DNA from: Vibrio neptunius
GTDB taxonomy: Bacteria; Pseudomonadota; Gammaproteobacteria; Enterobacterales; Vibrionaceae
Direction of reading: 5' to 3'
Assembly: GCA_019339365.1 (NCBI GenBank)
Contig: CP079860.1
Location: 992,001-1,056,000 of the forward strand
Length of the DNA: 64,000 nt
Under the pieces are notes generated by a model. The model had not been told where the DNA came from, did not search any database, and saw nothing but the letters and a program-made list of their open reading frames with translations. The translations under genes were made by a program, and so were the position numbers. This document shows positions 1 through 64,000 of this stretch, in pieces; within the stretch, counting starts at the first letter, position 1, and each line of letters starts with the position of its first letter.

Positions 1-967
1 CAATAAAGGCAGTCGCGACACCTTGCATGATGGCCGTACCATCCATGTTCACAGTCGCGCCGAGTGGCACAGTGAACGAAGAAATACGGTTATCAACACC
101 CATGCGATTCTTAACCGTTTCCATCGTGACAGGAATTGTCGCGTTAGAAGATGCGGTTGAGAAGGCAAACATGATGGCGTCTTCCATCTTCTTCAAGAAG
201 GTGATTGGGTTAAGACCTGTAAAGCCTTTCAGCATCAGGCTGTAGGTGACCAGGCCATGAATCACGAGCGTACCTGCTAGAACTAGGAAGTACTCCGCTA
301 AGTTGAGAATGGCACTCAGACCTAGACCTGTGAACAGCTTCGCCATCAGGAAGAATACACCGTAAGGGGCTAGGTTCATGAGTAGCGCAACCAGCTTCAT
401 GATCACTTCGTTAAGGTCAGCAAAGACGGCGGCAATACGCTCACCCGGTTTGCCCGCAGCACTGATCGCGATACCAAACAGTACAGCAAATACGATGACC
501 TGAAGGGTTTTTCCTTCCGCCATTGCGCTGATCGGGTTGGTTGGGAACATGCCGATAATGACTTGGCCCAGAGACGGTGCTTCTGCGGATTGGAATGAAC
601 TCGCTGCGGTTAGATCGGCACCAGCACCGGGCTGAAATAGGTGACCCATAGTCAGCGCCAACGTAATCGCAATCGCGGTCGTAGTAATATAGAAGGCGAG
701 TGTTTTACCACCCATGCGACCTAGGGTAGATAGGTCTTTCAGTGAGCTTGTACCACAAACCAGTGAAACAAACACCAGTGGGACAACAAGCATTTTTAAG
801 CTGGCAACGAAAATCTGGCCACCAACTTCAAACAATCCATTGACGATGTATGTGTCGACAAATCCGTTGTCGGCAAAAAGGCTGCGAATCGCAAAACCTG
901 TCAAGATACCCGCAACCATACCAATAATTACTCGGCTGGTTAACGACATTGGTTTCTTGGTATTCAT
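1..967 (-). CDS. dicarboxylate/amino acid:cation symporter (5' part)
   Basis: Inner-membrane sodium- or proton-coupled uptake of C4-dicarboxylates or acidic amino acids (DAACS family). The reverse strand opens at ATG 967 behind AAGGAG eight bases upstream and stays open to the window edge (about 322 residues), so the C-terminus is missing. Visible family marks are several hydrophobic helices, the serine-rich reentrant-loop motif STASSNATIP and the cation/substrate motif NMDGTA near the truncated end. A perfect TGTGA-N6-TCACT site lies about 110 bases upstream, suggesting cAMP-CRP control as for other dctA-type genes. DctA and GltP cannot be separated from this part alone. Confidence 0.93.
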   Translation of the reverse strand, partial: MNTKKPMSLTSRVIIGMVAGILTGFAIRSLFADNGFVDTYIVNGLFEVGGQIFVASLKMLVVPLVFVSLVCGTSSLKDLSTLGRMGGKTLAFYITTTAIAITLALTMGHLFQPGAGADLTAASSFQSAEAPSLGQVIIGMFPTNPISAMAEGKTLQVIVFAVLFGIAISAAGKPGERIAAVFADLNEVIMKLVALLMNLAPYGVFFLMAKLFTGLGLSAILNLAEYFLVLAGTLVIHGLVTYSLMLKGFTGLNPITFLKKMEDAIMFAFSTASSNATIPVTMETVKNRMGVDNRISSFTVPLGATVNMDGTAIMQGVATAFI

Positions 968-1075
968 AGTGAACACTCCTTATAGTTATGCACCTTGAGT
1001 TCACTTCAAGGCGAGCAGGAGGTTATCAGTCGAATCGAAAAATACGAACGTAAAATGCGTTGTCAGATTTGTAGA

Positions 1076-1091
1076 TGTGATCTTTATCACT
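1076..1091. promoter_or_regulatory. CRP-type binding site
   Basis: TGTGA-TCTTTA-TCACT is a perfect two-half-site match to the CRP consensus core. It sits about 110 bases upstream of the symporter start and about 455 bases before the regulator on the other strand, so the symporter is the likelier target. Confidence 0.65.
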
Positions 1092-1247
1092 AGAGAGCGC
1101 TAGTTGTTAACATTTTGATAACAATATTAATTACATGTCTTGCCTGAGTGTTTTCAGATTTCACATCTTAGCCCGTTGGTGTTAAAAAAAACGTCATTCT
1201 CATTACATGCGATATTGGGTGCATATCAAGATCAGATAATTTATTGC

Positions 1248-1274
1248 GTGCATAGATAATCAATAGTTATGCAC
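1248..1274. promoter_or_regulatory. GTGCATA inverted repeat, candidate operator
   Basis: GTGCATA (1248-1254) is repeated inverted as TATGCAC (1268-1274). The 12-base string ATAGTTATGCAC at 1263-1274 recurs exactly at 982-993, just upstream of the symporter start, and another GTGCATA lies at 1219-1225. Several copies in one divergent intergenic region suggest a binding site for a local regulator. The protein is unknown. Confidence 0.3.
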
Positions 1275-1546
1275 TTTTAAGTTTGCCTCATTGAGCGCTA
1301 GCGAGTCTTTTTCTTCGATATGACGTAAGCTCCTCTTTCGTCATCACGGGTTTCTCGTGCGCTGAGCGTGTAACGAAGATTTATCGTTTAAATTGTTACC
1401 TTTAAAATGATGCTGACTGCATATTCAACATGTTTCTCGCGGCTTTAACCGTGAATTTAGCCTATAACACCAATTTACCTAGTAATGTTCCCCTTAGCAT
1501 AGAAGCTCGGCGTCAGAGACTACACCAAAATAAAGGAATAATTACA

Positions 1547-2758
1547 ATGTCAGAGCTAAGCTATGCCAACAGAGGAGCGACCGGAAATGGCCTTCCTATG
1601 GTACTTAATAAGTACAATTCGTTCCCACATCACCCTGTTAATAGAAGTGGAGCAGATTACCCTCTGCTCGGTTTATCCCCCTCAATAAAGAGAATCCAAA
1701 GTCAGATTGAATTTGCGGCCAGAACCAACTATCCGGTATTTATCAGCGGAGAGATAGGGACTGAAAAACGTTCAATTGCCTCGCTTATTCATCTCAACCG
1801 ATTGGAGGGTAAGGGCCGCTTTATTCTTATTCCACCAACCATCCACAATCAATCACAATTTAAAGCGTACCTTGAGAGTAGTTTAAATCGAGCCAAGCAA
1901 GGCACCTTATATCTCTCTGAAGTCGATGTTCTGCCACAGGAAAAAAAGGATTACCTGACCACCTTATTCAGTCAGGAGGAATTTCAAAGTTGCTTGACTG
2001 AAAAAAAGGTCCAGCTGATCGTCTCCTGTACCGAACCGATCAACAGTACGCAAGTAAATCGGCAATTTTTGGCGAAGTTACTCGGGACAGAGGTGCCGCA
2101 TCTAGAGCTTTATATCCCGCCAGTTAGAGAGCGCAAGCAAGACCTGCTTATTCATATTGATCATATACTTAATAAAATTCAGTCTTTCACCACAACGCAA
2201 TTGACACCTGAAGCGACTCAGCTGCTTTACAACTACCATTGGCCGGGTAACGTCGAGCAATTGCAGCGCGTCGTTGTGACTTTGGCGTCCTGTTGCGATC
2301 ACCACATTGACGTGGAAGACATTCAGAGTCTCGACCTCTTCCCTGAAAATGAAACCGTCGACATTGTTGCAGCGTTGTTAAATAAAGAGTTCGGCGGATT
2401 CCGTCATCTTCACCCAGGCTTACTTAAAGCGCTCAATTACATGAGCGAGAACTTCACCGAAGAGCTGACGTTAGCCGATCTCTCCAACGCGGCGTTTACC
2501 AGCCAATCTCATCTTTCTTATTTATTCCGACAACACATTGGCTTGTCCTTCAAATCCTTGTTGGTGCAAGTGCGAATTCGCTACGCCAAGCAACTCATTG
2601 ATGACGCTCCAATGATGAAGGTCACCGAAGTATGCTTGCAATCTGGGTTCGGCGACCTGAGTCATTTCGAAAAAATGTTTAAGAGAAATGTCGGTTGTAC
2701 GCCGCGCCAGTACCGACAGAAGGAACGAGAAAAAGCGCGCCGGTTTGCGCCGAACTAA
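1547..2758 (+). CDS. AraC-type regulator with degenerate sigma54-like AAA domain, likely R-body regulator
   Basis: Cytoplasmic transcription factor of about 403 residues. ATG 1547 follows AAAGGA and is preferred over an in-frame upstream ATG at 1430 that has no ribosome site. Residues about 35-270 resemble the AAA+ core of sigma54 activators: a Walker A-like GEIGTEKR (usual GESGTGKE), a Walker B-like GTLYLSEVD, and the late NYHWPGNVEQLQR element. The GAFTGA sigma54-contact loop is absent. The C-terminal 100 residues form a two-helix AraC/XylS HTH ending in FKRNVGCTPRQYRQ. It stands 101 bases upstream of the reb genes on the same strand, so it probably controls them. Loss of GAFTGA and altered Walker residues argue that it acts as an AraC-type factor, not on sigma54. 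Confidence 0.8.
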   Translation: MSELSYANRGATGNGLPMVLNKYNSFPHHPVNRSGADYPLLGLSPSIKRIQSQIEFAARTNYPVFISGEIGTEKRSIASLIHLNRLEGKGRFILIPPTIHNQSQFKAYLESSLNRAKQGTLYLSEVDVLPQEKKDYLTTLFSQEEFQSCLTEKKVQLIVSCTEPINSTQVNRQFLAKLLGTEVPHLELYIPPVRERKQDLLIHIDHILNKIQSFTTTQLTPEATQLLYNYHWPGNVEQLQRVVVTLASCCDHHIDVEDIQSLDLFPENETVDIVAALLNKEFGGFRHLHPGLLKALNYMSENFTEELTLADLSNAAFTSQSHLSYLFRQHIGLSFKSLLVQVRIRYAKQLIDDAPMMKVTEVCLQSGFGDLSHFEKMFKRNVGCTPRQYRQKEREKARRFAPN

Positions 2759-2767
2759 GTTGGTGAA

Positions 2768-2817
2768 AAGGCGGCAATTCTTGATGGATTCGACCAAGTT
2801 ATTAAGCCGCCTTGTTC
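2768..2817 (+). terminator. hairpin after the regulator
   Basis: AAGGCGGC (2768-2775) pairs perfectly with GCCGCCTT (2806-2813), followed by GTTCTT. The 30-base loop and short U-rich tail make it a weak terminator or a read-through attenuator between the regulator and the first reb gene. Confidence 0.45.
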
Positions 2818-2859
2818 TTAATATGGAAAGCATAGAGACGAACATCAAGAGCCTCTGAA

Positions 2860-3060
2860 ATGGAAATCAACATCGAGAAAATGCTGAGTCAATTTACCCC
2901 GACAACATCGCGCAATATGTACCTCAACATGGTCGCTGATTCGTTAGGCAAAGCATCACAAAATGCGACTCATGCTCAGCAGCAAATTCAGACCATAGTG
3001 GTCACCAATACGGCGTTAGGTTCCGGGTTGATTTATTCCATTGCAGCAAAAGGGTCTTAG
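2860..3060 (+). CDS. short RebB-like protein 1
   Basis: A 66-residue protein opening the reb array. It lacks the N-terminal TDSVTQ segment of the full RebB proteins, but keeps the central NAT-x-AQQQ region and the hydrophobic, glycine-containing C-terminal helix that follows it in its neighbours. The ribosome site is poor. It is probably a divergent subunit or an assembly partner of the R-body ribbon. Assignment rests on position and on this motif, so it is weaker than for the genes that follow. Confidence 0.6.
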   Translation: MEINIEKMLSQFTPTTSRNMYLNMVADSLGKASQNATHAQQQIQTIVVTNTALGSGLIYSIAAKGS

Positions 3061-3112
3061 TCAGTTTTGAGGTGCAATGCGGCACTTCTTAACCAGCAAA
3101 GGAGCATTTGAT

Positions 3113-3379
3113 ATGCCAGTAAATGATGCGGTCACCGATTCCGTGACGCAAGTAAACACCGAAGTAGTGGGTGACACCCCCGCTGTTGCGAGTGGAAACC
3201 TGTTGCTTTCTACCAGTCAGGCAATGGGCATCTCCGCACTCAACAGTACAGGGGCGAACCAACAAGCGACTTTGGTCCACCAGTCTTCGACAGTGCAGGG
3301 AGTGAACTCATTGCTCGCTACAGGTACCGCGGTTATAGGCCGTAGTGTCGAACTCATCCTAGAACCTAGCGCAAGCTAA
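3113..3379 (+). CDS. rebB: RebB family R-body protein 2
   Basis: An 88-residue RebB-family protein. R-bodies are cytoplasmic protein ribbons rolled into a hollow cylinder that can unroll into a needle (known from Caedibacter; RebA and RebB are the main subunits). The family signature TDSVTQVNT at the N-terminus, a PAVASGNLL segment, the glutamine/alanine-rich middle and the STVQGVNSLL helix are all present. ATG 3113 follows GGAG. The ORF extends upstream to 3077 without a ribosome site. It is the most diverged of the four full-length copies. Confidence 0.85.
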   Translation: MPVNDAVTDSVTQVNTEVVGDTPAVASGNLLLSTSQAMGISALNSTGANQQATLVHQSSTVQGVNSLLATGTAVIGRSVELILEPSAS

Positions 3380-3402
3380 TTAACTGAAATTAGGAGCAAA
3401 TT

Positions 3403-3449
3403 ATGCCAGTTAATGAACAAGTAACAGACTCAGTAACACAGGTGAACAC
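3403..3449 (+). repeat. 47-base exact repeat, partner at 3716-3762
   Basis: The first 47 bases of two adjacent RebB genes are identical, including third codon positions, while the rest of the genes differ at scattered bases. This shows a tandem duplication or recent gene conversion inside the R-body array. Confidence 0.9.
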
Positions 3450-3663
3450 GAAAGTTGTTGGCGAAACACCAGCAATGGCAATGGGTAACCTGTTGATGTC
3501 TACCAGCCACGCTTTGAGTAATGCTGCTCACAACGCGACGGCTGCACAGCAGCAAGCACAAATCACTATGCAGGCTGCAACAGTACAGGGTGTGAACTCT
3601 TTGATGGCAATCGGTTCTTCGGTCATTGGCCGTGGTGCTGAAGGCATCATCGAAAAAGGCTAA
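3403..3663 (+). CDS. rebB: RebB family R-body protein 3
   Basis: An 86-residue RebB-family subunit with TDSVTQVNT, PAMAMGNLLMST, NATAAQQQA and ATVQGVNSL, ending in a charged EGIIEKG tail. TAGGAG precedes the start. It is nearly identical to the next gene: the first 47 coding bases match exactly, so the two arose by recent tandem duplication. Both are good candidates for the main structural ribbon subunits. Confidence 0.9.
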   Translation: MPVNEQVTDSVTQVNTKVVGETPAMAMGNLLMSTSHALSNAAHNATAAQQQAQITMQAATVQGVNSLMAIGSSVIGRGAEGIIEKG

Positions 3664-3715
3664 TTACAGCCAGGTTGGAAAAACTAATTGTTAACAACAA
3701 ATAAGGAACGAAACA

Positions 3716-3979
3716 ATGCCAGTTAATGAACAAGTAACAGACTCAGTAACACAGGTGAACACAAAAGTGGTTGGTGAAACTCCGGCAATGGCAATGGGTA
3801 ACTTGCTAATGTCTACCAGCCAAGCGTTAGGCACGGCAGCTCACAACGCGACAAGCGGCCAGCAGCAAGCTCAAATCACTATGCAGGCCGCAACGGTTCA
3901 AGGCGTTAACTCGCTGATGTCTATCGGTTCTTCGGTTGTTGGCCGAAGTGCAGAAGGCATCATCGAAAAAGACTCGTAA
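3716..3979 (+). CDS. rebB: RebB family R-body protein 4
   Basis: An 87-residue RebB-family subunit, the close duplicate of the preceding gene. Differences cluster in the middle (SSGQ-type versus AAQ-type linker) and at the end (IIEKDS). The start follows AAGGAA. A strong hairpin follows at once (3989-4020), which could stabilise the upstream mRNA or reduce expression of later genes, giving more of this subunit than of the accessory ones. Confidence 0.9.
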   Translation: MPVNEQVTDSVTQVNTKVVGETPAMAMGNLLMSTSQALGTAAHNATSGQQQAQITMQAATVQGVNSLMSIGSSVVGRSAEGIIEKDS

Positions 3980-3988
3980 TGCCATGCG

Positions 3989-4020
3989 CACCTTTGTCAG
4001 CCAGATGGCTGGCAAAGGTG
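3989..4020 (+). terminator. intercistronic hairpin without U-tail
   Basis: CACCTTTGTCAGCC (3989-4002) pairs with GGCTGGCAAAGGTG (4007-4020) with one G-U type mismatch around a short loop. No T-run follows, so it is more likely an mRNA stability or processing element than a full stop. Confidence 0.5.
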
Positions 4021-4038
4021 TATTTGAAGGAGATGTGA

Positions 4039-4332
4039 ATGAAAACGGTAAACACACCCCCTGATCAGGCAGAGTCAGCATTCCACGCGGCGAATCAATC
4101 TGTGGCTCAGTCCACTGCCATGGCACTTGCGGATGCAACCGACAATCTGCGCAACCTGAACACATTGAGTACCACGGCGATTGGCACAGCGTTAAGCCAA
4201 CTTCTGGAAACGGGTGATCCTAAGTACATGGACATCATCGACCAGGCACAAAAAGTGGTGACGAATGGTGCCGAAAACTTCGGTGTTGTCGGCGATAAAG
4301 TAGCGACCGTGCTGCACGATCGCTCTCAGTAA
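4039..4332 (+). CDS. R-body locus protein, SVAQSTA family, copy 1
   Basis: A 97-residue protein with a perfect GAAGGAG site. It shares long blocks with the gene at 5681: SVAQSTA, the NLRNLNT segment, TTAIG-ALS-LL, TGDPKY and a C-terminal helix. Like RebB proteins it is small, Ala/Thr/Asn-rich and lacks cysteines. It is a second structural family repeated within the locus. It is probably a ribbon or end-cap component (inference from position and repetition), as no catalytic residues are seen. Confidence 0.65.
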   Translation: MKTVNTPPDQAESAFHAANQSVAQSTAMALADATDNLRNLNTLSTTAIGTALSQLLETGDPKYMDIIDQAQKVVTNGAENFGVVGDKVATVLHDRSQ

Positions 4333-4418
4333 TGATTGCTGTTCTTCTCATTTCCATTTCAGGTTTGTGAGTTCAGCATTCGTTTCAGCGCCTGTTGAAG
4401 GCATCTCAAGGAGTGAAT

Positions 4419-4847
4419 ATGAAAGAGCAGGATACAAGATTCGAGAACGAGTTCGAACAGGAACTCTCGCAAAACGCGATTGACCAGTTTAATACCTTGC
4501 AGGCGTTCTCGTCTCAACCCACCAGCCTATTGGAAACCACATTGGCTGATACGCTGGGCTTGTCGATGCATAACGCCGTCAGTACTCAGCAACAGTCTCA
4601 AATGACCACTGCCGCTTCGGTGACGAACGCTTGTGCTCGATTACTGCAGACTCAAACACGGCCAACGGTTGAGGCGAAAGTAGAGCCCAAAACCGAGCCC
4701 GCCATCTTTGTCGATGCCAGTCATCGATTAGGCAGAGAGGACGGTGGTAGTGAAGACATTCAGGAAGACGCTGAAGAGAAAAAACGCTCGTTCAGCTTGT
4801 TACGTTTTCTGAAGAGAAACAAAGGGAAGAACGATGACCAGCAATGA
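4419..4847 (+). CDS. RebB-like protein with charged tail
   Basis: A 142-residue protein starting at ATG 4419 behind AAGGAG. Residues about 35-75 resemble the RebB core (LADTLGLSMHNAVSTQQQSQM), related to the 63-residue product at 5476. Residues 75-142 form an extra Glu/Asp-rich then Lys/Arg-rich tail ending RFLKRNKGKNDDQQ. The acidic and basic tail is unusual for the family and could change packing or bind another component. Its last codons overlap the next gene by 14 bases, suggesting coupled translation. Confidence 0.6.
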   Translation: MKEQDTRFENEFEQELSQNAIDQFNTLQAFSSQPTSLLETTLADTLGLSMHNAVSTQQQSQMTTAASVTNACARLLQTQTRPTVEAKVEPKTEPAIFVDASHRLGREDGGSEDIQEDAEEKKRSFSLLRFLKRNKGKNDDQQ

Positions 4848-5097
4848 CACCATAAAGTTTGATGTCAATGAGCAGCTCAAGCAGATTGAGTCGTTCACCG
4901 AGCGGCAACAACAGGATGTGCAGAAGTTGATTGCAGAATCGCAAAAGCGTTTTGGTTCAGGCCAAGTCAATGACTCCATCGATGAAGTGGAAAGCGCGGT
5001 CACGGGTATGTTGGATAATATCGAAGGCCAGCTTGAGCAGGAAATCAGCAAAATTAATCAGCAGTTGCAAGAGCTGCTGCCAAATGAAATTCAATAA
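4834..5097 (+). CDS. coiled-coil protein of the R-body locus
   Basis: An 87-residue, Gln/Glu-rich protein with heptad-like hydrophobic spacing over most of its length and no RebB motif. It overlaps the preceding gene by 14 bases and sits 11 bases before the next RebB gene, so it belongs to the operon. The family is not recognised. A chaperone-like or scaffold role in ribbon assembly is possible but not shown. Confidence 0.6.
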   Translation: MTSNDTIKFDVNEQLKQIESFTERQQQDVQKLIAESQKRFGSGQVNDSIDEVESAVTGMLDNIEGQLEQEISKINQQLQELLPNEIQ

Positions 5098-5108
5098 GTG
5101 AGGTTATC

Positions 5109-5381
5109 ATGCCGAAAAAAGTCAACGAGCAGATCACGGATTCTGTCACGCAAACCAATACTCAAGTGCTGGCGGGATCGCCTGCTAATGCAATGGGTAA
5201 CCTGTTTACCTCTATGGGATTAGCGATGTCGAACTTGAACAACAATGCCACTTCAGCACAGCAACAGGCAAACATAGGTATGCAGGCGGCGACGGTACAA
5301 GGGGTCAACGCACTCACGGCGATAGGCACTGCAGTTTTGGGTCGTGCAACGGAAGCGATCGTCGAAAAAGACGAAGAATAA
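5109..5381 (+). CDS. rebB: RebB family R-body protein 5
   Basis: A 90-residue full RebB-family subunit: ITDSVTQTNTQVLAGSPA, AMGNLFTSM, NATSAQQQA and ATVQGVNALTAIG, with an acidic end (EKDEE). The start follows GAGGT. It differs from the 3403/3716 pair at many positions, so the cell probably makes a ribbon from unlike subunits, as with RebA and RebB in Caedibacter. Confidence 0.88.
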   Translation: MPKKVNEQITDSVTQTNTQVLAGSPANAMGNLFTSMGLAMSNLNNNATSAQQQANIGMQAATVQGVNALTAIGTAVLGRATEAIVEKDEE

Positions 5382-5429
5382 GCCCCTAGCCAATGTGACT
5401 TTGTTGCTAAAAGTACCCGTTGACCCAAT

Positions 5430-5463
5430 GGCCAATTCAGTTAATGACATTGGCCTTTTTTTT
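5430..5463 (+). terminator. intrinsic terminator inside the reb array
   Basis: GGCCAAT (5430-5436) pairs with ATTGGCC (5449-5455), followed by eight T. This is a good rho-independent terminator placed before the last two reb-like genes, which would limit their transcription to read-through. Confidence 0.8.
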
Positions 5464-5475
5464 CAGGAGTGAGCC

Positions 5476-5667
5476 ATGAGTGATAAAAACAGTGCAGAAG
5501 ACCTCAAACAAGTGACTGAGATGATCGACCAACTGACAGAATCCGCCATGTCAGACACCATGGGTCTGCATATGCAAAACGCCGTGACTATACAGCAAGG
5601 CATGCAGGCGATTAGCAACGCTTCCACTTCGACAGCGTGCGCCTTGATCCTCAAAAAAGGCGGCTAA
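5476..5667 (+). CDS. short RebB-like protein 6
   Basis: A 63-residue protein behind CAGGAG. Residues about 22-55 (SAMSDTMGLHMQNAVTIQQ) match the core of the 142-residue gene at 4419, so this is the short form without the charged tail. It ends in a basic KKGG. It lies just after the internal terminator, so it is probably expressed less than the main subunits. Confidence 0.6.
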   Translation: MSDKNSAEDLKQVTEMIDQLTESAMSDTMGLHMQNAVTIQQGMQAISNASTSTACALILKKGG

Positions 5668-5680
5668 CGGGTAAGCGCCA

Positions 5681-5947
5681 ATGTCGAATGAGAGCACGAC
5701 TGACAAGGCCAAACAATCGGTCGCTCAATCTACCGCCATTGCAGTGCAAGACGCTGCTGACAACTTGCGCAATCTCAATACCATCAGTACCACCGCTATC
5801 GGTGTTGCTCTTTCCGAATTGCTCGCCACTGGCGACCCCAAATATGTTCAGGTGATCGAACAAGCTCAGAAAATCATGGAAAAAGGCACCGCTAACTTTG
5901 CCGAATTAGGTGACAAAGCGGCTAGTGTGGCAAAGAAGTTTGGTTAG
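5681..5947 (+). CDS. R-body locus protein, SVAQSTA family, copy 2
   Basis: An 88-residue paralogue of the 4039 gene with the same blocks (SVAQSTA, NLRNLNT, TTAIGVALSELLATGDPKY) and a similar C-terminal helix. It lies 13 bases after the short RebB-like gene. The pairing of a RebB-like gene and a SVAQSTA gene occurs twice in the locus, which suggests that a block was duplicated. No enzymatic motif is visible. Confidence 0.65.
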   Translation: MSNESTTDKAKQSVAQSTAIAVQDAADNLRNLNTISTTAIGVALSELLATGDPKYVQVIEQAQKIMEKGTANFAELGDKAASVAKKFG

Positions 5948-6148
5948 CGGGTACACAAGCAATAATGACAAAAAGGTGTCGTTATCCTTTTAGCCAATAT
6001 TGTGCCGTCATGGATAGGGTGGAGTGTCAACTCGCTGAAGGCAAAACATCAATTAACGCCTAAGCCACAAAGAAACCTAGGTTAAGCTGAGAATGGCATA
6101 TTAATACCTTGTAGAGTCTGGATTGGCATTCGAAAGGTAGGAAAGTCA

Positions 6149-6247
6149 ATGCGAATTTTAGATATCGTTGTCATTGTCTGGTTAAGCTTTTTAACGCTTT
6201 ATCAGTTCAATACGTTATTCCAACTGTTTGTTGATGGTTGGTTATAG
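6149..6247 (+). CDS. 32-residue single-helix membrane peptide
   Basis: A short ORF with an AGGA site that encodes one hydrophobic helix (ILDIVVIVWLSFLTLY) and a short polar end. It is followed four bases later by a strong terminator, which supports it as a real transcribed unit. A small membrane peptide beside R-body genes could act in membrane sensing or lysis, but this is only positional. Confidence 0.4.
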   Translation: MRILDIVVIVWLSFLTLYQFNTLFQLFVDGWL

Positions 6248-6251
6248 AACA

Positions 6252-6280
6252 AGCCCATAGAGAGCCGTCTCTATGGGCTT
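6252..6280 (+). terminator. intrinsic terminator closing the reb locus
   Basis: AGCCCATAGAGA pairs perfectly with TCTCTATGGGCT around GCCG (6252-6279). The T-run is short (TTGACTTT). It can also act for the minus-strand gene ending at 6323. Confidence 0.7.
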
Positions 6281-6322
6281 TGACTTTATACGGGCTGACC
6301 TGATGAGTGATTATCAAGTCTT

Positions 6323-6877
6323 CTACAACACTCGCAAACATTGCTCTGGGGGAAGACTTAGCAGCGTGTTGGCGAAGTGAATTTTTTCATCACGCCACTT
6401 CAGCCCAGCTTCTGGACTTTCCTTGGAGCGTCTGTCCGCTTCAAAATAACTGTGTCTTGGTAAACCATCGGCAGGTGTCATGACCATAGACTGCTCATTG
6501 ACTCGCATCGTAAACAAGAATTGACCTCGTTGACCCGATTGTGCGCCTGGATGGTGCAAGGTGGTATCGCAGCAGTAGCGCTTATCACGCAGTGCTCGGC
6601 AGGTGTATTCAAAGGCATCTTGTGTGCCGCGACCGGGGAAGGCGGTATAGATACTGATGCCATCTCGTTGCAAGACTTCACTACCCGCTCCGAGCTGAAC
6701 GGCGTATTGAACCAGCCTGAACCCTAATACCAAACCACCGACACTGTTGATACCGCTGTATTGAATCGCGCCAGCTAAATCTAGGCACAGACGGTCATCG
6801 TTTTCATACAGGTAAAGCTGCGGTGAAACCCATTCGCTTTGAGGAATAAGCAGCTCAGTGATGTCAGGTTGATTCAT
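6323..6877 (-). CDS. hypothetical protein, Fur-box gene
   Basis: A 184-residue protein of no recognised family. ATG 6877 follows GGAGG at five bases and is preferred over the longer frame to 7036, which lacks a site and would run through the promoter. It has no signal peptide or membrane helix. There is a cysteine cluster in the middle (CRALRDKRYCCD) followed by HH. A near-consensus Fur box ends about 46 bases upstream, so it is probably repressed by iron-Fur. It converges on the reb locus across the 6252 terminator. Confidence 0.7.
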   Translation of the reverse strand: MNQPDITELLIPQSEWVSPQLYLYENDDRLCLDLAGAIQYSGINSVGGLVLGFRLVQYAVQLGAGSEVLQRDGISIYTAFPGRGTQDAFEYTCRALRDKRYCCDTTLHHPGAQSGQRGQFLFTMRVNEQSMVMTPADGLPRHSYFEADRRSKESPEAGLKWRDEKIHFANTLLSLPPEQCLRVL

Positions 6878-7206
6878 GGTGGCCTCCGCCGTCAGTTGAA
6901 AATCATCAACACAATAATTTATACGAATGAAAATCATTATCAATAATTGAAAGGAAAAAATTTGCTTTGAGTTCAATTTAAATCCGCCATGTTCAGACCA
7001 GATGGAGCGACGGGAAAAACCAAGAATATCCACCATTGTTTCGCCTCGGTTTCACATCGGTTTACCACAGTATTGAGGTCTTCACCCCGTTAGAGTGGAG
7101 CCAGCCGTGCGTCTTGCTACCCGCTCAACGTTTGAGCTGTGATGAGTCAACACACGTCACATACAGGCGCGCTTCCAACCTTCCATTCAGTTAACAGGAA
7201 TTTAAG
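6878..7206. other. divergent intergenic region
   Basis: 329 bases between divergent genes. Apart from the Fur box at 6923-6941 and the AGGAA ribosome site of the gene at 7207, no further structure was recognised. Confidence 0.5.
6923..6941 (-). promoter_or_regulatory. Fur box
   Basis: AATGAAAATCATTATC matches 15 of 16 bases of the inner Fur consensus AATGATAATCATTATC. It lies 46-64 bases upstream of the minus-strand start at 6877, a typical promoter position. Confidence 0.6.
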
Positions 7207-7404
7207 ATGCCAATTAATGCCATTCAACAAAAAGCACGTGAAATCAAACGTCGTATCGATAGTGAAATTACCGAAAAGTTTCTTGAAGTTGTGGCCGTGC
7301 CCACGGAAGCTGCTGCGTTAAGGGCCGACACCGAGCTGCGTACAAAAGCCGGGCTTAACACCAATAATATCTATTACCACTATTTAAAAGGGGGGCTGCA
7401 TTAA
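7207..7404 (+). CDS. N-terminal piece of frameshifted nucleotidyltransferase-like protein
   Basis: A 65-residue reading frame starting at ATG 7207 behind AGGAA and ending just after a run of six G (7390-7395). One extra G, or a -1 slip on the GGG-GGG codons, would join it to the long ORF that follows and create LKGGAALTKLDTGG-HPTSDWDFQV. That reads like the GG...DxD motif of MNT-fold nucleotidyltransferases (for example AbiEii-type: KGG-T/A-L then S-D-x-D). It is therefore the start of one protein of about 620 residues, not a gene of its own. Assembly error, true pseudogene and programmed slippage all fit. Confidence 0.6.
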   Translation: MPINAIQQKAREIKRRIDSEITEKFLEVVAVPTEAAALRADTELRTKAGLNTNNIYYHYLKGGLH

Positions 7405-7409
7405 CCAAA

Positions 7410-9077
7410 TTGGACACAGGTGGGCACCCCACCAGTGATTGGGATTTTCAGGTGATGCCGGACTTGGCCACCTATACCAAGTGGGCAACAGCTGCTAATC
7501 CAAACGCGGAGCTGGATACCGTCCACAATGCCATGGTCGAAGTCCTTGAGGATGCCGCGCGAGCTCTAACCGCGGGTGTCGCGCCAAATACTGTCACTGC
7601 CGCGATGAACACCACAATGAACAACTGGTTGAACGGTGAATTATTGGAGATCATTGAAAATGTCATCCGAGAGGAGACGGGGCTTGTTGGGCCAATAACG
7701 GTGGCTTATCGAGATAACCAAAGTCGATGCTATCAGGTCGGCCGAGACATGCGTTACTTACCTGAATGGGATATGCGCAACCATCGTTTGTTCAACAACA
7801 ACAGCCAGAGAATTGAATTTGGTGTGGGTGATACGGTTTCCCACGCAATGACCAATAACATCAGCGGGTATGGCTTTCAGCCGCAGTGCACGCCCACCAT
7901 TTATGTCAACCATACCATCCCCGGCTTTTTGCTCTACCGTTTGGCCATTGTCTATGACTTCAGGATCACCCATGGCGGCAATAACGAGGATATCCGATTT
8001 AAATCTGAAGTCGTTGATTTATCGACACCACGCATGGGTAACCCTGAATCCTATATTTCAGCTAAGGATGAAGTGACGGTTTTACACGATGACCAAAACG
8101 GCGATTTTAAGATCCCGGGTTGGCGTTATATGTTGTTTGAAAACCTGCTGCTGATTGGCGAAATTGAACTAGGGGTGAGTGGTAGCCCACATAAAGAAGC
8201 AAAGAGAAAAAAGCGGGCTTCAGCCGCCTTGTTCGCCATTGCCGGTTTGAACAACAACCGAGCCAATCTTAAAGCCCTCGGCAACTCGGCAACCATTCAA
8301 GAAATTCCCAACCAGCAAAACGGAACACTCCGAAGAGGTATCGTCCCTCAGATAAAATATGATCTGCTGGGTAAAGTGAACCACTTTGCCGCTTCCGTTA
8401 ATGAACAAGGACCGACAGATGACGTCATTGGCTACATTAACAAAGCCGTCGAGGGCAATTACGATTTAGCGATCACTGGGTCGGGATTGCAACTGACATC
8501 CGCCTGTAATGAAGAGAACGTCAACAAGTTGATGAAGAATCTGCCCAACTTGAAAGCCTGTATTCTGAATCCTTTGACTTTCTCTCAAGTCAATACGGCA
8601 TTATCCATACTGCTCAAGCCAAAATCGCAAAAGGTCAATCCAAACGATAAATTCAAAGTGATTAACGATGCACTTCTGAGTGCTTGGCTGCAACTCGACA
8701 GCAAAGCGTATTTTAAAGATATGGACTTCCCGCTGGGGATGGTCAAACTGACCGTCAATACCAATGCCTATAACGACATTAAAGGTCGAGCGGTTGACCT
8801 GAAAAGTAAAAAGTTTGGCACCACTCATATCCACAATGTCCGCGTGATTGAGACATTGAATTCGAAAGAAATTCTGGTGAGTTTCAATAGCCAGATACAA
8901 CAAGGCATGAATCAGCGCGTACTGAATCAAAACAACCGTGCCCATACGACCTATATCTGTTTTACACTGGATGCCAACCTAGATAACAATAATCCTTCGA
9001 ACGATTATTACGAAGCCGTGGGGATCGCAATAATGGTCCATGGACCGGACTGGATTCATGTGTGCCATACAAACTGA
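7410..9077 (+). CDS. large protein with nucleotidyltransferase-like DxD motif (frameshifted)
   Basis: A 555-residue frame that as an isolated ORF begins at TTG 7410 without a ribosome site. Read with the upstream piece it begins at 7207. SDWDFQV supplies the DxD metal pair of a nucleotidyltransferase fold. The remaining 500 residues match nothing I recognise and show no signal peptide or membrane helix. The 3' end may also be shifted: after removal of one TG from GTGTG at 9062-9066 the frame continues to TAA 9180 with a plausible tail (about KSDNCEDLLAIYLQT). It is flanked by the R-body array and unrecognised genes, so a toxin or modifying enzyme linked to R-bodies is a speculative option. 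Confidence 0.6.
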   Translation: MDTGGHPTSDWDFQVMPDLATYTKWATAANPNAELDTVHNAMVEVLEDAARALTAGVAPNTVTAAMNTTMNNWLNGELLEIIENVIREETGLVGPITVAYRDNQSRCYQVGRDMRYLPEWDMRNHRLFNNNSQRIEFGVGDTVSHAMTNNISGYGFQPQCTPTIYVNHTIPGFLLYRLAIVYDFRITHGGNNEDIRFKSEVVDLSTPRMGNPESYISAKDEVTVLHDDQNGDFKIPGWRYMLFENLLLIGEIELGVSGSPHKEAKRKKRASAALFAIAGLNNNRANLKALGNSATIQEIPNQQNGTLRRGIVPQIKYDLLGKVNHFAASVNEQGPTDDVIGYINKAVEGNYDLAITGSGLQLTSACNEENVNKLMKNLPNLKACILNPLTFSQVNTALSILLKPKSQKVNPNDKFKVINDALLSAWLQLDSKAYFKDMDFPLGMVKLTVNTNAYNDIKGRAVDLKSKKFGTTHIHNVRVIETLNSKEILVSFNSQIQQGMNQRVLNQNNRAHTTYICFTLDANLDNNNPSNDYYEAVGIAIMVHGPDWIHVCHTN

Positions 9078-9204
9078 AGTCTGACAACTGTGAAGATTTA
9101 TTGGCTATCTATTTGCAAACGATCATGCTGGTTCAAGTGCGCTATCCACTGATGGAGCTCTATCGTCAATTGAAAGATTAAATGTTATCGATGCCAGAAA
9201 ACAA

Positions 9205-9231
9205 AAATCCGCCATTAACAGCGGATTTTTT
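9205..9231 (+). terminator. intrinsic terminator
   Basis: AAATCCGC (9205-9212) pairs with GCGGATTT (9221-9228) followed by T. It closes the transcript of the nucleotidyltransferase-like gene, 25 bases after the proposed true stop at 9180. Confidence 0.75.
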
Positions 9232-9295
9232 ATTGGGACGAAAGCTCCGGTTGAGCAAGTCCGCGACGCAACGGGTGGCCTACTTCAGAATGCGG

Positions 9296-9877
9296 CTAGC
9301 AGAAAACGTGGCTCCCCCTCTTTTTCATATGGCTGAGCCGCGCGATCTGGGTACTGCCCGTTAAGCTAGTATCAAGGACATACGCACACTGAGTGTTGTT
9401 GTCGAGTGGCTCGAAGTGCTTGATGTCTTGGCCACTGAAGCTTCCCCATAACCCGACCAGTAGTATCACTTCATCTTGAGGTAAGGATTGACGTAAGGCG
9501 GTGACACGTTGGGCATCGTCGTAGAGTTTGTTGCGATCTTTCTTTGACGCCAACTCGTCCTGATGAAGCACATGAAACTCGAACCAAAGGTTTTTACCCG
9601 GTGTCGCGATACGCAGATCCGCTTTGGACGCGTAGCGCTTGTCGCAAGGCTCGACGGCAGACGATTTGCTGACAAACTTGAGGTACTCGTCACCGTGTTG
9701 ATAGGGAGAGGCGAAATGGATGTCTTCGATATTCGAAGACTGAGCCAGTGACAGGCTGAGATCAAGAGTGAGCCAGGAATGAACAAAAGGTTTGGCCTGA
9801 GGCATGGCGATGACCTGATTCGCTTTGCTGAAATCGTGCTGACTGGCGAGATGGCTGAGTAGGGATTGCTGAATCAT
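9296..9877 (-). CDS. hypothetical protein
   Basis: A 193-residue soluble protein. ATG 9877 follows GGAG. The frame extends to 9949 but without a site. The second half (residues about 90-150) alternates beta and charged helix with LWFEFHVLHQDELASKKDRNKLYDD, followed by a hydrophobic strand and Trp-Gly. That resembles the core of restriction-like nuclease folds (E...D...ExK patterns), but this is only an impression. It is the last gene of the minus-strand run 9296-12427. Confidence 0.6.
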   Translation of the reverse strand: MIQQSLLSHLASQHDFSKANQVIAMPQAKPFVHSWLTLDLSLSLAQSSNIEDIHFASPYQHGDEYLKFVSKSSAVEPCDKRYASKADLRIATPGKNLWFEFHVLHQDELASKKDRNKLYDDAQRVTALRQSLPQDEVILLVGLWGSFSGQDIKHFEPLDNNTQCAYVLDTSLTGSTQIARLSHMKKRGSHVFC

Positions 9878-9979
9878 AAGGTTTCTCCGAAAGAGCGATG
9901 CGTTCAGAGTATCAATCGAAGTGGGTAAAAACTCGGGATAAGCCAGCATAGAGTAAGTGATGCTGGCGTTAGGTTGGGA

Positions 9980-10831
9980 TTATGCGTTCTCTAGCCAGCG
10001 CTGTGCATCATCCAATTCATGGAGATAGACTCTGCTTTGGATGGCATGGTTAGCAAGGTTGTAGTCGTTCAAGAGTTCTGGACGAAAGGCGGTGCCGAGA
10101 GACAGGCATTGAATTTGCTGAGAGGGAGAAAAATAACTGAGTTGCTCAGACAAAATATCTGAAAGCTCAGGCTCTTCAATTCCCCCTTCAATGCATGACC
10201 ACAAGGCTTTGACCACCGGATACATAGGCTTGCTTTTCTGTCTGGTGTCAGTGCTGTTGGCATAGTCTGCCTGCCATTGGAAAGTCGTACCAAACAGGAA
10301 GCAGCGAACCGTGTGCATCAGCAGCCAGAAGTGATGTTGAACCTTGGCATCTTGTGTCGTCGCCGACGTCAAATATTGATGCAGCGCGGCGACAAATTTG
10401 CTGGTAGCCAAGCTGTCGGCGTTGGTCATGGCCAGTAAGATGGCACGATTGATCTTGCCCGCGTATTTCTCTTCAGCTGTAGGCTGCTTGGGTGGTCGAT
10501 TGACCTCTCGGGTTTGATAAGAGTAGTGGTAGCGGCCGGAAATCCCCTGCTGTCCGAGTCTGGAACCTCGCTCATTCAGTGCACCACCTTTGAGCCAATC
10601 TACATGGCTAAGAGGGTTAATCGGGCGTATCGACATCGGTTTACCAGCTTGTGAGTGTGGTGACCATTGAGGTAGATCGGATGAGCTGTCACAAGTTGGC
10701 GGTTCCTCTTGCACTGGGGAGGAAAGAGCCAGATAAGCCAGTTGGTACGCCAGCCGCTGGGCGAGGCCGGGTTCTGCTCCGGCCATTAATGCGGCGCTAA
10801 AGGCCGCATAATACATTTGGTCTGATCGCAT
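9980..10831 (-). CDS. hypothetical protein
   Basis: A 283-residue protein behind GGGAGGA. The first 35 residues are alanine/leucine-rich and helical (MYYAAFSAALMAGAEP). A polar, proline-rich linker follows, then a helical domain from about residue 120 to the end. No family or catalytic motif is recognised. It starts 21 bases after the receiver-like gene at 10853, so the two are co-transcribed. Confidence 0.65.
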   Translation of the reverse strand: MRSDQMYYAAFSAALMAGAEPGLAQRLAYQLAYLALSSPVQEEPPTCDSSSDLPQWSPHSQAGKPMSIRPINPLSHVDWLKGGALNERGSRLGQQGISGRYHYSYQTREVNRPPKQPTAEEKYAGKINRAILLAMTNADSLATSKFVAALHQYLTSATTQDAKVQHHFWLLMHTVRCFLFGTTFQWQADYANSTDTRQKSKPMYPVVKALWSCIEGGIEEPELSDILSEQLSYFSPSQQIQCLSLGTAFRPELLNDYNLANHAIQSRVYLHELDDAQRWLENA

Positions 10832-10852
10832 TAAGAGTCCTCCCGGTTGGGA

Positions 10853-11560
10853 TTATTCAGTGGGTGCGCTGAGGGCTTTAACGTCACTGTTAAACTGCGG
10901 CAGCGTTTCGACAAAGCGGTTGATGACCTGTTCTGCGACCGACTCTTTGACCGAAGGCTCACTGATGTAAGTATCCACTTCGGAGCGAATATGTCCGCCG
11001 TTTAACGCATCGCGATCCCTCTGATTGACGATGGCATTCACTGCCTGAGCAAAAGCGAACCCATCCGTTTTACTATAAATGCGATGCTGACTGCCTGTGT
11101 TGCCAGACTCTGGGTAGCGAGGGGCAGCATAAGACACCATGTAAGGCTGAGTGTTTGGGTCGTTACCGATCAACTCTTCACACGAGAAAAGGACGAAATC
11201 GGTCGAACGGTAGTGGTCCATCACCTGATTGCAAATGGGCAGGTCGGCTTCGATGGCTAAGTTGTAGTCGCAGAAGAAGACATCGACACCTGGGATCAGG
11301 CTAGAGATCATAGTATCAAACGCGTTTTGCACACCTTCAGGCAGTTCATCTTGCTCTGGAACCTGAGTATAGTTCTGTGATTTCACCGAATAGGAGCTTC
11401 GCCAGCGGGCGAGGAGTTGTTTCCCTTTATGCCCGTCTCGATACTTGTAAGCGACCTTATAGCCGCTATCAAAATAATCTTCAACGTCTGGCTGGTCAGT
11501 CAGGAAGGCGAAGGTACGTCCGTCAGAAGCTTCGCAAAGGCGAAATAGTAGTTGTCTCAT
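10853..11560 (-). CDS. receiver-like (CheY fold) hypothetical protein
   Basis: A 235-residue protein behind AGGAG. Residues about 88-175 look like a receiver core: a hydrophobic strand GVDVFFCDYNL with an aspartate at 98 in the phospho-acceptor place, a later strand ending in DFVLFSC (the Ser/Thr position), and a RIYSKTDGF segment where the conserved lysine falls. The N-terminal 85 residues are atypical and there is no HTH output domain. No histidine kinase is adjacent. Phosphorylation is uncertain. Confidence 0.5.
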   Translation of the reverse strand: MRQLLFRLCEASDGRTFAFLTDQPDVEDYFDSGYKVAYKYRDGHKGKQLLARWRSSYSVKSQNYTQVPEQDELPEGVQNAFDTMISSLIPGVDVFFCDYNLAIEADLPICNQVMDHYRSTDFVLFSCEELIGNDPNTQPYMVSYAAPRYPESGNTGSQHRIYSKTDGFAFAQAVNAIVNQRDRDALNGGHIRSEVDTYISEPSVKESVAEQVINRFVETLPQFNSDVKALSAPTE

Positions 11561-11644
11561 TGGTTTCTCCTGTTGAGTAGTTACCTCCGCAGAATAGGTT
11601 TTTCAGGCCTTGCATACTTGGTGCAATAGTTCACTCTTTTGGGG

Positions 11645-12427
11645 TTATTGATGATCCGTTGCACGCATGCAGGAGCGCACGCCCGTCAGCCAGCGAAGAT
11701 GGGGTCGAGATTGATTGTCAGGCTTTGAAAGGCCGGAGAACTCTACTGTTTTTCTGTTTTTCTCCACCTCTTGATCGTCGAGGTGGTCTTGTGCTGGTAT
11801 TGCGGTTTTTTGTTTATGAACGGCTGGTTCACTGGCGACAAACTCGAAGCGATAGGGGGAACCTGAATGGCCTGAATAGCTCGAAGGTTGACACCAGTTG
11901 ATCTCATTGACGTTCGCTGTGGCTTTTGCTTCGCCAGCGGCTGGTGGCGCCGTGCTTGGTTCGAGCCTGCTACGCTCACTACCAGATTTTGGGCGCGCGG
12001 GCTCGGATGGCTTTTTTCGATCATCGACCGGTGCCCCTGCATCGCCGGAATCGTTAGCAGCTTCAGGTTGTTCGTCGGTGCTGTTGCTAAACACACCTTT
12101 AGGCATGCTGGTCAGGCAACGTGCCAGATCTTGCACATAGCTTTGATAAGGGTTAAAGCCAGCATCAAATTCCGCCAGTTTACTTTCAGTGTTTGTCTTG
12201 CTTGTCACTTCTGCCGCCTCTTGCATGAGTGGTTCTATTGCTGAAGATGAATCTTGGTGAGCCAGGGAAACGGGTGGCGTTTCGTCCGCTTCTTCAGGTG
12301 ATGAAACAGCAGTGTCTTCTTGCGCAGTGGCCTCTGGCGAGAGAATCTTGTTCGCTTTACGATAGCGGGATTTAAGTCGGTAGCCACGAGGAACCCATAC
12401 GACTCGGCGGCGTCGATATTTGCCCAT
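11645..12427 (-). CDS. hypothetical low-complexity protein with basic N-terminus
   Basis: A 260-residue protein from ATG 12427 behind AGGGGG. The first 30 residues are strongly basic (YRRRRVVWVPRGYRLKSRYR) and could bind nucleic acid or acidic polymer. The rest is Ser/Pro/Glu-rich and probably disordered, with a small folded block near residues 175-200 (INWCQPSSYSGHSG). No family is recognised. It precedes the receiver-like gene by 84 bases in the same run. Confidence 0.6.
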   Translation of the reverse strand: MGKYRRRRVVWVPRGYRLKSRYRKANKILSPEATAQEDTAVSSPEEADETPPVSLAHQDSSSAIEPLMQEAAEVTSKTNTESKLAEFDAGFNPYQSYVQDLARCLTSMPKGVFSNSTDEQPEAANDSGDAGAPVDDRKKPSEPARPKSGSERSRLEPSTAPPAAGEAKATANVNEINWCQPSSYSGHSGSPYRFEFVASEPAVHKQKTAIPAQDHLDDQEVEKNRKTVEFSGLSKPDNQSRPHLRWLTGVRSCMRATDHQ

Positions 12428-12475
12428 GCTTCCCCCTTATGATCAAGATTGGCGGGAGGTTCCCGCCAGAAACAG

Positions 12476-12775
12476 TTACACCAGTGTCTCCACCAGTGTG
12501 CTAAAAGTTTTATTGATGATTTTCTGCACTTCGGATTTTGCGCTGATTTGCCACGTCAGCATTTCGGCCTCAGCGATTTGCTTTTCACGCAACATTTCTA
12601 GCTCAAATTCTTCGTTGGTTAAATCACCATTATTTCTCGCGTCTATCAGCTCTTGTAAGGTGGTTTTTTGCTTATCCAGCGTCACGGTCAGTGCACTGGT
12701 CATCAGGTTCTTTAGCGGTGAATCTTCAATTTGGTTAGTCACTTGTTCAATCAGGTTATCTAGGCTTGGTGTCAT
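12476..12775 (-). CDS. small helical hypothetical protein
   Basis: A 99-residue acidic protein behind AAGGAG that is predicted to be almost all helix, with an NNGDLTNEEFELE turn resembling the short-linker pattern of SHOCT-like helices. It has no signal peptide. It lies 20 bases after the lipoprotein gene, suggesting one transcript. Confidence 0.6.
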   Translation of the reverse strand: MTPSLDNLIEQVTNQIEDSPLKNLMTSALTVTLDKQKTTLQELIDARNNGDLTNEEFELEMLREKQIAEAEMLTWQISAKSEVQKIINKTFSTLVETLV

Positions 12776-12795
12776 TTTTCTACTCCTTGTATCAA

Positions 12796-13218
12796 TTACT
12801 GTTTGGCAAGCTCACCACGAATTAATGCGTCGATAAGCCGTTCGTATTGGTCTATTCGACGTTTGATAAGAAAATCGGACAAGGTTTGCTTCTCCTTGTG
12901 GGCTTTCATGTCCTGCTGCCAAAACTGAACCAGTGTTTGAGCTTGCTTAATGGTCTCTTGATTTTGCTCACGCCTTTGTTGCCTGCGCTCTAATCCACGA
13001 ACGTTCACGTCGATGTTGAGGTATTGTTCACTGAACTCACGGTAGCGACGTTCGCTTTCAGGTAGTGCTTGCAGGCTCAGGTAGAGGTAGTCGATATCAC
13101 GTTCGATACTTTGTGCCTGCTGAACGGTCTGAGGGTCGTAGGGAGCCACCAAGCGCAAAGTACAGCCACTCAGTAATATCAAACAGGCGGCGATCCAGCC
13201 GAGGTAATGGGTTTTCAT
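12796..13218 (-). CDS. small lipoprotein with coiled coil
   Basis: A 140-residue protein with a classical lipoprotein signal: MKTHY, a hydrophobic stretch and the lipobox LLSGC (Cys at about 19). The mature part is a long, highly charged helix with heptad features (RGLERRQQRREQNQ). It is probably an outer-membrane-anchored periplasmic coiled coil. The start follows AAGGA. It heads the minus run 12796-9296. Confidence 0.75.
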   Translation of the reverse strand: MKTHYLGWIAACLILLSGCTLRLVAPYDPQTVQQAQSIERDIDYLYLSLQALPESERRYREFSEQYLNIDVNVRGLERRQQRREQNQETIKQAQTLVQFWQQDMKAHKEKQTLSDFLIKRRIDQYERLIDALIRGELAKQ

Positions 13219-13382
13219 TGTGTGTCCTTAGTTTTCGGTGTTAGTTTTCGGGTTTCACGCCATGATGACTTGAAAGCAGGGTGATTAGCTCAGGCTAAAT
13301 GGCTGAATAATTGGGTTATTTGACCGTGATTCTTTATTGCTGAGTGATAAGTTAAAAGCAGGGCAAATCAGCAGGAAACCTT

Positions 13383-13694
13383 ATGTCAGATTTAATCAGT
13401 ACCCTTAAATTGATCAAAAAAGCCTACAAGCCGAAATTGCAAAAGCTCAAGATGACGCCAGAGCAAGTGAAGCAGAAGGTCAAAGTACATAACAAAGTCA
13501 CGGCCGTACTGCAGGGAGTGGATAAATTGGAGTCTTTGCAGAAAGAGTCTCTCGAATTGGTCGCCAAATTGGTTAAAACTTTTGTTGAGCAGGCTCCGAT
13601 GATGGCTAATCAGGCGCTCGCCCCGTTGAAGAAGCATCAGGAGGAGAATCAGACTGACGACGAACCCCATCAATCAGACGATCAAGCAAAGTAA
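13383..13694 (+). CDS. small basic helical protein, overlaps convergent gene
   Basis: A 103-residue protein behind AGGAA. The first 45 residues are lysine-rich and helical, the middle is amphipathic (LELVAKLVKTFVEQ) and the end is acidic and disordered. It overlaps the convergent membrane protein gene by 89 bases (13606-13694), and the overlapping part encodes its disordered tail. The family is not recognised. It is the only plus-strand gene in the 9-21 kb stretch. Confidence 0.55.
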   Translation: MSDLISTLKLIKKAYKPKLQKLKMTPEQVKQKVKVHNKVTAVLQGVDKLESLQKESLELVAKLVKTFVEQAPMMANQALAPLKKHQEENQTDDEPHQSDDQAK

Positions 13695-14568
13695 ACAACA
13701 CCTCAATGCTGTAACCGGCGATAAAGGCCAGTGCCATTGGCGACAGTGCCATGTCGCCCATTTCCGGTTTGAGTAACCAGCCGGTTATCATTCCCGCTAA
13801 ACAGCCGAGGGTGAGGCGCAGTCGATACCCCACTTCTCTGCTGGCAGTGTAGGTCAGTGTTCTCACTTGTTGCAGCAGGCTACGCAGAACAAAAATAAAC
13901 GCCCCCAGCAGGCCATACATCAGTGGCAGAATGTAGTTTTGTAGCATTTGCAATACTGACTGAGCGGCAATCAGGTTAGCCGAATATTCAACAGGGGAAT
14001 CTTCATTTTCGGTGCGCGTGGCATCGAGAGGGATGTTGCGGCCACCTAACCAGATGTGATTCCAGTTCCTCAGTAACTGATAGTTTGCTTCCATATCGGG
14101 CGGCATGGGCGAATTGAACGTGTCCGTTGAGCCGACTGAAGTAAGCAGGTTTTGCGTTAGAGCGTAGCCAAACAAGTAGTACATCTGCACGATCAGTAGG
14201 AAAATCAGGGTCAAGACGGTGTAGCGTCGATACCAAGTGATCACTCGTGAGGCGCCTGGCCGTTCGAGCTTACCCGCTTTAGTCTCAGGCACCACGGCTT
14301 TGATGCTCTCGACTGTGACAGGGTAAACCTGCTTGGCTAAGCGGTCGTAGCATTGCAGCAGCAAGGTTTCATCTTCTACGCTCCAGTGACGAGTATCAAT
14401 GCGGTACTTGGCGCGATAGATGCCTTCGGCAATAGTGGGATCAATGGTGAGATCACCATGGCGAGCAACGTATTGCAGTAACTGGATACCTTCACGGATC
14501 AGTTGTTGTAAATCAGACTCTGGGCTCGATTCCGGAGTCCGTGATTTTACTAGTGAGTCACTCGCCAA
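13606..14568 (-). CDS. inner-membrane protein, unknown
   Basis: A 320-residue protein from TTG 14568 (GAGGAG seven bases upstream; no ATG nearby). A cytoplasmic N-terminal helical part (1-110) is followed by a membrane helix at about 114-135, a periplasmic loop of about 80 residues, then helices near 212-232, 250-265 and 275-293. The C-terminal tail is polar. It overlaps the convergent 13383 gene. Spacing to the upstream lamin-tail gene is 16 bases, so the two form one operon. No family is recognised. Confidence 0.65.
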   Translation of the reverse strand: MASDSLVKSRTPESSPESDLQQLIREGIQLLQYVARHGDLTIDPTIAEGIYRAKYRIDTRHWSVEDETLLLQCYDRLAKQVYPVTVESIKAVVPETKAGKLERPGASRVITWYRRYTVLTLIFLLIVQMYYLFGYALTQNLLTSVGSTDTFNSPMPPDMEANYQLLRNWNHIWLGGRNIPLDATRTENEDSPVEYSANLIAAQSVLQMLQNYILPLMYGLLGAFIFVLRSLLQQVRTLTYTASREVGYRLRLTLGCLAGMITGWLLKPEMGDMALSPMALAFIAGYSIEVLFTLLDRLIDGVRRQSDSPPDASSTGRAPD

Positions 14569-14584
14569 CGGCTATCTCCTCTGA

Positions 14585-15361
14585 TTAATAGTGATAACTG
14601 GAGACTTCTCTGTCCTGATAATCAATCAGCTTGCAACCGCCACCGTCGTTATTCCAAAGCGCGGTCGGGCTATTAAAGCTGTATTCATTATCTTCAAGTG
14701 ACGCTTTATTGGTAAAAACGCGTAAGGAAGTCAGCGGTGCCAGTTGAGTGTTTTCAGGAAACACAAAGCAATGGTCATTGCGTAGCGCTTCTAAACGCCA
14801 GTTGCTCAGATCAAGGGTATGCTCGGATGTGTTGTGTATTTCAACGTACTCGTCCCCTTCGCTGCGAAACTCTTTGCCGTCATAATTAACGTGGCTGATG
14901 ATGGCATGAGGGTGAGCTTTATCGCCGTAGACGAAGCTGGAAACCGTCTGGCCATGCTGGTTAACCAAAGTCGCTAGGTCGCCTCGGTTGTTCCACACTG
15001 GCTGGTTAGAACTGAAGCTATGCTCTGATTGACCCGAGGTGTCAATTTTGATGTATTCGTATGGCGATAAATAGGTGTGTTCTGGGAAAATGTATTGCTG
15101 ATCCGGTGACCCTGCCTGAATGTGCCAGCCACTGATGTCGGCGGTCATATCACCTCGATTATGAATAGTGATGGACTCATCCAATGGAGAGCGGGTTCCT
15201 TTAAAATCCAGATAGGCAATGTCAATCTGATCGAGCATCTGCAATTGGTTGAGTTTTTGCCAGCATTCATCCATGGTTTGTTGTGAGTGCCTGTCTGGCA
15301 TGGACAGTTGATCGAGGACTTTAAGGACTTCCTGTTGAATGTATTGAGTATTGGCTGACAC
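14585..15361 (-). CDS. protein with two lamin-tail-like (LTD) domains
   Basis: A 258-residue protein from GTG 15361 behind AAGGAG. After a helical N-terminus (1-50) it carries two similar beta-sandwich repeats (about 58-150 and 155-258). Each has ITIHNRGD/VEIHNTSE then DISGW/DLSNW, FPE, L-P/L-S, and an ending WNNRGD/WNNDGG with a short tail. That is the lamin-tail domain pattern, usually found in secreted bacterial proteins. No signal peptide is visible here, so a cytoplasmic location is likely. It may bind DNA or polymer, but its function is unknown. Confidence 0.7.
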   Translation of the reverse strand: MSANTQYIQQEVLKVLDQLSMPDRHSQQTMDECWQKLNQLQMLDQIDIAYLDFKGTRSPLDESITIHNRGDMTADISGWHIQAGSPDQQYIFPEHTYLSPYEYIKIDTSGQSEHSFSSNQPVWNNRGDLATLVNQHGQTVSSFVYGDKAHPHAIISHVNYDGKEFRSEGDEYVEIHNTSEHTLDLSNWRLEALRNDHCFVFPENTQLAPLTSLRVFTNKASLEDNEYSFNSPTALWNNDGGGCKLIDYQDREVSSYHY

Positions 15362-15409
15362 GTGTCACTCCTTGTTGATTGAGGCATTTAACCTGTCCAA
15401 TGTAGCAAA

Positions 15410-15432
15410 ATCCCCGACAGATACTCGGGGGT
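15410..15432 (-). terminator. intrinsic terminator after the channel operon
   Basis: Read on the minus strand, CCCCGAG pairs with a C-rich partner around a short loop and is followed by ATTTTG. It separates the channel-permease operon (ending at 15466) from the lamin-tail gene. Confidence 0.7.
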
Positions 15433-15465
15433 TTCTAACCAGAATTGCTGCTAATCGACGTTGCG

Positions 15466-17544
15466 CTATTTTTCGATAAACAGCAGGGTAATGATCAGCG
15501 AGAGCATGAGTAACAGCGGCCAGTACCATTGTTTGACCCGCAACCCTTGCTCATATTCCAATGCATGAATTTTCATCTCCGTGGTGTACGCAAGCGCACC
15601 GATGGAGGTAAAAATAATCTGCAAGTAAGCGAGGAAATAGAAGTACTCGATAAAGATAACCCCCTGAGCATTCAACTCCTCTCGCAGCGCGACATGGGCA
15701 ATGACCAAGATGAAAAACAGCGAAGCACAATATTGGAGAACAGTGGCAGTGTTAAACCCCCATAAGGCCTGCTGCTTTTCATCTTTGGTCCATAGCAATA
15801 GCATGCAATAGGTGAGAAAACTCACCACCAGCAGTGGCATGATATGGCTGATCAAAGGCCCCGTAATAATCCTCTGTATGACCATGTTGTAATTCAAATT
15901 GACGGTTTGATGCCCATTGTAGAGCTTGTCAGTTTGATAGCTAAAGTAGCTTTGTAGCAGTTTCCAGCTGCCAAAATCGTGTTCCGCCATTCTGATGCCG
16001 GGCAGGTCTTCGGGTCGCATCGAAGGGTAGCTGTCAAACTCCGGAACCAGCATCAGATAGCCTGAGTCTGGCCTCGGGATCATAGTCAGTTCGATCACCT
16101 CACGGTCAAACGGAAAAGACTCGTAATCAAAAGGCTGTTTGATAAGTGCGACAAACTGCCACAGCTGAAACCCTTCATTTTCCCGAATCAGAGACCAAGA
16201 GGTATTGAGCGAGTTGTTGATGTGCAGTGGTGGCTCATCGGTGGCCTGATCTGAGGTGATGATTTTGCCAACGATACTGACCTGATCCGCTTCGACCAAA
16301 TCCAAGGATTCAACGGTTAAGTTAATCTGATGAACGTGATCCGAAGAGGCCTTCTGACCTGCTGGAGATTGGGTTTGCCATGCGAGGTAAGCACTTTCCT
16401 CATTGACTAACAGGGCTTCGCCTTTGCTGAGTGGTTTTGGCGCTAAAGCCTGATACCAAAGTAAAAGCAGGTATGACAACAGGCACAGCGACAACACAGT
16501 AAACAAGCGCCGTAATTTGGCGCGTGACCCATCGGGAAAACGCAATGAAGCCACAAAAATGATGAAACCGGCAATCGCCAGAAACCAAATCAGATCATGG
16601 TAGCCCGCATCCGAAGTGGTCGATGCTCTGAGTTCATCGGCATCAATGATCAGCCCAAGCTGCGCATCGAGTCCATCGATATCGCTCAAAACCATCCACT
16701 CCTCACGCCCGGTCACCGGATGAGAAAAGGTCGACAGATCCCCTTTCGTCAGTTGCTCCGAGATAGCAGCGAGAAGAGGGTACTCAGCAGGGTCTAAGCT
16801 GTAGATATCTTTGCCCAGCACCGATTGGTTCGGATACGCCAATATCTGACCCGTACGTGAAATCAACATACCAAAGCCTTGGCTGCCAAGATCGAGATTT
16901 AACACTTGCTTGGTTAAGCTACTGAGCGAGAAGTTGAGAAACACAATACCGTCAAAGCCATTATCCATCTGTCCATCGTAGCTGGACTCAAACGGTACGA
17001 TGAATTCCGCCAACCAGGTGTTGGCATTGGTGCCAAAGTAAGGCTCCATCCACATACTGCCTTTTGCCATCGGTTGATGGAACCAGAAAGTACGAGGGCC
17101 GTTGTTGACTCGGTCTGGCAAGGTGTAGTCATAACGCTCCGAGATCTGCTGGTTGTGGCGATTGTCTCCGTTTTTTTGAAAGTACGGCGAATACAAAGGA
17201 CTGGCAGGATCTGAATAACGGTTTTTGCGAAAGGCGACACCACCGCGATGTGCCCCTTGGGTTGTCATCACGGACTGAGTGATCAAATCGCGCAGTTCCT
17301 GATCATTGCGCTGCCGCTGTTTGAGCGCCGATGCGAGCAGTTCCGTTTTCTCCGACAACTCAGTTAAACGCTTGTTAATCGCCTCAGTGGCGGCGTGGCT
17401 TTGTTCAACCAAGTGATGACGAATATCCGTATCAACCTCGGCGTGCAACTGATAAATAGTAATAGCGATAAAAGCCGCGGCAGACCAGATAAGCGCCGTG
17501 ACCCAACGCAAATGGTAATACTCAAGTTCGGACGGTTTGATCAT
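15466..17544 (-). CDS. dCache sensor fused to pentameric ligand-gated ion channel-like protein
   Basis: A 692-residue membrane protein. Residues 13-32 form a membrane helix, about 35-312 a periplasmic double-Cache-like sensor (repeat pattern with PYF, WLAEFIVPFE, GFDGIVFLNFSL, GREEWMVLSDI), and 317-334 and 346-363 two more helices. From about 400 to 560 lies a beta-rich segment with FDYESFPFD (472-480), matching the Pro-loop of Cys-loop-type channels. Four helices follow (562-585, 598-621, 632-655, 673-690), as in the channel pore. It overlaps the permease gene upstream by four bases. A chemosensory ion channel coupled to its operon is inferred. The fusion is unusual. Confidence 0.75.
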   Translation of the reverse strand: MIKPSELEYYHLRWVTALIWSAAAFIAITIYQLHAEVDTDIRHHLVEQSHAATEAINKRLTELSEKTELLASALKQRQRNDQELRDLITQSVMTTQGAHRGGVAFRKNRYSDPASPLYSPYFQKNGDNRHNQQISERYDYTLPDRVNNGPRTFWFHQPMAKGSMWMEPYFGTNANTWLAEFIVPFESSYDGQMDNGFDGIVFLNFSLSSLTKQVLNLDLGSQGFGMLISRTGQILAYPNQSVLGKDIYSLDPAEYPLLAAISEQLTKGDLSTFSHPVTGREEWMVLSDIDGLDAQLGLIIDADELRASTTSDAGYHDLIWFLAIAGFIIFVASLRFPDGSRAKLRRLFTVLSLCLLSYLLLLWYQALAPKPLSKGEALLVNEESAYLAWQTQSPAGQKASSDHVHQINLTVESLDLVEADQVSIVGKIITSDQATDEPPLHINNSLNTSWSLIRENEGFQLWQFVALIKQPFDYESFPFDREVIELTMIPRPDSGYLMLVPEFDSYPSMRPEDLPGIRMAEHDFGSWKLLQSYFSYQTDKLYNGHQTVNLNYNMVIQRIITGPLISHIMPLLVVSFLTYCMLLLWTKDEKQQALWGFNTATVLQYCASLFFILVIAHVALREELNAQGVIFIEYFYFLAYLQIIFTSIGALAYTTEMKIHALEYEQGLRVKQWYWPLLLMLSLIITLLFIEK

Positions 17545-18164
17545 GATTCGTCTCCCGCGTTAATAGGGGGCTGTTGGCGCTTTTCCGCGAGTGTGATAAA
17601 GGTTTTCAAAAAGCTCTGACACAAAGCGCCGCTGACGATGAAAAAGCAAGCCACCATGGTGTAAATCGGCAATATTGCGTCGGCTTGACCTGAAGACGCG
17701 ATGTAAGCGTTGGCGGTGGCGAGTATTTCGTCGACACCAATCGCCGATGCCGTCGTCGACGCCATTAGGATCACCAGAAAAAACTGATTCACCGCCGATA
17801 GCGAGAAGGACTGACCCTTGTGGCGTTTTTGTGTCGCCAAATCACAGCTGTAACCCATCACGGGGATCGCCAGAGCAATAATCGCTTTACCCAAAGCCGG
17901 GACATGCATTTCAAAGCCCATCATTTCCCAGCGTGAGGGGACGATCAGCGCAAGATAAAACAGCATGACGAAACTGGGCACATTACACAGCAACGACTGA
18001 GCCCCTTTCGCCAGCCACTTGATAGGTGCCTGAGTGTGATTGGTTCCGCGACTGAGCAGAGAGCCGACAGGAAAACCTATCGTCATCGCCGAGATAGCAA
18101 TAAGAATATTCAGGCTGAAGGAGTAGGTGAGCGACAGCCATAACGTCATATCCGATAGAATCAT
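17541..18164 (-). CDS. ABC-type amino acid permease-like membrane protein
   Basis: A 207-residue protein with about five membrane helices in the order of a polar amino acid ABC permease (His/Glu/Gln type). It overlaps both neighbours by four bases (ATGA type) and has AAAGGAG upstream. The EAA loop that docks the ATPase is not clear, and no ATP-binding subunit is encoded in the operon. It pairs with the SBP-permease protein upstream. Either it uses an ATPase encoded elsewhere or it has lost transport activity and serves in sensing. Confidence 0.7.
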   Translation of the reverse strand: MILSDMTLWLSLTYSFSLNILIAISAMTIGFPVGSLLSRGTNHTQAPIKWLAKGAQSLLCNVPSFVMLFYLALIVPSRWEMMGFEMHVPALGKAIIALAIPVMGYSCDLATQKRHKGQSFSLSAVNQFFLVILMASTTASAIGVDEILATANAYIASSGQADAILPIYTMVACFFIVSGALCQSFLKTFITLAEKRQQPPINAGDES

Positions 18165-19720
18165 TGCAACGCTCCTTTGTTGTTGATGTCGGGCGATGCT
18201 TGTCGTTGGAGAAAATCGGAATAGCGAGTGAAAAGCTTGCCGACCAGATAGGCAAACAGCAGCACCTCAAGATAATAAAACACAGCCAAAAGTGTCATCA
18301 GCAAAACAGGGTAACCCGAGCTGGAGACCAAGGTGTTGACCACCAGAACCGCATTGGGTGAAGCGATGACACTTGCCATACCGGCGGCTTTGGCAAGATT
18401 GACCAAGTTAGCTTTCACCCCGGCACTGTGATGAAGATAGCGCTGAGTTAAGCCAAGCCGTGACGTCGCATCGGCGGTCACTAGGTTGTTGATGCCGGAG
18501 GCGGTGTATAGCGCCAACACCAACCAAGCAACACTGGCCCCGCTTAGTAGCCAGTGTTGGCCGTGTTCGTTCCAGAAAGACAACGCACCGAAGTAAATCA
18601 GGTAAAGCATCAAAATAGGCGGAATCGAGCTTTGCAGGTGAGTGAGAAAAGCGACGGGCTTGGCGATCCAGCGTTTGGCACTGATGGTCATTTGCGTAAA
18701 CCCCAAAGCCAACGCGATGGCGGTTAAGATCGAAACCACAGTGAATAGTGCGGTGTGGAGCATAGACTGAATAAGCCGCTCAGTATCGAACTGGTCAAAC
18801 GGCCAAAACTGTTTATCACCTTGTTGCCCTAGCGAAATGACACTATCAAAGCAGAGTTTTTTCTTTGTTACCTGATCGCCATCCGCCTGACACACCAAAT
18901 CGCCGTTCTCATCCACGGTGTTCCAGTTTTTGTGTTGCTGCGCGAGGTAGTCTTGTTCTGGTAGCTGCCATTGTTGGGCGAGACTCTTCAAGCGGCCGTC
19001 TCTGATACGGCTTGCCATAAAGCGTGACAACCAGTGTGCGAGAGACTGCGACGCCGTATCTTTGCGAGTCACCATCGACCAGTGGATTGGCATGATGGTT
19101 TCGACATCAACACGATAGTCACGCCACTCTTTCTGCTTCGATAAGTGGAACAAAATGCCACTGTCGTAGGCCCATGCCTGACATTTGTTGGTCAAAAGTG
19201 CCAGTTTTGCATCTCGGTTGCTCATCAGAATAATGGGTTTGATGCGATAATTCTGGACCAGAGACTTATTAAAATACGCCCCAGCGGTCAGGCAGACCGG
19301 CTGGCCGATCAAGTCTGTCCATTTTTCGACGCGGTTTGACTTGTGGGTCAGTGCGGTGACGCCACTGCGGAAATAGTGAGGCGTGATCATACGCACGCGC
19401 TGGCGACGTTGCATCGAGTCACCAACCGTGGCAATCAACATATCGACTTGCCCTTCATTAAGCTTTTGAAAACGGTTGGCACTCGTGACGGTTTTGAATT
19501 CCACCTCAACATTGAGCGCATCACCGATCATGTGGGCTAAGTCGGGTTCAAATCCAGCCGGTTGGTTACTGCTGTCGAGCATTCCCCAAGGTGGATAATC
19601 GGCTTTGACGCCAATCACAATCCGCTCAGATTGTTTAATTTTGCTCAGTAGATCTTGCGCCTGAGCATGGAACGCCAGCAGCAAGCAACCACCCATGACG
19701 AGAGGAAGGAAACGCATCAT
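18161..19720 (-). CDS. substrate-binding protein fused to amino acid ABC permease
   Basis: A 519-residue protein starting at ATG 19720 behind AGGAGG. Residues 1-22 are a signal peptide and about 30-250 a family 3 solute-binding domain (IVIGVKADYPPWGM, GFEPDLAHMIGDAL, DMLIATVGDSMQRR). A linker with two cysteines (about 275-290) is followed by a permease domain with about five helices. Such fusions occur in amino acid uptake systems. It overlaps the methyltransferase stop by four bases and the next permease by four. The EAA motif is not obvious. The ligand is probably an amino acid or polar amine. Confidence 0.8.
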   Translation of the reverse strand: MMRFLPLVMGGCLLLAFHAQAQDLLSKIKQSERIVIGVKADYPPWGMLDSSNQPAGFEPDLAHMIGDALNVEVEFKTVTSANRFQKLNEGQVDMLIATVGDSMQRRQRVRMITPHYFRSGVTALTHKSNRVEKWTDLIGQPVCLTAGAYFNKSLVQNYRIKPIILMSNRDAKLALLTNKCQAWAYDSGILFHLSKQKEWRDYRVDVETIMPIHWSMVTRKDTASQSLAHWLSRFMASRIRDGRLKSLAQQWQLPEQDYLAQQHKNWNTVDENGDLVCQADGDQVTKKKLCFDSVISLGQQGDKQFWPFDQFDTERLIQSMLHTALFTVVSILTAIALALGFTQMTISAKRWIAKPVAFLTHLQSSIPPILMLYLIYFGALSFWNEHGQHWLLSGASVAWLVLALYTASGINNLVTADATSRLGLTQRYLHHSAGVKANLVNLAKAAGMASVIASPNAVLVVNTLVSSSGYPVLLMTLLAVFYYLEVLLFAYLVGKLFTRYSDFLQRQASPDINNKGALQ

Positions 19721-20502
19721 GCCCGCCTCCTTGCGACCACCAATAAACCGTATCCCAGCGAAGCGGGCAGGAGATTGCATAACAGATTATCTAGCAACGC
19801 CATCACAGAATTCTGGATCACAAAACGCTCTGGGAAAATACTTTCAGCGGTGACTTTCTCGACGTCAAACCCGGCTTCAATCAGCTCTGCCCTGATCTCA
19901 TTTACAGTGTAAAGATGATAAAAAAGAGGGATTTTCCGACCGGATTGATAGCGATGATATTGAATATCGCCGGGCAAGTTTTGTTGCTTTCTCTGCCGCC
20001 ATTGCAGAGTGAGGAAACGCCGACGCCGATTAGGCACAGATAAGATCAGTGAACCATCTTGGTCCAGTTGTTTGTGGAACCATTTGAGTAACTTAACCCG
20101 TTCTTTCTGCTCTCGGATGTGGCTCATCACACCAAAAAGTAGCATACCTAATTGCACCGCCCCATTGCGATCTTTCAGGTGTTGTTCAAGGTGATGCTGG
20201 TCACTGAACCAATCGGCGCGTTCAGAGAATGGTTGTGTTACCTGCTTGGCTTGTTGGACTGCTATGTCACTGATATCAAAGCCATAGAGATGTAAATTGG
20301 TCTGTTTCAGTATCGGATAACTGTAGCGCCCGTTTCCGCACCCATAGTCCAGCGCTAACGAATCCTGACCGAGAAATTGCGCGTGCTGAAAGAGGGTATT
20401 AAGGACTCGAATATTGGCTTTTGGATAGCGAGCCTGATAGAGGCCGATGCGATAATAATCATCATAAGATTGGGCGATGGTTGTGGCTTGGACATTGTTC
20501 AT
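19717..20502 (-). CDS. class I SAM-dependent methyltransferase
   Basis: A 261-residue protein from ATG 20502 behind AAGGAG. The frame runs further to 20712 without a site. Motif I is LALDYGCGNGRY (residues about 50-60), followed by an acidic motif II region (YGFDISDIAV), and a later hydrophobic strand SLILSVPNRRR. The middle and end resemble small-molecule methyltransferases. It is the second gene of the minus operon and overlaps the SBP-permease start by four bases. The substrate is not evident. Confidence 0.8.
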   Translation of the reverse strand: MNNVQATTIAQSYDDYYRIGLYQARYPKANIRVLNTLFQHAQFLGQDSLALDYGCGNGRYSYPILKQTNLHLYGFDISDIAVQQAKQVTQPFSERADWFSDQHHLEQHLKDRNGAVQLGMLLFGVMSHIREQKERVKLLKWFHKQLDQDGSLILSVPNRRRRFLTLQWRQRKQQNLPGDIQYHRYQSGRKIPLFYHLYTVNEIRAELIEAGFDVEKVTAESIFPERFVIQNSVMALLDNLLCNLLPASLGYGLLVVARRRA

Positions 20503-20560
20503 GAATAGACTCCTTTCTTCGCCTGAATGAATGTTGCGCAGGTTGCCCTGCGCAAGCCGC

Positions 20561-21451
20561 TTAAGCTGAATGAGTCTGGTAGGCGGACTCCAGTCTTTCG
20601 TCGTAACGGTTTTCCGCATAGCCGGGGCCATTGTAGTGGCGGGCAAACGTCGGCCAGTCGAGCGCTTGTATCGCTTGGTGCAGCTTAGCGTTGGATTTAA
20701 TGAAATGAACAAAGGCCATCAGGTGATGGCGCTCCGCAAAGAACATGTCACGCACGAAGCTTTCCACATCGTCGTAGCCGGCGGCCTTGTGGTTAAAACC
20801 CATGATCTGGTAACGGCCGAACGACGCGGATTTCAGTGCGGCGGTTCTATCGAGATCCATGGCTTGCTTGAGGCGGTCATACTCTTTTTCCCCGCCCACA
20901 TAGAGTGAGCGATCCCATTTGGGAGATGAGATATTGGGGTGTGAATCATCAAATTGATGCTGGCTGTATTTGGAGAACTGGTGCGCTTCAAACAAGATGC
21001 AAGGTAAGCCAGATTCAAAGAAACCACTGCCTGCAGATTCAACATCTGAGACGGCTTTAATCGCCGCAACTTCACAGCCCAGGGCATCGGCGGCGTCATG
21101 GTAGTCATCGTCAGTTAACCCTTTGATAGGTTCAATCGCGGGTAAGAACAAGGAACTCAGTGTGCTTTGACCTGCGCCCAGCGCTTTGTTGAGCGAACGG
21201 TGGCTCTTGCCGTTGGCATCAATGCGGCTATCTGGGTGATGAAAACCGAGTATCGTTTTCTGCATAGCGGCGATCGCCTGACAGGTTGGCGATGGTCCGA
21301 GATCTGAGCGGATGATGCCATCTTCTGCCAATGGGGCGGTGAGGCCAATTTTGTCACTGATCTGGTTGAGGGCTTTTTGCACATTGAGTACATCATCGGG
21401 TGTGTTGTCTGCGCCAATGCCAACCGACGAGGATAAGGTGAGTGCTTTCAT
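20561..21451 (-). CDS. N-acetylmuramidase (DUF3380) with peptidoglycan-binding N-terminus
   Basis: A 296-residue cell wall hydrolase starting at ATG 21451 (GGAG six bases upstream; the ATG at 21463 lies inside that site). Residues about 15-90 form a peptidoglycan-binding-like helical domain. About 110-296 is an N-acetylmuramidase domain of the phage-endolysin type, with the catalytic-region VSDVESAGSGF, ILFEAHQFS and ASFGRYQIMG motifs and the closing FARHYNGPGYA. No signal peptide is seen, so it needs a holin, another exporter or lysis. It heads the minus run that includes the channel operon. Confidence 0.85.
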   Translation of the reverse strand: MKALTLSSSVGIGADNTPDDVLNVQKALNQISDKIGLTAPLAEDGIIRSDLGPSPTCQAIAAMQKTILGFHHPDSRIDANGKSHRSLNKALGAGQSTLSSLFLPAIEPIKGLTDDDYHDAADALGCEVAAIKAVSDVESAGSGFFESGLPCILFEAHQFSKYSQHQFDDSHPNISSPKWDRSLYVGGEKEYDRLKQAMDLDRTAALKSASFGRYQIMGFNHKAAGYDDVESFVRDMFFAERHHLMAFVHFIKSNAKLHQAIQALDWPTFARHYNGPGYAENRYDERLESAYQTHSA

Positions 21452-21706
21452 GTTTGACTCCATCTATTTTGGTTTGATTGATCCCTACAAACGCTACTGG
21501 AATCGGGGGGCATTAATTGGGCAGAGTCAGGGAATTTTCGGTGCGACCGACGAACAAAGGAGTGAACCAGCCAAAGTCAACATTGGGTCAGAATTGAACC
21601 CCAGTGTGAAGTTATCGATTTGGATCTCAAATATGAACACCCAATGGTGCTATGTTTGTATAAAAATTAACCACTCAAATCCACCAAGATCAGCAAAGGG
21701 GTTGTT

Positions 21707-21952
21707 ATGCTAGGTGAAGATCACTCTCTATTAAGCGAATTCCCGCAATACAAAGACACCATTCGTGCATTGGCCAAAATGGATGACAATTTTCTCTCCG
21801 AGATGAAGTCCTATGACTCGCTGGATAAAGAAATCCGCAAGCTAGAACTGATGGACTCACCACTCAGCGATGAAGAAATGCATAAGATGAAACATGACCG
21901 TGCGGTGATGAAAGATGACTTGCATAAACGTCTGGTAAGCGCGCATCAGTAA
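21707..21952 (+). CDS. YdcH-like DUF465 protein
   Basis: An 81-residue cytoplasmic protein, all helix, with the DUF465 pattern DxxLDKEIRKLE then LKKRRLxLKDEL-like DRAVMKDDLHKRL. The length is normal for the family. Its role is unknown. It has its own terminator directly downstream. Confidence 0.85.
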   Translation: MLGEDHSLLSEFPQYKDTIRALAKMDDNFLSEMKSYDSLDKEIRKLELMDSPLSDEEMHKMKHDRAVMKDDLHKRLVSAHQ

Positions 21953-21971
21953 GTGGCTACCGCTTGATGCT

Positions 21972-21994
21972 AGGGCGCGCGGTCGCCCTTTTTT
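21972..21994 (+). terminator. intrinsic terminator
   Basis: AGGGCG (21972-21977) pairs with CGCCCT (21984-21989) and six T follow. It closes the YdcH-like gene. Confidence 0.85.
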
Positions 21995-22098
21995 ATGCGC
22001 GTCAATCAGCGCTTTGGGTTTGTTTAGGCTCTATTAGCTTTTGATATTTAGCTAGTTGATAGACACCAATTTTGCACTAGGCCTCACAATAGTCAGCT

Positions 22099-22124
22099 AA
22101 CCGCCAACCATGATGCGGTTTTTT
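22099..22124 (+). terminator. second terminator without an obvious gene
   Basis: AACCGC (22099-22104) pairs with GCGGTT (22115-22120), followed by TTTT. No ORF fits between it and the terminator at 21994, so it may end a small RNA or act as a back-up stop. Confidence 0.5.
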
Positions 22125-22207
22125 CGCTACATTAGAGCCCAAAGCATAATTAATGGTAAAACCAACTTATGGTTGTTGAGTTTGCCCAGCAAAATTGAGA
22201 GTACCCT

Positions 22208-22930
22208 ATGATCACAGGCCATCGTGGTGCGGCGTCGTTAGCACCAGAGAACACTTTGGTGAGCATTGAATACGCCGCCAAGTCAGGGGCGTTATGGGTA
22301 GAAATCGACACCCAACTGAGCGCCGACAACATTCCGGTTATCATTCACGATCAGACGGTTGATCGCTGTACCAATGGCAAAGGTAAGGTGTCACAGCTCG
22401 ATGCCAAGGCGCTTAAAGCACTCGATGCGGGCAGCTGGTTCGGCCCACAGTTTGCGGGCATAACCATTCCAACACTCGAAGAGGCATTAGACAAATGTGC
22501 CGAACTCGGGCTAACACTCAACCTTGAGTTAAAAACCTACAATGACAAAACCATGGACACCTTAATAGAGCAAGTGGTTAAGGTGGTCAAGCAGAAAAAC
22601 TACCCCTTGGACAAACTGCTTTTATCTAGCTTCAGCAAAGAGGCTCTGGCGATTTGCCAAGCGCTGATCCCACAGGTAAAACGCGGATTCATCTGTGAAG
22701 TGTGGAATGATTTTAGCTTAGAGTCGTTGCAAGACTTGGGTTTGTTCAGCATCCATATCGATCACCACATTTTGGATGCCAAGATAGCCAAGGTGATTAA
22801 ACATGCTGGCTTGGTATTACATATCTGGACTTTGAACGCACCCGAACAAGCACAAGCCTTTTATGATTTGGGGGTGGATTACATCATCACAGATAAGCCA
22901 AACCAATTCTCGTCGCCATCAGAGCAGTAA
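22208..22930 (+). CDS. ugpQ: glycerophosphodiester phosphodiesterase
   Basis: A 240-residue cytoplasmic GDPD that hydrolyses glycerophosphodiesters to glycerol-3-phosphate and an alcohol. The active-site blocks are visible: HRGAASLAPENT (catalytic His at about 5 with Arg and Glu), VEIDTQLS (metal Glu/Asp), IIHDQTVDR (catalytic His), NLELKTY and a late DYIITDKP. Length and absence of a signal peptide match UgpQ, not GlpQ. A GAGAG site precedes it. It stands alone. Confidence 0.9.
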   Translation: MITGHRGAASLAPENTLVSIEYAAKSGALWVEIDTQLSADNIPVIIHDQTVDRCTNGKGKVSQLDAKALKALDAGSWFGPQFAGITIPTLEEALDKCAELGLTLNLELKTYNDKTMDTLIEQVVKVVKQKNYPLDKLLLSSFSKEALAICQALIPQVKRGFICEVWNDFSLESLQDLGLFSIHIDHHILDAKIAKVIKHAGLVLHIWTLNAPEQAQAFYDLGVDYIITDKPNQFSSPSEQ

Positions 22931-23195
22931 GCTAACGCCAACCCGATCCTTACCTAGGATCACTAGGTTAACCACGATCCACTGGCGGGTTGGCTGCCAT
23001 GCTCTACACAACGACCACTCTCTAAAATACTTAGTCAACAAAAAATACACGGCCTTAGTGAGAGGTTGTGCGAAAAATATCAACTTCAGTGATTTTAACT
23101 ATCAAAAAAGGCATTTTCACTAGGCAATTAATTGGATATATGCGTCATTAGTTTTATATCATAGACACTCGATTATCACTAGGTAAGGGTTGACT

Positions 23196-24692
23196 ATGGG
23201 CGTCACTGTTTGCGCAAATGGGCTCAGTGTTATACACAAAGGATCGGGCGGCGAAGCCAATGCAACACTGCCGGATGTGTGTTTAACAACGGTAGGCAAT
23301 GCCGTTGTTCCTATTCCTTATGGCAACAACGCAAAATCGTCGGATCTGGTTGATGGCACCACAACGGTCACCATGGACGGCGGTAACAGCGTTGCGATTA
23401 AGGGCAGTAAATTTTCAAAAAGCACAGGCGATGCTGGTGGCGACAAGAAAGGCGTCGCATCTGGCACCATTGAAGCCGAAGCCAAGTTTATTTCTGCCTC
23501 ACCAACGGTGAGCATGGAAGGCAAAGGCGTTTGTCGTCTGAGTGACCAGATGACCATGAACAAAGCCAACACCATGTGCCTTGGCGGGGCACAAAACCCG
23601 TCGGTCACGGTTACGGAAGATCAAGAAGGCACCTACACGGTCGATTTGGCCCTGTCGTATGCCGATGGTGATCCAGTTCAAGGCGCCAGTTACACGCTGG
23701 TGGATTCAAAGGGCGCAAACTTTACCGGCAACCTTGACAACAAAGGCAAGGCAGCGGTGAGTGGCGTTGCACCGGGTGAGTTTGAGGTGGAATACGGCGA
23801 AGATACTCGCGAGTTCACCCCAAATATGCCCACCAAAGCCAACCCAAGATTCAACCCGATGACAGAACCAAGCCAATTGGTCGACAACGCCAAGCAAGGC
23901 GAGTTGGGCTTTTGGGAAAACGCTTGGCGCAAAACCTCGGGTGTTGCCAGCTGGGTATGGGGGGTGATCCTCGGTGACTTCAACAACAACGCCACCGTTG
24001 AGCAGATCATCGCCAACACCGCCATTACCATGATACCTGTGGTCGACCAAGTCGCCGATTTGCGTGACCTCGCCGCCAACATACTCAAGCTCCTCGATGA
24101 AGACGCAAGAGAAGAGCCCGAAAACTGGCTGATGTTGACCCTCACCCTGATTGGCTGTATCCCATTGTTTGGCAGCGCCATGAAAGGCACCTGTAAAGTG
24201 GTATTAAAGCTGGGTAAAGAGACACCCAAAGACGATTTACTCGCTATTATGCGTGCCCTTGGCAAAGGCGACCCAGAAAAGTTTCTGCGTGAGCTTGACT
24301 GGAGCAGCTACGCCAAACAATGTTCAGAAATCTTGTCAGATGTGATCAAACCTTGTCGAGAAATTGGCCTTGAGCTGGCTTCATCGGCCAACCGCATTGG
24401 CGCCGATACACTGGGTGAGTATTTCCTCGATCTGGTTAGCGAGTTAAAAACCCTCGAGAAACTGGCGGCCGACAATATCGCCAAAGCCACCGATAGCTTT
24501 GACCACTTATTCCAATCGGTGTTAGGCAAGGCTGATGATGTATTCCCTGCCAAGACTTACCACAGTGGTGGTAAAGGCACATCACAAAGCGGCAATAAAA
24601 CCACCAAAGCCAATGAAAAGAAAAAGGGCGCGGGGACATGTAGGATCTGCAACCGTGTTAAGAAGAAAAAGGGCAAAAAAAGCCACCAATAA
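23196..24692 (+). CDS. DUF4150 PAAR-like T6SS effector/tip protein
   Basis: A 498-residue protein. ATG 23196 lies six bases after AAGGG; a TTG at 23190 is also in frame. Residues 1-130 match the DUF4150 PAAR-like domain (ANGLSVIHKGSGG, LPDVC, PYGNNAKSSDL, FSKSTGD, VSMEGKGVCRLSD). That domain caps the VgrG spike of type VI secretion. Residues about 135-200 form a beta-sandwich linker, 240-330 a hydrophobic segment that may translocate, and the end is lysine-rich (RICNRVKKKKGKKSHQ). A toxin domain is not evident, so the cargo is probably the next gene. Confidence 0.85.
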   Translation: MGVTVCANGLSVIHKGSGGEANATLPDVCLTTVGNAVVPIPYGNNAKSSDLVDGTTTVTMDGGNSVAIKGSKFSKSTGDAGGDKKGVASGTIEAEAKFISASPTVSMEGKGVCRLSDQMTMNKANTMCLGGAQNPSVTVTEDQEGTYTVDLALSYADGDPVQGASYTLVDSKGANFTGNLDNKGKAAVSGVAPGEFEVEYGEDTREFTPNMPTKANPRFNPMTEPSQLVDNAKQGELGFWENAWRKTSGVASWVWGVILGDFNNNATVEQIIANTAITMIPVVDQVADLRDLAANILKLLDEDAREEPENWLMLTLTLIGCIPLFGSAMKGTCKVVLKLGKETPKDDLLAIMRALGKGDPEKFLRELDWSSYAKQCSEILSDVIKPCREIGLELASSANRIGADTLGEYFLDLVSELKTLEKLAADNIAKATDSFDHLFQSVLGKADDVFPAKTYHSGGKGTSQSGNKTTKANEKKKGAGTCRICNRVKKKKGKKSHQ

Positions 24693-24728
24693 ACAAGATG
24701 GCAGCTGTGTAGGACATGAGGTGATCTA

Positions 24729-25805
24729 ATGGCAACAGGACGTATTCCGGCTCCTAAAGGGGGCGTAGGCACGTGGCAAAAATATCTCAAATGGTTAGAA
24801 GATAAAAACAGCAAACCTGGCCAGTTTAGCGGAGACACTAGGGAATTTGAGGGTAGCGCTGAGAGAGGTAGTGGTAGTGATACTTTAAACGCTTGCATTG
24901 CTGCAATACCACCTTTGAAAGAACTCGTTAAAGAAGTCGGTATGGTCCAGGCAAAGGAGGAGTGGATAATCCACCATCCTTGGGCCACTGAGCAGGATAT
25001 TAGCAATCCGTTTTATACAAAATTTTCTTTGCTAACCCCACACCATTTAATTTCATGCTGCGTGACCGAAGCCCTAACCAGACATTTTACTGACGTGATT
25101 GAGAATGATATCGGTTACAACGTCAACAGCCCACATAATCTGCTGATTTTACCTAACAGTACTGTTGTGGCTTGTTATCTTGGTGTGCCGCTCCATGAAG
25201 GTGGACATAAGTACGAACTTTCGGCACCTGCACTTGCTTCAACTAAGAGTATCTTGGCCAGCCAAATTGGTAAGGAAAAAGTTTGGGGGAAATTTGACGA
25301 CAAGAAAGCAGGCTACCATGCCAAAGTGTTAAAATTGGTGCATCAAGTGATCGTTAAACACTTTAAATGCAAAAAGGATCTAGATCACAATAAATTTATA
25401 GCTGATATGAATCAAGTGTCAAAAAAAATTCTTAAAAAGCTTGCCAAGTTTCACTGGTTGCTACACGAACATGGTGCTGACTATAAACCTGGAAAAGGTA
25501 ATCTTGCAGGGTGCTGCAATACGCGGTTAATTACCTCTTATATCCATGGTGAGGGCATTGTCGATGATGAGGGCACCACAAAAGCCAGCGGCCGTGAAAG
25601 TGCCAAAGGTACATTACAAACTTTACCCTGCGCCTCTAAGCGAGAGCATGAAGATGATTTACAATACTTTTTGCACATTGAGGAAGGTAGGAAAAAGTTA
25701 CGTAGGATGGGGATGAAAGTCGCCACTGAAGTCGAGTGGATCATGTCCGCAAGTTCCTCAAAAACGACAGCCACCCAAGATAACAAACAAACCGAGACCG
25801 CCTAA
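24729..25805 (+). CDS. AHH/HNH-type nuclease-like effector
   Basis: A 358-residue protein with GAGGTGA before ATG 24729. Residues about 100-165 carry TPHHLISCCVTEAL, GYNVNSPHNLLILP and GVPLHEGGHKYEL, the His-pair and N-x-P/H layout of AHH and related ADDGAH-type treble-clef nucleases seen in polymorphic toxins. A later YHAKVLKLVHQV supplies a further His. No secretion signal is present. It lies 36 bases after the PAAR-like gene and is followed by putative immunity genes, so it is likely a T6SS antibacterial nuclease. The DNA or RNA target is unknown. Confidence 0.75.
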   Translation: MATGRIPAPKGGVGTWQKYLKWLEDKNSKPGQFSGDTREFEGSAERGSGSDTLNACIAAIPPLKELVKEVGMVQAKEEWIIHHPWATEQDISNPFYTKFSLLTPHHLISCCVTEALTRHFTDVIENDIGYNVNSPHNLLILPNSTVVACYLGVPLHEGGHKYELSAPALASTKSILASQIGKEKVWGKFDDKKAGYHAKVLKLVHQVIVKHFKCKKDLDHNKFIADMNQVSKKILKKLAKFHWLLHEHGADYKPGKGNLAGCCNTRLITSYIHGEGIVDDEGTTKASGRESAKGTLQTLPCASKREHEDDLQYFLHIEEGRKKLRRMGMKVATEVEWIMSASSSKTTATQDNKQTETA

Positions 25806-25806
25806 T

Positions 25807-26358
25807 ATGACCAGTCCACAAGTGTTTTTTTTAAATGAAAACTACAACAAGCTAACGGATTTACTGGTTCCTGAGCATGATCTCGCCCAGCTTTTTATTA
25901 GCCAAACCGAGCTGTCTACCGCCCGCCCTTTGCCCTACAGAAGCCTACAAGTGCCTTCGATGTATCGTAAAAAGCTCTACGACGGTGATGGCCTATTTGT
26001 CGATGAAGAGATTTACCAAATTCTCGCCAGCAGCGGCGCCCGTGGCCTGTATATAGTGCCGGTGCAGATTCGCTTTAGTGACGATATCACCTTTAACTAT
26101 TACCGTGTTGACACGCGCCAAGAATTTGATCTTATCGACCTCGCCCAATCTACCGTTGATGAAGACGGTGACCTAGAGGAAGTCGTGCTTGATACCACGC
26201 CCCTCACCCAACAGACCGAGGCCGATTTTACCTTATTTCGCTTAAACGGCCTCGACGCTATTCAGTATATGGTCAGCGAGGGGTTGCGTGATAAGCTGGT
26301 GTCTTTTCATGATGATATTGTGCTCAGCAGCGAACAGGACTATGAACTACTATGGTGA
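25807..26358 (+). CDS. putative immunity protein (Imm43/DUF1629-like)
   Basis: A 183-residue acidic cytoplasmic protein whose ATG lies one base after the effector's stop. The C-terminal part (FRLNGLDAIQYMVSEGLRDKL) resembles the end of DUF1629/Imm43 immunity proteins. Translation is coupled to the effector. This is a single-copy gene: only its last 14 codons were copied with each repeat of the following module. It is the likeliest cognate immunity. Confidence 0.6.
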   Translation: MTSPQVFFLNENYNKLTDLLVPEHDLAQLFISQTELSTARPLPYRSLQVPSMYRKKLYDGDGLFVDEEIYQILASSGARGLYIVPVQIRFSDDITFNYYRVDTRQEFDLIDLAQSTVDEDGDLEEVVLDTTPLTQQTEADFTLFRLNGLDAIQYMVSEGLRDKLVSFHDDIVLSSEQDYELLW

Positions 26359-26747
26359 TTGACGGCTATTTTAAACTCGATACCGCGAGTTATTTACAGT
26401 GCCCGGTAAAGGCCCATTTGGGGCATAAGGTGATTGGCGTTGAGCCAGATTTAGCGTTTGACCTAACCTTAACCCCACCTCGGGTATTTATCCGCAATGA
26501 ACTGGTGGATCTATTAGGTGAGCTTACGCCTAAACTAATTCAGGGCGCTTACCTTAACCCAAACAATACACATGCCTATCAAAACTTTAGCGTGATCACC
26601 GCGGACCACTTTAGCCTGCCTAAAGTGGAGGCCGATGATGCCCTGCCCGCGGTATTTTACTACCAGCAAGCTCTATACCTTTCACTAACACTGCTGGACG
26701 AGATGACGCATAATAAAAAACTTAGGGATATTGAATACAGAGTGTAA
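26352..26747 (+). CDS. putative immunity-module protein A, copy 1
   Basis: A 131-residue protein overlapping the previous gene by seven bases (ATG 26352). Acidic, alpha/beta, with conserved PDLAFDLTLTPPRVFIRNELVDLLGE. Nearly identical copies lie at 29135 (split by an IS) and at 33129. No family is recognised. Acidity and the repeated location beside a toxin suggest an immunity protein. Confidence 0.6.
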   Translation: MVIDGYFKLDTASYLQCPVKAHLGHKVIGVEPDLAFDLTLTPPRVFIRNELVDLLGELTPKLIQGAYLNPNNTHAYQNFSVITADHFSLPKVEADDALPAVFYYQQALYLSLTLLDEMTHNKKLRDIEYRV

Positions 26748-26749
26748 CT

Positions 26750-27625
26750 ATGACTGAACCGACCATGGAGCGTATCAACCAATGCCTAGCCCAAGCCAAC
26801 TTTTCAGCGGTGGCAAAAATTAAGTCTTACTTCCAGATATGGGAAGTGATAGATGCCATTCTTAAAGATAGCAACTTTAGTGAAGAAACCAATTTTGAAC
26901 GAATCCGAGTATTACTTAGGGCTGGTATCTTAACCGAGCTCAATGTTCTGGAATACTATAATAGTGATGTCGAAGATATGGACTTGTCTTATGAACACTG
27001 TCCATTGGTCAAAATACTGGCGCCATTAGAGCGCGATGGTACCTTATATCTATCCGGCTCGGAAACTATTTACCAACTTGGCCAAGATTTTTATTTGGAT
27101 TATATAAAAAATATAATTTTACTCGGCGGAAGAGTGGATCATGATGGCTTGCTGTACTGGGTCTTTGACGGCAGAAGTGAGTTTGAAATGTTCAACTATC
27201 TTCTGGATAACTTCCATATAAAACCAGAGGCCATTAACTTTGCTGCGGGAGCAATAATACTTAATAATTATTGGAAAAAGCGTAATTCAGAAGAAAAAGG
27301 CAGGGCTGCATTTAAAAAGTTAATTGAAAAAGGCATCGATATTAATCTGCCTTTCAATAATGGCAATGACTTTAATTCTTTCTTGGGGCTCGTGTTTTGC
27401 CTTGATCCTATTGTGTTTGAGCAGTATTTATTACAAAAACCCAATCAACACATTATCGCTGATTTACCATGGGGTTTTGCGATTGAGAATGAATACTTTC
27501 ATGATAAGCAATTGCAATTGGTTAAAAAACTGATGGAATTGGGCTATCAGCTTCCGCTGGATGAGGTCATCGAGTTACTGGAAGAACAAGAGCTGGACGA
27601 TTACGCAAAAGCCCTTGCCCACTAA
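26750..27625 (+). CDS. ankyrin-like putative immunity-module protein B, copy 1
   Basis: A 291-residue acidic helical protein starting two bases after protein A's stop. Several helix pairs look like degenerate ankyrin repeats (for example KKLIEKGIDINLPF and VKKLMELGYQLPLDE). A full paralogue is at 30771; a truncated 5' copy is at 33527 and a 3' remnant at 41080. It is probably an accessory immunity or adaptor protein that binds a partner. Not assigned to a named family. Confidence 0.6.
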   Translation: MTEPTMERINQCLAQANFSAVAKIKSYFQIWEVIDAILKDSNFSEETNFERIRVLLRAGILTELNVLEYYNSDVEDMDLSYEHCPLVKILAPLERDGTLYLSGSETIYQLGQDFYLDYIKNIILLGGRVDHDGLLYWVFDGRSEFEMFNYLLDNFHIKPEAINFAAGAIILNNYWKKRNSEEKGRAAFKKLIEKGIDINLPFNNGNDFNSFLGLVFCLDPIVFEQYLLQKPNQHIIADLPWGFAIENEYFHDKQLQLVKKLMELGYQLPLDEVIELLEEQELDDYAKALAH

Positions 27626-27756
27626 GCTGACGCTCGCCCCTAAGCCTATTCTGCTAAGGGGCTTATATTTCCCCTCAATACATCTTAGTGATAAAACGCT
27701 TTTCATATGCTGATAGGTGGTTAGAGAAGAGATCAAATTGACGACGGGGCGTCATT

Positions 27757-27801
27757 ATGAATGAAGTAAGTATCGAACATATTGAACAAAGTCTAATCTA
27801 A
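27757..27801 (+). pseudogene. decayed 5' remnant of protein B
   Basis: ATG followed by NEVSIEHIEQSLI and a stop mirrors the start of protein B (TEPTIEHINQCLA). Further weak similarity continues in the bases that follow. An equivalent, more decayed remnant lies near 31766. Each repeat unit thus holds a dead extra copy. Confidence 0.5.
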
Positions 27802-27911
27802 ACCAAATTTTCAACCTTAACATTGACGAAACTTTATGACGTTATTGGGTTATGTTGTTGAACTCCAGCTTGATTTGACAACGCTTAATCAAAAAAACTA
27901 AGGAAATAACC

Positions 27912-28892
27912 ATGGACACTAACCACGACACAGCAGAGCTAGAGCAAATGTTAATCAGGCTCAAACTAGACGACTCCGCGTTGAGTGAGATTAAAAACCA
28001 AACCCCTGAACTTTGCAATATTGCGATCCAAGCTCACCCCGAAGCATTGCAGTATGTACAAACCCAAACCCCTGAACTGTGTCTTACAGCAGTAAAGCTC
28101 AGTGGATGGGCACTACCCCATGTAAAAGAACAAACCGCAGAGATTTGCCTTGAGGCGGTTAAGCAAACTGGCTACGTATTACGCTTTGTCAAACAACAAA
28201 CTCCAGAGATTTGTTTGGCTGCCATTCAACACAGTGCTTTAGCGCTCCAACAGGTAAAGGAACAGACACCGGAGCTTTGCTTGGCAGCGGTTAAGCAAAA
28301 TGGCAATGCGTTACGTTTTGTAAAACAGCAGACCCCTGAGATATGTGCTATTGCGGTTACTCAGAACGGCTATGCAATAGAGCATGTTAAAGAGCAGACC
28401 CCTGAGCTGTGTCTTGCTGCGGTAACGCAAGATGGCAATATATTAGAGCATGTAAAACAGCAGACGCCGGAACTTTGCCTTGCAGCGGTAAGGCAAAATG
28501 GCAACGCACTACGCTATGTCAAAGAGCAGAGCGCTGAGATTTGCCGCGAAGCGGTAAAACAAAATGGCCGCGTATTATCAATGGTACAAGATCAAACCTC
28601 TGAGATCTGTCTTGAGGCGGCAAAGAATTGTGGTTCTGTATTACAGGAAATTGATCAGCAAACGCCTGAAATTTGTCTTGCAGCGGTAACGCAGAACGGT
28701 ATGGTATTAAATTATGTAAAAGAGCAAACCCCTGAGATTTGTCTTAAAGCGGTAAAACAAAATGGTTACGCACTACGCCATGTAAAACAACAAACGACCG
28801 AGATTTGTTTGGCAGCGGTAAAGCAAAATAGCCACGTATTAAAGTATGTAAAAAATCAAACCCCTGAGATTCTTTTAGCTGCGGGTAAGTAG
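27912..28892 (+). CDS. DUF4116-like repeat protein C, copy 1
   Basis: A 326-residue protein behind AAGGAAAT made almost wholly of about 14 tandem 22-residue repeats with consensus QTPEICLAAVKQNGxALRxVKE. Each repeat has one Cys in a fixed place, so the fold is a helical solenoid like DUF4116 proteins. No signal peptide. It lies in the immunity module with its own palindromic terminator, and a copy with shifted repeat composition is at 31908. It probably acts by protein binding. Repeats at the DNA level favour expansion and contraction. Confidence 0.7.
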   Translation: MDTNHDTAELEQMLIRLKLDDSALSEIKNQTPELCNIAIQAHPEALQYVQTQTPELCLTAVKLSGWALPHVKEQTAEICLEAVKQTGYVLRFVKQQTPEICLAAIQHSALALQQVKEQTPELCLAAVKQNGNALRFVKQQTPEICAIAVTQNGYAIEHVKEQTPELCLAAVTQDGNILEHVKQQTPELCLAAVRQNGNALRYVKEQSAEICREAVKQNGRVLSMVQDQTSEICLEAAKNCGSVLQEIDQQTPEICLAAVTQNGMVLNYVKEQTPEICLKAVKQNGYALRHVKQQTTEICLAAVKQNSHVLKYVKNQTPEILLAAGK

Positions 28893-28921
28893 GGTAGAAA
28901 GCTCACGGCTCTACAAAAAAC

Positions 28922-28984
28922 AGGGCGTTTAATAGTCTGAGACAGATTGTTTTTAAATGTCTTAAACACTGGTTAAACGCCCTT
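28922..28984 (+). terminator. long palindrome/terminator of unit 1
   Basis: AGGGCGTTTAA (28922-28932) pairs with TTAAACGCCCT at the far end, with a bulged inner stem; A-rich bases follow. The same structure is at 32918-32977 after copy 2. Confidence 0.55.
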
Positions 28985-29368
28985 AAAAATCTATGACTTA
29001 TCGAGATAAATAAGCAGTGCTCCCAAGCTGCTAGTAACTTGATTTTATCGCTCTTATGGCTGGCTGGACGAGATAACGCGCAATAAAAAACTTAGGGATA
29101 TTGTGCTCAGTACCGAACAGGACTATGAACTACTATGGTGATTGACGGTTATTTTAAACTCGATGCCGCGAGTTATTTACAGTGCCCGGTAAAGGCCCAT
29201 TTGGGGCATAAGGTGATTGGCGTTGAACCCGATTTGGCGTTTGATCTAACCCTAACTCCACCTCGGGTGTTTATCCGTAATGAGCTGGTGGACCTGTTAG
29301 GTGTAGTGGTTTAATGATCCCGGACACCAAATTAGGTGGTAAAGTCTCCACCATACATGAGGTGTTCA

Positions 29369-30528
<1,160 letters not shown>

Positions 30529-30770
30529 CCACTACAAGGTGAGCTTACGCCTAAGCTGATTCAGGGCGCTTACCTTAACCCAAACAATACTCATGCCTAT
30601 CAAAACTTTCGCGTGATCACCGCAGACCACTTTAGCCTGCCTAAAGTGGAGGCCGACGATGCCCTGCCCGCAGTATTTTACTACCAGCAAGCTATTTACC
30701 TTTCACTAACACTGCTGGACGAAATGACGCGCAATAAAAAACTTAAGGATATTGAATACAGAGTATAAAT

Positions 30771-31655
30771 ATGACTGAACCGACCATAGAACACATCAAC
30801 CAATGCCTAGCCCAAGCCAACTTTGCAGCGGTGGCAAAAATTAATTCTTACTACCAGATATGGGAGGTGATAGATGCCATTCTTGAAGATAGCAACTTTA
30901 GTGAAGAAACCAATTTTGAACGAATCCGAGTATTACTTAGAGCTGGTATTTTAACCGATCTAAACATTCTGGAATTTTATAATAGTGATGTCGAAGATAT
31001 GGACTTGTCTTATGAACATTGCCCACTGGTCAAAATACTGGCGCCACTAGAACGAGATGGAACCTTATATTTATCTGACTCTGAAGCTATTTACGAGCTC
31101 AGTTGGGATCTGTATCTGGATTATATAAAAAGTATTGTCTTGCTCGGCGGAAGAGTAGACCATGATGGATTATTGTGTTGGTTGTTTGATGATAGATACG
31201 AAGTTGAGATGTTTAATTACTTAATGGACAATTTCAATATAAAAAAAGAGACAGTAAACTATGTTGCAGCACAATTATTATACAAGAAATACTGTAGCGA
31301 TGAAGAGCCAGATGAGGAAGATAGGGCTTTGTTTAACCGGTTAATTGAAAAAGGTATTGATATTAATCTACCTTTCGATGAAAACTCTCATATGTCTGCA
31401 TTTCACTCATTTCTCGGTGCTGCTTTATTTTGTTCACCTGATCTTTTTGAGCAATATCTATTACAGAGACCTAGCCAAGAGATTATTAAAAACTTACCTT
31501 GGTCATACCCTATTAGCGAAGCTGCTTTCACTGACAAACACTTACATTTAATAAATAAACTTATCGAGCTCGGTTATCATGTCCCTGTAGATGAAATAAT
31601 TTCGGAACTAGAAGAATACGAATATTTTGATTACGCCAAAGCCCTTGCTCATTAA
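30771..31655 (+). CDS. ankyrin-like putative immunity-module protein B, copy 2
   Basis: A 294-residue paralogue of the gene at 26750. The first 120 residues are nearly identical; residues about 150-260 diverge (for example EPDEEDRALFNRLIEKG), and both end in DYAKALAH. The variable middle against conserved ends suggests that the middle faces the bound partner. Its start is two bases after the split protein A copy. Confidence 0.6.
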   Translation: MTEPTIEHINQCLAQANFAAVAKINSYYQIWEVIDAILEDSNFSEETNFERIRVLLRAGILTDLNILEFYNSDVEDMDLSYEHCPLVKILAPLERDGTLYLSDSEAIYELSWDLYLDYIKSIVLLGGRVDHDGLLCWLFDDRYEVEMFNYLMDNFNIKKETVNYVAAQLLYKKYCSDEEPDEEDRALFNRLIEKGIDINLPFDENSHMSAFHSFLGAALFCSPDLFEQYLLQRPSQEIIKNLPWSYPISEAAFTDKHLHLINKLIELGYHVPVDEIISELEEYEYFDYAKALAH

Positions 31656-31907
31656 GCTGACTCTGCCCCTAAGCTTATTCTGTTTAGGGGTTTATACTGT
31701 CTATACCTCAACGATAAAGTGCCCGGCGGTAAGAGAAGAAGTCAAATTGATTACAGGGTGGGGTTATGAATTAAGTTATTATCGAAAATATTGACCAAGG
31801 TCTAATCTAAGCCAAGTTTGTAAACTTAACATTGATGATACTGGGTTATGTTGTTGAACTCCAGCCTGATTTGACAACGCTTAATCAAAAAAACTAAGGG
31901 AATAACC

Positions 31908-32888
31908 ATGGACACTACCCACGACAAAGCAGAGCTAAGCAAAGTTTTAATCAGGCTCAAACAAAACGGCTCCGCGTTGAGTGAGATTAAAAACCAAACC
32001 CCTGAACTTTGCAATATCGCGATTCAAGCTCACCCCGAAGCATTGCAGTATGTACAAAACCAAACCCCTGAACTGTGTCTTACAGCAGTAAAGCTCAGTG
32101 GATGGGCACTACCCCATGTAAAAGAGCAAACCGCAGAGATTTGCCTTGAGGCGGTTAAGCAAACTGGCCACGTATTACGCTTTGTCAAACAACAAACTCC
32201 AGAGATTTGTTTGGCTGCCATTCAACACAGTGGTTTAGCGCTTCAACAGGTAAAGGAACAGACACCGGAGCTTTGTTTGGCAGCGGTCAAGCAAAATGGC
32301 AACGCACTACGCTATGTAGAACAGCAGACCTCTGAGATATGTTTTGCTGCGGTTAGGCAGAACGGATACGCACTAGAACATACAAAAGAGCAGACCCCTG
32401 AGCTGTGTCTTGCCGCGGTCAAGCAGAATGGCGAGGTACTAGAACATGCAAAACAGCAGACGCCGGAACTTTGTCTTGCAGCGGTAAGGCAAAATGGCAA
32501 CGCATTACGCTATGTCAAAGAGCAGACCCCCAAGATTTGCCTTGCTGCAGTAAAGCAGAGTGGATGGGCAATAATGCATGTAAAGGAGCAAACCCCTGAG
32601 CTTTGTCTAGCAGCGGTTAAACAAAATGGGTTGGCAATAAAGTATGTACCAGAGCAAACCCCTGAGCTTTGTCTGGAAGCAGTAAAGCAAAACGGCTACG
32701 TGTTAAGAGAAATAAAAAAACGGACACCTGAGATTTGTTTAGCAGCAGTAAAGCAAAATGGCCATGTATTAAGCTGTGTATCAGAGCAAACTCCCGAGAT
32801 TTGTTTGGCAGCGGTAAAGCAAAATAGCGACGCGTTAAAGTACGTAAAAAAGCAAACCCCTGAGATTCTTTTAGCTGCGGGTAAGTAG
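31908..32888 (+). CDS. DUF4116-like repeat protein C, copy 2
   Basis: A 326-residue paralogue of 27912 with the same 22-residue, one-Cys repeat. The first seven or so repeats and the last repeat match copy 1; the middle differs by substitutions within repeats (WAIMHVKEQ, LAIKYVPEQ, KRTPEIC). Equal length with internal divergence points to gene conversion or shuffling between repeats. Confidence 0.7.
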   Translation: MDTTHDKAELSKVLIRLKQNGSALSEIKNQTPELCNIAIQAHPEALQYVQNQTPELCLTAVKLSGWALPHVKEQTAEICLEAVKQTGHVLRFVKQQTPEICLAAIQHSGLALQQVKEQTPELCLAAVKQNGNALRYVEQQTSEICFAAVRQNGYALEHTKEQTPELCLAAVKQNGEVLEHAKQQTPELCLAAVRQNGNALRYVKEQTPKICLAAVKQSGWAIMHVKEQTPELCLAAVKQNGLAIKYVPEQTPELCLEAVKQNGYVLREIKKRTPEICLAAVKQNGHVLSCVSEQTPEICLAAVKQNSDALKYVKKQTPEILLAAGK

Positions 32889-32917
32889 GGTAGAAAGCTC
32901 ACGGCTCTACAAAAAAC

Positions 32918-32977
32918 AGGGCGTTTAATAGTCTGAGCGTGATTGTTTTTTACATGTCTCGCACACTAAACGCCCTT
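32918..32977 (+). terminator. long palindrome/terminator of unit 2
   Basis: AGGGCGTTTA and its partner TAAACGCCCT bracket a bulged inner stem, as at 28922. The inner arms differ between the two copies. Confidence 0.5.
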
Positions 32978-33128
32978 AAAAAATCTATGACTTATCGAGA
33001 TAAATAAGCAGTGCTCCCAAGCTGCTAGTAACTTGATTTTATCGCTCTTATGGCTGGCTGGACGAGATAACGCGCAATAAAAAACCTAGGGATATTGTGC
33101 TCAGCAGCGAACAGGACTATGAACTACT

Positions 33129-33524
33129 ATGGTGATTGACGGCTATTTTAAACTCGATACCGCGAGTTATTTACAGTGCCCGGTAAAGGCCCATTTGGGG
33201 CATAAGGTAATTGGCGTTGAACCCGATTTGGCGTTTGACCTAACCTTAACCCCGCCACGAGTATTTATCCGCAATGAGCTGGTGGACTTGCTGGGTGAGC
33301 TTACGCCTAAACTGATCCAAGGCGCTTATCTTAATCCAAACAATACTCATGCTTATCAAAACTTTAGCGTGATCACCGCAGACCACTTTAGCCTGCCTAA
33401 AGTGGAGGCCGATGATGCCTTGCCCACGGTATTTTACTACCAGCAAGCTCTTTACCTTTCACTGGCCCTGCTGGACGAGATGACGTGCAATAAAAAACTT
33501 AAGGATATTGAATACAGAGTATAG
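33129..33524 (+). CDS. putative immunity-module protein A, copy 3
   Basis: A 131-residue protein nearly identical to the 26352 product (differences near the end: PTVFYYQQALYLSLALLDEMT). The frame is intact and preceded, as in the other copies, by the last codons of the Imm43-like gene. Confidence 0.65.
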   Translation: MVIDGYFKLDTASYLQCPVKAHLGHKVIGVEPDLAFDLTLTPPRVFIRNELVDLLGELTPKLIQGAYLNPNNTHAYQNFSVITADHFSLPKVEADDALPTVFYYQQALYLSLALLDEMTCNKKLKDIEYRV

Positions 33525-33526
33525 CC

Positions 33527-33703
33527 ATGACTACAAAGACCATTGAAAACGTCAACCACCTCCTTATCCAAGCCAACTTGCCTCCAGTAACAGATAAACG
33601 TGTGGATATGTGGAATGCGCTCCCTGCCATTCTGTGGGACAAGAAACTTAGTCAAGACATCAACTGTGAACCAGGGCGCGAGCATACTTTGATTAATTTA
33701 TAA
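33527..33703 (+). pseudogene. truncated protein B, copy 3 (5' part)
   Basis: A 58-codon frame starting two bases after protein A copy 3. Its start (TIENVNHLLIQANLPPV) aligns with protein B but is the most diverged copy, and it stops at the edge of the ISAs1-like remnant. The matching 3' end appears at 41080-41208, so about 7.4 kb of foreign DNA now separates the halves. Confidence 0.7.
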
Positions 33704-33704
33704 C

Positions 33705-34590
33705 CCAAAGAATACTTGTGCTCTGTAATCGTAACACTAACCCGCTTTTTTTAGTTTTTGTCTTTGGCTTGGAGCACCGCACTCACATTGTTTGAGCATG
33801 TTCATCACAAAGCGTCTAAACAAAGCAATATTTTCCACAGCACCCTCTAAACAGATTCGTGAACTGTCTTCGTTAAAAACAACATCTAAAACATAGTGTT
33901 GGCTGTTTTTGATTCGCCAGTGTTGACGGATATAATGACCAAGTAGCTTGTGGTTGGGTGAAAGAGAGTTGATATGATACGAGGTATCTACAGTCCCTTT
34001 CCCGTTGATGGTACGATGACGTTCTACGGCAATAATACTGCGTATTGTTGGCCACTTTTCCGCGAGTTCCTGAGGTAGCTTTGCTTTGAGTTGAAACACA
34101 ATACGCTCTTCTTTTCTCCCATGCAGAGTCTGCGTTACTTCCGTCACCACTTTTTCTTTCTTCACGTCAAAAATGGCTTGAAATTGAGATACAACGGCAT
34201 CTCTCAACTTAGGTTGTTTCTTCTTTACTTGGACAACAACATGGGCGTTTTTCGCCGCCATTTTTTTAATATCTTACGCTGACAATGTAATGCATCAACG
34301 GTGATAATACTACCTTTAACGTTAATAATATCAAGCATCTGCCGTACAACATTAATTTCGCCATTCTTTGTTTCTGTCGGTTTCTGGCTGAGAACAAGAC
34401 CACGCTCTGTATCGTAGGCAGTGACCGGTTGTAGTGCCGTTTTGGGGTGAGAGCGATAAGAACCGCGAAGTACTTTTCCATCGAAAGCGATAACGGGTTT
34501 ACTCTGATTTTCTCTTTGCTCATTAATCCACAATGCGAGAGCTTCGAGTAAAGACTCGGCGATCCCGCCCTGAACTCTTGCTTGGGTATA
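33705..34590 (-). mobile_element. ISAs1-family element remnant
   Basis: Minus-strand transposase sequence with ISAs1 marks but no complete ends. It marks the left edge of the AT-rich operon inserted into the immunity array. Boundaries are approximate. Confidence 0.65.
33737..34533 (-). pseudogene. ISAs1-family transposase, truncated and frameshifted
   Basis: Two minus frames, 34533-34225 and 34261-33737, join if the A-run at 34261-34267 (seven) had eight bases. The N-terminal part shows KPVIAFDGKVLRGSY and GSIITVDALHCQR. The C-terminal part shows HYVLDVVFNEDSSR, RIKNSQHYVLD and the family's basic end. The first 80 or so residues of a full ISAs1 transposase are missing. Confidence 0.75.
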
Positions 34591-34734
34591 GTTATTTTAA
34601 ATAATTTATCTATTAATAATTTAAGGTATTACCTCCTATCTGAAAGTATGTTTACTGACATGGTGCATAGATAGCTAGATACAAAAATTAAGGTTAATTC
34701 AGGCAAACAAGTGGGTATAAAAGGAATTTCGATA

Positions 34735-35680
34735 ATGGCCAAGAAAAAATATTTTAATGATTATTATCTAAAGCATAACCCTCTATTAACGCAAAGACTA
34801 GGATGGATAGCTATTGGATTATATTGTTTAGCGACTGCTGTATCATCCGTTTGGGTTAACTATTCGTTCTCGACTTTTAATTCAGAGGCACTAATATTTT
34901 TTACTGTATTGGTTGCTCAGATTTCATTCATTACATTATGCTATTTAAAACAAGGTGATTTTACTTTTTTTATTATCAATAACTTTAAATCAGTAGCGAT
35001 TTTGAATGTATTAACGCTATTTTGTTGGTTGTTTATGTTCATGGCTCTTCAGAAAATCGAAGCCTCTGTAGAGTCAGCTATATATCAAGGATGGATACCA
35101 ATAATTGTAATTGTTGTGGAGTATTTAATACATAAGGAAATACCTAAGAAGAGTCTTATTATATCAGTGTTGTTCTTGGCTTTTTTCTTGGGATTACTTG
35201 GTTACACTAGAGTTTATTTTGAAGGTGGTATAAATGACTCTTTGATACAAGGGGTTATATACGCGTCCATAGCAGGAGTAACAGCAGCTTTGTATATGGT
35301 GTACTCTGAGTTTCTTTTTTTATAAGAGAGGATTTACTGTTTTAAATATTTTAGCATCGAGGTTTATAATGTTACTCGTTTATATTGTTTTCTCAAGCTA
35401 TGATTCCATAAGGATTCTATATGAATCAGAAGTTACGATATTGGTAAGCATGGCTATATTATCTCTCACATTTATAGTGGCTCCAATATATTTATTACAG
35501 TATTCAATAGTGACGTTGGGGTCGAGTCGAGTTTCAATTATAACACCTTTAGTTCCAAGTTTTTCACTGGGTTTAGAATATTTTTATGTATCTTGGGTCA
35601 ATTATTTTGTGCCTATTTTAGTAATTCTTGTTTGCATTAGTGTTTTATTTGCAAATTATTACAAGTCGAAAAAACGGTAA
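34735..35680 (+). pseudogene. DMT/EamA-type exporter, frameshifted at T7
   Basis: Starts at ATG 34735 behind AAAAGGA and encodes about ten membrane helices in two frames. Frame one stops at 35325, frame two runs to 35680. Removing one T from the run at 35315-35321 joins them as YSEFLFYKRGFTVLN, giving about 314 residues, the usual EamA length. It would export the product of the following enzymes. The shift may be an assembly error or a phase-variable switch. Confidence 0.7.
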
Positions 35681-35689
35681 GGGAATAAA

Positions 35690-36379
35690 ATGGAAGTTAC
35701 GAAGAGTAAATGTGAAGTTATTGAAGTAATTAAAAGCATGATCGAGGAGTCTAATATAAACGAAAACCAATTTTATAAAACATTTAGAGAAAAAAAGTTA
35801 CCATTAGAGAAAATAAAATCGATTTTTCAACAATATTACTTTTACATAAGAACTTTTCCTGAGATTTTATCAGGTTTAGCTCCGCGTGTAGATGACGAAC
35901 TAATTAGATTGAAGATTAGTCGGACTGTTGTGTCCGAGTTGGGCGATGGGAGAGGTGCCCCACATTTTGCGATGTTTGAAGAGTCTCTAAGTGCTATAGG
36001 AGTTACTTTGGATGATTACAAATCTGTAGATTATACGACTGAAACTCGACAATTAATTGATGATCTAAATAGATTGTTTTTGGAAGAAAATCCTAATAAA
36101 GCAATAGGTGCTCACTATGTCATCGAAGAATTTGGACTTCCGATGATCATAAATTTATATGAAGGATTTAGACTCTATGATGGTTGGAAACATGAAGATT
36201 TCAATTATTTTTATCTACATATATTAATTGAATCTAATCATGTTGACTGGATCCAAGATGCATTGGTTGAAGCTAGTAAAGGTGGAGATGGGGCTAGAGA
36301 AGAATTAATATCTGGGGCCAGTGAAGTTTTGCAATCACTAACAAACTTCTGGAATGGACTTCATCGATTAACGAAATGA
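35690..36379 (+). CDS. heme-oxygenase-like diiron oxidase (HDO) family enzyme
   Basis: A 229-residue all-helical enzyme of the TenA/PqqC/HDO fold. Candidate iron ligands are E83, H92, E146 (or E147), H177, E181 and H184. The last three are spaced H-x3-E-x2-H, as in CADD, UndA, SznF and BesC-type oxidases. Such enzymes use O2 to cleave, oxidise or cyclise amino acids or fatty acids. It is nine bases after the exporter. Given the neighbours, an amino-acid-derived substrate is likely. TenA-type thiaminase is less likely because the metal ligands are retained. Confidence 0.75.
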   Translation: MEVTKSKCEVIEVIKSMIEESNINENQFYKTFREKKLPLEKIKSIFQQYYFYIRTFPEILSGLAPRVDDELIRLKISRTVVSELGDGRGAPHFAMFEESLSAIGVTLDDYKSVDYTTETRQLIDDLNRLFLEENPNKAIGAHYVIEEFGLPMIINLYEGFRLYDGWKHEDFNYFYLHILIESNHVDWIQDALVEASKGGDGAREELISGASEVLQSLTNFWNGLHRLTK

Positions 36380-36454
36380 TCTCAATTTAAAGCAGCAGTT
36401 TTAATTATTCTGCTGCTAATTTTTAATATTTTTAAAAATTAGATAGGAGATGGT

Positions 36455-37555
36455 TTGAATAATATTTATGGATATATGTCTAAGTTATCAAAAATGAAGT
36501 CATCAATTAATCTCTCTCAAGGGCTACCTATAAATATATATGATAGAGATTGGAGTGAATTTATGTCATCTGGAGAGGGATGTAATTGGCAATACATGCC
36601 TGTACAAGGCGCTATATTGCTTAATAGTAGAATAAAATCTATGTATGGGGATAATTATCACTCAATTATAACTTCTGGTTGTACAGAGTCACTTTTATGT
36701 AGTATGTATTGCTTAAAGACCCTGGGATATGAATCAATTGTCGTACCAGAACCATTCTATTCCTACTATCCAATGATGTGTAAAATGGCAGGGATTAGAT
36801 TTATTTCTAGTAGACTTTTAATAAATGATTATCAATTTGAAATAAATATAAATGATGTTAGAAAAAAAATAAATAATAAAACAGCAATATTGATCAATAC
36901 GCCACATAATCCTACAGGAATGGTTATTTCTAGCAAGGTGTGGCAGGAGATAATAAGTATATGCACAGAAAATAATTCATTTTTATTGGTTGATGATGTA
37001 TATAGAGAGTTCAACTATACTTCCAGTAAAATACCATATAATGAGCTATCTGGGATAATTGAACAAGTTTTAATTTCAGGCTCACTTTCTAAGTCCTTAG
37101 CAGCTTCCGGTTTAAGGGTAGGTTGGTTAGTTGGTTCAAAAAAAAATATAAGAATTTCCAACTCCTACCACATGCATATGTCAAATTGTACTGCAGATAT
37201 AATTCAGCGTGCGGCTGCTAGTATGATAGATAGGTATGGTGGTGAGGGTGCAAATAGATTCAGAAAATACTATAAAGAAAATCGTAATATCCTTTACTCA
37301 ACACTTATTAATAAAGGTATGAAGGCCTATTATCCAAGAGGTGGTCACTTTGTAACTGTTGACTGTAATGATTTGACAACTTCTAAATCCGCAAAAGAAA
37401 TATGTATATCTATAACAAATCAATGCGGAGTGACACCGCTTCCCCTGGATGAATTTCATACAAGTAAAAGTAAATTTATTCGATTCTCTTTTTCCGTTAG
37501 GCGCCCAGATTTACTTACAGCATGTGATAGGTTAAGTAGCTTAAATATAGGTTAA
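36455..37555 (+). CDS. PLP-dependent aminotransferase, class I/II
   Basis: A 366-residue fold type I aminotransferase. TTG 36455 lies five bases after GGAG. Key residues are visible: NTPHNPTG (PLP Asn at about 152), VDDVYREF (Asp and Tyr), SGSLSKSLAASGLRVGW with the Schiff-base Lys at 213, and a late FIRFSFSVRR with the substrate Arg. It resembles the alanine/aspartate/kynurenine-aminotransferase group. In the pathway it would interconvert an amino acid and its 2-keto acid. Confidence 0.88.
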   Translation: MNNIYGYMSKLSKMKSSINLSQGLPINIYDRDWSEFMSSGEGCNWQYMPVQGAILLNSRIKSMYGDNYHSIITSGCTESLLCSMYCLKTLGYESIVVPEPFYSYYPMMCKMAGIRFISSRLLINDYQFEININDVRKKINNKTAILINTPHNPTGMVISSKVWQEIISICTENNSFLLVDDVYREFNYTSSKIPYNELSGIIEQVLISGSLSKSLAASGLRVGWLVGSKKNIRISNSYHMHMSNCTADIIQRAAASMIDRYGGEGANRFRKYYKENRNILYSTLINKGMKAYYPRGGHFVTVDCNDLTTSKSAKEICISITNQCGVTPLPLDEFHTSKSKFIRFSFSVRRPDLLTACDRLSSLNIG

Positions 37556-37559
37556 ATCG

Positions 37560-38612
37560 ATGAAAGATAAATATATAATTTTGGGCGGTGGCCCTTCTGC
37601 CGCTCTGATAACGAAAAGGTTAATTTCTGAGGGGAAAAAAGTTTTAATTATTTCCGACAAGTTAGGTGGTTCCATGTCTTGTATGGGATATAAACAACTG
37701 CAGTCATACAAGAACGAGCTTGATATTAAACATCATGAAAAAGCTATAAACGATTATATTTTCGACAATTCTTTAACCCCAAATGCTGCTAATTATATAG
37801 ACTATATAACAGATTGTATTAAAAGTTATCCGATTGAAGTGGTTCTAGGATTTGTTTCATTTATAGAGGAAAGGAAAGATATTTATTCCTGCCACGTAAT
37901 AATCAATGGAGATATAGTAGAATTTGAAACTAAAAATTTGATAATTGCTACAGGAATAAAACCTAGGAATATCCCAAGTGTGATAGATTCTTATAATACA
38001 ATAAATTGTTTTTCAGCATATCAATTTTTTGAATCTGATAAATGTCTAGAAAAAATTGGTTACGAAGTTTTTATAATTGGTAGCGGAAATTCAGCCTTCC
38101 AAATTGCTACTTCAGCCTATGAAAGGGGGTTTAAATCAACCGTATTAGCTCGTGAATATCTAGGAGTTTATCCACAAGAAAATCAGGATCGGTTTGCACT
38201 CAGAGCACCATCTCAAAAGGCCATTGAATATATATGGAAATCTCAGAGTTCTTCTGAGTTGGTAGAGTCACGCTTTTTAATATATAGCAATCTCTCTCGC
38301 TCTAAAGATTGCATTTCAGCCCTGGTTGAAAGCAAAAAAAATAACAATCATATTGCAAGACGTTGTTACGATAATCTATCAGTTGAAGAGGATTACGGTA
38401 ATAAAGTGATTTCTATAAGTATCAAAGATTCTATAGTTATTTCAGCGATTGGTACAATTGGTAATTTGCCAGATAATAATATCAAGGGACTGTATTTAAA
38501 CGATAAAGGTTTTGTTAGTAAAATTAAATCTAAGTCTGTAAATAAAAATATTTCCGTTATAGGCACTTTAGCTGGAGCTAGATCTATTAATACGATGGAG
38601 TGTTATAACTAA
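37560..38612 (+). CDS. FAD/NAD(P)-dependent oxidoreductase
   Basis: A 350-residue flavoprotein with an N-terminal FAD Rossmann motif ILGGGPSAALITKRL, an internal ATGIKPRNIPS motif typical of thioredoxin-reductase-like and FMO-like enzymes, a second nucleotide site FIIGSGNSAFQIA near 172-186, and an ending SVIGTLAGARS. No CxxC redox pair is seen, so it is not a thioredoxin reductase; a monooxygenase or dehydrogenase is more likely. The gap to the aminotransferase is four bases. Confidence 0.8.
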   Translation: MKDKYIILGGGPSAALITKRLISEGKKVLIISDKLGGSMSCMGYKQLQSYKNELDIKHHEKAINDYIFDNSLTPNAANYIDYITDCIKSYPIEVVLGFVSFIEERKDIYSCHVIINGDIVEFETKNLIIATGIKPRNIPSVIDSYNTINCFSAYQFFESDKCLEKIGYEVFIIGSGNSAFQIATSAYERGFKSTVLAREYLGVYPQENQDRFALRAPSQKAIEYIWKSQSSSELVESRFLIYSNLSRSKDCISALVESKKNNNHIARRCYDNLSVEEDYGNKVISISIKDSIVISAIGTIGNLPDNNIKGLYLNDKGFVSKIKSKSVNKNISVIGTLAGARSINTMECYN

Positions 38613-38625
38613 GGGGAAAGTTAAA

Positions 38626-39510
38626 ATGTTGATTAATGAGTTAAAGGATGGTTTTGGTTGTAGACTGAGTGAACTCGACCTTTCAAAAGGAAAAGTTGAT
38701 GATGATTTAATATTAAAGATTAAGAATATCCTTTTTAAATATAAAGTTATAATTATAGAAGACCAATTTTTTTCCGATGAAGAATATTTATCTTTTATGT
38801 CAAAATTGGGGAAGCCGATTACTCATATTCTATCTGAATTCGCTCTAGAGCATATGCCAGAAATAATAAAAATATCGAACTATGTTGATTCCGATGCTAG
38901 GGAGCACGGTGTCCTTTATGGTGGTGCTTACTGGCACAGTGACATGGCTTATCGTAAAGAGGTTGGTGTTGCGACTTCGTTATATGCAATAAATGCTCCT
39001 AAAAATGGGCCGAAAACAATGTTTCTGGACTTAGAATCAGGGCTTAAATCTATCGTTAATAATACTAATTTTCATAGGGAGTTATCAGAGATTTATGGCC
39101 TTGATTTACAGTCAACTAAAGTGCTTCACAAATTTGGTAACAGAAGAAAAATTACAGATAAGGAGGAATGTGAGCAAAAATTATCAAGCGAAAAATGTAA
39201 AGATCATGAACATTGCCTGCATGACCTTGTAGTAAGACATCCAATTACTGGCACAGCCTCACTATTTGCTACTAGTGGAAGCTCATTTAAAATTCAAGGA
39301 AAAAGCGAACTAGAATCTATTTTTATTTTGAATTTATTGGAAGATTTTATTTTTGAAAATTCGAAATATTATGAACACTCTTACACTAAGGGTGAGATAA
39401 TTATTTGGGATAATATTTCTACTATTCATTGCGGTAAAGGCATTTCACCTTGTGAATCAAAAGAGGGTAGCAGAATTTTACACAGGATTAATATTCATTA
39501 TGGAGAGTAG
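38626..39510 (+). CDS. TauD/TfdA-family Fe(II)/2-oxoglutarate dioxygenase
   Basis: A 294-residue oxygenase. The iron facial triad is visible as WHSDMAY (H104, D106) and the distal TIHCGKG (H268), with R287 in RINIHYGE for 2-oxoglutarate. Such enzymes hydroxylate, halogenate or desaturate free amino acids and similar small molecules. AGGGGAAAG precedes ATG 38626. It is tightly packed between the FAD enzyme and the ligase. Confidence 0.88.
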   Translation: MLINELKDGFGCRLSELDLSKGKVDDDLILKIKNILFKYKVIIIEDQFFSDEEYLSFMSKLGKPITHILSEFALEHMPEIIKISNYVDSDAREHGVLYGGAYWHSDMAYRKEVGVATSLYAINAPKNGPKTMFLDLESGLKSIVNNTNFHRELSEIYGLDLQSTKVLHKFGNRRKITDKEECEQKLSSEKCKDHEHCLHDLVVRHPITGTASLFATSGSSFKIQGKSELESIFILNLLEDFIFENSKYYEHSYTKGEIIIWDNISTIHCGKGISPCESKEGSRILHRINIHYGE

Positions 39511-39511
39511 T

Positions 39512-40780
39512 ATGATAAAAAATCTAGTTTTAATTTCTCAGACTTACATTGGTTTAGGTTCTGATATTATTTTAGGAATGCTATCCAGCAGAGTTAAAAT
39601 TACTTTATTTATAAGCGAAAGTGAGGATGTTGATGATAGAATTATTCCTTACCTAGATAAAATCTACAAAGTTTCGAGCTCACTGGATAGTAGCCTACGT
39701 CCCGTATTGTCCCATGAAAATATAATAGAAATTTTGCTTGATGAGATCTCTGATATCAACCCTTCTAATAGTTTTTCTATATTTTGCCAGCAAGAAGATA
39801 ATGTATTGACTGCTGCGTATGTTAGAGAGGCTCTAAATATCAAAGGAGATTTGCCAAGCGACATGTTGAAGTTCAGAGATAAGTTACTAATGAAGGAAAT
39901 AGTTGGAAAATTAATGAGCAATAGCATTCCTAAACATACGTGTTTAGATGTTGGTCGAGCGAAAAGTAGTGAAAAAGAATATTATGAAAATTTGACTAAA
40001 ACGTTAGGAGAGATCTTGGTTATAAAACCTACAAGTGGGGCAGGTAGTGTAAATGTTAAAATTGTAAATAATTTATATGATTTTCAAGATTTTATCGAAA
40101 TGATAGAGGATAATAAATATAATTTTTCCTATGAGGTTGATGAGTTTATAGAAGGTAAAATGTATCAGTGTGATTCAATAGTTGTGGACGGCAAAGTTTA
40201 TTTTTCGGGTATCTTGGAATTAGGGTGCTCTAACTTTGACTTTGTCTTAGGAAAGCCTTTATCAGTTTTCCCTGTCCTCGATAAGAAATTACATGAGATA
40301 TTATCAATTTTCAATCAGAGTGTAATAGATGCTCTTGGTTTTCGTAACGGCTCCACTCACTTAGAAGTGTTTGTTTCAAACGACAATGGAAAAATTACGT
40401 TTCTAGAGATAGCAGCTCGTGTGCCCGGTGGAATTGGGGTCCCTTATCACAAAAAAAATAGTAATGTTAATATGGTTGATGCAACCCTATTGTTGAGCTG
40501 CGGGTTAGATATTAAGCAGTACATTAAACCTAAATGTAGCAACAATGTTGTTTCAGCCTTACTGCCTGTTCAGAATGGTAAAGTGCTCGAATTACTGGAG
40601 CCCAGATTGCAAAGTCAATACGAACTACAATGGCATATCTCAGTTGGTGACATTGTAGAATCAAACTCTCTTGTTGACACTGCAGGTGTTTTAACCTTTT
40701 TTAATGATGATTTGGTCCAATTAAGAGCTGACTTTGAAAGCTTGCAAGCCTATTGCCCTGTTCGCGCTGTCGAAATTTAA
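39512..40780 (+). CDS. ATP-grasp ligase
   Basis: A 422-residue ligase starting at ATG 39512, behind GGAGAG, one base after the dioxygenase stop. ATP-grasp marks are VIKPTSGAGSVNVK (nucleotide lid), the EVDEFIEGKMYQCDSIV block, and the metal-binding HLEVFVSNDNGKITFLEIAARVPGG. It is closest in style to L-amino acid ligases (BacD/YwfE type) and carnosine-synthase-like enzymes. It probably joins the oxidised amino acid to another amino acid. It ends the operon. Confidence 0.88.
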   Translation: MIKNLVLISQTYIGLGSDIILGMLSSRVKITLFISESEDVDDRIIPYLDKIYKVSSSLDSSLRPVLSHENIIEILLDEISDINPSNSFSIFCQQEDNVLTAAYVREALNIKGDLPSDMLKFRDKLLMKEIVGKLMSNSIPKHTCLDVGRAKSSEKEYYENLTKTLGEILVIKPTSGAGSVNVKIVNNLYDFQDFIEMIEDNKYNFSYEVDEFIEGKMYQCDSIVVDGKVYFSGILELGCSNFDFVLGKPLSVFPVLDKKLHEILSIFNQSVIDALGFRNGSTHLEVFVSNDNGKITFLEIAARVPGGIGVPYHKKNSNVNMVDATLLLSCGLDIKQYIKPKCSNNVVSALLPVQNGKVLELLEPRLQSQYELQWHISVGDIVESNSLVDTAGVLTFFNDDLVQLRADFESLQAYCPVRAVEI

Positions 40781-40973
40781 ATTGGTAGTAGTTTTATGCA
40801 TTATTGTTTATGCTTTATGGGGTTTTGTTTCCAAATTCAAATTTTGGACAAGAGCCCTTACATGTCTAACTATTAGGCGAGCGTTATTGTTTCAGGCTTG
40901 CTTAATCCTTCCAGTTTGTTTAATGCTCTTTTATCACGTAGAGTCTGGCGAAAGCGGCATATGGCCGTGGATA

Positions 40974-41025
40974 CAAGTGAAAAAGCAACCCCTCGAGATC
41001 TGCCTTGCAGCAGTCAAGAACGATG
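40974..41025 (+). pseudogene. DUF4116-like repeat remnant
   Basis: KKQPLEICLAAVKN in one frame matches the 22-residue repeat of protein C (QTPEICLAAVKQN). It is a fragment of the immunity array left on the right side of the inserted AT-rich operon. Confidence 0.6.
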
Positions 41026-41079
41026 AGCCACATATGGCGTCGTTGACCTTCAAACTGATTTGATCATTAACAACGCCAC

Positions 41080-41208
41080 TTCCATGATAAACAACTGCAA
41101 TTGGTTAAAAAACTGATTGGGTTGGGCTACCAGCTTCCTCTGGATGAGATCATGGAGTTACTGGAAGATGAAGAGCTGGACGATTACGCCAAAGCCCTTG
41201 CTCATTAA
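41080..41208 (+). pseudogene. 3' remnant of protein B
   Basis: The bases from the HDK...LQLVKKL segment to the closing DYAKALAH stop are a near-exact match to the end of the 26750 gene. No start or upstream frame remains. This is the other half of the copy broken at 33703. Confidence 0.8.
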
Positions 41209-41502
41209 GCTGACTCTGCCTCCTAAGCTTGCCCTGATGACGGCCTGTCGCCAACACATCTCAGTGATAAACGCCCTTCGGGTCTTATAGGACGAGTTTG
41301 TGCGAGTGCGTTTGCTAAAATGGAAAAGTGGGCGGGTAGGCTTGGAGCGGGTGGTACGGTTTTAATGACCCAGTGATTGGTTGTGGTGCAGGCGAGATGA
41401 TGGTTTGTATCAGTAGAAGCGCCGTCACCTTCAAATAAGGCTATTCAGCCGGGCACTTTTACGATGTAATGAGCGCCAATCGATGATTTAGGAATACAAC
41501 AG
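41209..41502. other. intergenic region at the end of the accessory block
   Basis: About 290 bases between the last immunity remnant and YaiI. No ORF, tRNA or strong repeat was seen. The base composition returns to that of the chromosome. Confidence 0.4.
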
Positions 41503-41961
41503 ATGAAAATTTGGGTTGATGCAGATGCGTGTCCAGTGGTGATCAGAGACATTCTTTTTAGGGCTTCTGAGCGAACTGGTGTGGAAGTCACCTTGGTGGC
41601 GAACCAGTTTATCCGCACCCCTGCTTCTCCAAAAGTGACCATGCTTCAGGTTCAGGCTGGTTTTGATGTGGCAGACAATGAGATTGTCCAACGTTGTGAG
41701 GCGGGCGATTTAGTCATCACCAGTGATATCCCACTGGCCGATGAGATCATTACCAAAGGCGGCCATGCGTTGAGTTCTCGGGGTGAACAGTTTACGAAAG
41801 AGAACATAAAATCTCGTCTTAATATTCGTGATTTTATGGAAACCATGCGCAGTAGCGGTGTACAAACAGGGGGGCCAGCGCCCTTGAACCAAGCCGATCG
41901 ACAGCAATTTGCTAACCACTTGGACAAATGGCTAGTACAGTGGCAAAGGGCACAAAAGTAG
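41503..41961 (+). CDS. yaiI: YaiI/YqxD (DUF188) family protein
   Basis: A 152-residue protein with the family start [15 protein letters not shown], a PIN-like acidic arrangement ([11 protein letters not shown]) and the SSRGEQF end block. The length matches E. coli YaiI exactly. PIN-like nuclease activity is suspected in the family but not shown. AGGAA precedes the start. Nine bases separate it from the LysR gene. Confidence 0.92.
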
Positions 41962-41970
41962 GAGTAGGGC

Positions 41971-42924
41971 ATGTCCTTGGTTAACCAGCTATCACTGTTT
42001 ATTGATGTTGTGCAGCAAGGGTCTTTCACCAAAGCGGCCACCTTGCACAACATGGATAATTCGTCATTATCGAAACAGATCAAAAAACTGGAATCTGAGC
42101 TCGGTGTCCAGCTTCTCAATCGCTCTACTCGTTCCTTTTCCTTAACACCTGCAGGTGAAGAGATTTTGGAACAAGCCCACAGTCTGGTGGACACACTCGG
42201 GCATGTTCATTCGATTGCCGATTCTTATCAGGCAAGACCAAAAGGGCGAATACGCATCACAGCGCCCTTACATATTGGTCAACATTACCTTCAGCCTGTG
42301 ATTACGCAATTTATGCGCAGCTACCCTGAGGTTGAAATTAACCTGCAAATGGATGATAAGCGTTCCGACATCATTTCTGATCATTTTGATGTTGCGTTTC
42401 GCCTTGGTCGGCTGGAAGATTCGAGTTTGATTGCGAGGAAAATCGCCGATATCAGGCCGGTAATTTTGGCGTCTGAACGCTTTATTACGCAGTATGGTGA
42501 TCCTCAAACCCCCGAGGAGTTAATGCGCTTACCTTCGGTGGTCTACAGCAATGGGCCACTCACCGTGGATACGGCTCGTATTAGTGAAACACCAGAGGGC
42601 AGTCGCTTCATTAATCACAAAATGACGGGGAAATATAAGGTCAATGATGTGCTGACCTTATTGGCGGCAGTCCAAGATGGATTGGGCTATGCCATGATTT
42701 CATCCTCCAATCTCTATTGTCCCGTTGCCGACATCAACCTCAAGCCACTGCTCACTCATTACGGCTTATGTAATCGTGGGCTCGCACTCTACGCCTTGTA
42801 CCCACATCGCAAGCAAACCGCTTTAGTGAGAGAGTTTATCTCGGCAGTGAAGGCCCATATCGGAACGCCGCCCATTTGGGAAAAGCACGTCCCCAATTTT
42901 TCTCAGCTATACCCAGCCCGCTAA
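41971..42924 (+). CDS. LysR-family transcriptional regulator
   Basis: A 317-residue regulator with an N-terminal winged HTH (residues about 5-62: GSFTKAATLHNMDNSSLSKQIKKLE) and a CrgA-type effector-binding domain (RGRIRITAPLHIG). GGAGTAGGGC precedes ATG 41971. It follows yaiI directly and converges on the BCCT gene. The target is unknown. Confidence 0.92.
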   Translation: MSLVNQLSLFIDVVQQGSFTKAATLHNMDNSSLSKQIKKLESELGVQLLNRSTRSFSLTPAGEEILEQAHSLVDTLGHVHSIADSYQARPKGRIRITAPLHIGQHYLQPVITQFMRSYPEVEINLQMDDKRSDIISDHFDVAFRLGRLEDSSLIARKIADIRPVILASERFITQYGDPQTPEELMRLPSVVYSNGPLTVDTARISETPEGSRFINHKMTGKYKVNDVLTLLAAVQDGLGYAMISSSNLYCPVADINLKPLLTHYGLCNRGLALYALYPHRKQTALVREFISAVKAHIGTPPIWEKHVPNFSQLYPAR

Positions 42925-43035
42925 ATGATGGGTATTGCGTTGTCGCGGGCATGTTTTTGCGTCATTGGTGTGCCTAGAGGGACAGTGGCGCTCAGTTCGC
43001 TGTGTCCTGCCAATCAGTTTAGATAGGCATAAAAA

Positions 43036-43064
43036 AATCGGAAACCGACACTGGGTTTCCGATT
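43036..43064. terminator. bidirectional terminator
   Basis: AATCGGAAACC pairs perfectly with GGTTTCCGATT between convergent LysR and BCCT genes. A-rich and T-rich bases on the two sides suit both strands. Confidence 0.75.
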
Positions 43065-43129
43065 GTGTTTGTATACTGGCAGTTGTGTTCTGCTCTCAAT
43101 TCACTTTGCGTTATGATGCGAACGAGTGA

Positions 43130-44722
43130 TTAGGCGTAGCTTAACTTATGGTGTTGCAACTCGGTACGCATGCCCATCAACAAGCTGACACACATGGTGA
43201 GTAGAATCACGGTAAATGGTAAGCCAGTTGAGATGGTTCCGGCCTGTAATGCCTGAATCGCCTCTGTACCACCAACCCAAAGCAGCATGGCGGCGATAGC
43301 CCCTTCAACTGAGGCCCAGAAGATGCGTTGTGGGATAGGAGCATCGACTTTACCGCCTGCTGTAATGCTGTCGACAACCAAAGAGGCGGAATCAGAAGAG
43401 GTGATAAAGAACACCATGATCAGCACAATAGAAATCACAGACAGTACTGTTCCCATTGGCATAGCATCAAAGGCATAAAACAGAGAGAGCGTAATGTCGG
43501 TCAAACCATTCTGACCTAGCTCACCAACTTGATTGACCACTTGTTCAATGGCCAGGCCACCAAAAGCAGACATCCAAACCACTGTGATAGCGGTAGGGAT
43601 CAAGATCACCGCTGAAAGGAATTCGCGTACTGTACGACCTTTGGAAATACGAGCGATAAACATACCAACACATGGTGACCAAGATACCCACCAAGCCCAG
43701 TAGAATACGGTCCAACCGTGCATCCAAGCTTCGTCTTCGCGTCCATAAGGGTTACTCAGTGGAAGCATGTTTTCTACATAGCCGGTTAGCGTTGTGGGAA
43801 TCGTACCCAATGCCGTCGCTAGTCCAGCAATGATCACAAACATCAGTAGGGCGAAAGCCACAAGCAGGTTGATGTTGCTGAGGACTTTCACGCCACCATC
43901 AATGCCGCGGACAACCGACATCACCGCCAGACTGGTAACAAAGGCAATCACACCGAGTTGTAACCCTAGGCCACTATCGATACCAAAGACATGGCTGATA
44001 CCACTGGCAGCTTGTTGAGCGCCTAGGCCCAATGAGGTAGCAAGACCAAATAGTGTCGCCAGGACAGCAAGGGTATCGATGATATGACCAAACCAGCCCC
44101 ATGTGCGGTCACCCAAAATTGGATAAAACACGGAGCGAATGGAAAGTGGTAAGCCTTTATTGAATGCAAAGAATGCCATCGCAAGTGCGACTACGGCGTA
44201 AATCGCCCATGGGTGAAGGCCCCAGTGGAACATTGTGGCGCCAAGGGCGACTTTAGCTGCTTCTTCAGTGAATGGCTCGACACCAAGTGGTGTTTCAAAC
44301 CAGCCAGTGAAGTAAGCAACGGGTTCGGCAACGCCCCAGAACATCAGACCGATGCCCATCCCGGCGGCAAACAGCATTGCAATCCATGACAGGTTGGAGT
44401 GCTCAGGCTTAGCGTCGACACCGCCGATACGAATTTTACCAAATGGAGATAAAACCAGACCAATACAAAAAATCAGAAACACATTGCCTGACCACATAAA
44501 CAGCGTATCAAATGACTCAATGATTTGCAGTTTTACGCCATCAAGAGTGGATTTTGCAACGTTAGGGTCGGCGATAAGAAGGGCGATAAGAAAGACAATG
44601 ATCAGGCCAGCACTGGCACCAAAAACGGGATTGTGAACGTCAAAACCCCATTTCTGAACGTTGTCTTGGCCGACGGTATAATCGGTATTTTCAATACTAT
44701 ACCTATCCTTATTACTACTCAT
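43130..44722 (-). CDS. BCCT-family betaine/carnitine/choline transporter
   Basis: A 530-residue sodium- or proton-coupled transporter with 12 membrane helices. The BCCT signature is present: MGIGLMFWGVAEP and GWTVFYWAWWVSWSPCVGMFIARISKGRTVREF, the latter holding the Trp box that binds quaternary amines. The length is typical for uptake of glycine betaine or similar osmolytes. It fits with the proXWV importer 9 kb away as salt-stress defence. The substrate within the family cannot be fixed. Confidence 0.93.
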   Translation of the reverse strand: MSSNKDRYSIENTDYTVGQDNVQKWGFDVHNPVFGASAGLIIVFLIALLIADPNVAKSTLDGVKLQIIESFDTLFMWSGNVFLIFCIGLVLSPFGKIRIGGVDAKPEHSNLSWIAMLFAAGMGIGLMFWGVAEPVAYFTGWFETPLGVEPFTEEAAKVALGATMFHWGLHPWAIYAVVALAMAFFAFNKGLPLSIRSVFYPILGDRTWGWFGHIIDTLAVLATLFGLATSLGLGAQQAASGISHVFGIDSGLGLQLGVIAFVTSLAVMSVVRGIDGGVKVLSNINLLVAFALLMFVIIAGLATALGTIPTTLTGYVENMLPLSNPYGREDEAWMHGWTVFYWAWWVSWSPCVGMFIARISKGRTVREFLSAVILIPTAITVVWMSAFGGLAIEQVVNQVGELGQNGLTDITLSLFYAFDAMPMGTVLSVISIVLIMVFFITSSDSASLVVDSITAGGKVDAPIPQRIFWASVEGAIAAMLLWVGGTEAIQALQAGTISTGLPFTVILLTMCVSLLMGMRTELQHHKLSYA

Positions 44723-45008
44723 TAATCCTCGCTAATTATTTAGAGTTCGAAGTAAATTGTGCGGTGCAGGGTAGCAGAAGGTCAACCAAAACGAAAGTCA
44801 GTCAGGCTTTTTAACAATATTTGTATAAATAATGTAAGAAAGATTAGGTAGAGGTCTAATGAAATGTGTCAGTTCTGTAACCTGTGGCGTTGATGACTTT
44901 GGTTGGCGACCTGTCACTTTCGCTTCCTTGCTGTGTGAGTCATGGTTGAACGCCACAACGATGTAAATGGTTCCTTTCAGTAAGTCAGGCTATGGGCTAA
45001 ATCGCGGC

Positions 45009-45773
45009 TCAATGGCCGCGTTGTGAAAGAGAATGAAACTGTGCTGAAAGGTGGTGGCTTTTGAGGGTACAAATCAGCACGCCTTGCTGAGCGTTGTTGG
45101 ATGTACCAGCTAATTCTCCTTTCTCATCCCAAACACTGTTTTGGCCGCAAGTCTCCCATCCACCGGTTTTTGATATGTGATTGCAGAGGAGCACGGGTAA
45201 TCGATGGTGACCAGCAATACCAGACAAAATCTGCCCATCAGCAGTAAAGCCAGAGGGGGAGATCAAAGCACTAACCAGGTACAGATCGGCTTGATTGTCG
45301 CTTGCGTCTTGTGCGTGCTGAGGTTGAGCAAAATCAGCACACACTGCAAGGGCAATACGTTTATTGTTCAAGGTGAATAGGTAATGGGCATTGCCTGAAG
45401 TGCAATACGTGTCTTCACCGTCATGTAAGTACTGTTTGGAATAGAATTCAACCTTGCCATCTGGGAAGCAAATTACGGCGGCAATCGTCGGTTTTGAGCT
45501 GGGATTTGACAGTGGACAGCCTGCGATGACGGTAATCTTGTGTTCGCTGGCCGCGGCTGAAAGTGATTTAATCGCCGGAGTTGATGAGTCAAAAGCAAGC
45601 TCGTCGAGTAGGTCCAGTTCGTACCCTGTTAAAGAAAGTTCAGGAAATACAACGAGATTGGCGCCAAGTTGGGAGGATTGCGCCACGTGCATAAGGTGAG
45701 TGCGCAAATTGGTTTCAATGGCTCCTCGCTCGACTGGAGCCTGAGCCAAGGCAATGATCAGTGTTTGTTCCAT
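45009..45773 (-). CDS. carbon-nitrogen hydrolase
   Basis: A 254-residue nitrilase-superfamily amidase. The Glu-Lys-Cys catalytic set is seen in VVFPELSLTGYEL, YSKQYLHDGE and LAVCADFAQ. AAAGGGA precedes ATG 45773. It probably hydrolyses a small amide or N-carbamoyl compound. It is shorter than most relatives of omega-amidase type. The nearest gene upstream on the strand is a remnant, so it is likely expressed alone. Confidence 0.88.
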   Translation of the reverse strand: MEQTLIIALAQAPVERGAIETNLRTHLMHVAQSSQLGANLVVFPELSLTGYELDLLDELAFDSSTPAIKSLSAAASEHKITVIAGCPLSNPSSKPTIAAVICFPDGKVEFYSKQYLHDGEDTYCTSGNAHYLFTLNNKRIALAVCADFAQPQHAQDASDNQADLYLVSALISPSGFTADGQILSGIAGHHRLPVLLCNHISKTGGWETCGQNSVWDEKGELAGTSNNAQQGVLICTLKSHHLSAQFHSLSQRGH

Positions 45774-45829
45774 ATTCAGTAATCCCTTTCCTTTATTGGT
45801 TTCTCATTTGATGGTTTTACAGGGGTTTT

Positions 45830-45967
45830 TCACAGCGGAAGAAAATAAAATTTGGCTTGGTCATCAAGAAGCGCGATGGTGGAAGGACGCTCAAGCAAGG
45901 CGTTGTAGATATTGTTTCTTATCACAGCATCATACTGTTTGGCGTGTTTGGTGTACATTTCAGACAT
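45830..45967 (-). pseudogene. 5' fragment of a SAM-methyltransferase gene
   Basis: A 45-codon frame reading MSEMYTKHAKQYDAVI then NNIYNALLERPS. This looks like the start of a class I methyltransferase, but the SAM-binding motif expected next is absent and the frame ends in an unrelated tail. It is probably what is left after deletion. Confidence 0.4.
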
Positions 45968-46053
45968 GGTATCGGCCTTTTGTGTGGGCAGTAAGGTTGG
46001 TATCAAGGGGCTAGGGTTAGCGCGACCATCTGGCGTAAACATCATTCGAGCTT

Positions 46054-46404
46054 TCATTGGTCGCACAAGGATTCGATCGCGGCGAGAATCGAGTCAAATT
46101 GAATTTTAACAATACACACCTGAGCTTTACTGAATTCATGCGCTTGAATGAGGTGGGTGACGTCTGCCAAGTTGTATCTTGTAGGCTTGAGGTTGAGTTC
46201 AACCTTGTTACCGTGCGCTGTCAGTTCAAAGCACCTCCCTTCAGAATCGATAATCACGTCGTCACTGTCGAGTATCAATGACTCTGATTCTCGAATAAGC
46301 CTGTCACGTGAAGCGAGGTAAACCAGTTCGTTATCTCCTGCGAGCTTAAGGAGTGCTGGCCATTGCACTTCATTGTTCTCTTTGTTGACTGTGGTATCTA
46401 TCAA
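46054..46404 (-). CDS. DUF4144-like protein
   Basis: A 116-residue acidic protein from TTG 46404, six bases after AAGGA; no ATG is nearby. It has an all-beta start with NNEVQWPALLKLAGDNELVYL and an amphipathic end, as in DUF4144 proteins common in Vibrio. The function is unknown. Confidence 0.65.
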   Translation of the reverse strand: MIDTTVNKENNEVQWPALLKLAGDNELVYLASRDRLIRESESLILDSDDVIIDSEGRCFELTAHGNKVELNLKPTRYNLADVTHLIQAHEFSKAQVCIVKIQFDSILAAIESLCDQ

Positions 46405-46856
46405 AGCGATTCCTTAGGTTTTAGGTGAAGAAAACGTGAGCAAGCAGTTATTATATAAGCATTTTCCTTTTTTAATGTGCGATATCAACCATTTGATTTT
46501 TGCTGACTTTGACACTGGGGCGTTGAGCATTGGTCGAGGAAAAATTGCTGCTCAATAGTCGATGTTTTATCGTTAAGATTATGATTTATATGGTTTATTT
46601 TTTATATTGAAAAATCAGTGGCTGCTAATATGGTCATCTGTTGCTGTTGTGAATTTCGTGTTCTTTAGATTAAGGATTTCTATTGGTTATTTTTATCTTG
46701 CTGATTAATAAGGATTTTTAATAATTAATATCAATAAATGAATAAAGCGGCTGTTTCCTACAGGAATCATAGTGTTATGCGGATTGAATGAAAGTTTGTT
46801 AGTGAGATACATTCTCATTGGGATTATTCCCAACCATAAAATATGGAGAATTAAAA
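46405..46856. other. AT-rich intergenic region
   Basis: About 450 bases of AT-rich sequence between divergent genes. No coding frame, RNA gene or convincing operator was recognised. It presumably holds both promoters. Confidence 0.4.
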
Positions 46857-47267
46857 TTGAAAACTAACAACGTCATTGGCTTAGTGACCCTTCTTGCTGC
46901 AACCTGCGTTTCAGCGAATGCTACCCTTACCTTTCCTGACACCCCATCATCGGTTCCAGAGGCACCGATTGTTTTTCCCAAATCTCAGCATCCGATCGCG
47001 CTTATAGGTGGTTACACCATTGAAGATGGCATTCTGAAATCGAGAACTTACGACTGTGGTATTAACATCAGTGACTTAAACCTTACCGCTAAACTAATAT
47101 GGGATGGCGTGACACCTAAACTGGCGATTATGGGCGACGATTTAATCATGTGCCGCTCAGGAGCAAACAGTCCGTTTGAGCTTGACCTTAATCCCTTCTT
47201 TGACAACATTCCTGATCATGTCCTTTCTCGTTTAGAAGTGGCCAATACCGTTGACTTAAATCGCTAA
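46857..47267 (+). CDS. small exported protein of unknown function
   Basis: A 136-residue protein from TTG 46857 (GGAG eight bases upstream) that gives a good signal peptide KTNNVIGLVTLLAATCVSANA. The longer frame to 46818 would spoil it. The mature part is beta-rich with two cysteines (YDCGINIS and MCRSG) that could form a disulfide. It is periplasmic or secreted. Its terminator at 47306 separates it from the protease-like gene. Confidence 0.65.
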   Translation: MKTNNVIGLVTLLAATCVSANATLTFPDTPSSVPEAPIVFPKSQHPIALIGGYTIEDGILKSRTYDCGINISDLNLTAKLIWDGVTPKLAIMGDDLIMCRSGANSPFELDLNPFFDNIPDHVLSRLEVANTVDLNR

Positions 47268-47305
47268 TGTATCGGCTAAGTAAAGACTGAAGTTCTTACA
47301 TCGTT

Positions 47306-47337
47306 AGGGCGTGAATCGTGAGGTTACGCCCTTTTTT
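47306..47337 (+). terminator. intrinsic terminator
   Basis: AGGGCGT (47306-47312) pairs with ACGCCCT (47326-47332), followed by a T-run. It shows that the upstream GTG at 47311 of the next frame lies inside a terminator and is not its start. Confidence 0.8.
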
Positions 47338-47361
47338 CAATACTCTACAGAATATAAAATT

Positions 47362-49347
47362 GTGAAAAAAATACTGTTGTCTATGTTAGCACTCGGGCTG
47401 AGTTTACCCGCTAGTGCGACTTCCCCTGTGTACAATCAATACCAACATCACAAAGTGATGAGAGAGAAGGTCAGCCAGTGGGTAGATTGGCAAGCTCAGG
47501 AGCACGCATTAAGTGCGGTTGACGCGTTCAATGTGGTGAAAAAGAAGCACGGCATTATCTACATGCCAGAACTGTTTTTTACACGACTGATCCAATCTGC
47601 TAACCAAAACTTCAATGATGAAGGGCTTTCTGCATTGGAGGTCGCGATCATTAATGAATCGGCTACGCTATTCGTGATGTCACAAGCACACGATCTGCCG
47701 CATCATGAGCTGTTTCCAGCAGAGTATACGAAGCAGGTTTTCCTCGATAACTTGTCACGCGAGTTGGAGCTTGTTTCACCTGCTACGGAAGATGAAGCAC
47801 AGTATCTGCAACGTTATTATCAAAATGATCTGCTCGGTTTATCCATCTACTCGATAGCGTTGAACATCAGCTTAGAAAAGTATGGTGAATCCCAACTGAT
47901 ACAAAAGCTAGCGCAACAAACTGGTGGACGTTATGCAGATTCAATACGTCAATTCTTGATTTCGGGCTTCTCGGGAGGAGGTGTATTTAAAGATCGCTTA
48001 GAAGCGATGTTATTGGCTGAACTTAAGCAATCGGCAACTCAATGGAAACCTGACTATGACGATTTTGCCCAGTATCAAAATGGCTCTCACCCTTACGCTC
48101 GAGTCGGAGCCATGCTGCAAACGACGCTTTTGACCCATTGGCCTTCGTTACGCGGATCAAATCGGGAAAACCTGCAGCAATGGTACCAACATATAGAGGG
48201 TCTGCCAGATCAAAAATACGCTTACTCAATGGTCGGAGAAGCTTTGGTTAATGAGGTTCGTCAAGGTAAACAGCAACCCCATCATAGTCGTTGGAGCTTT
48301 CCTTCGTTCGCCGCGATCACCATAGTGACGTTAATTGCTCCAGAGGTGGTCGGTGAGTTAGCCTTGGGCGAATTAGCGCAAGGGTTACTGTTTTCAAGGA
48401 CGATGTTTAACGGGGCAAGAGTGGCGGATGCTGCTTATACCAGTGAGGTCGTTGAGCTTGCAACCGAAGAGACGGTGGCATTGGGTCAACAGATGACACA
48501 AAGTACCGCTTTGCAGGTCAGTCAGGTCGCTGATGCTTCGCTTATCGGTCAGCAAGTGGAGCCTGGGTTACATTACTATCTAGGAGAGGGGGCGGTAGAA
48601 GGTGCTGATTTTGTCGCGAATATACAAGGAACTTGGCAACGGGTACGACGTTTCCCTTCAAGTAACGAGTATGCTTTGTTTGAAGGCGTAGGTTCTTTCG
48701 GTGTGCACAAAGTGACTCGAGCGGGAGCCGCTGGGTGGTTGCTGAATCAAACGGCTACCAGCCTAAACAATTGGGTGTCATCGGGTCATTATCGACACGT
48801 GCTGCTACTTGGTAAAGGCGAACCGGCGTCACTGTTTCGACATTTCGGAGAAAACGTCAAGAGCCGCTATGGTATCCCACAAGGTAATTTGTACAGTGAC
48901 GGCGACGTAAGCTCTCGCCATCTCAATACCTTGTTCCCCAATGTACAATCTAATCAACTCTCTTCTTTGACATTCAATCATCGCTTGGATGTGGTTGCTC
49001 ATGGCAATCCTTATGGACCTGTGTGTATGAATCAAACTGGGATTGAAACATCACTGACTCCTTCTGGGCTGGCAAGAAAACTGTTTGATTTGGGGCTTCG
49101 ACAGGTTGGGGTTCTCAAAGTGCAGTCTTGTAATGTTGGCGGAGGGTTTTATCTGTCGAAATTGGAAACAGAGCTGAGGAAAATCGGTATTGACGTGGGC
49201 TTTCTGGCCGCGCCCAAAGGCTACTTAGTGCAGCTTCCTCGTTTACCAAGAGCCGTATTTGATCCGTTTCCCAATTTCAGTGCAGACCGCTATGAAGTGA
49301 TATCGACAGGGTTGCATCAAGGATTTCCAGGCACTCGATATCATTAA
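47362..49347 (+). CDS. secreted protein with C80 (MARTX CPD)-like cysteine protease domain
   Basis: A 661-residue protein from GTG 47362, which opens a clear signal peptide (KKILLSMLALGLSLPASA). Residues 20-310 are helical and unrecognised; about 310-345 is a hydrophobic stretch that could insert into membrane. The C-terminal 160 residues resemble the C80 cysteine protease of MARTX and TcdA/B: LDVVAHGN with H547, then VLKVQSCNVGGGF with C590, 43 residues apart (about 45-50 in known CPDs). InsP6 activation is possible but not visible. It is a candidate exported toxin or self-processing enzyme. Confidence 0.6.
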   Translation: MKKILLSMLALGLSLPASATSPVYNQYQHHKVMREKVSQWVDWQAQEHALSAVDAFNVVKKKHGIIYMPELFFTRLIQSANQNFNDEGLSALEVAIINESATLFVMSQAHDLPHHELFPAEYTKQVFLDNLSRELELVSPATEDEAQYLQRYYQNDLLGLSIYSIALNISLEKYGESQLIQKLAQQTGGRYADSIRQFLISGFSGGGVFKDRLEAMLLAELKQSATQWKPDYDDFAQYQNGSHPYARVGAMLQTTLLTHWPSLRGSNRENLQQWYQHIEGLPDQKYAYSMVGEALVNEVRQGKQQPHHSRWSFPSFAAITIVTLIAPEVVGELALGELAQGLLFSRTMFNGARVADAAYTSEVVELATEETVALGQQMTQSTALQVSQVADASLIGQQVEPGLHYYLGEGAVEGADFVANIQGTWQRVRRFPSSNEYALFEGVGSFGVHKVTRAGAAGWLLNQTATSLNNWVSSGHYRHVLLLGKGEPASLFRHFGENVKSRYGIPQGNLYSDGDVSSRHLNTLFPNVQSNQLSSLTFNHRLDVVAHGNPYGPVCMNQTGIETSLTPSGLARKLFDLGLRQVGVLKVQSCNVGGGFYLSKLETELRKIGIDVGFLAAPKGYLVQLPRLPRAVFDPFPNFSADRYEVISTGLHQGFPGTRYH

Positions 49348-49370
49348 TTATTGAGTGATACCTGAAAAGT

Positions 49371-49407
49371 AAAAAGCGCCCCACCCAAGTGGTGGAGCGC
49401 TTTTTTT
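49371..49407. terminator. bidirectional terminator
   Basis: A-run, GCGCCCCACC, short loop, GGTGGAGCGC and T-run between convergent genes. Confidence 0.85.
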
Positions 49408-49425
49408 GTTGATTGTGCGAGAGTA

Positions 49426-49797
49426 TTATACGCGCTCAGAGGTGACAAACTTTTTGAAGAAATCCGATAGATCAATGGTCGCAAGATCTTTGAACTCACC
49501 GGCATCGTAAAATCGACCTTTACAAGTCGGGCAGCTTTCAAACCAAATATGTGGTTGCTTAGGGTCGACGAGTCTTAGCATCTGGTTGTTTGGGCAAATT
49601 GGGCAGTCAATACGATCGATGGCGTTGTACGCTTTGCCGATTTCCTCATCGCCGACATCGATGACATCAGCAAGTGGCTTCATCGCCTCGATTTCATGGG
49701 CATCTAACCACAGCCCTTTACAGTCAAGACATCTCTCCACATCACCAAGTGGGGTTTGGAGTTGCTCGAAGTTAGAGTCGCATTTTGGGCATTTCAT
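49426..49797 (-). CDS. double zinc-ribbon (TFIIB-type) protein
   Basis: A 123-residue protein with two zinc ribbons of the zf-TFIIB type: CPKC with CLDCKGLWLD, and CPIC with CPTCKGRFYDAGEF. AAAGG precedes the ATG. Likely a small zinc-binding regulator or scaffold. Common in Vibrio and of unknown role. Confidence 0.85.
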   Translation of the reverse strand: MKCPKCDSNFEQLQTPLGDVERCLDCKGLWLDAHEIEAMKPLADVIDVGDEEIGKAYNAIDRIDCPICPNNQMLRLVDPKQPHIWFESCPTCKGRFYDAGEFKDLATIDLSDFFKKFVTSERV

Positions 49798-50035
49798 CTT
49801 GTTACCTTTTTATCCAATCTGAGTATTGTTGGGTTACTTCTTGTTGTCTTGTTTGCCCGTTAAGTCGCCCTGTGTGATGGAAATACACTATCGACATACA
49901 TCGCGGGAGTACAAGTGCTTGTTGTATAATTCCTAACTATATCAGACAGTAAGTAATCAAACGAGTGGCTGTGCATCAAAATGAGTAATTCAACAATTAA
50001 GGGTGCCGAGCCTTTGAGGTCATCTTCCACAGGCA

Positions 50036-50326
50036 CTACTCAAGCTGAGCGAGCGCTTGGTAAGGGTCAACGCCCACTTTCTCATAGGTACCTTCATCAA
50101 TTTGAATGGTGTGAAACTCCGCTTCACCTTGAGTGTTGATGAAGTTGACTTCAAGCCATACGTGACCATAGTCGTCGATTAACCAGACTCGCCACAGCAA
50201 GTTAGAATCGATAACACCTTGGTATATTTTATAGGTTTCGTATAGGCGATGATTGACGTCCCGAGAAGCACTCTCTAAATCACTCGGTAGCTGAGTGACG
50301 CGAACCAGATAATCCAATTCAATCAT
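50036..50326 (-). CDS. small hypothetical protein
   Basis: A 96-residue protein that overlaps the end of the hydrolase gene by eight bases, so the two are translated together. Beta-rich centre with RVWLIDDYGHVWLEVNF. No family recognised. Confidence 0.6.
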   Translation of the reverse strand: MIELDYLVRVTQLPSDLESASRDVNHRLYETYKIYQGVIDSNLLWRVWLIDDYGHVWLEVNFINTQGEAEFHTIQIDEGTYEKVGVDPYQALAQLE

Positions 50327-51290
50327 GTGGACGACCTTTCTCTATGTTGTTAGGGCTGGCTTGAGTCGAGGTAGCAAGCTCACTAGCAATGTGGCTTATA
50401 CAGCGTACCGCCGATTGGCTGACAGCAGAAAGCTGATAAAAGCCGTGTATGACACCTAAATAACGTTGGCACTGCGCTTCTACGTCATGCTTGAGAAGCT
50501 GACGATAAAGCTGCTCACCCTCGTCCCTCAGTGGATCAAATTCTGCCGTGATAATAGAGGTCGGGGGCAAACCGTGAAAGTCACCACATACCAATGGATT
50601 GAGTTCAGGGTTATTATCAACTTGTTGTGGACTTTTATCACCAAGGTACAGAGAAAATCCAGAGAGCAGCATTTTGTCGGTAATGATGTAGTCGGTTGCA
50701 TTGGCTTTGTAGCTGGCCGACGAGCCATGGGGATCTAGCATCGGATAAATGAGAATCTGTCGTACAGGCAGCCAGCCCAGTCTTTGCTTGAGGCGCATTG
50801 TGGTCACTAGCGCAAGATGAGCGCCGGCACTATCGCCTACCAAGGAGATACGTGAAGTATCCCCACCATATTTAGAACCCATTTCTCGGATCGCAACAAC
50901 GGCGTTATAGGCATCGTCATGAGCGGCAGGGTAGGTGTACTCCGGGGCGAGTCTGTACTGAACGCAGATCACCACATTGTTGGACTCGGCCGCAAGCTGG
51001 CGTAATTGCTGATCATGGGTGTCAAATCCGCCACTGATAAAACAACCACCATGGAAGTAAATGGTTATCGGCAAATGAGAAGTATCGCTGGGTCTGAAAA
51101 CTTTGAGCGTGATCCCGTCAACGACATCGATAAAGGTTTGTGCCATCTCAGGTCCCTTGCCTGCCAATGTGGTCGTTGACCGATATCCGGCTCGTCTTGC
51201 TTCAATAGGTTGCTCTGAAGGGCAAGGTTTTCCGGCGTCAATGAAGTCTTCAACCAGCTCTCGGATCCCTGATTCTAAGTGTTCAATCAT
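50319..51290 (-). CDS. alpha/beta hydrolase, HSL (lipase/esterase) family
   Basis: A 323-residue esterase of the hormone-sensitive-lipase type. The oxyanion HGG (YFHGGCFISGG), nucleophile GDSAGAH, and late catalytic Asp/His (TAEFDPLRDEG and VIHGFYQL) are all present. AAGGAA precedes ATG 51290. No signal peptide. Small acyl esters are likely substrates. Confidence 0.92.
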   Translation of the reverse strand: MIEHLESGIRELVEDFIDAGKPCPSEQPIEARRAGYRSTTTLAGKGPEMAQTFIDVVDGITLKVFRPSDTSHLPITIYFHGGCFISGGFDTHDQQLRQLAAESNNVVICVQYRLAPEYTYPAAHDDAYNAVVAIREMGSKYGGDTSRISLVGDSAGAHLALVTTMRLKQRLGWLPVRQILIYPMLDPHGSSASYKANATDYIITDKMLLSGFSLYLGDKSPQQVDNNPELNPLVCGDFHGLPPTSIITAEFDPLRDEGEQLYRQLLKHDVEAQCQRYLGVIHGFYQLSAVSQSAVRCISHIASELATSTQASPNNIEKGRPHD

Positions 51291-51507
51291 TATTATTCCT
51301 TACAACTAGACGACATGATATTGATGGTGATTTTATACATTTAATATGTGTATATATACAGTTTAATTCCCAAGGAGTGGCGCTAATATCGCTGTGAAGT
51401 ATGATTTAACGCTATTATAAGCCGTTTTTAAGACTGAAAGATGTGCGTTACCTTTCGCAGCTCAACAAGGACGCCCCTTGGGTTAAGAGGCGGGTTTACC
51501 TCAGCTT

Positions 51508-52467
51508 TCAGGTGGTTTCAAACAGATCTCCCTGAGCGTCCTCCAAGCCTCTTAGATGATGATAGGCGCCACCTTGCGGAGTTTTATGGGAATCAACGCC
51601 ATGACCGTGTTCCAGCACTGTCACCACGGAGAAACTGGTGATGATAATTTCTCCAAGCTGGTCTAACTTGGAGCGAATGTCCATGACACAGCGGATAGAA
51701 GAACCATGCTGGAAGCTGATTTGTTTGCTCAACACATCTTGTTTGAAACTCAGATCTTTCATCGCAAAGCTGATGTTTTGCCCTTGCCAGATGCCCTTCC
51801 ATCGGTAGTTTCCCTGCCTTAGTACTGGAGAAACGATTTCTATCACGGCATTGTCAATGGTTTGTATCGGCAGTCGATGGGAAGGTAAAACAAATTGTTT
51901 GAACGCGGCCCTGCTGATCTGCGATTCGGGCATGGCATCAGAGCCCGAAGCGGTCAGCCCATTAATACCGAGTTTGGTGACTTTAGGATAAGCGCTGAGA
52001 GACTTAAACAGATTCGAGCGGCGGGTGATCACCTTGTAGTTTTCATTCACCACTTCAGCAACCTGTGACACCGTTTTAAGGCTGACACGCTCAGATCTGA
52101 CTTCCGCTTTTAGCTTCTCAATTCTCAGCTTACGTTCCTCTATGCTTAAACGCAGTTCTTCTTTTTGTAAACGCTCAAGCTCTGAGTCTGATTTAGGAAG
52201 CAGAGGGATGGCAATTGAAGCGATGCCTACAATGACTGAAAGTATACCTGCATTGGCGCTGGCCACCCGCCAGATATCACGCAGGCCCCCTTCCTGACGG
52301 GCTTCACTTTCTATCTGAATGTGTTCATTGATCGTGGCGGCAATTTCAAAAAGTATGGCGATGACCTCGGCTTCGCACTGATGTCGCACCAGGGCATCCA
52401 TCGAGTGAGAGTCGTCATTAAAGTAATAGTGGAGTTGAAATTTATTGACTAACACCTGTTTATCCAT
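51508..52467 (-). CDS. membrane-associated coiled-coil protein, unknown
   Basis: A 319-residue protein. Residues about 70-90 form one hydrophobic helix (GILSVIVGIASIAIPLL), followed at 92-130 by a charged coiled coil (ERLQKEELRLSIEERKLRIEKLKAEV) and a C-terminal beta-rich region. No family recognised. The ribosome site is weak. Could be a membrane-tethered effector or sensor. Confidence 0.6.
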   Translation of the reverse strand: MDKQVLVNKFQLHYYFNDDSHSMDALVRHQCEAEVIAILFEIAATINEHIQIESEARQEGGLRDIWRVASANAGILSVIVGIASIAIPLLPKSDSELERLQKEELRLSIEERKLRIEKLKAEVRSERVSLKTVSQVAEVVNENYKVITRRSNLFKSLSAYPKVTKLGINGLTASGSDAMPESQISRAAFKQFVLPSHRLPIQTIDNAVIEIVSPVLRQGNYRWKGIWQGQNISFAMKDLSFKQDVLSKQISFQHGSSIRCVMDIRSKLDQLGEIIITSFSVVTVLEHGHGVDSHKTPQGGAYHHLRGLEDAQGDLFETT

Positions 52468-52632
52468 ACAGTATTTTTAGGTTTCCCATACACAATACGG
52501 ACAAATTTTTTTATTTCAAATGCAACTGCGTGACTATGTTCAAAGTTTGCAATAATAGAGCGACGTGTGCTGGAATGGGCTGATGGTTTGCTGGGGTAAG
52601 GTGTTGTGGCGAGGACGGTGACCGAAACAAAA

Positions 52633-52654
52633 CCCCATACCAAGAGGTATAGGG
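52633..52654 (-). terminator. terminator of proXWV
   Basis: On the minus strand CCCTATACC-TCTT-GGTATGGGG is followed by TTTTGTTT, about 35 bases after the proV stop. Confidence 0.75.
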
Positions 52655-52689
52655 CTTAGCTTACAAAGTCATCATGGCACTTATCTCGA

Positions 52690-53913
52690 CTAGGAGACTT
52701 TGTCCAAGTTTGAGGCTGAGGCATCTTCCTCTGCTTGATCGGAGAAAATCTCAGCGACTGCACTTCGTTCTAACTCACCTTGCAGATTACCTTCATCATC
52801 GACGACAGGCAGTGAATAGTCGCAAGAGATACTGTCCATCAGTACTTCTTCGATAGCGGCATCTGGAGAAATGGAAGGGACTTCCTCGTAAATTTCTTCG
52901 TTGAACTCCTCACTGGAGGTATCTTTTGCTGCATCGAGTAAGCTTTCTTTGGTCACAACGCCTTGATAACCCTCTTCGGTAACATGATAGGCGTAATCTT
53001 GCTTGATGCCTTTCATTTGTTTGATGGCTTCTTGAATGTTGGTCGCTGAAATACGGTAGGCGGGTGGCTGCATGACGGTTTCAACGGTTAGAGCGCGAGC
53101 TCGATTGACGTCTTTGACAAACGCTTCAACGTATTCATCGGCTGGGTGCAGCAGGATTTCATCAGGTGTGCCTTGCTGGACTAGCAGGCCATCTTTCAAA
53201 ATCGCGATGCGATCGCCGAGACGAAGTGCTTCGTCGAGGTCATGGGTAATAAATACGATGGTTTTATGCAGCTTTTCTTGTAACTCGATCAGTTGATCTT
53301 GCATCTCACTGCGGATCAAAGGATCGAGGGCAGAGAACGCCTCGTCCATTAAGAGGATTTCTGCATCAGTGCAGAGGGCTCTTGCTAAGCCAACACGCTG
53401 TTGCTGACCGCCGGACAGCTGTGCGGGGTACTGATTCTCGTAACCTTTGAGTCCAACCGTATCTAGCCATTGTTGGGCTTTGTTCTGTCTTTGAGCTTTA
53501 TCAACACTTTGAACTTCAAGGCCGTAGGCCACGTTTTCTACCACGCTGCGGTGTGGTAATAAGCCAAAGCGCTGAAATACCATCGACATCTTATGGCGAC
53601 GAAACTCTTCCAGTTGTTTCTGATTGAGTTGCATCACGTCGGTGCCTTCGACCAGAATTTGCCCTTCAGTCGGATCGATGAGGCGATTGAAGTGACGGAT
53701 CAATGTTGATTTGCCCGAGCCGGAAAGACCCATAATCACGAAGATCTCGCCTTTGTTTATTTTCAGGTTGATATCTTTAAGACCGACGGTGTGGCCTGTC
53801 TCTGCCAGCACTTGGTCTTTGCTTTCACCGGCTTTCACACGTGCCATTACAGACTCAGGTTTGCGCCCGAAGACTTTATACAAGCCACTAATTTCAATTA
53901 GAGGTTCAGTCAT
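52690..53913 (-). CDS. proV: glycine betaine/proline ABC transporter ATPase
   Basis: A 407-residue ATPase. Walker A GLSGSGKST, signature LSGGQQQRVGLARAL, Walker B ILLMDEAFSALDP and the switch His are present. From about residue 280 two CBS-type domains follow, which sense ionic strength in this family. It overlaps proW by eight bases and is the last gene of the X-W-V operon. Confidence 0.95.
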   Translation of the reverse strand: MTEPLIEISGLYKVFGRKPESVMARVKAGESKDQVLAETGHTVGLKDINLKINKGEIFVIMGLSGSGKSTLIRHFNRLIDPTEGQILVEGTDVMQLNQKQLEEFRRHKMSMVFQRFGLLPHRSVVENVAYGLEVQSVDKAQRQNKAQQWLDTVGLKGYENQYPAQLSGGQQQRVGLARALCTDAEILLMDEAFSALDPLIRSEMQDQLIELQEKLHKTIVFITHDLDEALRLGDRIAILKDGLLVQQGTPDEILLHPADEYVEAFVKDVNRARALTVETVMQPPAYRISATNIQEAIKQMKGIKQDYAYHVTEEGYQGVVTKESLLDAAKDTSSEEFNEEIYEEVPSISPDAAIEEVLMDSISCDYSLPVVDDEGNLQGELERSAVAEIFSDQAEEDASASNLDKVS

Positions 53914-54808
53914 GTTTCATGTCTCCTAGATGAGCTTGAGTACGTTTTGCGTAGGCCTGTGACGCCCGGTCAAACAAAATTGCCAATGCGACAATGGCAA
54001 AGCCGTTCAGTAGCCCTAAAGTAAAGTATTGGTTGGTAATGGACTTAAGTACAGGCTGACCAAGGCCTTTGACACCAATCATGGACGCAATCACGACCAT
54101 CGATAGTGACATCATGATGGTTTGGTTGATCCCTGCCATGATGGTCGGCATCGCAAGCGGTAATTGAACCCCCCATAACCTCTGTTTTGCGCTGGCGCCA
54201 AAGGCTGTCGCAGCTTCAAGGACTTCTTTATCAACCAGTCGAATGCCGAGGTTAGTCAAGCGGATAACGGGGGGAATGGCGTAAATAACAACCGCAATCA
54301 GCCCAGGAATTTTACCTATACCCAGTAGCATCACGACAGGGATCAGGTAAACGAAGGCGGGCATGGTTTGCATGATGTCCAACATGGGCGTAACAGCGGA
54401 CTGGATGCGATTCGAGCGTGCCATTGCAATGCCAATCGGAATACCCAACGCGATGGAGAGCATGGTGCAAACGGTGATGATGCTCAGAGTCCGCATGGTG
54501 TCTTCCCACATTCCGAAGTAGCCGATCAGGATCAAAGAGACAAAACAGCCTAAAGTGAGTTTCCATGAGCGACTGGCGAGAAAAACGAGACCTGTACAGA
54601 TAGCAAGTATGATGACCCAAGGTGTTGAAAGAAGAAGCTTCTCAAACCAGATCAAGAAAGACAGGAGTGGGTCAAACAGGGATTCAATGAACTCTCCATA
54701 TTCACGGGAGAATTCGCGGTAGGCGCCATCAAGGCTTTTGCGGATAGCTCTTAAATCAGAGCGTTCCATTTCAGGAAAGCGGTTAAACCAGTTTTCTGCA
54801 GACATCAT
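53906..54808 (-). CDS. proW: glycine betaine/proline ABC transporter permease
   Basis: A 300-residue inner-membrane permease. After an amphipathic N-terminus it has about seven helices and the EAA loop LEAATAFGASAKQRLWGVQLPLA that docks ProV. AAGGAA precedes ATG 54808. Preceded by an intercistronic hairpin. Confidence 0.95.
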   Translation of the reverse strand: MMSAENWFNRFPEMERSDLRAIRKSLDGAYREFSREYGEFIESLFDPLLSFLIWFEKLLLSTPWVIILAICTGLVFLASRSWKLTLGCFVSLILIGYFGMWEDTMRTLSIITVCTMLSIALGIPIGIAMARSNRIQSAVTPMLDIMQTMPAFVYLIPVVMLLGIGKIPGLIAVVIYAIPPVIRLTNLGIRLVDKEVLEAATAFGASAKQRLWGVQLPLAMPTIMAGINQTIMMSLSMVVIASMIGVKGLGQPVLKSITNQYFTLGLLNGFAIVALAILFDRASQAYAKRTQAHLGDMKHD

Positions 54809-54824
54809 TTAATTCCTTCTAAAA

Positions 54825-54850
54825 CCAAAGCCAGACAGCGCTGGCTTTGG
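54825..54850 (-). terminator. intercistronic hairpin between proX and proW
   Basis: CCAAAGCCAG pairs perfectly with CTGGCTTTGG and, on the minus strand, is followed by TTTT. It is probably an attenuator that lets proX be made in excess of proWV. Confidence 0.75.
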
Positions 54851-54876
54851 AGTACTTCATCGGCGTTTAACATCTG

Positions 54877-55875
54877 TTAAAGCGCGCTTTTTACTTTGTT
54901 TGCTACGTCTTTAGAGACCCACTTAGTCCAGATTTGCGGATAACCTTCTAAGAAGTGATACATGGTTTCTTCACCATCGGCTTGATTGTCTTCCATCCAC
55001 GCGAGCAATTGGTTCATATCCGCGTTGGTAAAACCACGTTTGGTGAAATATTGATAAGCATCTGGCGCTCGGCTAGCAAAGGCTTCAGTGGTAATGGTGT
55101 GGACTGGTGATGGTGGGTACATGGTCGCTTTAGGCGCTTCACAGTCAGCATTGGTAGTACAGGCGATAAACTCTTTTTCATCGACACCACTGCCAAAGTC
55201 GACTTTGACCATGTCATATTTGCCTAGAACCGCCGTTGGTGCCCAGTAGTAACCAAACCATGGTTCTTCTCGTTCGTAGGCCTTTGCGATGGCGCCTGAC
55301 AGACCCGCACTTGAGCCCGGATCGACGATCACGAAGCCAGAGTTGTCTAGCTTGAGCGCTTTAAACAAGTTGCCTGCACTGATCTGACAGTTCCAGCCAG
55401 CTGGACAGCTGTAGAATGCGGATTTGTCTGGGTCTTCAGGGTGCTCAAACAAATTGGCGTGCTTGATAACACCATCAATGGTCTTTATCTCAGGGTACTT
55501 TTTGACCAGATAAGACGGGACCCAAAATCCTTCCTCACCGCCATCCACTAAGGAGCGGCCTGCATAGCGGAGTCGTTTCTCTTCTACACCTTTATCGAGC
55601 GCATCTTTAAGACTGTTACTCCATAGCTCAGGCGCGACATCCGGTTGACCTTTCTCGATCATCGAGGTGCCAGTTGGCATGGTGTCACCGGGGATTAGCT
55701 CGGCTTCACAGTCATAGCCATGTTCAAGAATAAAACGGTCAATATTGGCAATAAGACTGGCTGAGTTCCAGTTCATGTCGGCAATGGTGACTTTGCCACA
55801 TTCATTGGCTGAAGCCTGAGAAATAAAGGCGGCGTTGGCAGCCACTAATGCTAGCGCTGCAGTTGTGTATTTCAT
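54877..55875 (-). CDS. proX: glycine betaine/proline substrate-binding protein
   Basis: A 332-residue periplasmic protein from ATG 55875 (AAGGAA upstream; an earlier ATG would add an unneeded tail). Signal peptide about 1-23. OpuAC-type domain with ADMNWNSASLI, PTGTSMIEKGQPDVAPELWSN and Trp residues of the betaine box. First gene of the X-W-V order, as in Vibrio bet-proXWV operons, but no betIBA is here. Confidence 0.92.
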   Translation of the reverse strand: MKYTTAALALVAANAAFISQASANECGKVTIADMNWNSASLIANIDRFILEHGYDCEAELIPGDTMPTGTSMIEKGQPDVAPELWSNSLKDALDKGVEEKRLRYAGRSLVDGGEEGFWVPSYLVKKYPEIKTIDGVIKHANLFEHPEDPDKSAFYSCPAGWNCQISAGNLFKALKLDNSGFVIVDPGSSAGLSGAIAKAYEREEPWFGYYWAPTAVLGKYDMVKVDFGSGVDEKEFIACTTNADCEAPKATMYPPSPVHTITTEAFASRAPDAYQYFTKRGFTNADMNQLLAWMEDNQADGEETMYHFLEGYPQIWTKWVSKDVANKVKSAL

Positions 55876-56003
55876 TTCGAATTCCTTTCTGATGGATACA
55901 TGCACAGAGTAGTTAAAATTTGTTTAGAGTTCAAATGATTAATTTATTACTTACAGGAAGTGAGAGGTCTGTTTTAGGAGTTGTGTTACAAGTTTTAAAT
56001 TAA

Positions 56004-56032
56004 AAAGGAGAGATTGATTCAATCTCTCCTTT
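56004..56032 (-). terminator. intrinsic terminator
   Basis: AAAGGAGAGATTG pairs with CAATCTCTCCTTT exactly; the minus-strand side continues with T. It ends the SgrR-like transcript and isolates it from proX. Confidence 0.85.
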
Positions 56033-56068
56033 AGTGTTCTAAATATAAGAGTACGAATGATTTCCGCG

Positions 56069-57820
56069 TTAGTCAGTCGACCATACGTTTCTGATGTCTG
56101 GCCAGCCCCAGTTGGTGAGTTCAACGTCTTTAAGTACACCGTGGAAGCGCAATGTCTGACGGTGATGAAAAAGTGGCGTTAGCCAGTACTGATTGATCAG
56201 AGCAGAGGCGATGGGTTCCAGCGCATCCAAGTATTGATGTAGCGGTGTTTGCGATCTTAGTGTATTGAGTGATTGAGTGAGCCAGCGTTTTGAATCTTCA
56301 CCGATACAGCGTTGTAGAACCGGATTGTGGTACAGGCTGTTAAATGCGGAGGCGTGTCGATTATCGTCCAGATTGATGTTGGTGATGATCATCGATTCGT
56401 TAAGCTGCTGGCTTTGAGCAAGTTCATTGAGTTCTCGATAAGAATAGCTATTAACCTCAACTTTTACGCCCAATTTCGCCAATATCGCTTTGACAGCAAA
56501 GGCGCAATTTCTCAGCACCGTATAGTCGTATACAGCAATATTAAGGTGCTGGGGGAGCGCCACGCTCTCTGCTTCTGGACGGATGATAGGCTGCCACATT
56601 GGCAGCATGTTTTGCGCGAATTCGCAGCCAAACAGTGCTTGACTTGATTTGAGCTGTTCAAAAACACGAGATGAGCTCAGGTGTGAAGACAGGTAGCGCC
56701 GTTGAGCATCGTTAAGAGTGGTGGAGGCAATCTGGTTAAACAGTATAAACATACAGCCATCTTCAATACGAGATTGCTGCGTATCACTACGTGCTGTAAC
56801 GTCTACTGCATGAGAGAGGTAGTAGTTACATTCACTGCTTTCCTGAGCGCCGGGCTGGTTTGTCTGAATCTGTTTGTTGGCTAATTCACTTTCATCTAAC
56901 TTCCAGATCGTGACTTGATCGGTTAACGCACGGCAGCCATAGTAGCGTTCGAATGCGTCGAGACAAAGGCGAGTTTGTGAATGTTCACTTACCTGAAAAG
57001 GGCCAGAACCAATGACGGCATAACTGTGGGCATTATTGACTTGGCTGGTTGGCTGAATCGCGTATTTTACACCTGAGATGAGGCCACCAAAGCCTTGATC
57101 TGGCTCCGAAAGCTGGAATACGACTTTATTCGCTAAGGGTGAACTCACACTCACCAAATGAGAGAGTTCACTCTGGTAATTAGCGAGAGTCGACAGCTTG
57201 GCAAACAGGCTAACAATACTGTCTGCATCTATTGCTGCGCCGTTGTGAAATGTGAGTGCTGGCCTGAGGTAAAACGTCCATTGATAGTGAGTTTCATCGT
57301 AATGCCAATGATGCGCAAGTTGAGGCTCTAAGTTGCCCTCTGCGTCACTGCTGACCAAGCAGCAATAAATCTGGCGCAGTAGGTATCGCTCACTGGAACG
57401 CTGCAATTGATGAGGCACTAAGCGTTCAAAAGGGCGCTTGTAGGTCAGCTGAATATGAAGCAATCCTTCTCTGAGTGACGCACCCGATGTGCTTTGTAGC
57501 AAGCGTCCAAATGCGGTTTCATCATCATCGAGAATGTTCAGCGCTTTCTCATATTTCCCTTCCAGAATACGTTTGGCAGCCAGTTGAGATTTCAGCTCAT
57601 CCAATGGGTGGTTGAGGAGCAAACCAGAACGTTGGTTTCGTCCAACTTTAGGTGACCATTCTAACCACTCTAGTTGTTGCATTTGATTGAGTAAATTACG
57701 CGCATGGCGAGGGCTGGTGAATAGCATTTCAGCCACTTTGGGCAGGGCAGTTTTGATCTCCTCTCCAACCCCCAATGGTTCGAGGCGAGCGTAGTAACGT
57801 AATAAATTTAAATCTGACAC
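56069..57820 (-). CDS. SgrR-like transcriptional regulator
   Basis: A 583-residue protein from GTG 57820, five bases after GGAG. Residues 1-110 match the SgrR N-terminal HTH region (SPRHARNLLNQMQQLEWL, then PKVGRNQRSGLLL). The rest is a family 5 solute-binding domain (FERLVPHQLQR; YQWTFYLRPALTFHNGAAIDA), which would sense a sugar or peptide ligand inside the cell. E. coli SgrR controls the sugar-phosphate stress RNA SgrS from the divergent position. Here a small ORF with a hairpin occupies that place. Confidence 0.88.
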   Translation of the reverse strand: MSDLNLLRYYARLEPLGVGEEIKTALPKVAEMLFTSPRHARNLLNQMQQLEWLEWSPKVGRNQRSGLLLNHPLDELKSQLAAKRILEGKYEKALNILDDDETAFGRLLQSTSGASLREGLLHIQLTYKRPFERLVPHQLQRSSERYLLRQIYCCLVSSDAEGNLEPQLAHHWHYDETHYQWTFYLRPALTFHNGAAIDADSIVSLFAKLSTLANYQSELSHLVSVSSPLANKVVFQLSEPDQGFGGLISGVKYAIQPTSQVNNAHSYAVIGSGPFQVSEHSQTRLCLDAFERYYGCRALTDQVTIWKLDESELANKQIQTNQPGAQESSECNYYLSHAVDVTARSDTQQSRIEDGCMFILFNQIASTTLNDAQRRYLSSHLSSSRVFEQLKSSQALFGCEFAQNMLPMWQPIIRPEAESVALPQHLNIAVYDYTVLRNCAFAVKAILAKLGVKVEVNSYSYRELNELAQSQQLNESMIITNINLDDNRHASAFNSLYHNPVLQRCIGEDSKRWLTQSLNTLRSQTPLHQYLDALEPIASALINQYWLTPLFHHRQTLRFHGVLKDVELTNWGWPDIRNVWSTD

Positions 57821-58017
57821 AAGGGCTCCAGGCAGCAAGAAAATAAGCACGACTTAGTGTTTGGTTTTCCTATTTTACAAGTTTTTGCCTAATTATTCTC
57901 TTTGTAACGGCATAAATGATAAAAATAGGAAAGGAAAATTATAAATATCTCGGTTTTTCTGTTCCTATTTAAAGGGAATAATAAACGGGTCAATACAAAC
58001 AAGCTGAGAGAAGAAAG

Positions 58018-58134
58018 ATGGACTACAGCAAGCAGAGAAATCTGGTCTCGTACTACCATAAGAGGTTGGAAAAAACGGATTCTTGGTTGGAACGTTCAGC
58101 GATTCTGGCTTTGATACAACTTTGCCACTGGTAA
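58018..58134 (+). CDS. 38-residue protein divergent from SgrR-like gene
   Basis: A short ORF behind a purine-rich GAGAGAAGAAAG. The product is basic, helical and ends ILALIQLCHW. In E. coli the sgrS RNA at the same place encodes the 43-residue SgrT that blocks glucose uptake. There is no evident SgrT sequence match, so the analogy is one of position only. Transcription would be activated by the neighbour. Confidence 0.4.
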   Translation: MDYSKQRNLVSYYHKRLEKTDSWLERSAILALIQLCHW

Positions 58135-58146
58135 GTGGCTAAAGAC

Positions 58147-58212
58147 AGCAGCACTGGCATGCAAACATGCTCCTAACACCCCCACGAACATGATTGGCAG
58201 TGCTGCTCTTTT
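58147..58212 (+). terminator. hairpin and U-tail, possible 3' end of a regulatory RNA
   Basis: AGCAGCACTG (58147-58156) pairs with CAGTGCTGCT (58198-58207), followed by CTTTTT. The loop itself holds a smaller stem. With the ORF at 58018 it would define an RNA of about 200 bases, close to the size of SgrS. Confidence 0.5.
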
Positions 58213-58249
58213 TATCGCACATTCAGGCCCTAGTTTAGCCAGTGAGGTG

Positions 58250-58972
58250 TTATTTCTTGGCTAAACCCTTACTGTTTAGGTAGCCCTTGATGTGTGGACG
58301 GCTTTCGCCAGCGAGTTTTCCTGTGACTTGCTCAGACCAAGTACTCTGCTTTTGGTTGCTGCTACGACCTGCGTAGTAGGTCTGCATTGCCTCATCGTAG
58401 GCGCGAATATCGTCTGAATTAAGAGGCTGATACTCGTTTTCATGCACAATCACGTGTGCAGGTAGACGCGGTTTGATTTCAGGGTTTTGATCTGGATGAC
58501 CTAAACACAGGCCAAACAAAACCGCACTGTGGGCGGGTAGATTCAATAACTGGTCAACATCCTGAGCACTGCTTCTTAAGCCGCCAATATAAACACCGCC
58601 TAATCCGAGCGACTCCGCTGCCACTAGGCAATTTTGCGCCATAATGCCGCAGTCTACTGCGCCGATCAGGGTTAGCTCAGTAAATTCTGGTTTTACCTGT
58701 GGGTTAATCTCAAAATGTCTCTGATAGTCGATGCAAAACACAAGGAACTCTGCGGCGCTTTCTACGTAAGGCTGATCGCCAGCTAGATGTGCTAACGCCT
58801 TACGCTTTTCTTTATCCGTGACGCGGATGATCGACACCACTTGCAACATGCTGGAAGACGAAGCCGCAAGGCCAGACTGAATAATGGTGTCGAGCTGAGA
58901 CGAGTCGATAGCCTGATCGGTAAATTTACGGATAGAACGGTGAGAAAGGATAGTGTCTATCGTCGGTGTCAT
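58250..58972 (-). CDS. nfsA: oxygen-insensitive NAD(P)H nitroreductase, NfsA type
   Basis: A 240-residue FMN enzyme, the exact NfsA length. ATG 58972 follows AAGGA; the longer frame to 59074 lacks a site. HRSIRKFTDQAI, AASSSSMLQ, and the GVYIGGLR-LLNLPAHSAVLFGLCLGHP block mark the family. It reduces nitro compounds and quinones with two electrons. Confidence 0.92.
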   Translation of the reverse strand: MTPTIDTILSHRSIRKFTDQAIDSSQLDTIIQSGLAASSSSMLQVVSIIRVTDKEKRKALAHLAGDQPYVESAAEFLVFCIDYQRHFEINPQVKPEFTELTLIGAVDCGIMAQNCLVAAESLGLGGVYIGGLRSSAQDVDQLLNLPAHSAVLFGLCLGHPDQNPEIKPRLPAHVIVHENEYQPLNSDDIRAYDEAMQTYYAGRSSNQKQSTWSEQVTGKLAGESRPHIKGYLNSKGLAKK

Positions 58973-59128
58973 GGCTGAGTCCTTTGTTCTTGGTATAAAT
59001 GACTTGTGCAACATATCGAGTATGTGCGGAAATGTCGAGTCACAGATCACTGAGTTGCCATGTTTCTGTTTCATAGTGATGGTCTGCTTCTATACTGAAA
59101 TCGAAAATTCATAGAATAAGAAGGACTT

Positions 59129-59769
59129 ATGAAAGAATTAGTCGTGCATGCTGTTACTGTATTTATGGGTTTTTTCGCCATCATGAACCCGGTTGCTAAC
59201 ATTCCTATTTTTCTTAGCTTGACCAGCGATGATGATCGACAGACGGTTAAATCGATTGCTTTTCGTTCGGTTTTGTTTGCTTTCGTGATTGTTTCTGTGT
59301 TCGCCATTTCAGGAAAACTGATTTTTGACTTGTTTGGTATCACCTTATACGCGCTGCGCATCACTGGGGAGTCTTGGTGTTTCTCATTGGTTTTCATATG
59401 CTGCAAGGCAATTCCACGCATCATAAAACTAAGCAAAAAGCCTATTCTCCTGAGCAGCAGCAAGCGGCATTGAGTGTTGCGGTTTCTCCTCTTGCGATGC
59501 CGATTCTGGCAGGGCCCGGCACGATAGCTACGGCAATGAATTTTGCAACGACAGGTGGCTTTGACCAGACCATCATTACGATCGTTGCGTTCGGGCTATT
59601 GTGCATCATCACTTACGTGCTGTTCTTGTTTGGCAGCAAACTGGTCAAAGCCGTTGGTCCTAGTGCACTCAACGTGGTGACGAAAATGATGGGTTTGATT
59701 TTAGCGGTTATTGGTACTCAGATGTTGATAGAAGGGTTGGCGGAAGCTTATAAAACCGTCTTTGTTTAA
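59129..59769 (+). pseudogene. marC: MarC-family membrane protein, frameshifted
   Basis: Two frames, 59129-59473 and a second ending at 59769, together encode a complete UPF0056/MarC protein of about 213 residues with six helices (GFFAIMNPVANIPIF, AVSPLAMPILAGPGTIATAM). The break is at GGGG 59366-59369; one extra G restores ALRITGGVLVFLIGFHMLQG. Because the rest is perfect, an assembly error is likely, though a true mutation cannot be excluded. Confidence 0.8.
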
Positions 59770-59791
59770 GCAGTTTTGAATGGATAAATGT

Positions 59792-59817
59792 AGGCCATCC
59801 TAGTGGATGGCCTTTTT
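59792..59817 (+). terminator. intrinsic terminator
   Basis: AGGCCATCC pairs with GGATGGCCT and TTTTT follows. Confidence 0.85.
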
Positions 59818-59835
59818 AATGGGTTCAATTTGTGA

Positions 59836-60163
59836 TCAGATACCTGAGGGCGTCAATACGCGTACTGTGACTGAGTCTTGGTCGATATGTTCAAAGACGC
59901 GTGGCCGAATTTCGTTGATCCACCACTCGTTGTACGTTTCAGCGTAGATTTTTTTTGCGCGATGCTTCATCGGCAAATTCTCGTAACCAGATAAAGTAAT
60001 CTTCACCGCCTTCGCCTTTGTGAATATAGGTACTGAGTACTTTAATGCCTTTCGAGATCTGATAAGGAAGAATTTCCTCGTGCATCCAGTCTAGCCATTG
60101 TTGAGTCATACCAGGTTTGATCTTGTATTCACGAAGTTCAATGAGTTTCAAAGTGCCATCCAC
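59836..60163 (-). pseudogene. NIPSNAP-like protein, frameshifted
   Basis: On the minus strand a start KLIELREYKIKPGM and an end EWWINEIRPRVFEHI are in two frames. They join if the A8 run (T8 at 59949-59956) had seven bases, giving about 108 residues as is usual for the family. The function is unknown. Confidence 0.75.
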
Positions 60164-60393
60164 AGGATAGATTAAGTGATACTGCTTGTTGTAATCCGAT
60201 TAAACCACAAACGCAATACCTTGCGTCAGGTGGAACTAGGTTTTGTTATCACGGACCTGCTTTTTAGGACGTGTTCGGTAAGTGATGACGACGGGTCATT
60301 CAAGGGTATTGTCCACGTAAAATGGAACCATGCTACTCAGATCTTACTCGCTAGCCGATCTCTGTCAGGGTTGAGGCTTGGTTGCAAAGTAAA

Positions 60394-60410
60394 GGGAGGC
60401 TCGACCTCCC
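60394..60410 (-). terminator. intrinsic terminator
   Basis: GGGAGG-loop-CCTCCC, followed on the minus strand by TTTACTTT, just after the lipoprotein stop. Confidence 0.7.
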
Positions 60411-60415
60411 CTGAA

Positions 60416-62464
60416 TTACAGTGTTTTGTATAGTTGCACTCTATCACCGCGGTTTGTCCCAGTGATAAAGACCCCAGTGATCTGACTCGCTTGGGTTGCC
60501 GTCGAAGGGATCCAATTTAGCGTGATATCATGAAATGACTGCGCTGTGTTTTTCGGAGTACCAGTTTGCTCAAGTATGTGGCCTAAGTTGGTTTCGGTCC
60601 AGTGAGAGGTCGAGGTGTTTTCCCAGCTCTTAAGGAGCTCCTTAGTTACCAATTGAGCCGCAACCTTGAGCTTAGGCCCTGAAATATTGGCGAACTGGAA
60701 GTAATCTACACCACTTTTGTTAATGGCTATCGCTTTGTCATTTTGAACAAATAGGTTCGTCGTCTGGCTAGCGTCAAAGCTAATTTGTTTAGCGATGTCT
60801 CGCCGGTTATTGTCGAGCAAGTAAACGCTGGTAGGGGTAATGACAACGGTGTATGCGCCGTTGGGAGAGGAGTCCATGAGCTTAACCTGACCGTCGAGGT
60901 TAACGTAACCCAATTGCTGGGTGTTGGGCGCTTTGTCTGTCCATATGACTTTGTTTTCCGATGCCAATGCCATCGCTATTTGCCCACCAGTTGTGAAGCT
61001 GGCATTTAAAACGTCGGTAACATTCAGTGCGAGTCGTTCGTTTAGTGTCTTGGTTTCAACCAACTTAGGTGCAGACTGACGGTCATCAGAGATAACAAGA
61101 ATTTCATCGTCATCCTTGGAAAAAACAATCGTTTTATCTTCAGATTGTAACGTGTATACGATGGGCTCCATACTCAGTGTCGTGGCATTCAAGCGGCGCA
61201 ACTGATCCCCGTCGGCATTCAGTCCATCGTCTAACTTAGCGATCATGGAGTCTTGTTGGTAAAGGGGGTGGACCCACTCGAAATTATCGTTGTAACAATA
61301 AGAAGCTGACAGCGGAATCGTTGGCGGAGCGGATGGCGGAGCAATGGGTAGATCACTGCCTGAGGCACCTCCGTAAGTATCGATTTTCATTGCCCGTGTT
61401 GTTCTGACAGCGACGTTGGTGTTCGGGTTGCCGGTTTTATCCTGCAAGCTGGTCAAGAATATGCCGTTGCCCCCTGTCGTATTGCAGACAAAACTCTGAT
61501 TTCGAATGCCATTGGGTTCGTATAATTTGTAAGATTGAACACTGTTGAGCGCAGGTACCACTTCCTTGAGTGTGTTTGAGGTATCCTGCTGAAATCCAGG
61601 CAATCTGTTTACATTTCCACCATAGTGATCATGATCTTCGTGTTCATGGTCCTCGTCTTCATGGTCGTCATCATAGGAAGTAATGCTAAGAGAACGAGAT
61701 GAGGAACCTGCAGTTCCAATCGCCACCGATTGTTTGGTGACCGTATTGAGCTCTCGGACGTTATCCCTTGCATCAACGTAGATTATTCTGCTGTTGGCTG
61801 GGTTTAAAGCGATAGATTTCATAGCGCCCAAGCCAGCATCGCTTTGTGACCCATGAATCAACAGTGAACCATCAAAACTGATATGGCGTGATGCTTGGGT
61901 GGCCAAGTTGATTGAGGAAAGGTCAAGCGTTTTATGTTCAATCATTACATCAAGGGCTTTGGCAATGTTCACCATTGGCGAACTCGCCGAACCCTGAATT
62001 TGGGCTTGTTTAAGCGATGCCATTAGAAGGTTTGTGGCTTGCTGAGGCCCATGACTGATATCCACTGAAGTAAAATCGACACCCACATACTTTCCGAGTA
62101 CTGACTGTAAATAAGTTTTTGATTTTTCGACACTTCCACTCGTTGATGGGTTGTACAACATTTCACTGTGGAGCAGAGTTGTGAAGGGAGAAATGATACT
62201 TAATTCCGCTGGCGAGGTGAGTATTGCCCCATTGGCGTCGATCATCCTCGCATAGCCGCTTGTCACGGCGACTTGTTTCTCATAATTGCTACAGATGCCA
62301 TCAAGATCGGTGTCGGCACAGGGTGTCATATTTTGGTAGCTGTATGTGCTGGCTGTTGCTGCCGATGATGAACTTCCAGATTCTCCGCCACCACCGCATG
62401 CGGATAGAGCTATAGCACTAGACACAGCAAGGGCTGTGCAACATATTTTTGTATTCTCAAGCAT
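60416..62464 (-). CDS. large lipoprotein, beta-propeller-like, with His/Asp/Glu stretch
   Basis: A 682-residue lipoprotein (lipobox LSAC, Cys at about 23, followed by a GGGGESGSSSS linker). After a DTDLDGICS calcium-type motif comes a helical part to about 200, then a beta-rich part with repeated strands that could form a propeller. Near residues 264-278 lies DDHEDEDHEHEDHDHYGG, a possible metal-binding or flexible loop. It is divergent from a second lipoprotein across a palindromic site. Its role is unknown; a cell-surface adhesin or sensor is possible. Confidence 0.7.
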   Translation of the reverse strand: MLENTKICCTALAVSSAIALSACGGGGESGSSSSAATASTYSYQNMTPCADTDLDGICSNYEKQVAVTSGYARMIDANGAILTSPAELSIISPFTTLLHSEMLYNPSTSGSVEKSKTYLQSVLGKYVGVDFTSVDISHGPQQATNLLMASLKQAQIQGSASSPMVNIAKALDVMIEHKTLDLSSINLATQASRHISFDGSLLIHGSQSDAGLGAMKSIALNPANSRIIYVDARDNVRELNTVTKQSVAIGTAGSSSRSLSITSYDDDHEDEDHEHEDHDHYGGNVNRLPGFQQDTSNTLKEVVPALNSVQSYKLYEPNGIRNQSFVCNTTGGNGIFLTSLQDKTGNPNTNVAVRTTRAMKIDTYGGASGSDLPIAPPSAPPTIPLSASYCYNDNFEWVHPLYQQDSMIAKLDDGLNADGDQLRRLNATTLSMEPIVYTLQSEDKTIVFSKDDDEILVISDDRQSAPKLVETKTLNERLALNVTDVLNASFTTGGQIAMALASENKVIWTDKAPNTQQLGYVNLDGQVKLMDSSPNGAYTVVITPTSVYLLDNNRRDIAKQISFDASQTTNLFVQNDKAIAINKSGVDYFQFANISGPKLKVAAQLVTKELLKSWENTSTSHWTETNLGHILEQTGTPKNTAQSFHDITLNWIPSTATQASQITGVFITGTNRGDRVQLYKTL

Positions 62465-62544
62465 GTTAAACCAATAATTTTGTTAATTAATATATAACCT
62501 AGCATTTATCCCTATTATTTAATCACCATGTAAAATAAAAGATC

Positions 62545-62571
62545 AAATGATATTGATAATAAATATCATTT
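62545..62571. promoter_or_regulatory. palindromic operator, Fur-like
   Basis: AAATGATATT (62545-62554) and AATATCATTT (62562-62571) are perfect inverted repeats around GATAATA, placed between divergent lipoprotein genes. TGATA/TATCA arms resemble Fur sites, but the spacing is not the classical one. Confidence 0.4.
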
Positions 62572-62629
62572 AAATTAGTATCGCCGCCGGAATTTTGATT
62601 GGACCTAAAAATTAAAGGAGTATCCAGCG

Positions 62630-64000
62630 GTGAAAATGCTGACCAAAAAGCTCAGTGTCGGGGCGATGTCTGTTGCACTTTTCGGTTGTGGTGGAGGCAA
62701 TGAATCTGACCCCAAACTGACTTCAGATGAGGCGCCTGCAACAGGCCACTCTGGCTCAGTATTGTCTGGTGTGGTACTCGATGGTTATCTGTACAAAGCG
62801 AATGTTTGCTTGGACAAAAACAACAACGCAGTGTGTGACAGTAGCGATGGTACAACGGTACTGACGGACCAGTCGGGTCAGTACACACTGCCTTTTGAAG
62901 GCAATGCTGAAAATTACAACCTGTTGGTGGAAGCCATTGCTAATGTAACGATTGACATGGATTCGCCAAATCAAACGCTCACTCAGGGCTTTACGCTAGA
63001 AATCCCATCGTCAAAGCCGGGCATTATCAGCCCAATGACGTCTATGGTTGCCAGCTTAGCAAATCGCTCTGGAATCACCTTTGATCTCGCCGCAGAGACT
63101 ATTGCTAGCGAGCTCAACGTTTCCTCTGATGTGATCAAGTCTGATTACGTAGCACAAGGTTCTCAGGAAAGTCGTGAGATACATATGCTCGCTCGCGGTA
63201 TTACTCGTGTTTTGCAATCTGCGCAGGCAAGCTCGGTTGAAGGCGGTGTTAGCCAAGAATTGGCGAGAAAAGGCTCGATTGAACGATTGGCGAATTTAGA
63301 TGTTGCGCAATTAAAGTGGCGTACCGACCAGCTCTCTCATGGTGCAAGCAACACGGAAGAAGCATTAGCCCAGATCGGTTCCGATTACCATGAGCATATT
63401 AAAATCAAACCTGAAGACCTAGATGGCGGCAACATTCTGACCAAAATGAGAGCGCCACGCGGCGGGGTCGTCAATGACGCGGCTGACACATTCGACTGGC
63501 AATTCATTCCGGGTTTTACAGAGGTTAACGCTTACGAATTCTCATTAGATAGAGGCCAAAGCTGGCAACCAGCAATGTCAAAGCCGATTAATGTTGGTGC
63601 TGCGGCAAGAAGTGCTGGCGATGTTCAGGTCCGTCTCATGGCAAAACCAGAGCGTTCTTTGGCATCCGGTATGGCACTGCTATCGACCAAAGCGTTCACT
63701 GAGACGCTTGTTCCTGCCGCGCCGACCTCTTTGACACTTGATGATGCAGACAATAAGTTTGACTGGCAACACTCGGCAAATTTTCAGAACATCGCTCACT
63801 ACGAGTACACACTGGATGGTGGCAAAAACTGGCACAATGTAACGAGCAAGCCACAAAATATCGCTGATATTGCTATTCCAGTCGGCGACTTGAAACTCAG
63901 AGTCAAATCAGAGCCGAATTCAGGCCGTCCAGCGGGCCATGTGGTGAAATCAGACACTGCGATGACGGTCACTCCTGATAAACCCGTCGCGCCAGTGCTA
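62630..64000 (+). CDS. surface lipoprotein with Fn3-like repeats (5' part)
   Basis: Open to the window edge, at least 457 residues. GTG 62630 is nine bases after AAAGGAG; ATG 62636 is also in frame. Lipobox LFGC, then GVVLDGYLYKANVCLDKNNNAVCDSSD, a Ca-type motif of Vibrio and Shewanella surface lipoproteins. Residues from about 280 form two repeated segments with NDAADTFDWQF/DDADNKFDWQH and YEFSLDRGQSW/YEYTLDGGKNW, resembling fibronectin-type modules. Probably anchored at the outer membrane; more repeats may follow. Confidence 0.75.
   Translation, partial: MKMLTKKLSVGAMSVALFGCGGGNESDPKLTSDEAPATGHSGSVLSGVVLDGYLYKANVCLDKNNNAVCDSSDGTTVLTDQSGQYTLPFEGNAENYNLLVEAIANVTIDMDSPNQTLTQGFTLEIPSSKPGIISPMTSMVASLANRSGITFDLAAETIASELNVSSDVIKSDYVAQGSQESREIHMLARGITRVLQSAQASSVEGGVSQELARKGSIERLANLDVAQLKWRTDQLSHGASNTEEALAQIGSDYHEHIKIKPEDLDGGNILTKMRAPRGGVVNDAADTFDWQFIPGFTEVNAYEFSLDRGQSWQPAMSKPINVGAAARSAGDVQVRLMAKPERSLASGMALLSTKAFTETLVPAAPTSLTLDDADNKFDWQHSANFQNIAHYEYTLDGGKNWHNVTSKPQNIADIAIPVGDLKLRVKSEPNSGRPAGHVVKSDTAMTVTPDKPVAPVL

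What the first reader, a model, noticed from the sequence alone, without database searches (positions are those of the whole stretch)
34735..40780. AT-rich operon for a probable small modified amino acid or dipeptide
Exporter, HDO-type diiron oxidase, PLP aminotransferase, FAD oxidoreductase, Fe/2OG dioxygenase and ATP-grasp ligase are packed with gaps of 1-75 bases and much lower GC than the flanks. Known parallel: bacilysin uses oxidation, transamination, ATP-grasp ligation and an exporter. The exact set, in particular HDO plus Fe/2OG plus FAD enzyme with an ATP-grasp ligase, is not one I can match to a known pathway, so the product may be new (antibiotic or signalling metabolite).
Basis: partly seen in the sequence, partly recalled or inferred. 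Interest (0 to 1): 0.85.

Follow-up and report, generated by a model that had tools for sequence, protein, structure and literature searches.

The report
Mobile six-gene modified-amino-acid operon
A marine bacterium carries a foreign-looking block of six genes, also found in plant-associated and soil bacteria and on two plasmids, that probably builds, joins and exports a small unusual amino-acid product; the product is not known and the exporter gene looks broken in this strain.

Summary
Window 34735-40780 encodes an EamA exporter, an HDO-type diiron oxidase, a class I/II PLP enzyme, a flavoprotein, a TauD-type Fe/2OG enzyme and an ATP-grasp ligase: one strand, gaps of 1-75 bases, 32.8% GC against 46.7% for the rest of the window. 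One correction: the exporter is split into two reading frames, while V. splendidus has an unbroken 317-aa relative (90-93% identical).

It is a conserved cassette, not a chance grouping. Of 16 relative loci examined for gene content, 11 carry all six families together and a twelfth is cut by its contig end. They lie in Pseudomonas, Enterobacterales, Burkholderia and Catenulispora, two of them on plasmids. It was not found in a same-species genome.

Best reading: a horizontally spread pathway that turns an amino acid, perhaps a basic one, into an oxidised non-protein amino acid, ligates it into a di- or oligopeptide and exports it. It works like the Bes and mangotoxin pathways but failed tested features of both. 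No description of this gene set was found in ten paper searches. Substrate, step order, product and activity are inferred.

The parts
34735..35325 (+). EamA/DMT-family exporter, first reading frame (196 aa), N-terminal two thirds
   Evidence: Pfam EamA 1.8e-8; 93% to residues 1-195 of the 317-aa V. splendidus protein P0121; in 12 relative loci a single frame of 315-340 aa from the first start taken by the script
35369..35680 (+). EamA exporter, second reading frame (C-terminal third); frame disrupted between the two parts, near a run of T
   Evidence: 90% to residues 212-313 of P0121; no Pfam hit on its own; frames
35690..36379 (+). [quoted passage not shown]
36455..37555 (+). Fold-type-I PLP enzyme, 366 aa, TTG start with TAGGAGATGG upstream
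   Evidence: PF00155 2.2e-44; best NCBIfam hit GntC 184.8 bits against a cut-off of 415; K213, N152, D180, Y183, R221 invariant in 16 rows (one row, L012, holds an in-frame stop elsewhere); start
37560..38612 (+). FAD/NAD(P)H flavoprotein, 350 aa, monooxygenase- or reductase-like
   Evidence: Lys_Orn_oxgnase and Pyr_redox_2 above cut-offs; GGGP and GSGNSA motifs and a conserved LGxYPQExxDRFALR-like loop; fold near bacillithiol reductase, FMOs and N-hydroxylases
38626..39510 (+). TauD-type Fe(II)/2-oxoglutarate oxygenase, 294 aa
   Evidence: PF02668 8.5e-27; H104, D106, H268 invariant in 14 of 14 rows
39512..40780 (+). ATP-grasp L-amino-acid-ligase-like protein, 422 aa
   Evidence: PF13535; L-amino acid ligase 4wd3 E 1.2e-13; 54% to Prodigiosinella, 50% to Pantoea and Burkholderia cluster ligases
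33737..34533 (-). Transposase remnant in two frames, left border of the low-GC block
   Evidence: DDE_Tnp_1 hits in both pieces (3.4e-8 above cut-off; 0.0045 below it)
41077..44800 (.). Right flank shared with a same-species genome in which the HDO was not found
   Evidence: 97% over query 28-3751 at G020:C18; next to it G020 has genes of the repeat array

Best explanation
The block is a horizontally acquired biosynthetic operon. The HDO (O2-activating diiron), the TauD-type enzyme (C-H oxidation), the flavoprotein (perhaps N-oxygenation, otherwise reduction) and the PLP enzyme (transamination, or elimination/cyclisation after hydroxylation as in GntC- and VioD-type enzymes) together convert a proteinogenic amino acid, possibly a basic one (lysine, ornithine or arginine), into an oxidised non-protein amino acid. 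The ATP-grasp ligase then joins it, with ATP, to a second amino acid, giving a di- or oligopeptide. The EamA protein exports it. The likely use is as an antimetabolite against competitors; the peptide would ease uptake. Shown: families, conserved residues, conserved linkage, patchy spread, HDO not found in a conspecific genome. Inferred: substrate, order of steps, peptide product, activity. In this strain the exporter frame is interrupted, so this copy may be failing, unless the break is an assembly error.
For: Families and residues. Same six families together in 11 of 16 relative loci examined plus one cut by its contig end; HDO, PLP and flavoprotein also adjacent in 8 of 8 short Pseudomonas-group loci, some of them the same genomes. 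Gene distances across nine taxa correlate for all 15 gene pairs (Spearman 0.42-0.79, permutation p 0.001-0.019). Foreign origin: GC; HDO found only in the window's own genome among 148 genomes of the genus and 247 of the family, same-species G020 among the negatives; plasmid copies. Basic-residue leads: GntC, VioD and 3-methylarginine-transaminase hits for PLP enzymes, Lys_Orn_oxgnase hit and N-hydroxylase likeness of the flavoprotein, BesC likeness of the HDO, an acetylornithine deacetylase gene appended in 5 of 7 Pseudomonas-type loci. Parallel: mangotoxin = HDO + ATP-grasp ligases + EamA exporter (PMC13185094 and PMC3355146, passages).
Confidence: 0.67

Rival explanations
1. The product is specifically an arginine- or ornithine-pathway antimetabolite, like mangotoxin or pantocin B, made from arginine/ornithine; the ArgE gene in Pseudomonas copies is self-protection.
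For: An ArgE-family gene (373.6 bits against 297.7 for TIGR01892, tested in L006) and an MFS transporter follow the set in 5 of 7 Pseudomonas-type loci; GntC/VioD/3-methylarginine hits. The Vibrio and Prodigiosinella hosts have ArgE and no ArgJ match at E 1e-30.
Against: Two of seven Pseudomonas-type loci lack the appended ArgE; P. brassicacearum has three other ArgE-family genes, and Catenulispora has ArgJ without ArgE. ArgE could instead trim a biosynthetic intermediate.
Confidence: 0.28
2. The product carries an N-O function (hydroxylamine, oxime, nitro or N-heterocycle) and may bind metal, the HDO acting as an N-oxygenase with the flavoprotein.
Confidence: 0.24
3. A catabolic or detoxifying operon rather than a biosynthetic one.
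For: TauD, flavoprotein, transaminase and DMT permease families also occur in degradation (general knowledge).
Against: The ATP-consuming ligase is kept in 11 of 16 loci plus a cut twelfth; the set is rare and patchy (8 strong HDO matches in 348 Pseudomonas-group genomes, the seed genome included) and in two cases plasmid-borne.
Confidence: 0.08
4. A decaying, non-functional copy in this strain.
For: Exporter frame interrupted; transposase remnant and repeat array beside it.
Against: The five enzyme frames are open and keep the residues invariant in relatives; a single frame change may be an assembly error or be tolerated.
Confidence: 0.35

Closest known systems
Bes pathway (beta-ethynylserine, Streptomyces cattleya)
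   Same: HDO (29% identity to a place on the S. cattleya megaplasmid; solved BesC is the best PDB match); Fe/2OG, PLP and ATP-grasp members (cluster composition recalled)
   Different: Only the HDO matched in the fetched 12.6 kb (L063, unannotated, 6 kb each side). The TauD-type enzyme keeps its aspartate, so it is not a BesD-like halogenase.
Mangotoxin mbo operon (Pseudomonas syringae)
   Same: HDO, ATP-grasp peptide ligation, EamA exporter (PMC13185094, PMC3355146 passages)
   Different: mbo has two ligases, a flavin/Fe2S2 reductase MboB and an arginine deiminase MboE; here one ligase and no such Pfam hits, plus PLP and TauD enzymes.
GntC / VioD (guanitoxin, capreomycidine) PLP cyclodehydratases
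   Same: GntC is the best NCBIfam hit for the window's PLP enzyme; VioD also listed; a hydroxylase acting before such an enzyme is a recalled parallel
   Different: Far below the equivalog cut-offs; plain transaminase models outscore GntC in three of three relatives tested.
HrmI/HrmJ and BelK/BelL (nitrocyclopropyl amino acids)
   Same: HDO that oxidises lysine (HrmI, BelK: review PMC13108848, parts 1-3); second iron enzyme HrmJ/BelL recalled
   Different: 19-21% identity to HrmI; PLP, flavoprotein and ligase partners not part of the recalled comparison.
[quoted passage not shown]
   Same: Six genes, 5.7 kb, GC below its genome, found in Pantoea and Providencia (PMC11350110, PMC7744662 passages)
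   Different: pnp2E is called a ferredoxin reductase; its other listed carriers (Enterobacter, Proteus, Serratia, Pectobacterium) are not among the named HDO relatives, though many relatives are unnamed. Sequence not held, so not compared.
Bacilysin
   Same: ATP-grasp ligase, aminotransferase, exporter (recalled)
   Different: No prephenate decarboxylase or cupin among the Pfam hits; HDO, TauD and flavoprotein instead.

Membership tests
HDO superfamily | 3-His/3-carboxylate diiron ligand set | tested here: met
   E83, H92, E146, H177, E181, H184 invariant in 31 of 31 aligned rows, window included; mapped on BesC by the alignment
HDO superfamily | heme-oxygenase-like helical fold | tested here: met
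BesC equivalog (4-chloro-allylglycine synthase) | NF042919 score above cut-off | tested here: not met
   78.1 bits against 500
Bes pathway | radical halogenase with the triad carboxylate replaced (recalled) | tested here: not met
   H104-x-D106...H268 invariant in 14 of 14 rows
Bes pathway | BesA/BesB/BesD/BesE homologues | tested here: inconclusive
   tblastn on 12.6 kb of the S. cattleya megaplasmid around the HDO: only the HDO is significant; the record is unannotated and only 6 kb each side was fetched
Mangotoxin mbo operon | two ATP-grasp ligases, MboE deiminase/amidinotransferase, MboB flavin/Fe2S2 reductase | tested here: not met
   One ATP-grasp and none of the others among the Pfam hits of the operon
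ATP-grasp L-amino acid ligase | homology to solved ligases and conserved ATP-grasp core | tested here: met
   4wd3 1.2e-13; PF13535 above cut-off; E285, E299, R303 among residues invariant in 13 rows
ATP-grasp L-amino acid ligase | ATP-dependent peptide formation | not testable with these tools
   needs an enzyme assay
GntC cyclodehydratase | NF041364 score above cut-off | tested here: not met
   184.8 bits against 415
SidA/IucD N-hydroxylase | Pfam PF13434 above cut-off and N-hydroxylase fold | tested here: inconclusive
   PF13434 40.5 against 21.3 bits; Foldseek ranks a putrescine N-hydroxylase first, VIA a disulfide reductase (24.3) before FMOs (22.7 and below) and N-hydroxylases (21.9 and below)
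Bacilysin pathway | prephenate decarboxylase and cupin steps (recalled) | tested here: not met
   no such Pfam hit in the operon
PNP-2 cluster | sequence identity to MN329808 | not tested
   record not seen in any collection searched; only text passages seen

The most novel reading that the evidence does not exclude
The cassette defines an uncharacterised family of HDO-dependent peptide antimetabolites, spread between Proteobacteria and Actinobacteria, in which an HDO, a small flavoprotein, an Fe/2OG enzyme and a PLP enzyme act in series on one residue to install a warhead not yet described, made without any NRPS or ribosomal precursor.
Probability: 0.45. Interest if true: 0.78.

Novelty: new variant of a known kind. 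Interest (0 to 1): 0.52.

Why it matters
About a dozen HDOs had a tested function at the time of the review PMC13108848, many with unusual chemistry. A compact HDO-centred gene set found in Proteobacteria and Actinobacteria and on plasmids, small enough to rebuild in vitro, is a direct route to a new reaction and perhaps a new antimetabolite. The chemistry could not be predicted from sequence or fold here, so it is a real test case. The kind itself (HDO plus ATP-grasp ligase) is already recognised: PMC13185094 counts at least 25 such cluster types.

Tried and rejected
Anti-phage defence: no PADLOC hit for the five enzymes and no match to the HDO in phage records. Mangotoxin, Bes and bacilysin membership: rejected on the features listed above. 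Phaseolotoxin Pbo cluster (PMC8473136, one passage seen): has an ATP-grasp ligase and a 2OG enzyme, but the terms aminotransferase, TenA, TauD, EamA and acetylornithine do not occur in its main text. Pantocin B: no gene list was readable, so only its arginine link was used. ArgE as proof of an arginine target: weakened. Placing the HDO reaction by fold: BesC, CADD and HrmI are tied, so no reaction is assigned. Flavoprotein by fold: two programs rank different families first. Promoter and terminator scans gave no clear excess over shuffles (35 against 31.5, sd 6.0; 3 against 3.2). No tRNA gene in the window. The variant loci L003 and L013-L015 were only partly annotated. Two other ATP-grasp plasmid hits looked at: the Vibrio campbellii one is unannotated, the Pantoea stewartii one is a different gene set.

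Papers: PMC13185094 - abstract, introduction, part of the results, mangotoxin-structure section, discussion, part of the reference list, passages, not its supplement. PMC13108848 - parts 1-3 of 6. PMC11350110, PMC4010436, PMC7744662, PMC8473136, PMC3355146 - passages only. Statements on Bes, bacilysin and HrmJ/BelL composition and on VioD chemistry are recalled.

Full report
Check of the observation. The ORFs, families and gaps are as described. The block 34735-40780 has 32.75% GC against 46.68% for the rest of the window, and the lowest of 459 other stretches of equal length has 42.3%. The genes lie on one strand with gaps of 9, 75, 4, 13 and 1 bases after the exporter. The exporter is in two frames: 34735-35325 and, from its first ATG, 35369-35680. 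V. splendidus has one uninterrupted 317-aa protein; the two frames match its residues 1-195 (93%) and 212-313 (90%). The V. splendidus flavoprotein (95%, P0109) is listed with the same longest-contig length, 186,909 bases, so an intact operon probably exists there; I did not see that contig.

Is it a unit? A scan of 84,980 species genomes with two patterns from an alignment of the HDO gave 14 loci. Searching the six window proteins in them and reading two plasmid records (with exporter matches) shows all six families side by side on one strand in 11 of 16 loci: Prodigiosinella, seven Pseudomonas-type loci (L011 is titled only gamma proteobacterium L18), Catenulispora, and plasmids of Pantoea sp. 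CCBC3-3-1 and Burkholderia glumae. In two of the eleven a gene looks interrupted (flavoprotein of L008, PLP gene of L012). A twelfth, Mixta, ends inside the ligase gene. The other four are L003 (Streptomyces durbertensis: HDO, PLP, TauD and a distant flavoprotein; no match to this ligase in its genome), L013 (HDO with an amidohydrolase beside it) and L014 and L015 (distant variants with flavoprotein and PLP matches). Ten short loci from whole-genome searches, several from the same genomes, were also looked at: HDO, PLP and flavoprotein are neighbours in 8 of 8 Pseudomonas-group ones. The exporter is first in the window, Mixta, Prodigiosinella, Pantoea and Burkholderia, last in the seven Pseudomonas-type loci, and in Catenulispora the flavoprotein comes first. 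Distances between taxa correlate for all 15 gene pairs (nine of 16 taxa), although shared host ancestry adds to that.

Is it foreign? Among 148 genomes of the genus and 247 of the family only the window's own gave an HDO match. A draft genome of the same species, G020, shares the right flank at 97%, with repeat-array genes next to it, and has no HDO match. A broken transposase lies on the left. Elsewhere strong HDO matches (E 1e-80 or better, seed genomes included) are 8 of 348 in the Pseudomonas group and 1 of 394 in each of two wider groups; the weaker matches there (13, 3 and 8 genomes) are 19-28% identical and other HDOs. The host is probably Vibrio or a near relative: the flank matches Vibrio records at 86% over 39% of 4.5 kb and the operon's closest relatives are V. 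splendidus; the species is not settled.

How it probably works. The four oxidative or PLP enzymes build an unusual residue, the ligase makes a peptide of it, and the EamA protein exports it. A basic residue is favoured but not shown. In five of seven Pseudomonas-type loci an acetylornithine deacetylase (family tested in L006) and an MFS transporter (in two pieces in L012) follow in the same direction, and in seven of seven an HTH regulator lies upstream on the other strand. This suggests a link to arginine metabolism, but ArgE and ArgJ matches in five carrier genomes do not give a clean pattern.

Compared with the known. The kind (HDO with ATP-grasp ligase) is known from mangotoxin and Bes, and PMC13185094 reports at least 25 such cluster types, among which this one may well be. 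Tested defining features of Bes (halogenase) and mbo were not met. PNP-2 has a similar size and partly similar carriers and remains untested. In ten searches of the paper library I found no description of this six-gene set; the library lacks most subscription journals.

Verdict. A real, conserved, mobile operon with no product known to me from these searches, a new variant of a known kind, with a possibly disabled exporter in this strain.

Noticed in passing
window 23190-25805: A Tox-PAAR-like protein (PF13665, 2.7e-34) followed by an ORF with a weak AHH-nuclease match below cut-off: looks like a secreted-effector module upstream.
   Followed up: partly
window 26750-33579: Array of duplicated ORFs (291/294-aa pair, and two 326-aa ORFs of which the one tested has DUF4116 repeats) with long direct repeats (94% over 300 bases, 88% over 286) and an IS3-type transposase between; G020 has a similar array.
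   Followed up: partly
L006 16133-18705 and matching places in L007, L009, L011, L012: Acetylornithine deacetylase and metabolite/H+ symporter genes appended to the cluster in 5 of 7 Pseudomonas-type loci.
   Followed up: partly
L008 11853-12930; L012 7959-9080: The L008 flavoprotein gene matches in two frames and the L012 PLP gene holds an in-frame stop, so breaks or draft errors are not limited to the window.
   Followed up: partly
L013, L014, L015: More distant HDO relatives have an amidohydrolase gene next to the HDO (Pfam-tested in L013 and L015; similar by eye in L014) and, in L014 and L015, a 552-567-aa protein after the PLP gene; the L015 copy has no Pfam match.
   Followed up: partly
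window 41077-41228: Right flank holds what looks like a decayed copy of the C-terminal part of the repeated 291-aa ORF; it matches several places of the G020 array, so the operon seems to lie inside the array.
   Followed up: partly
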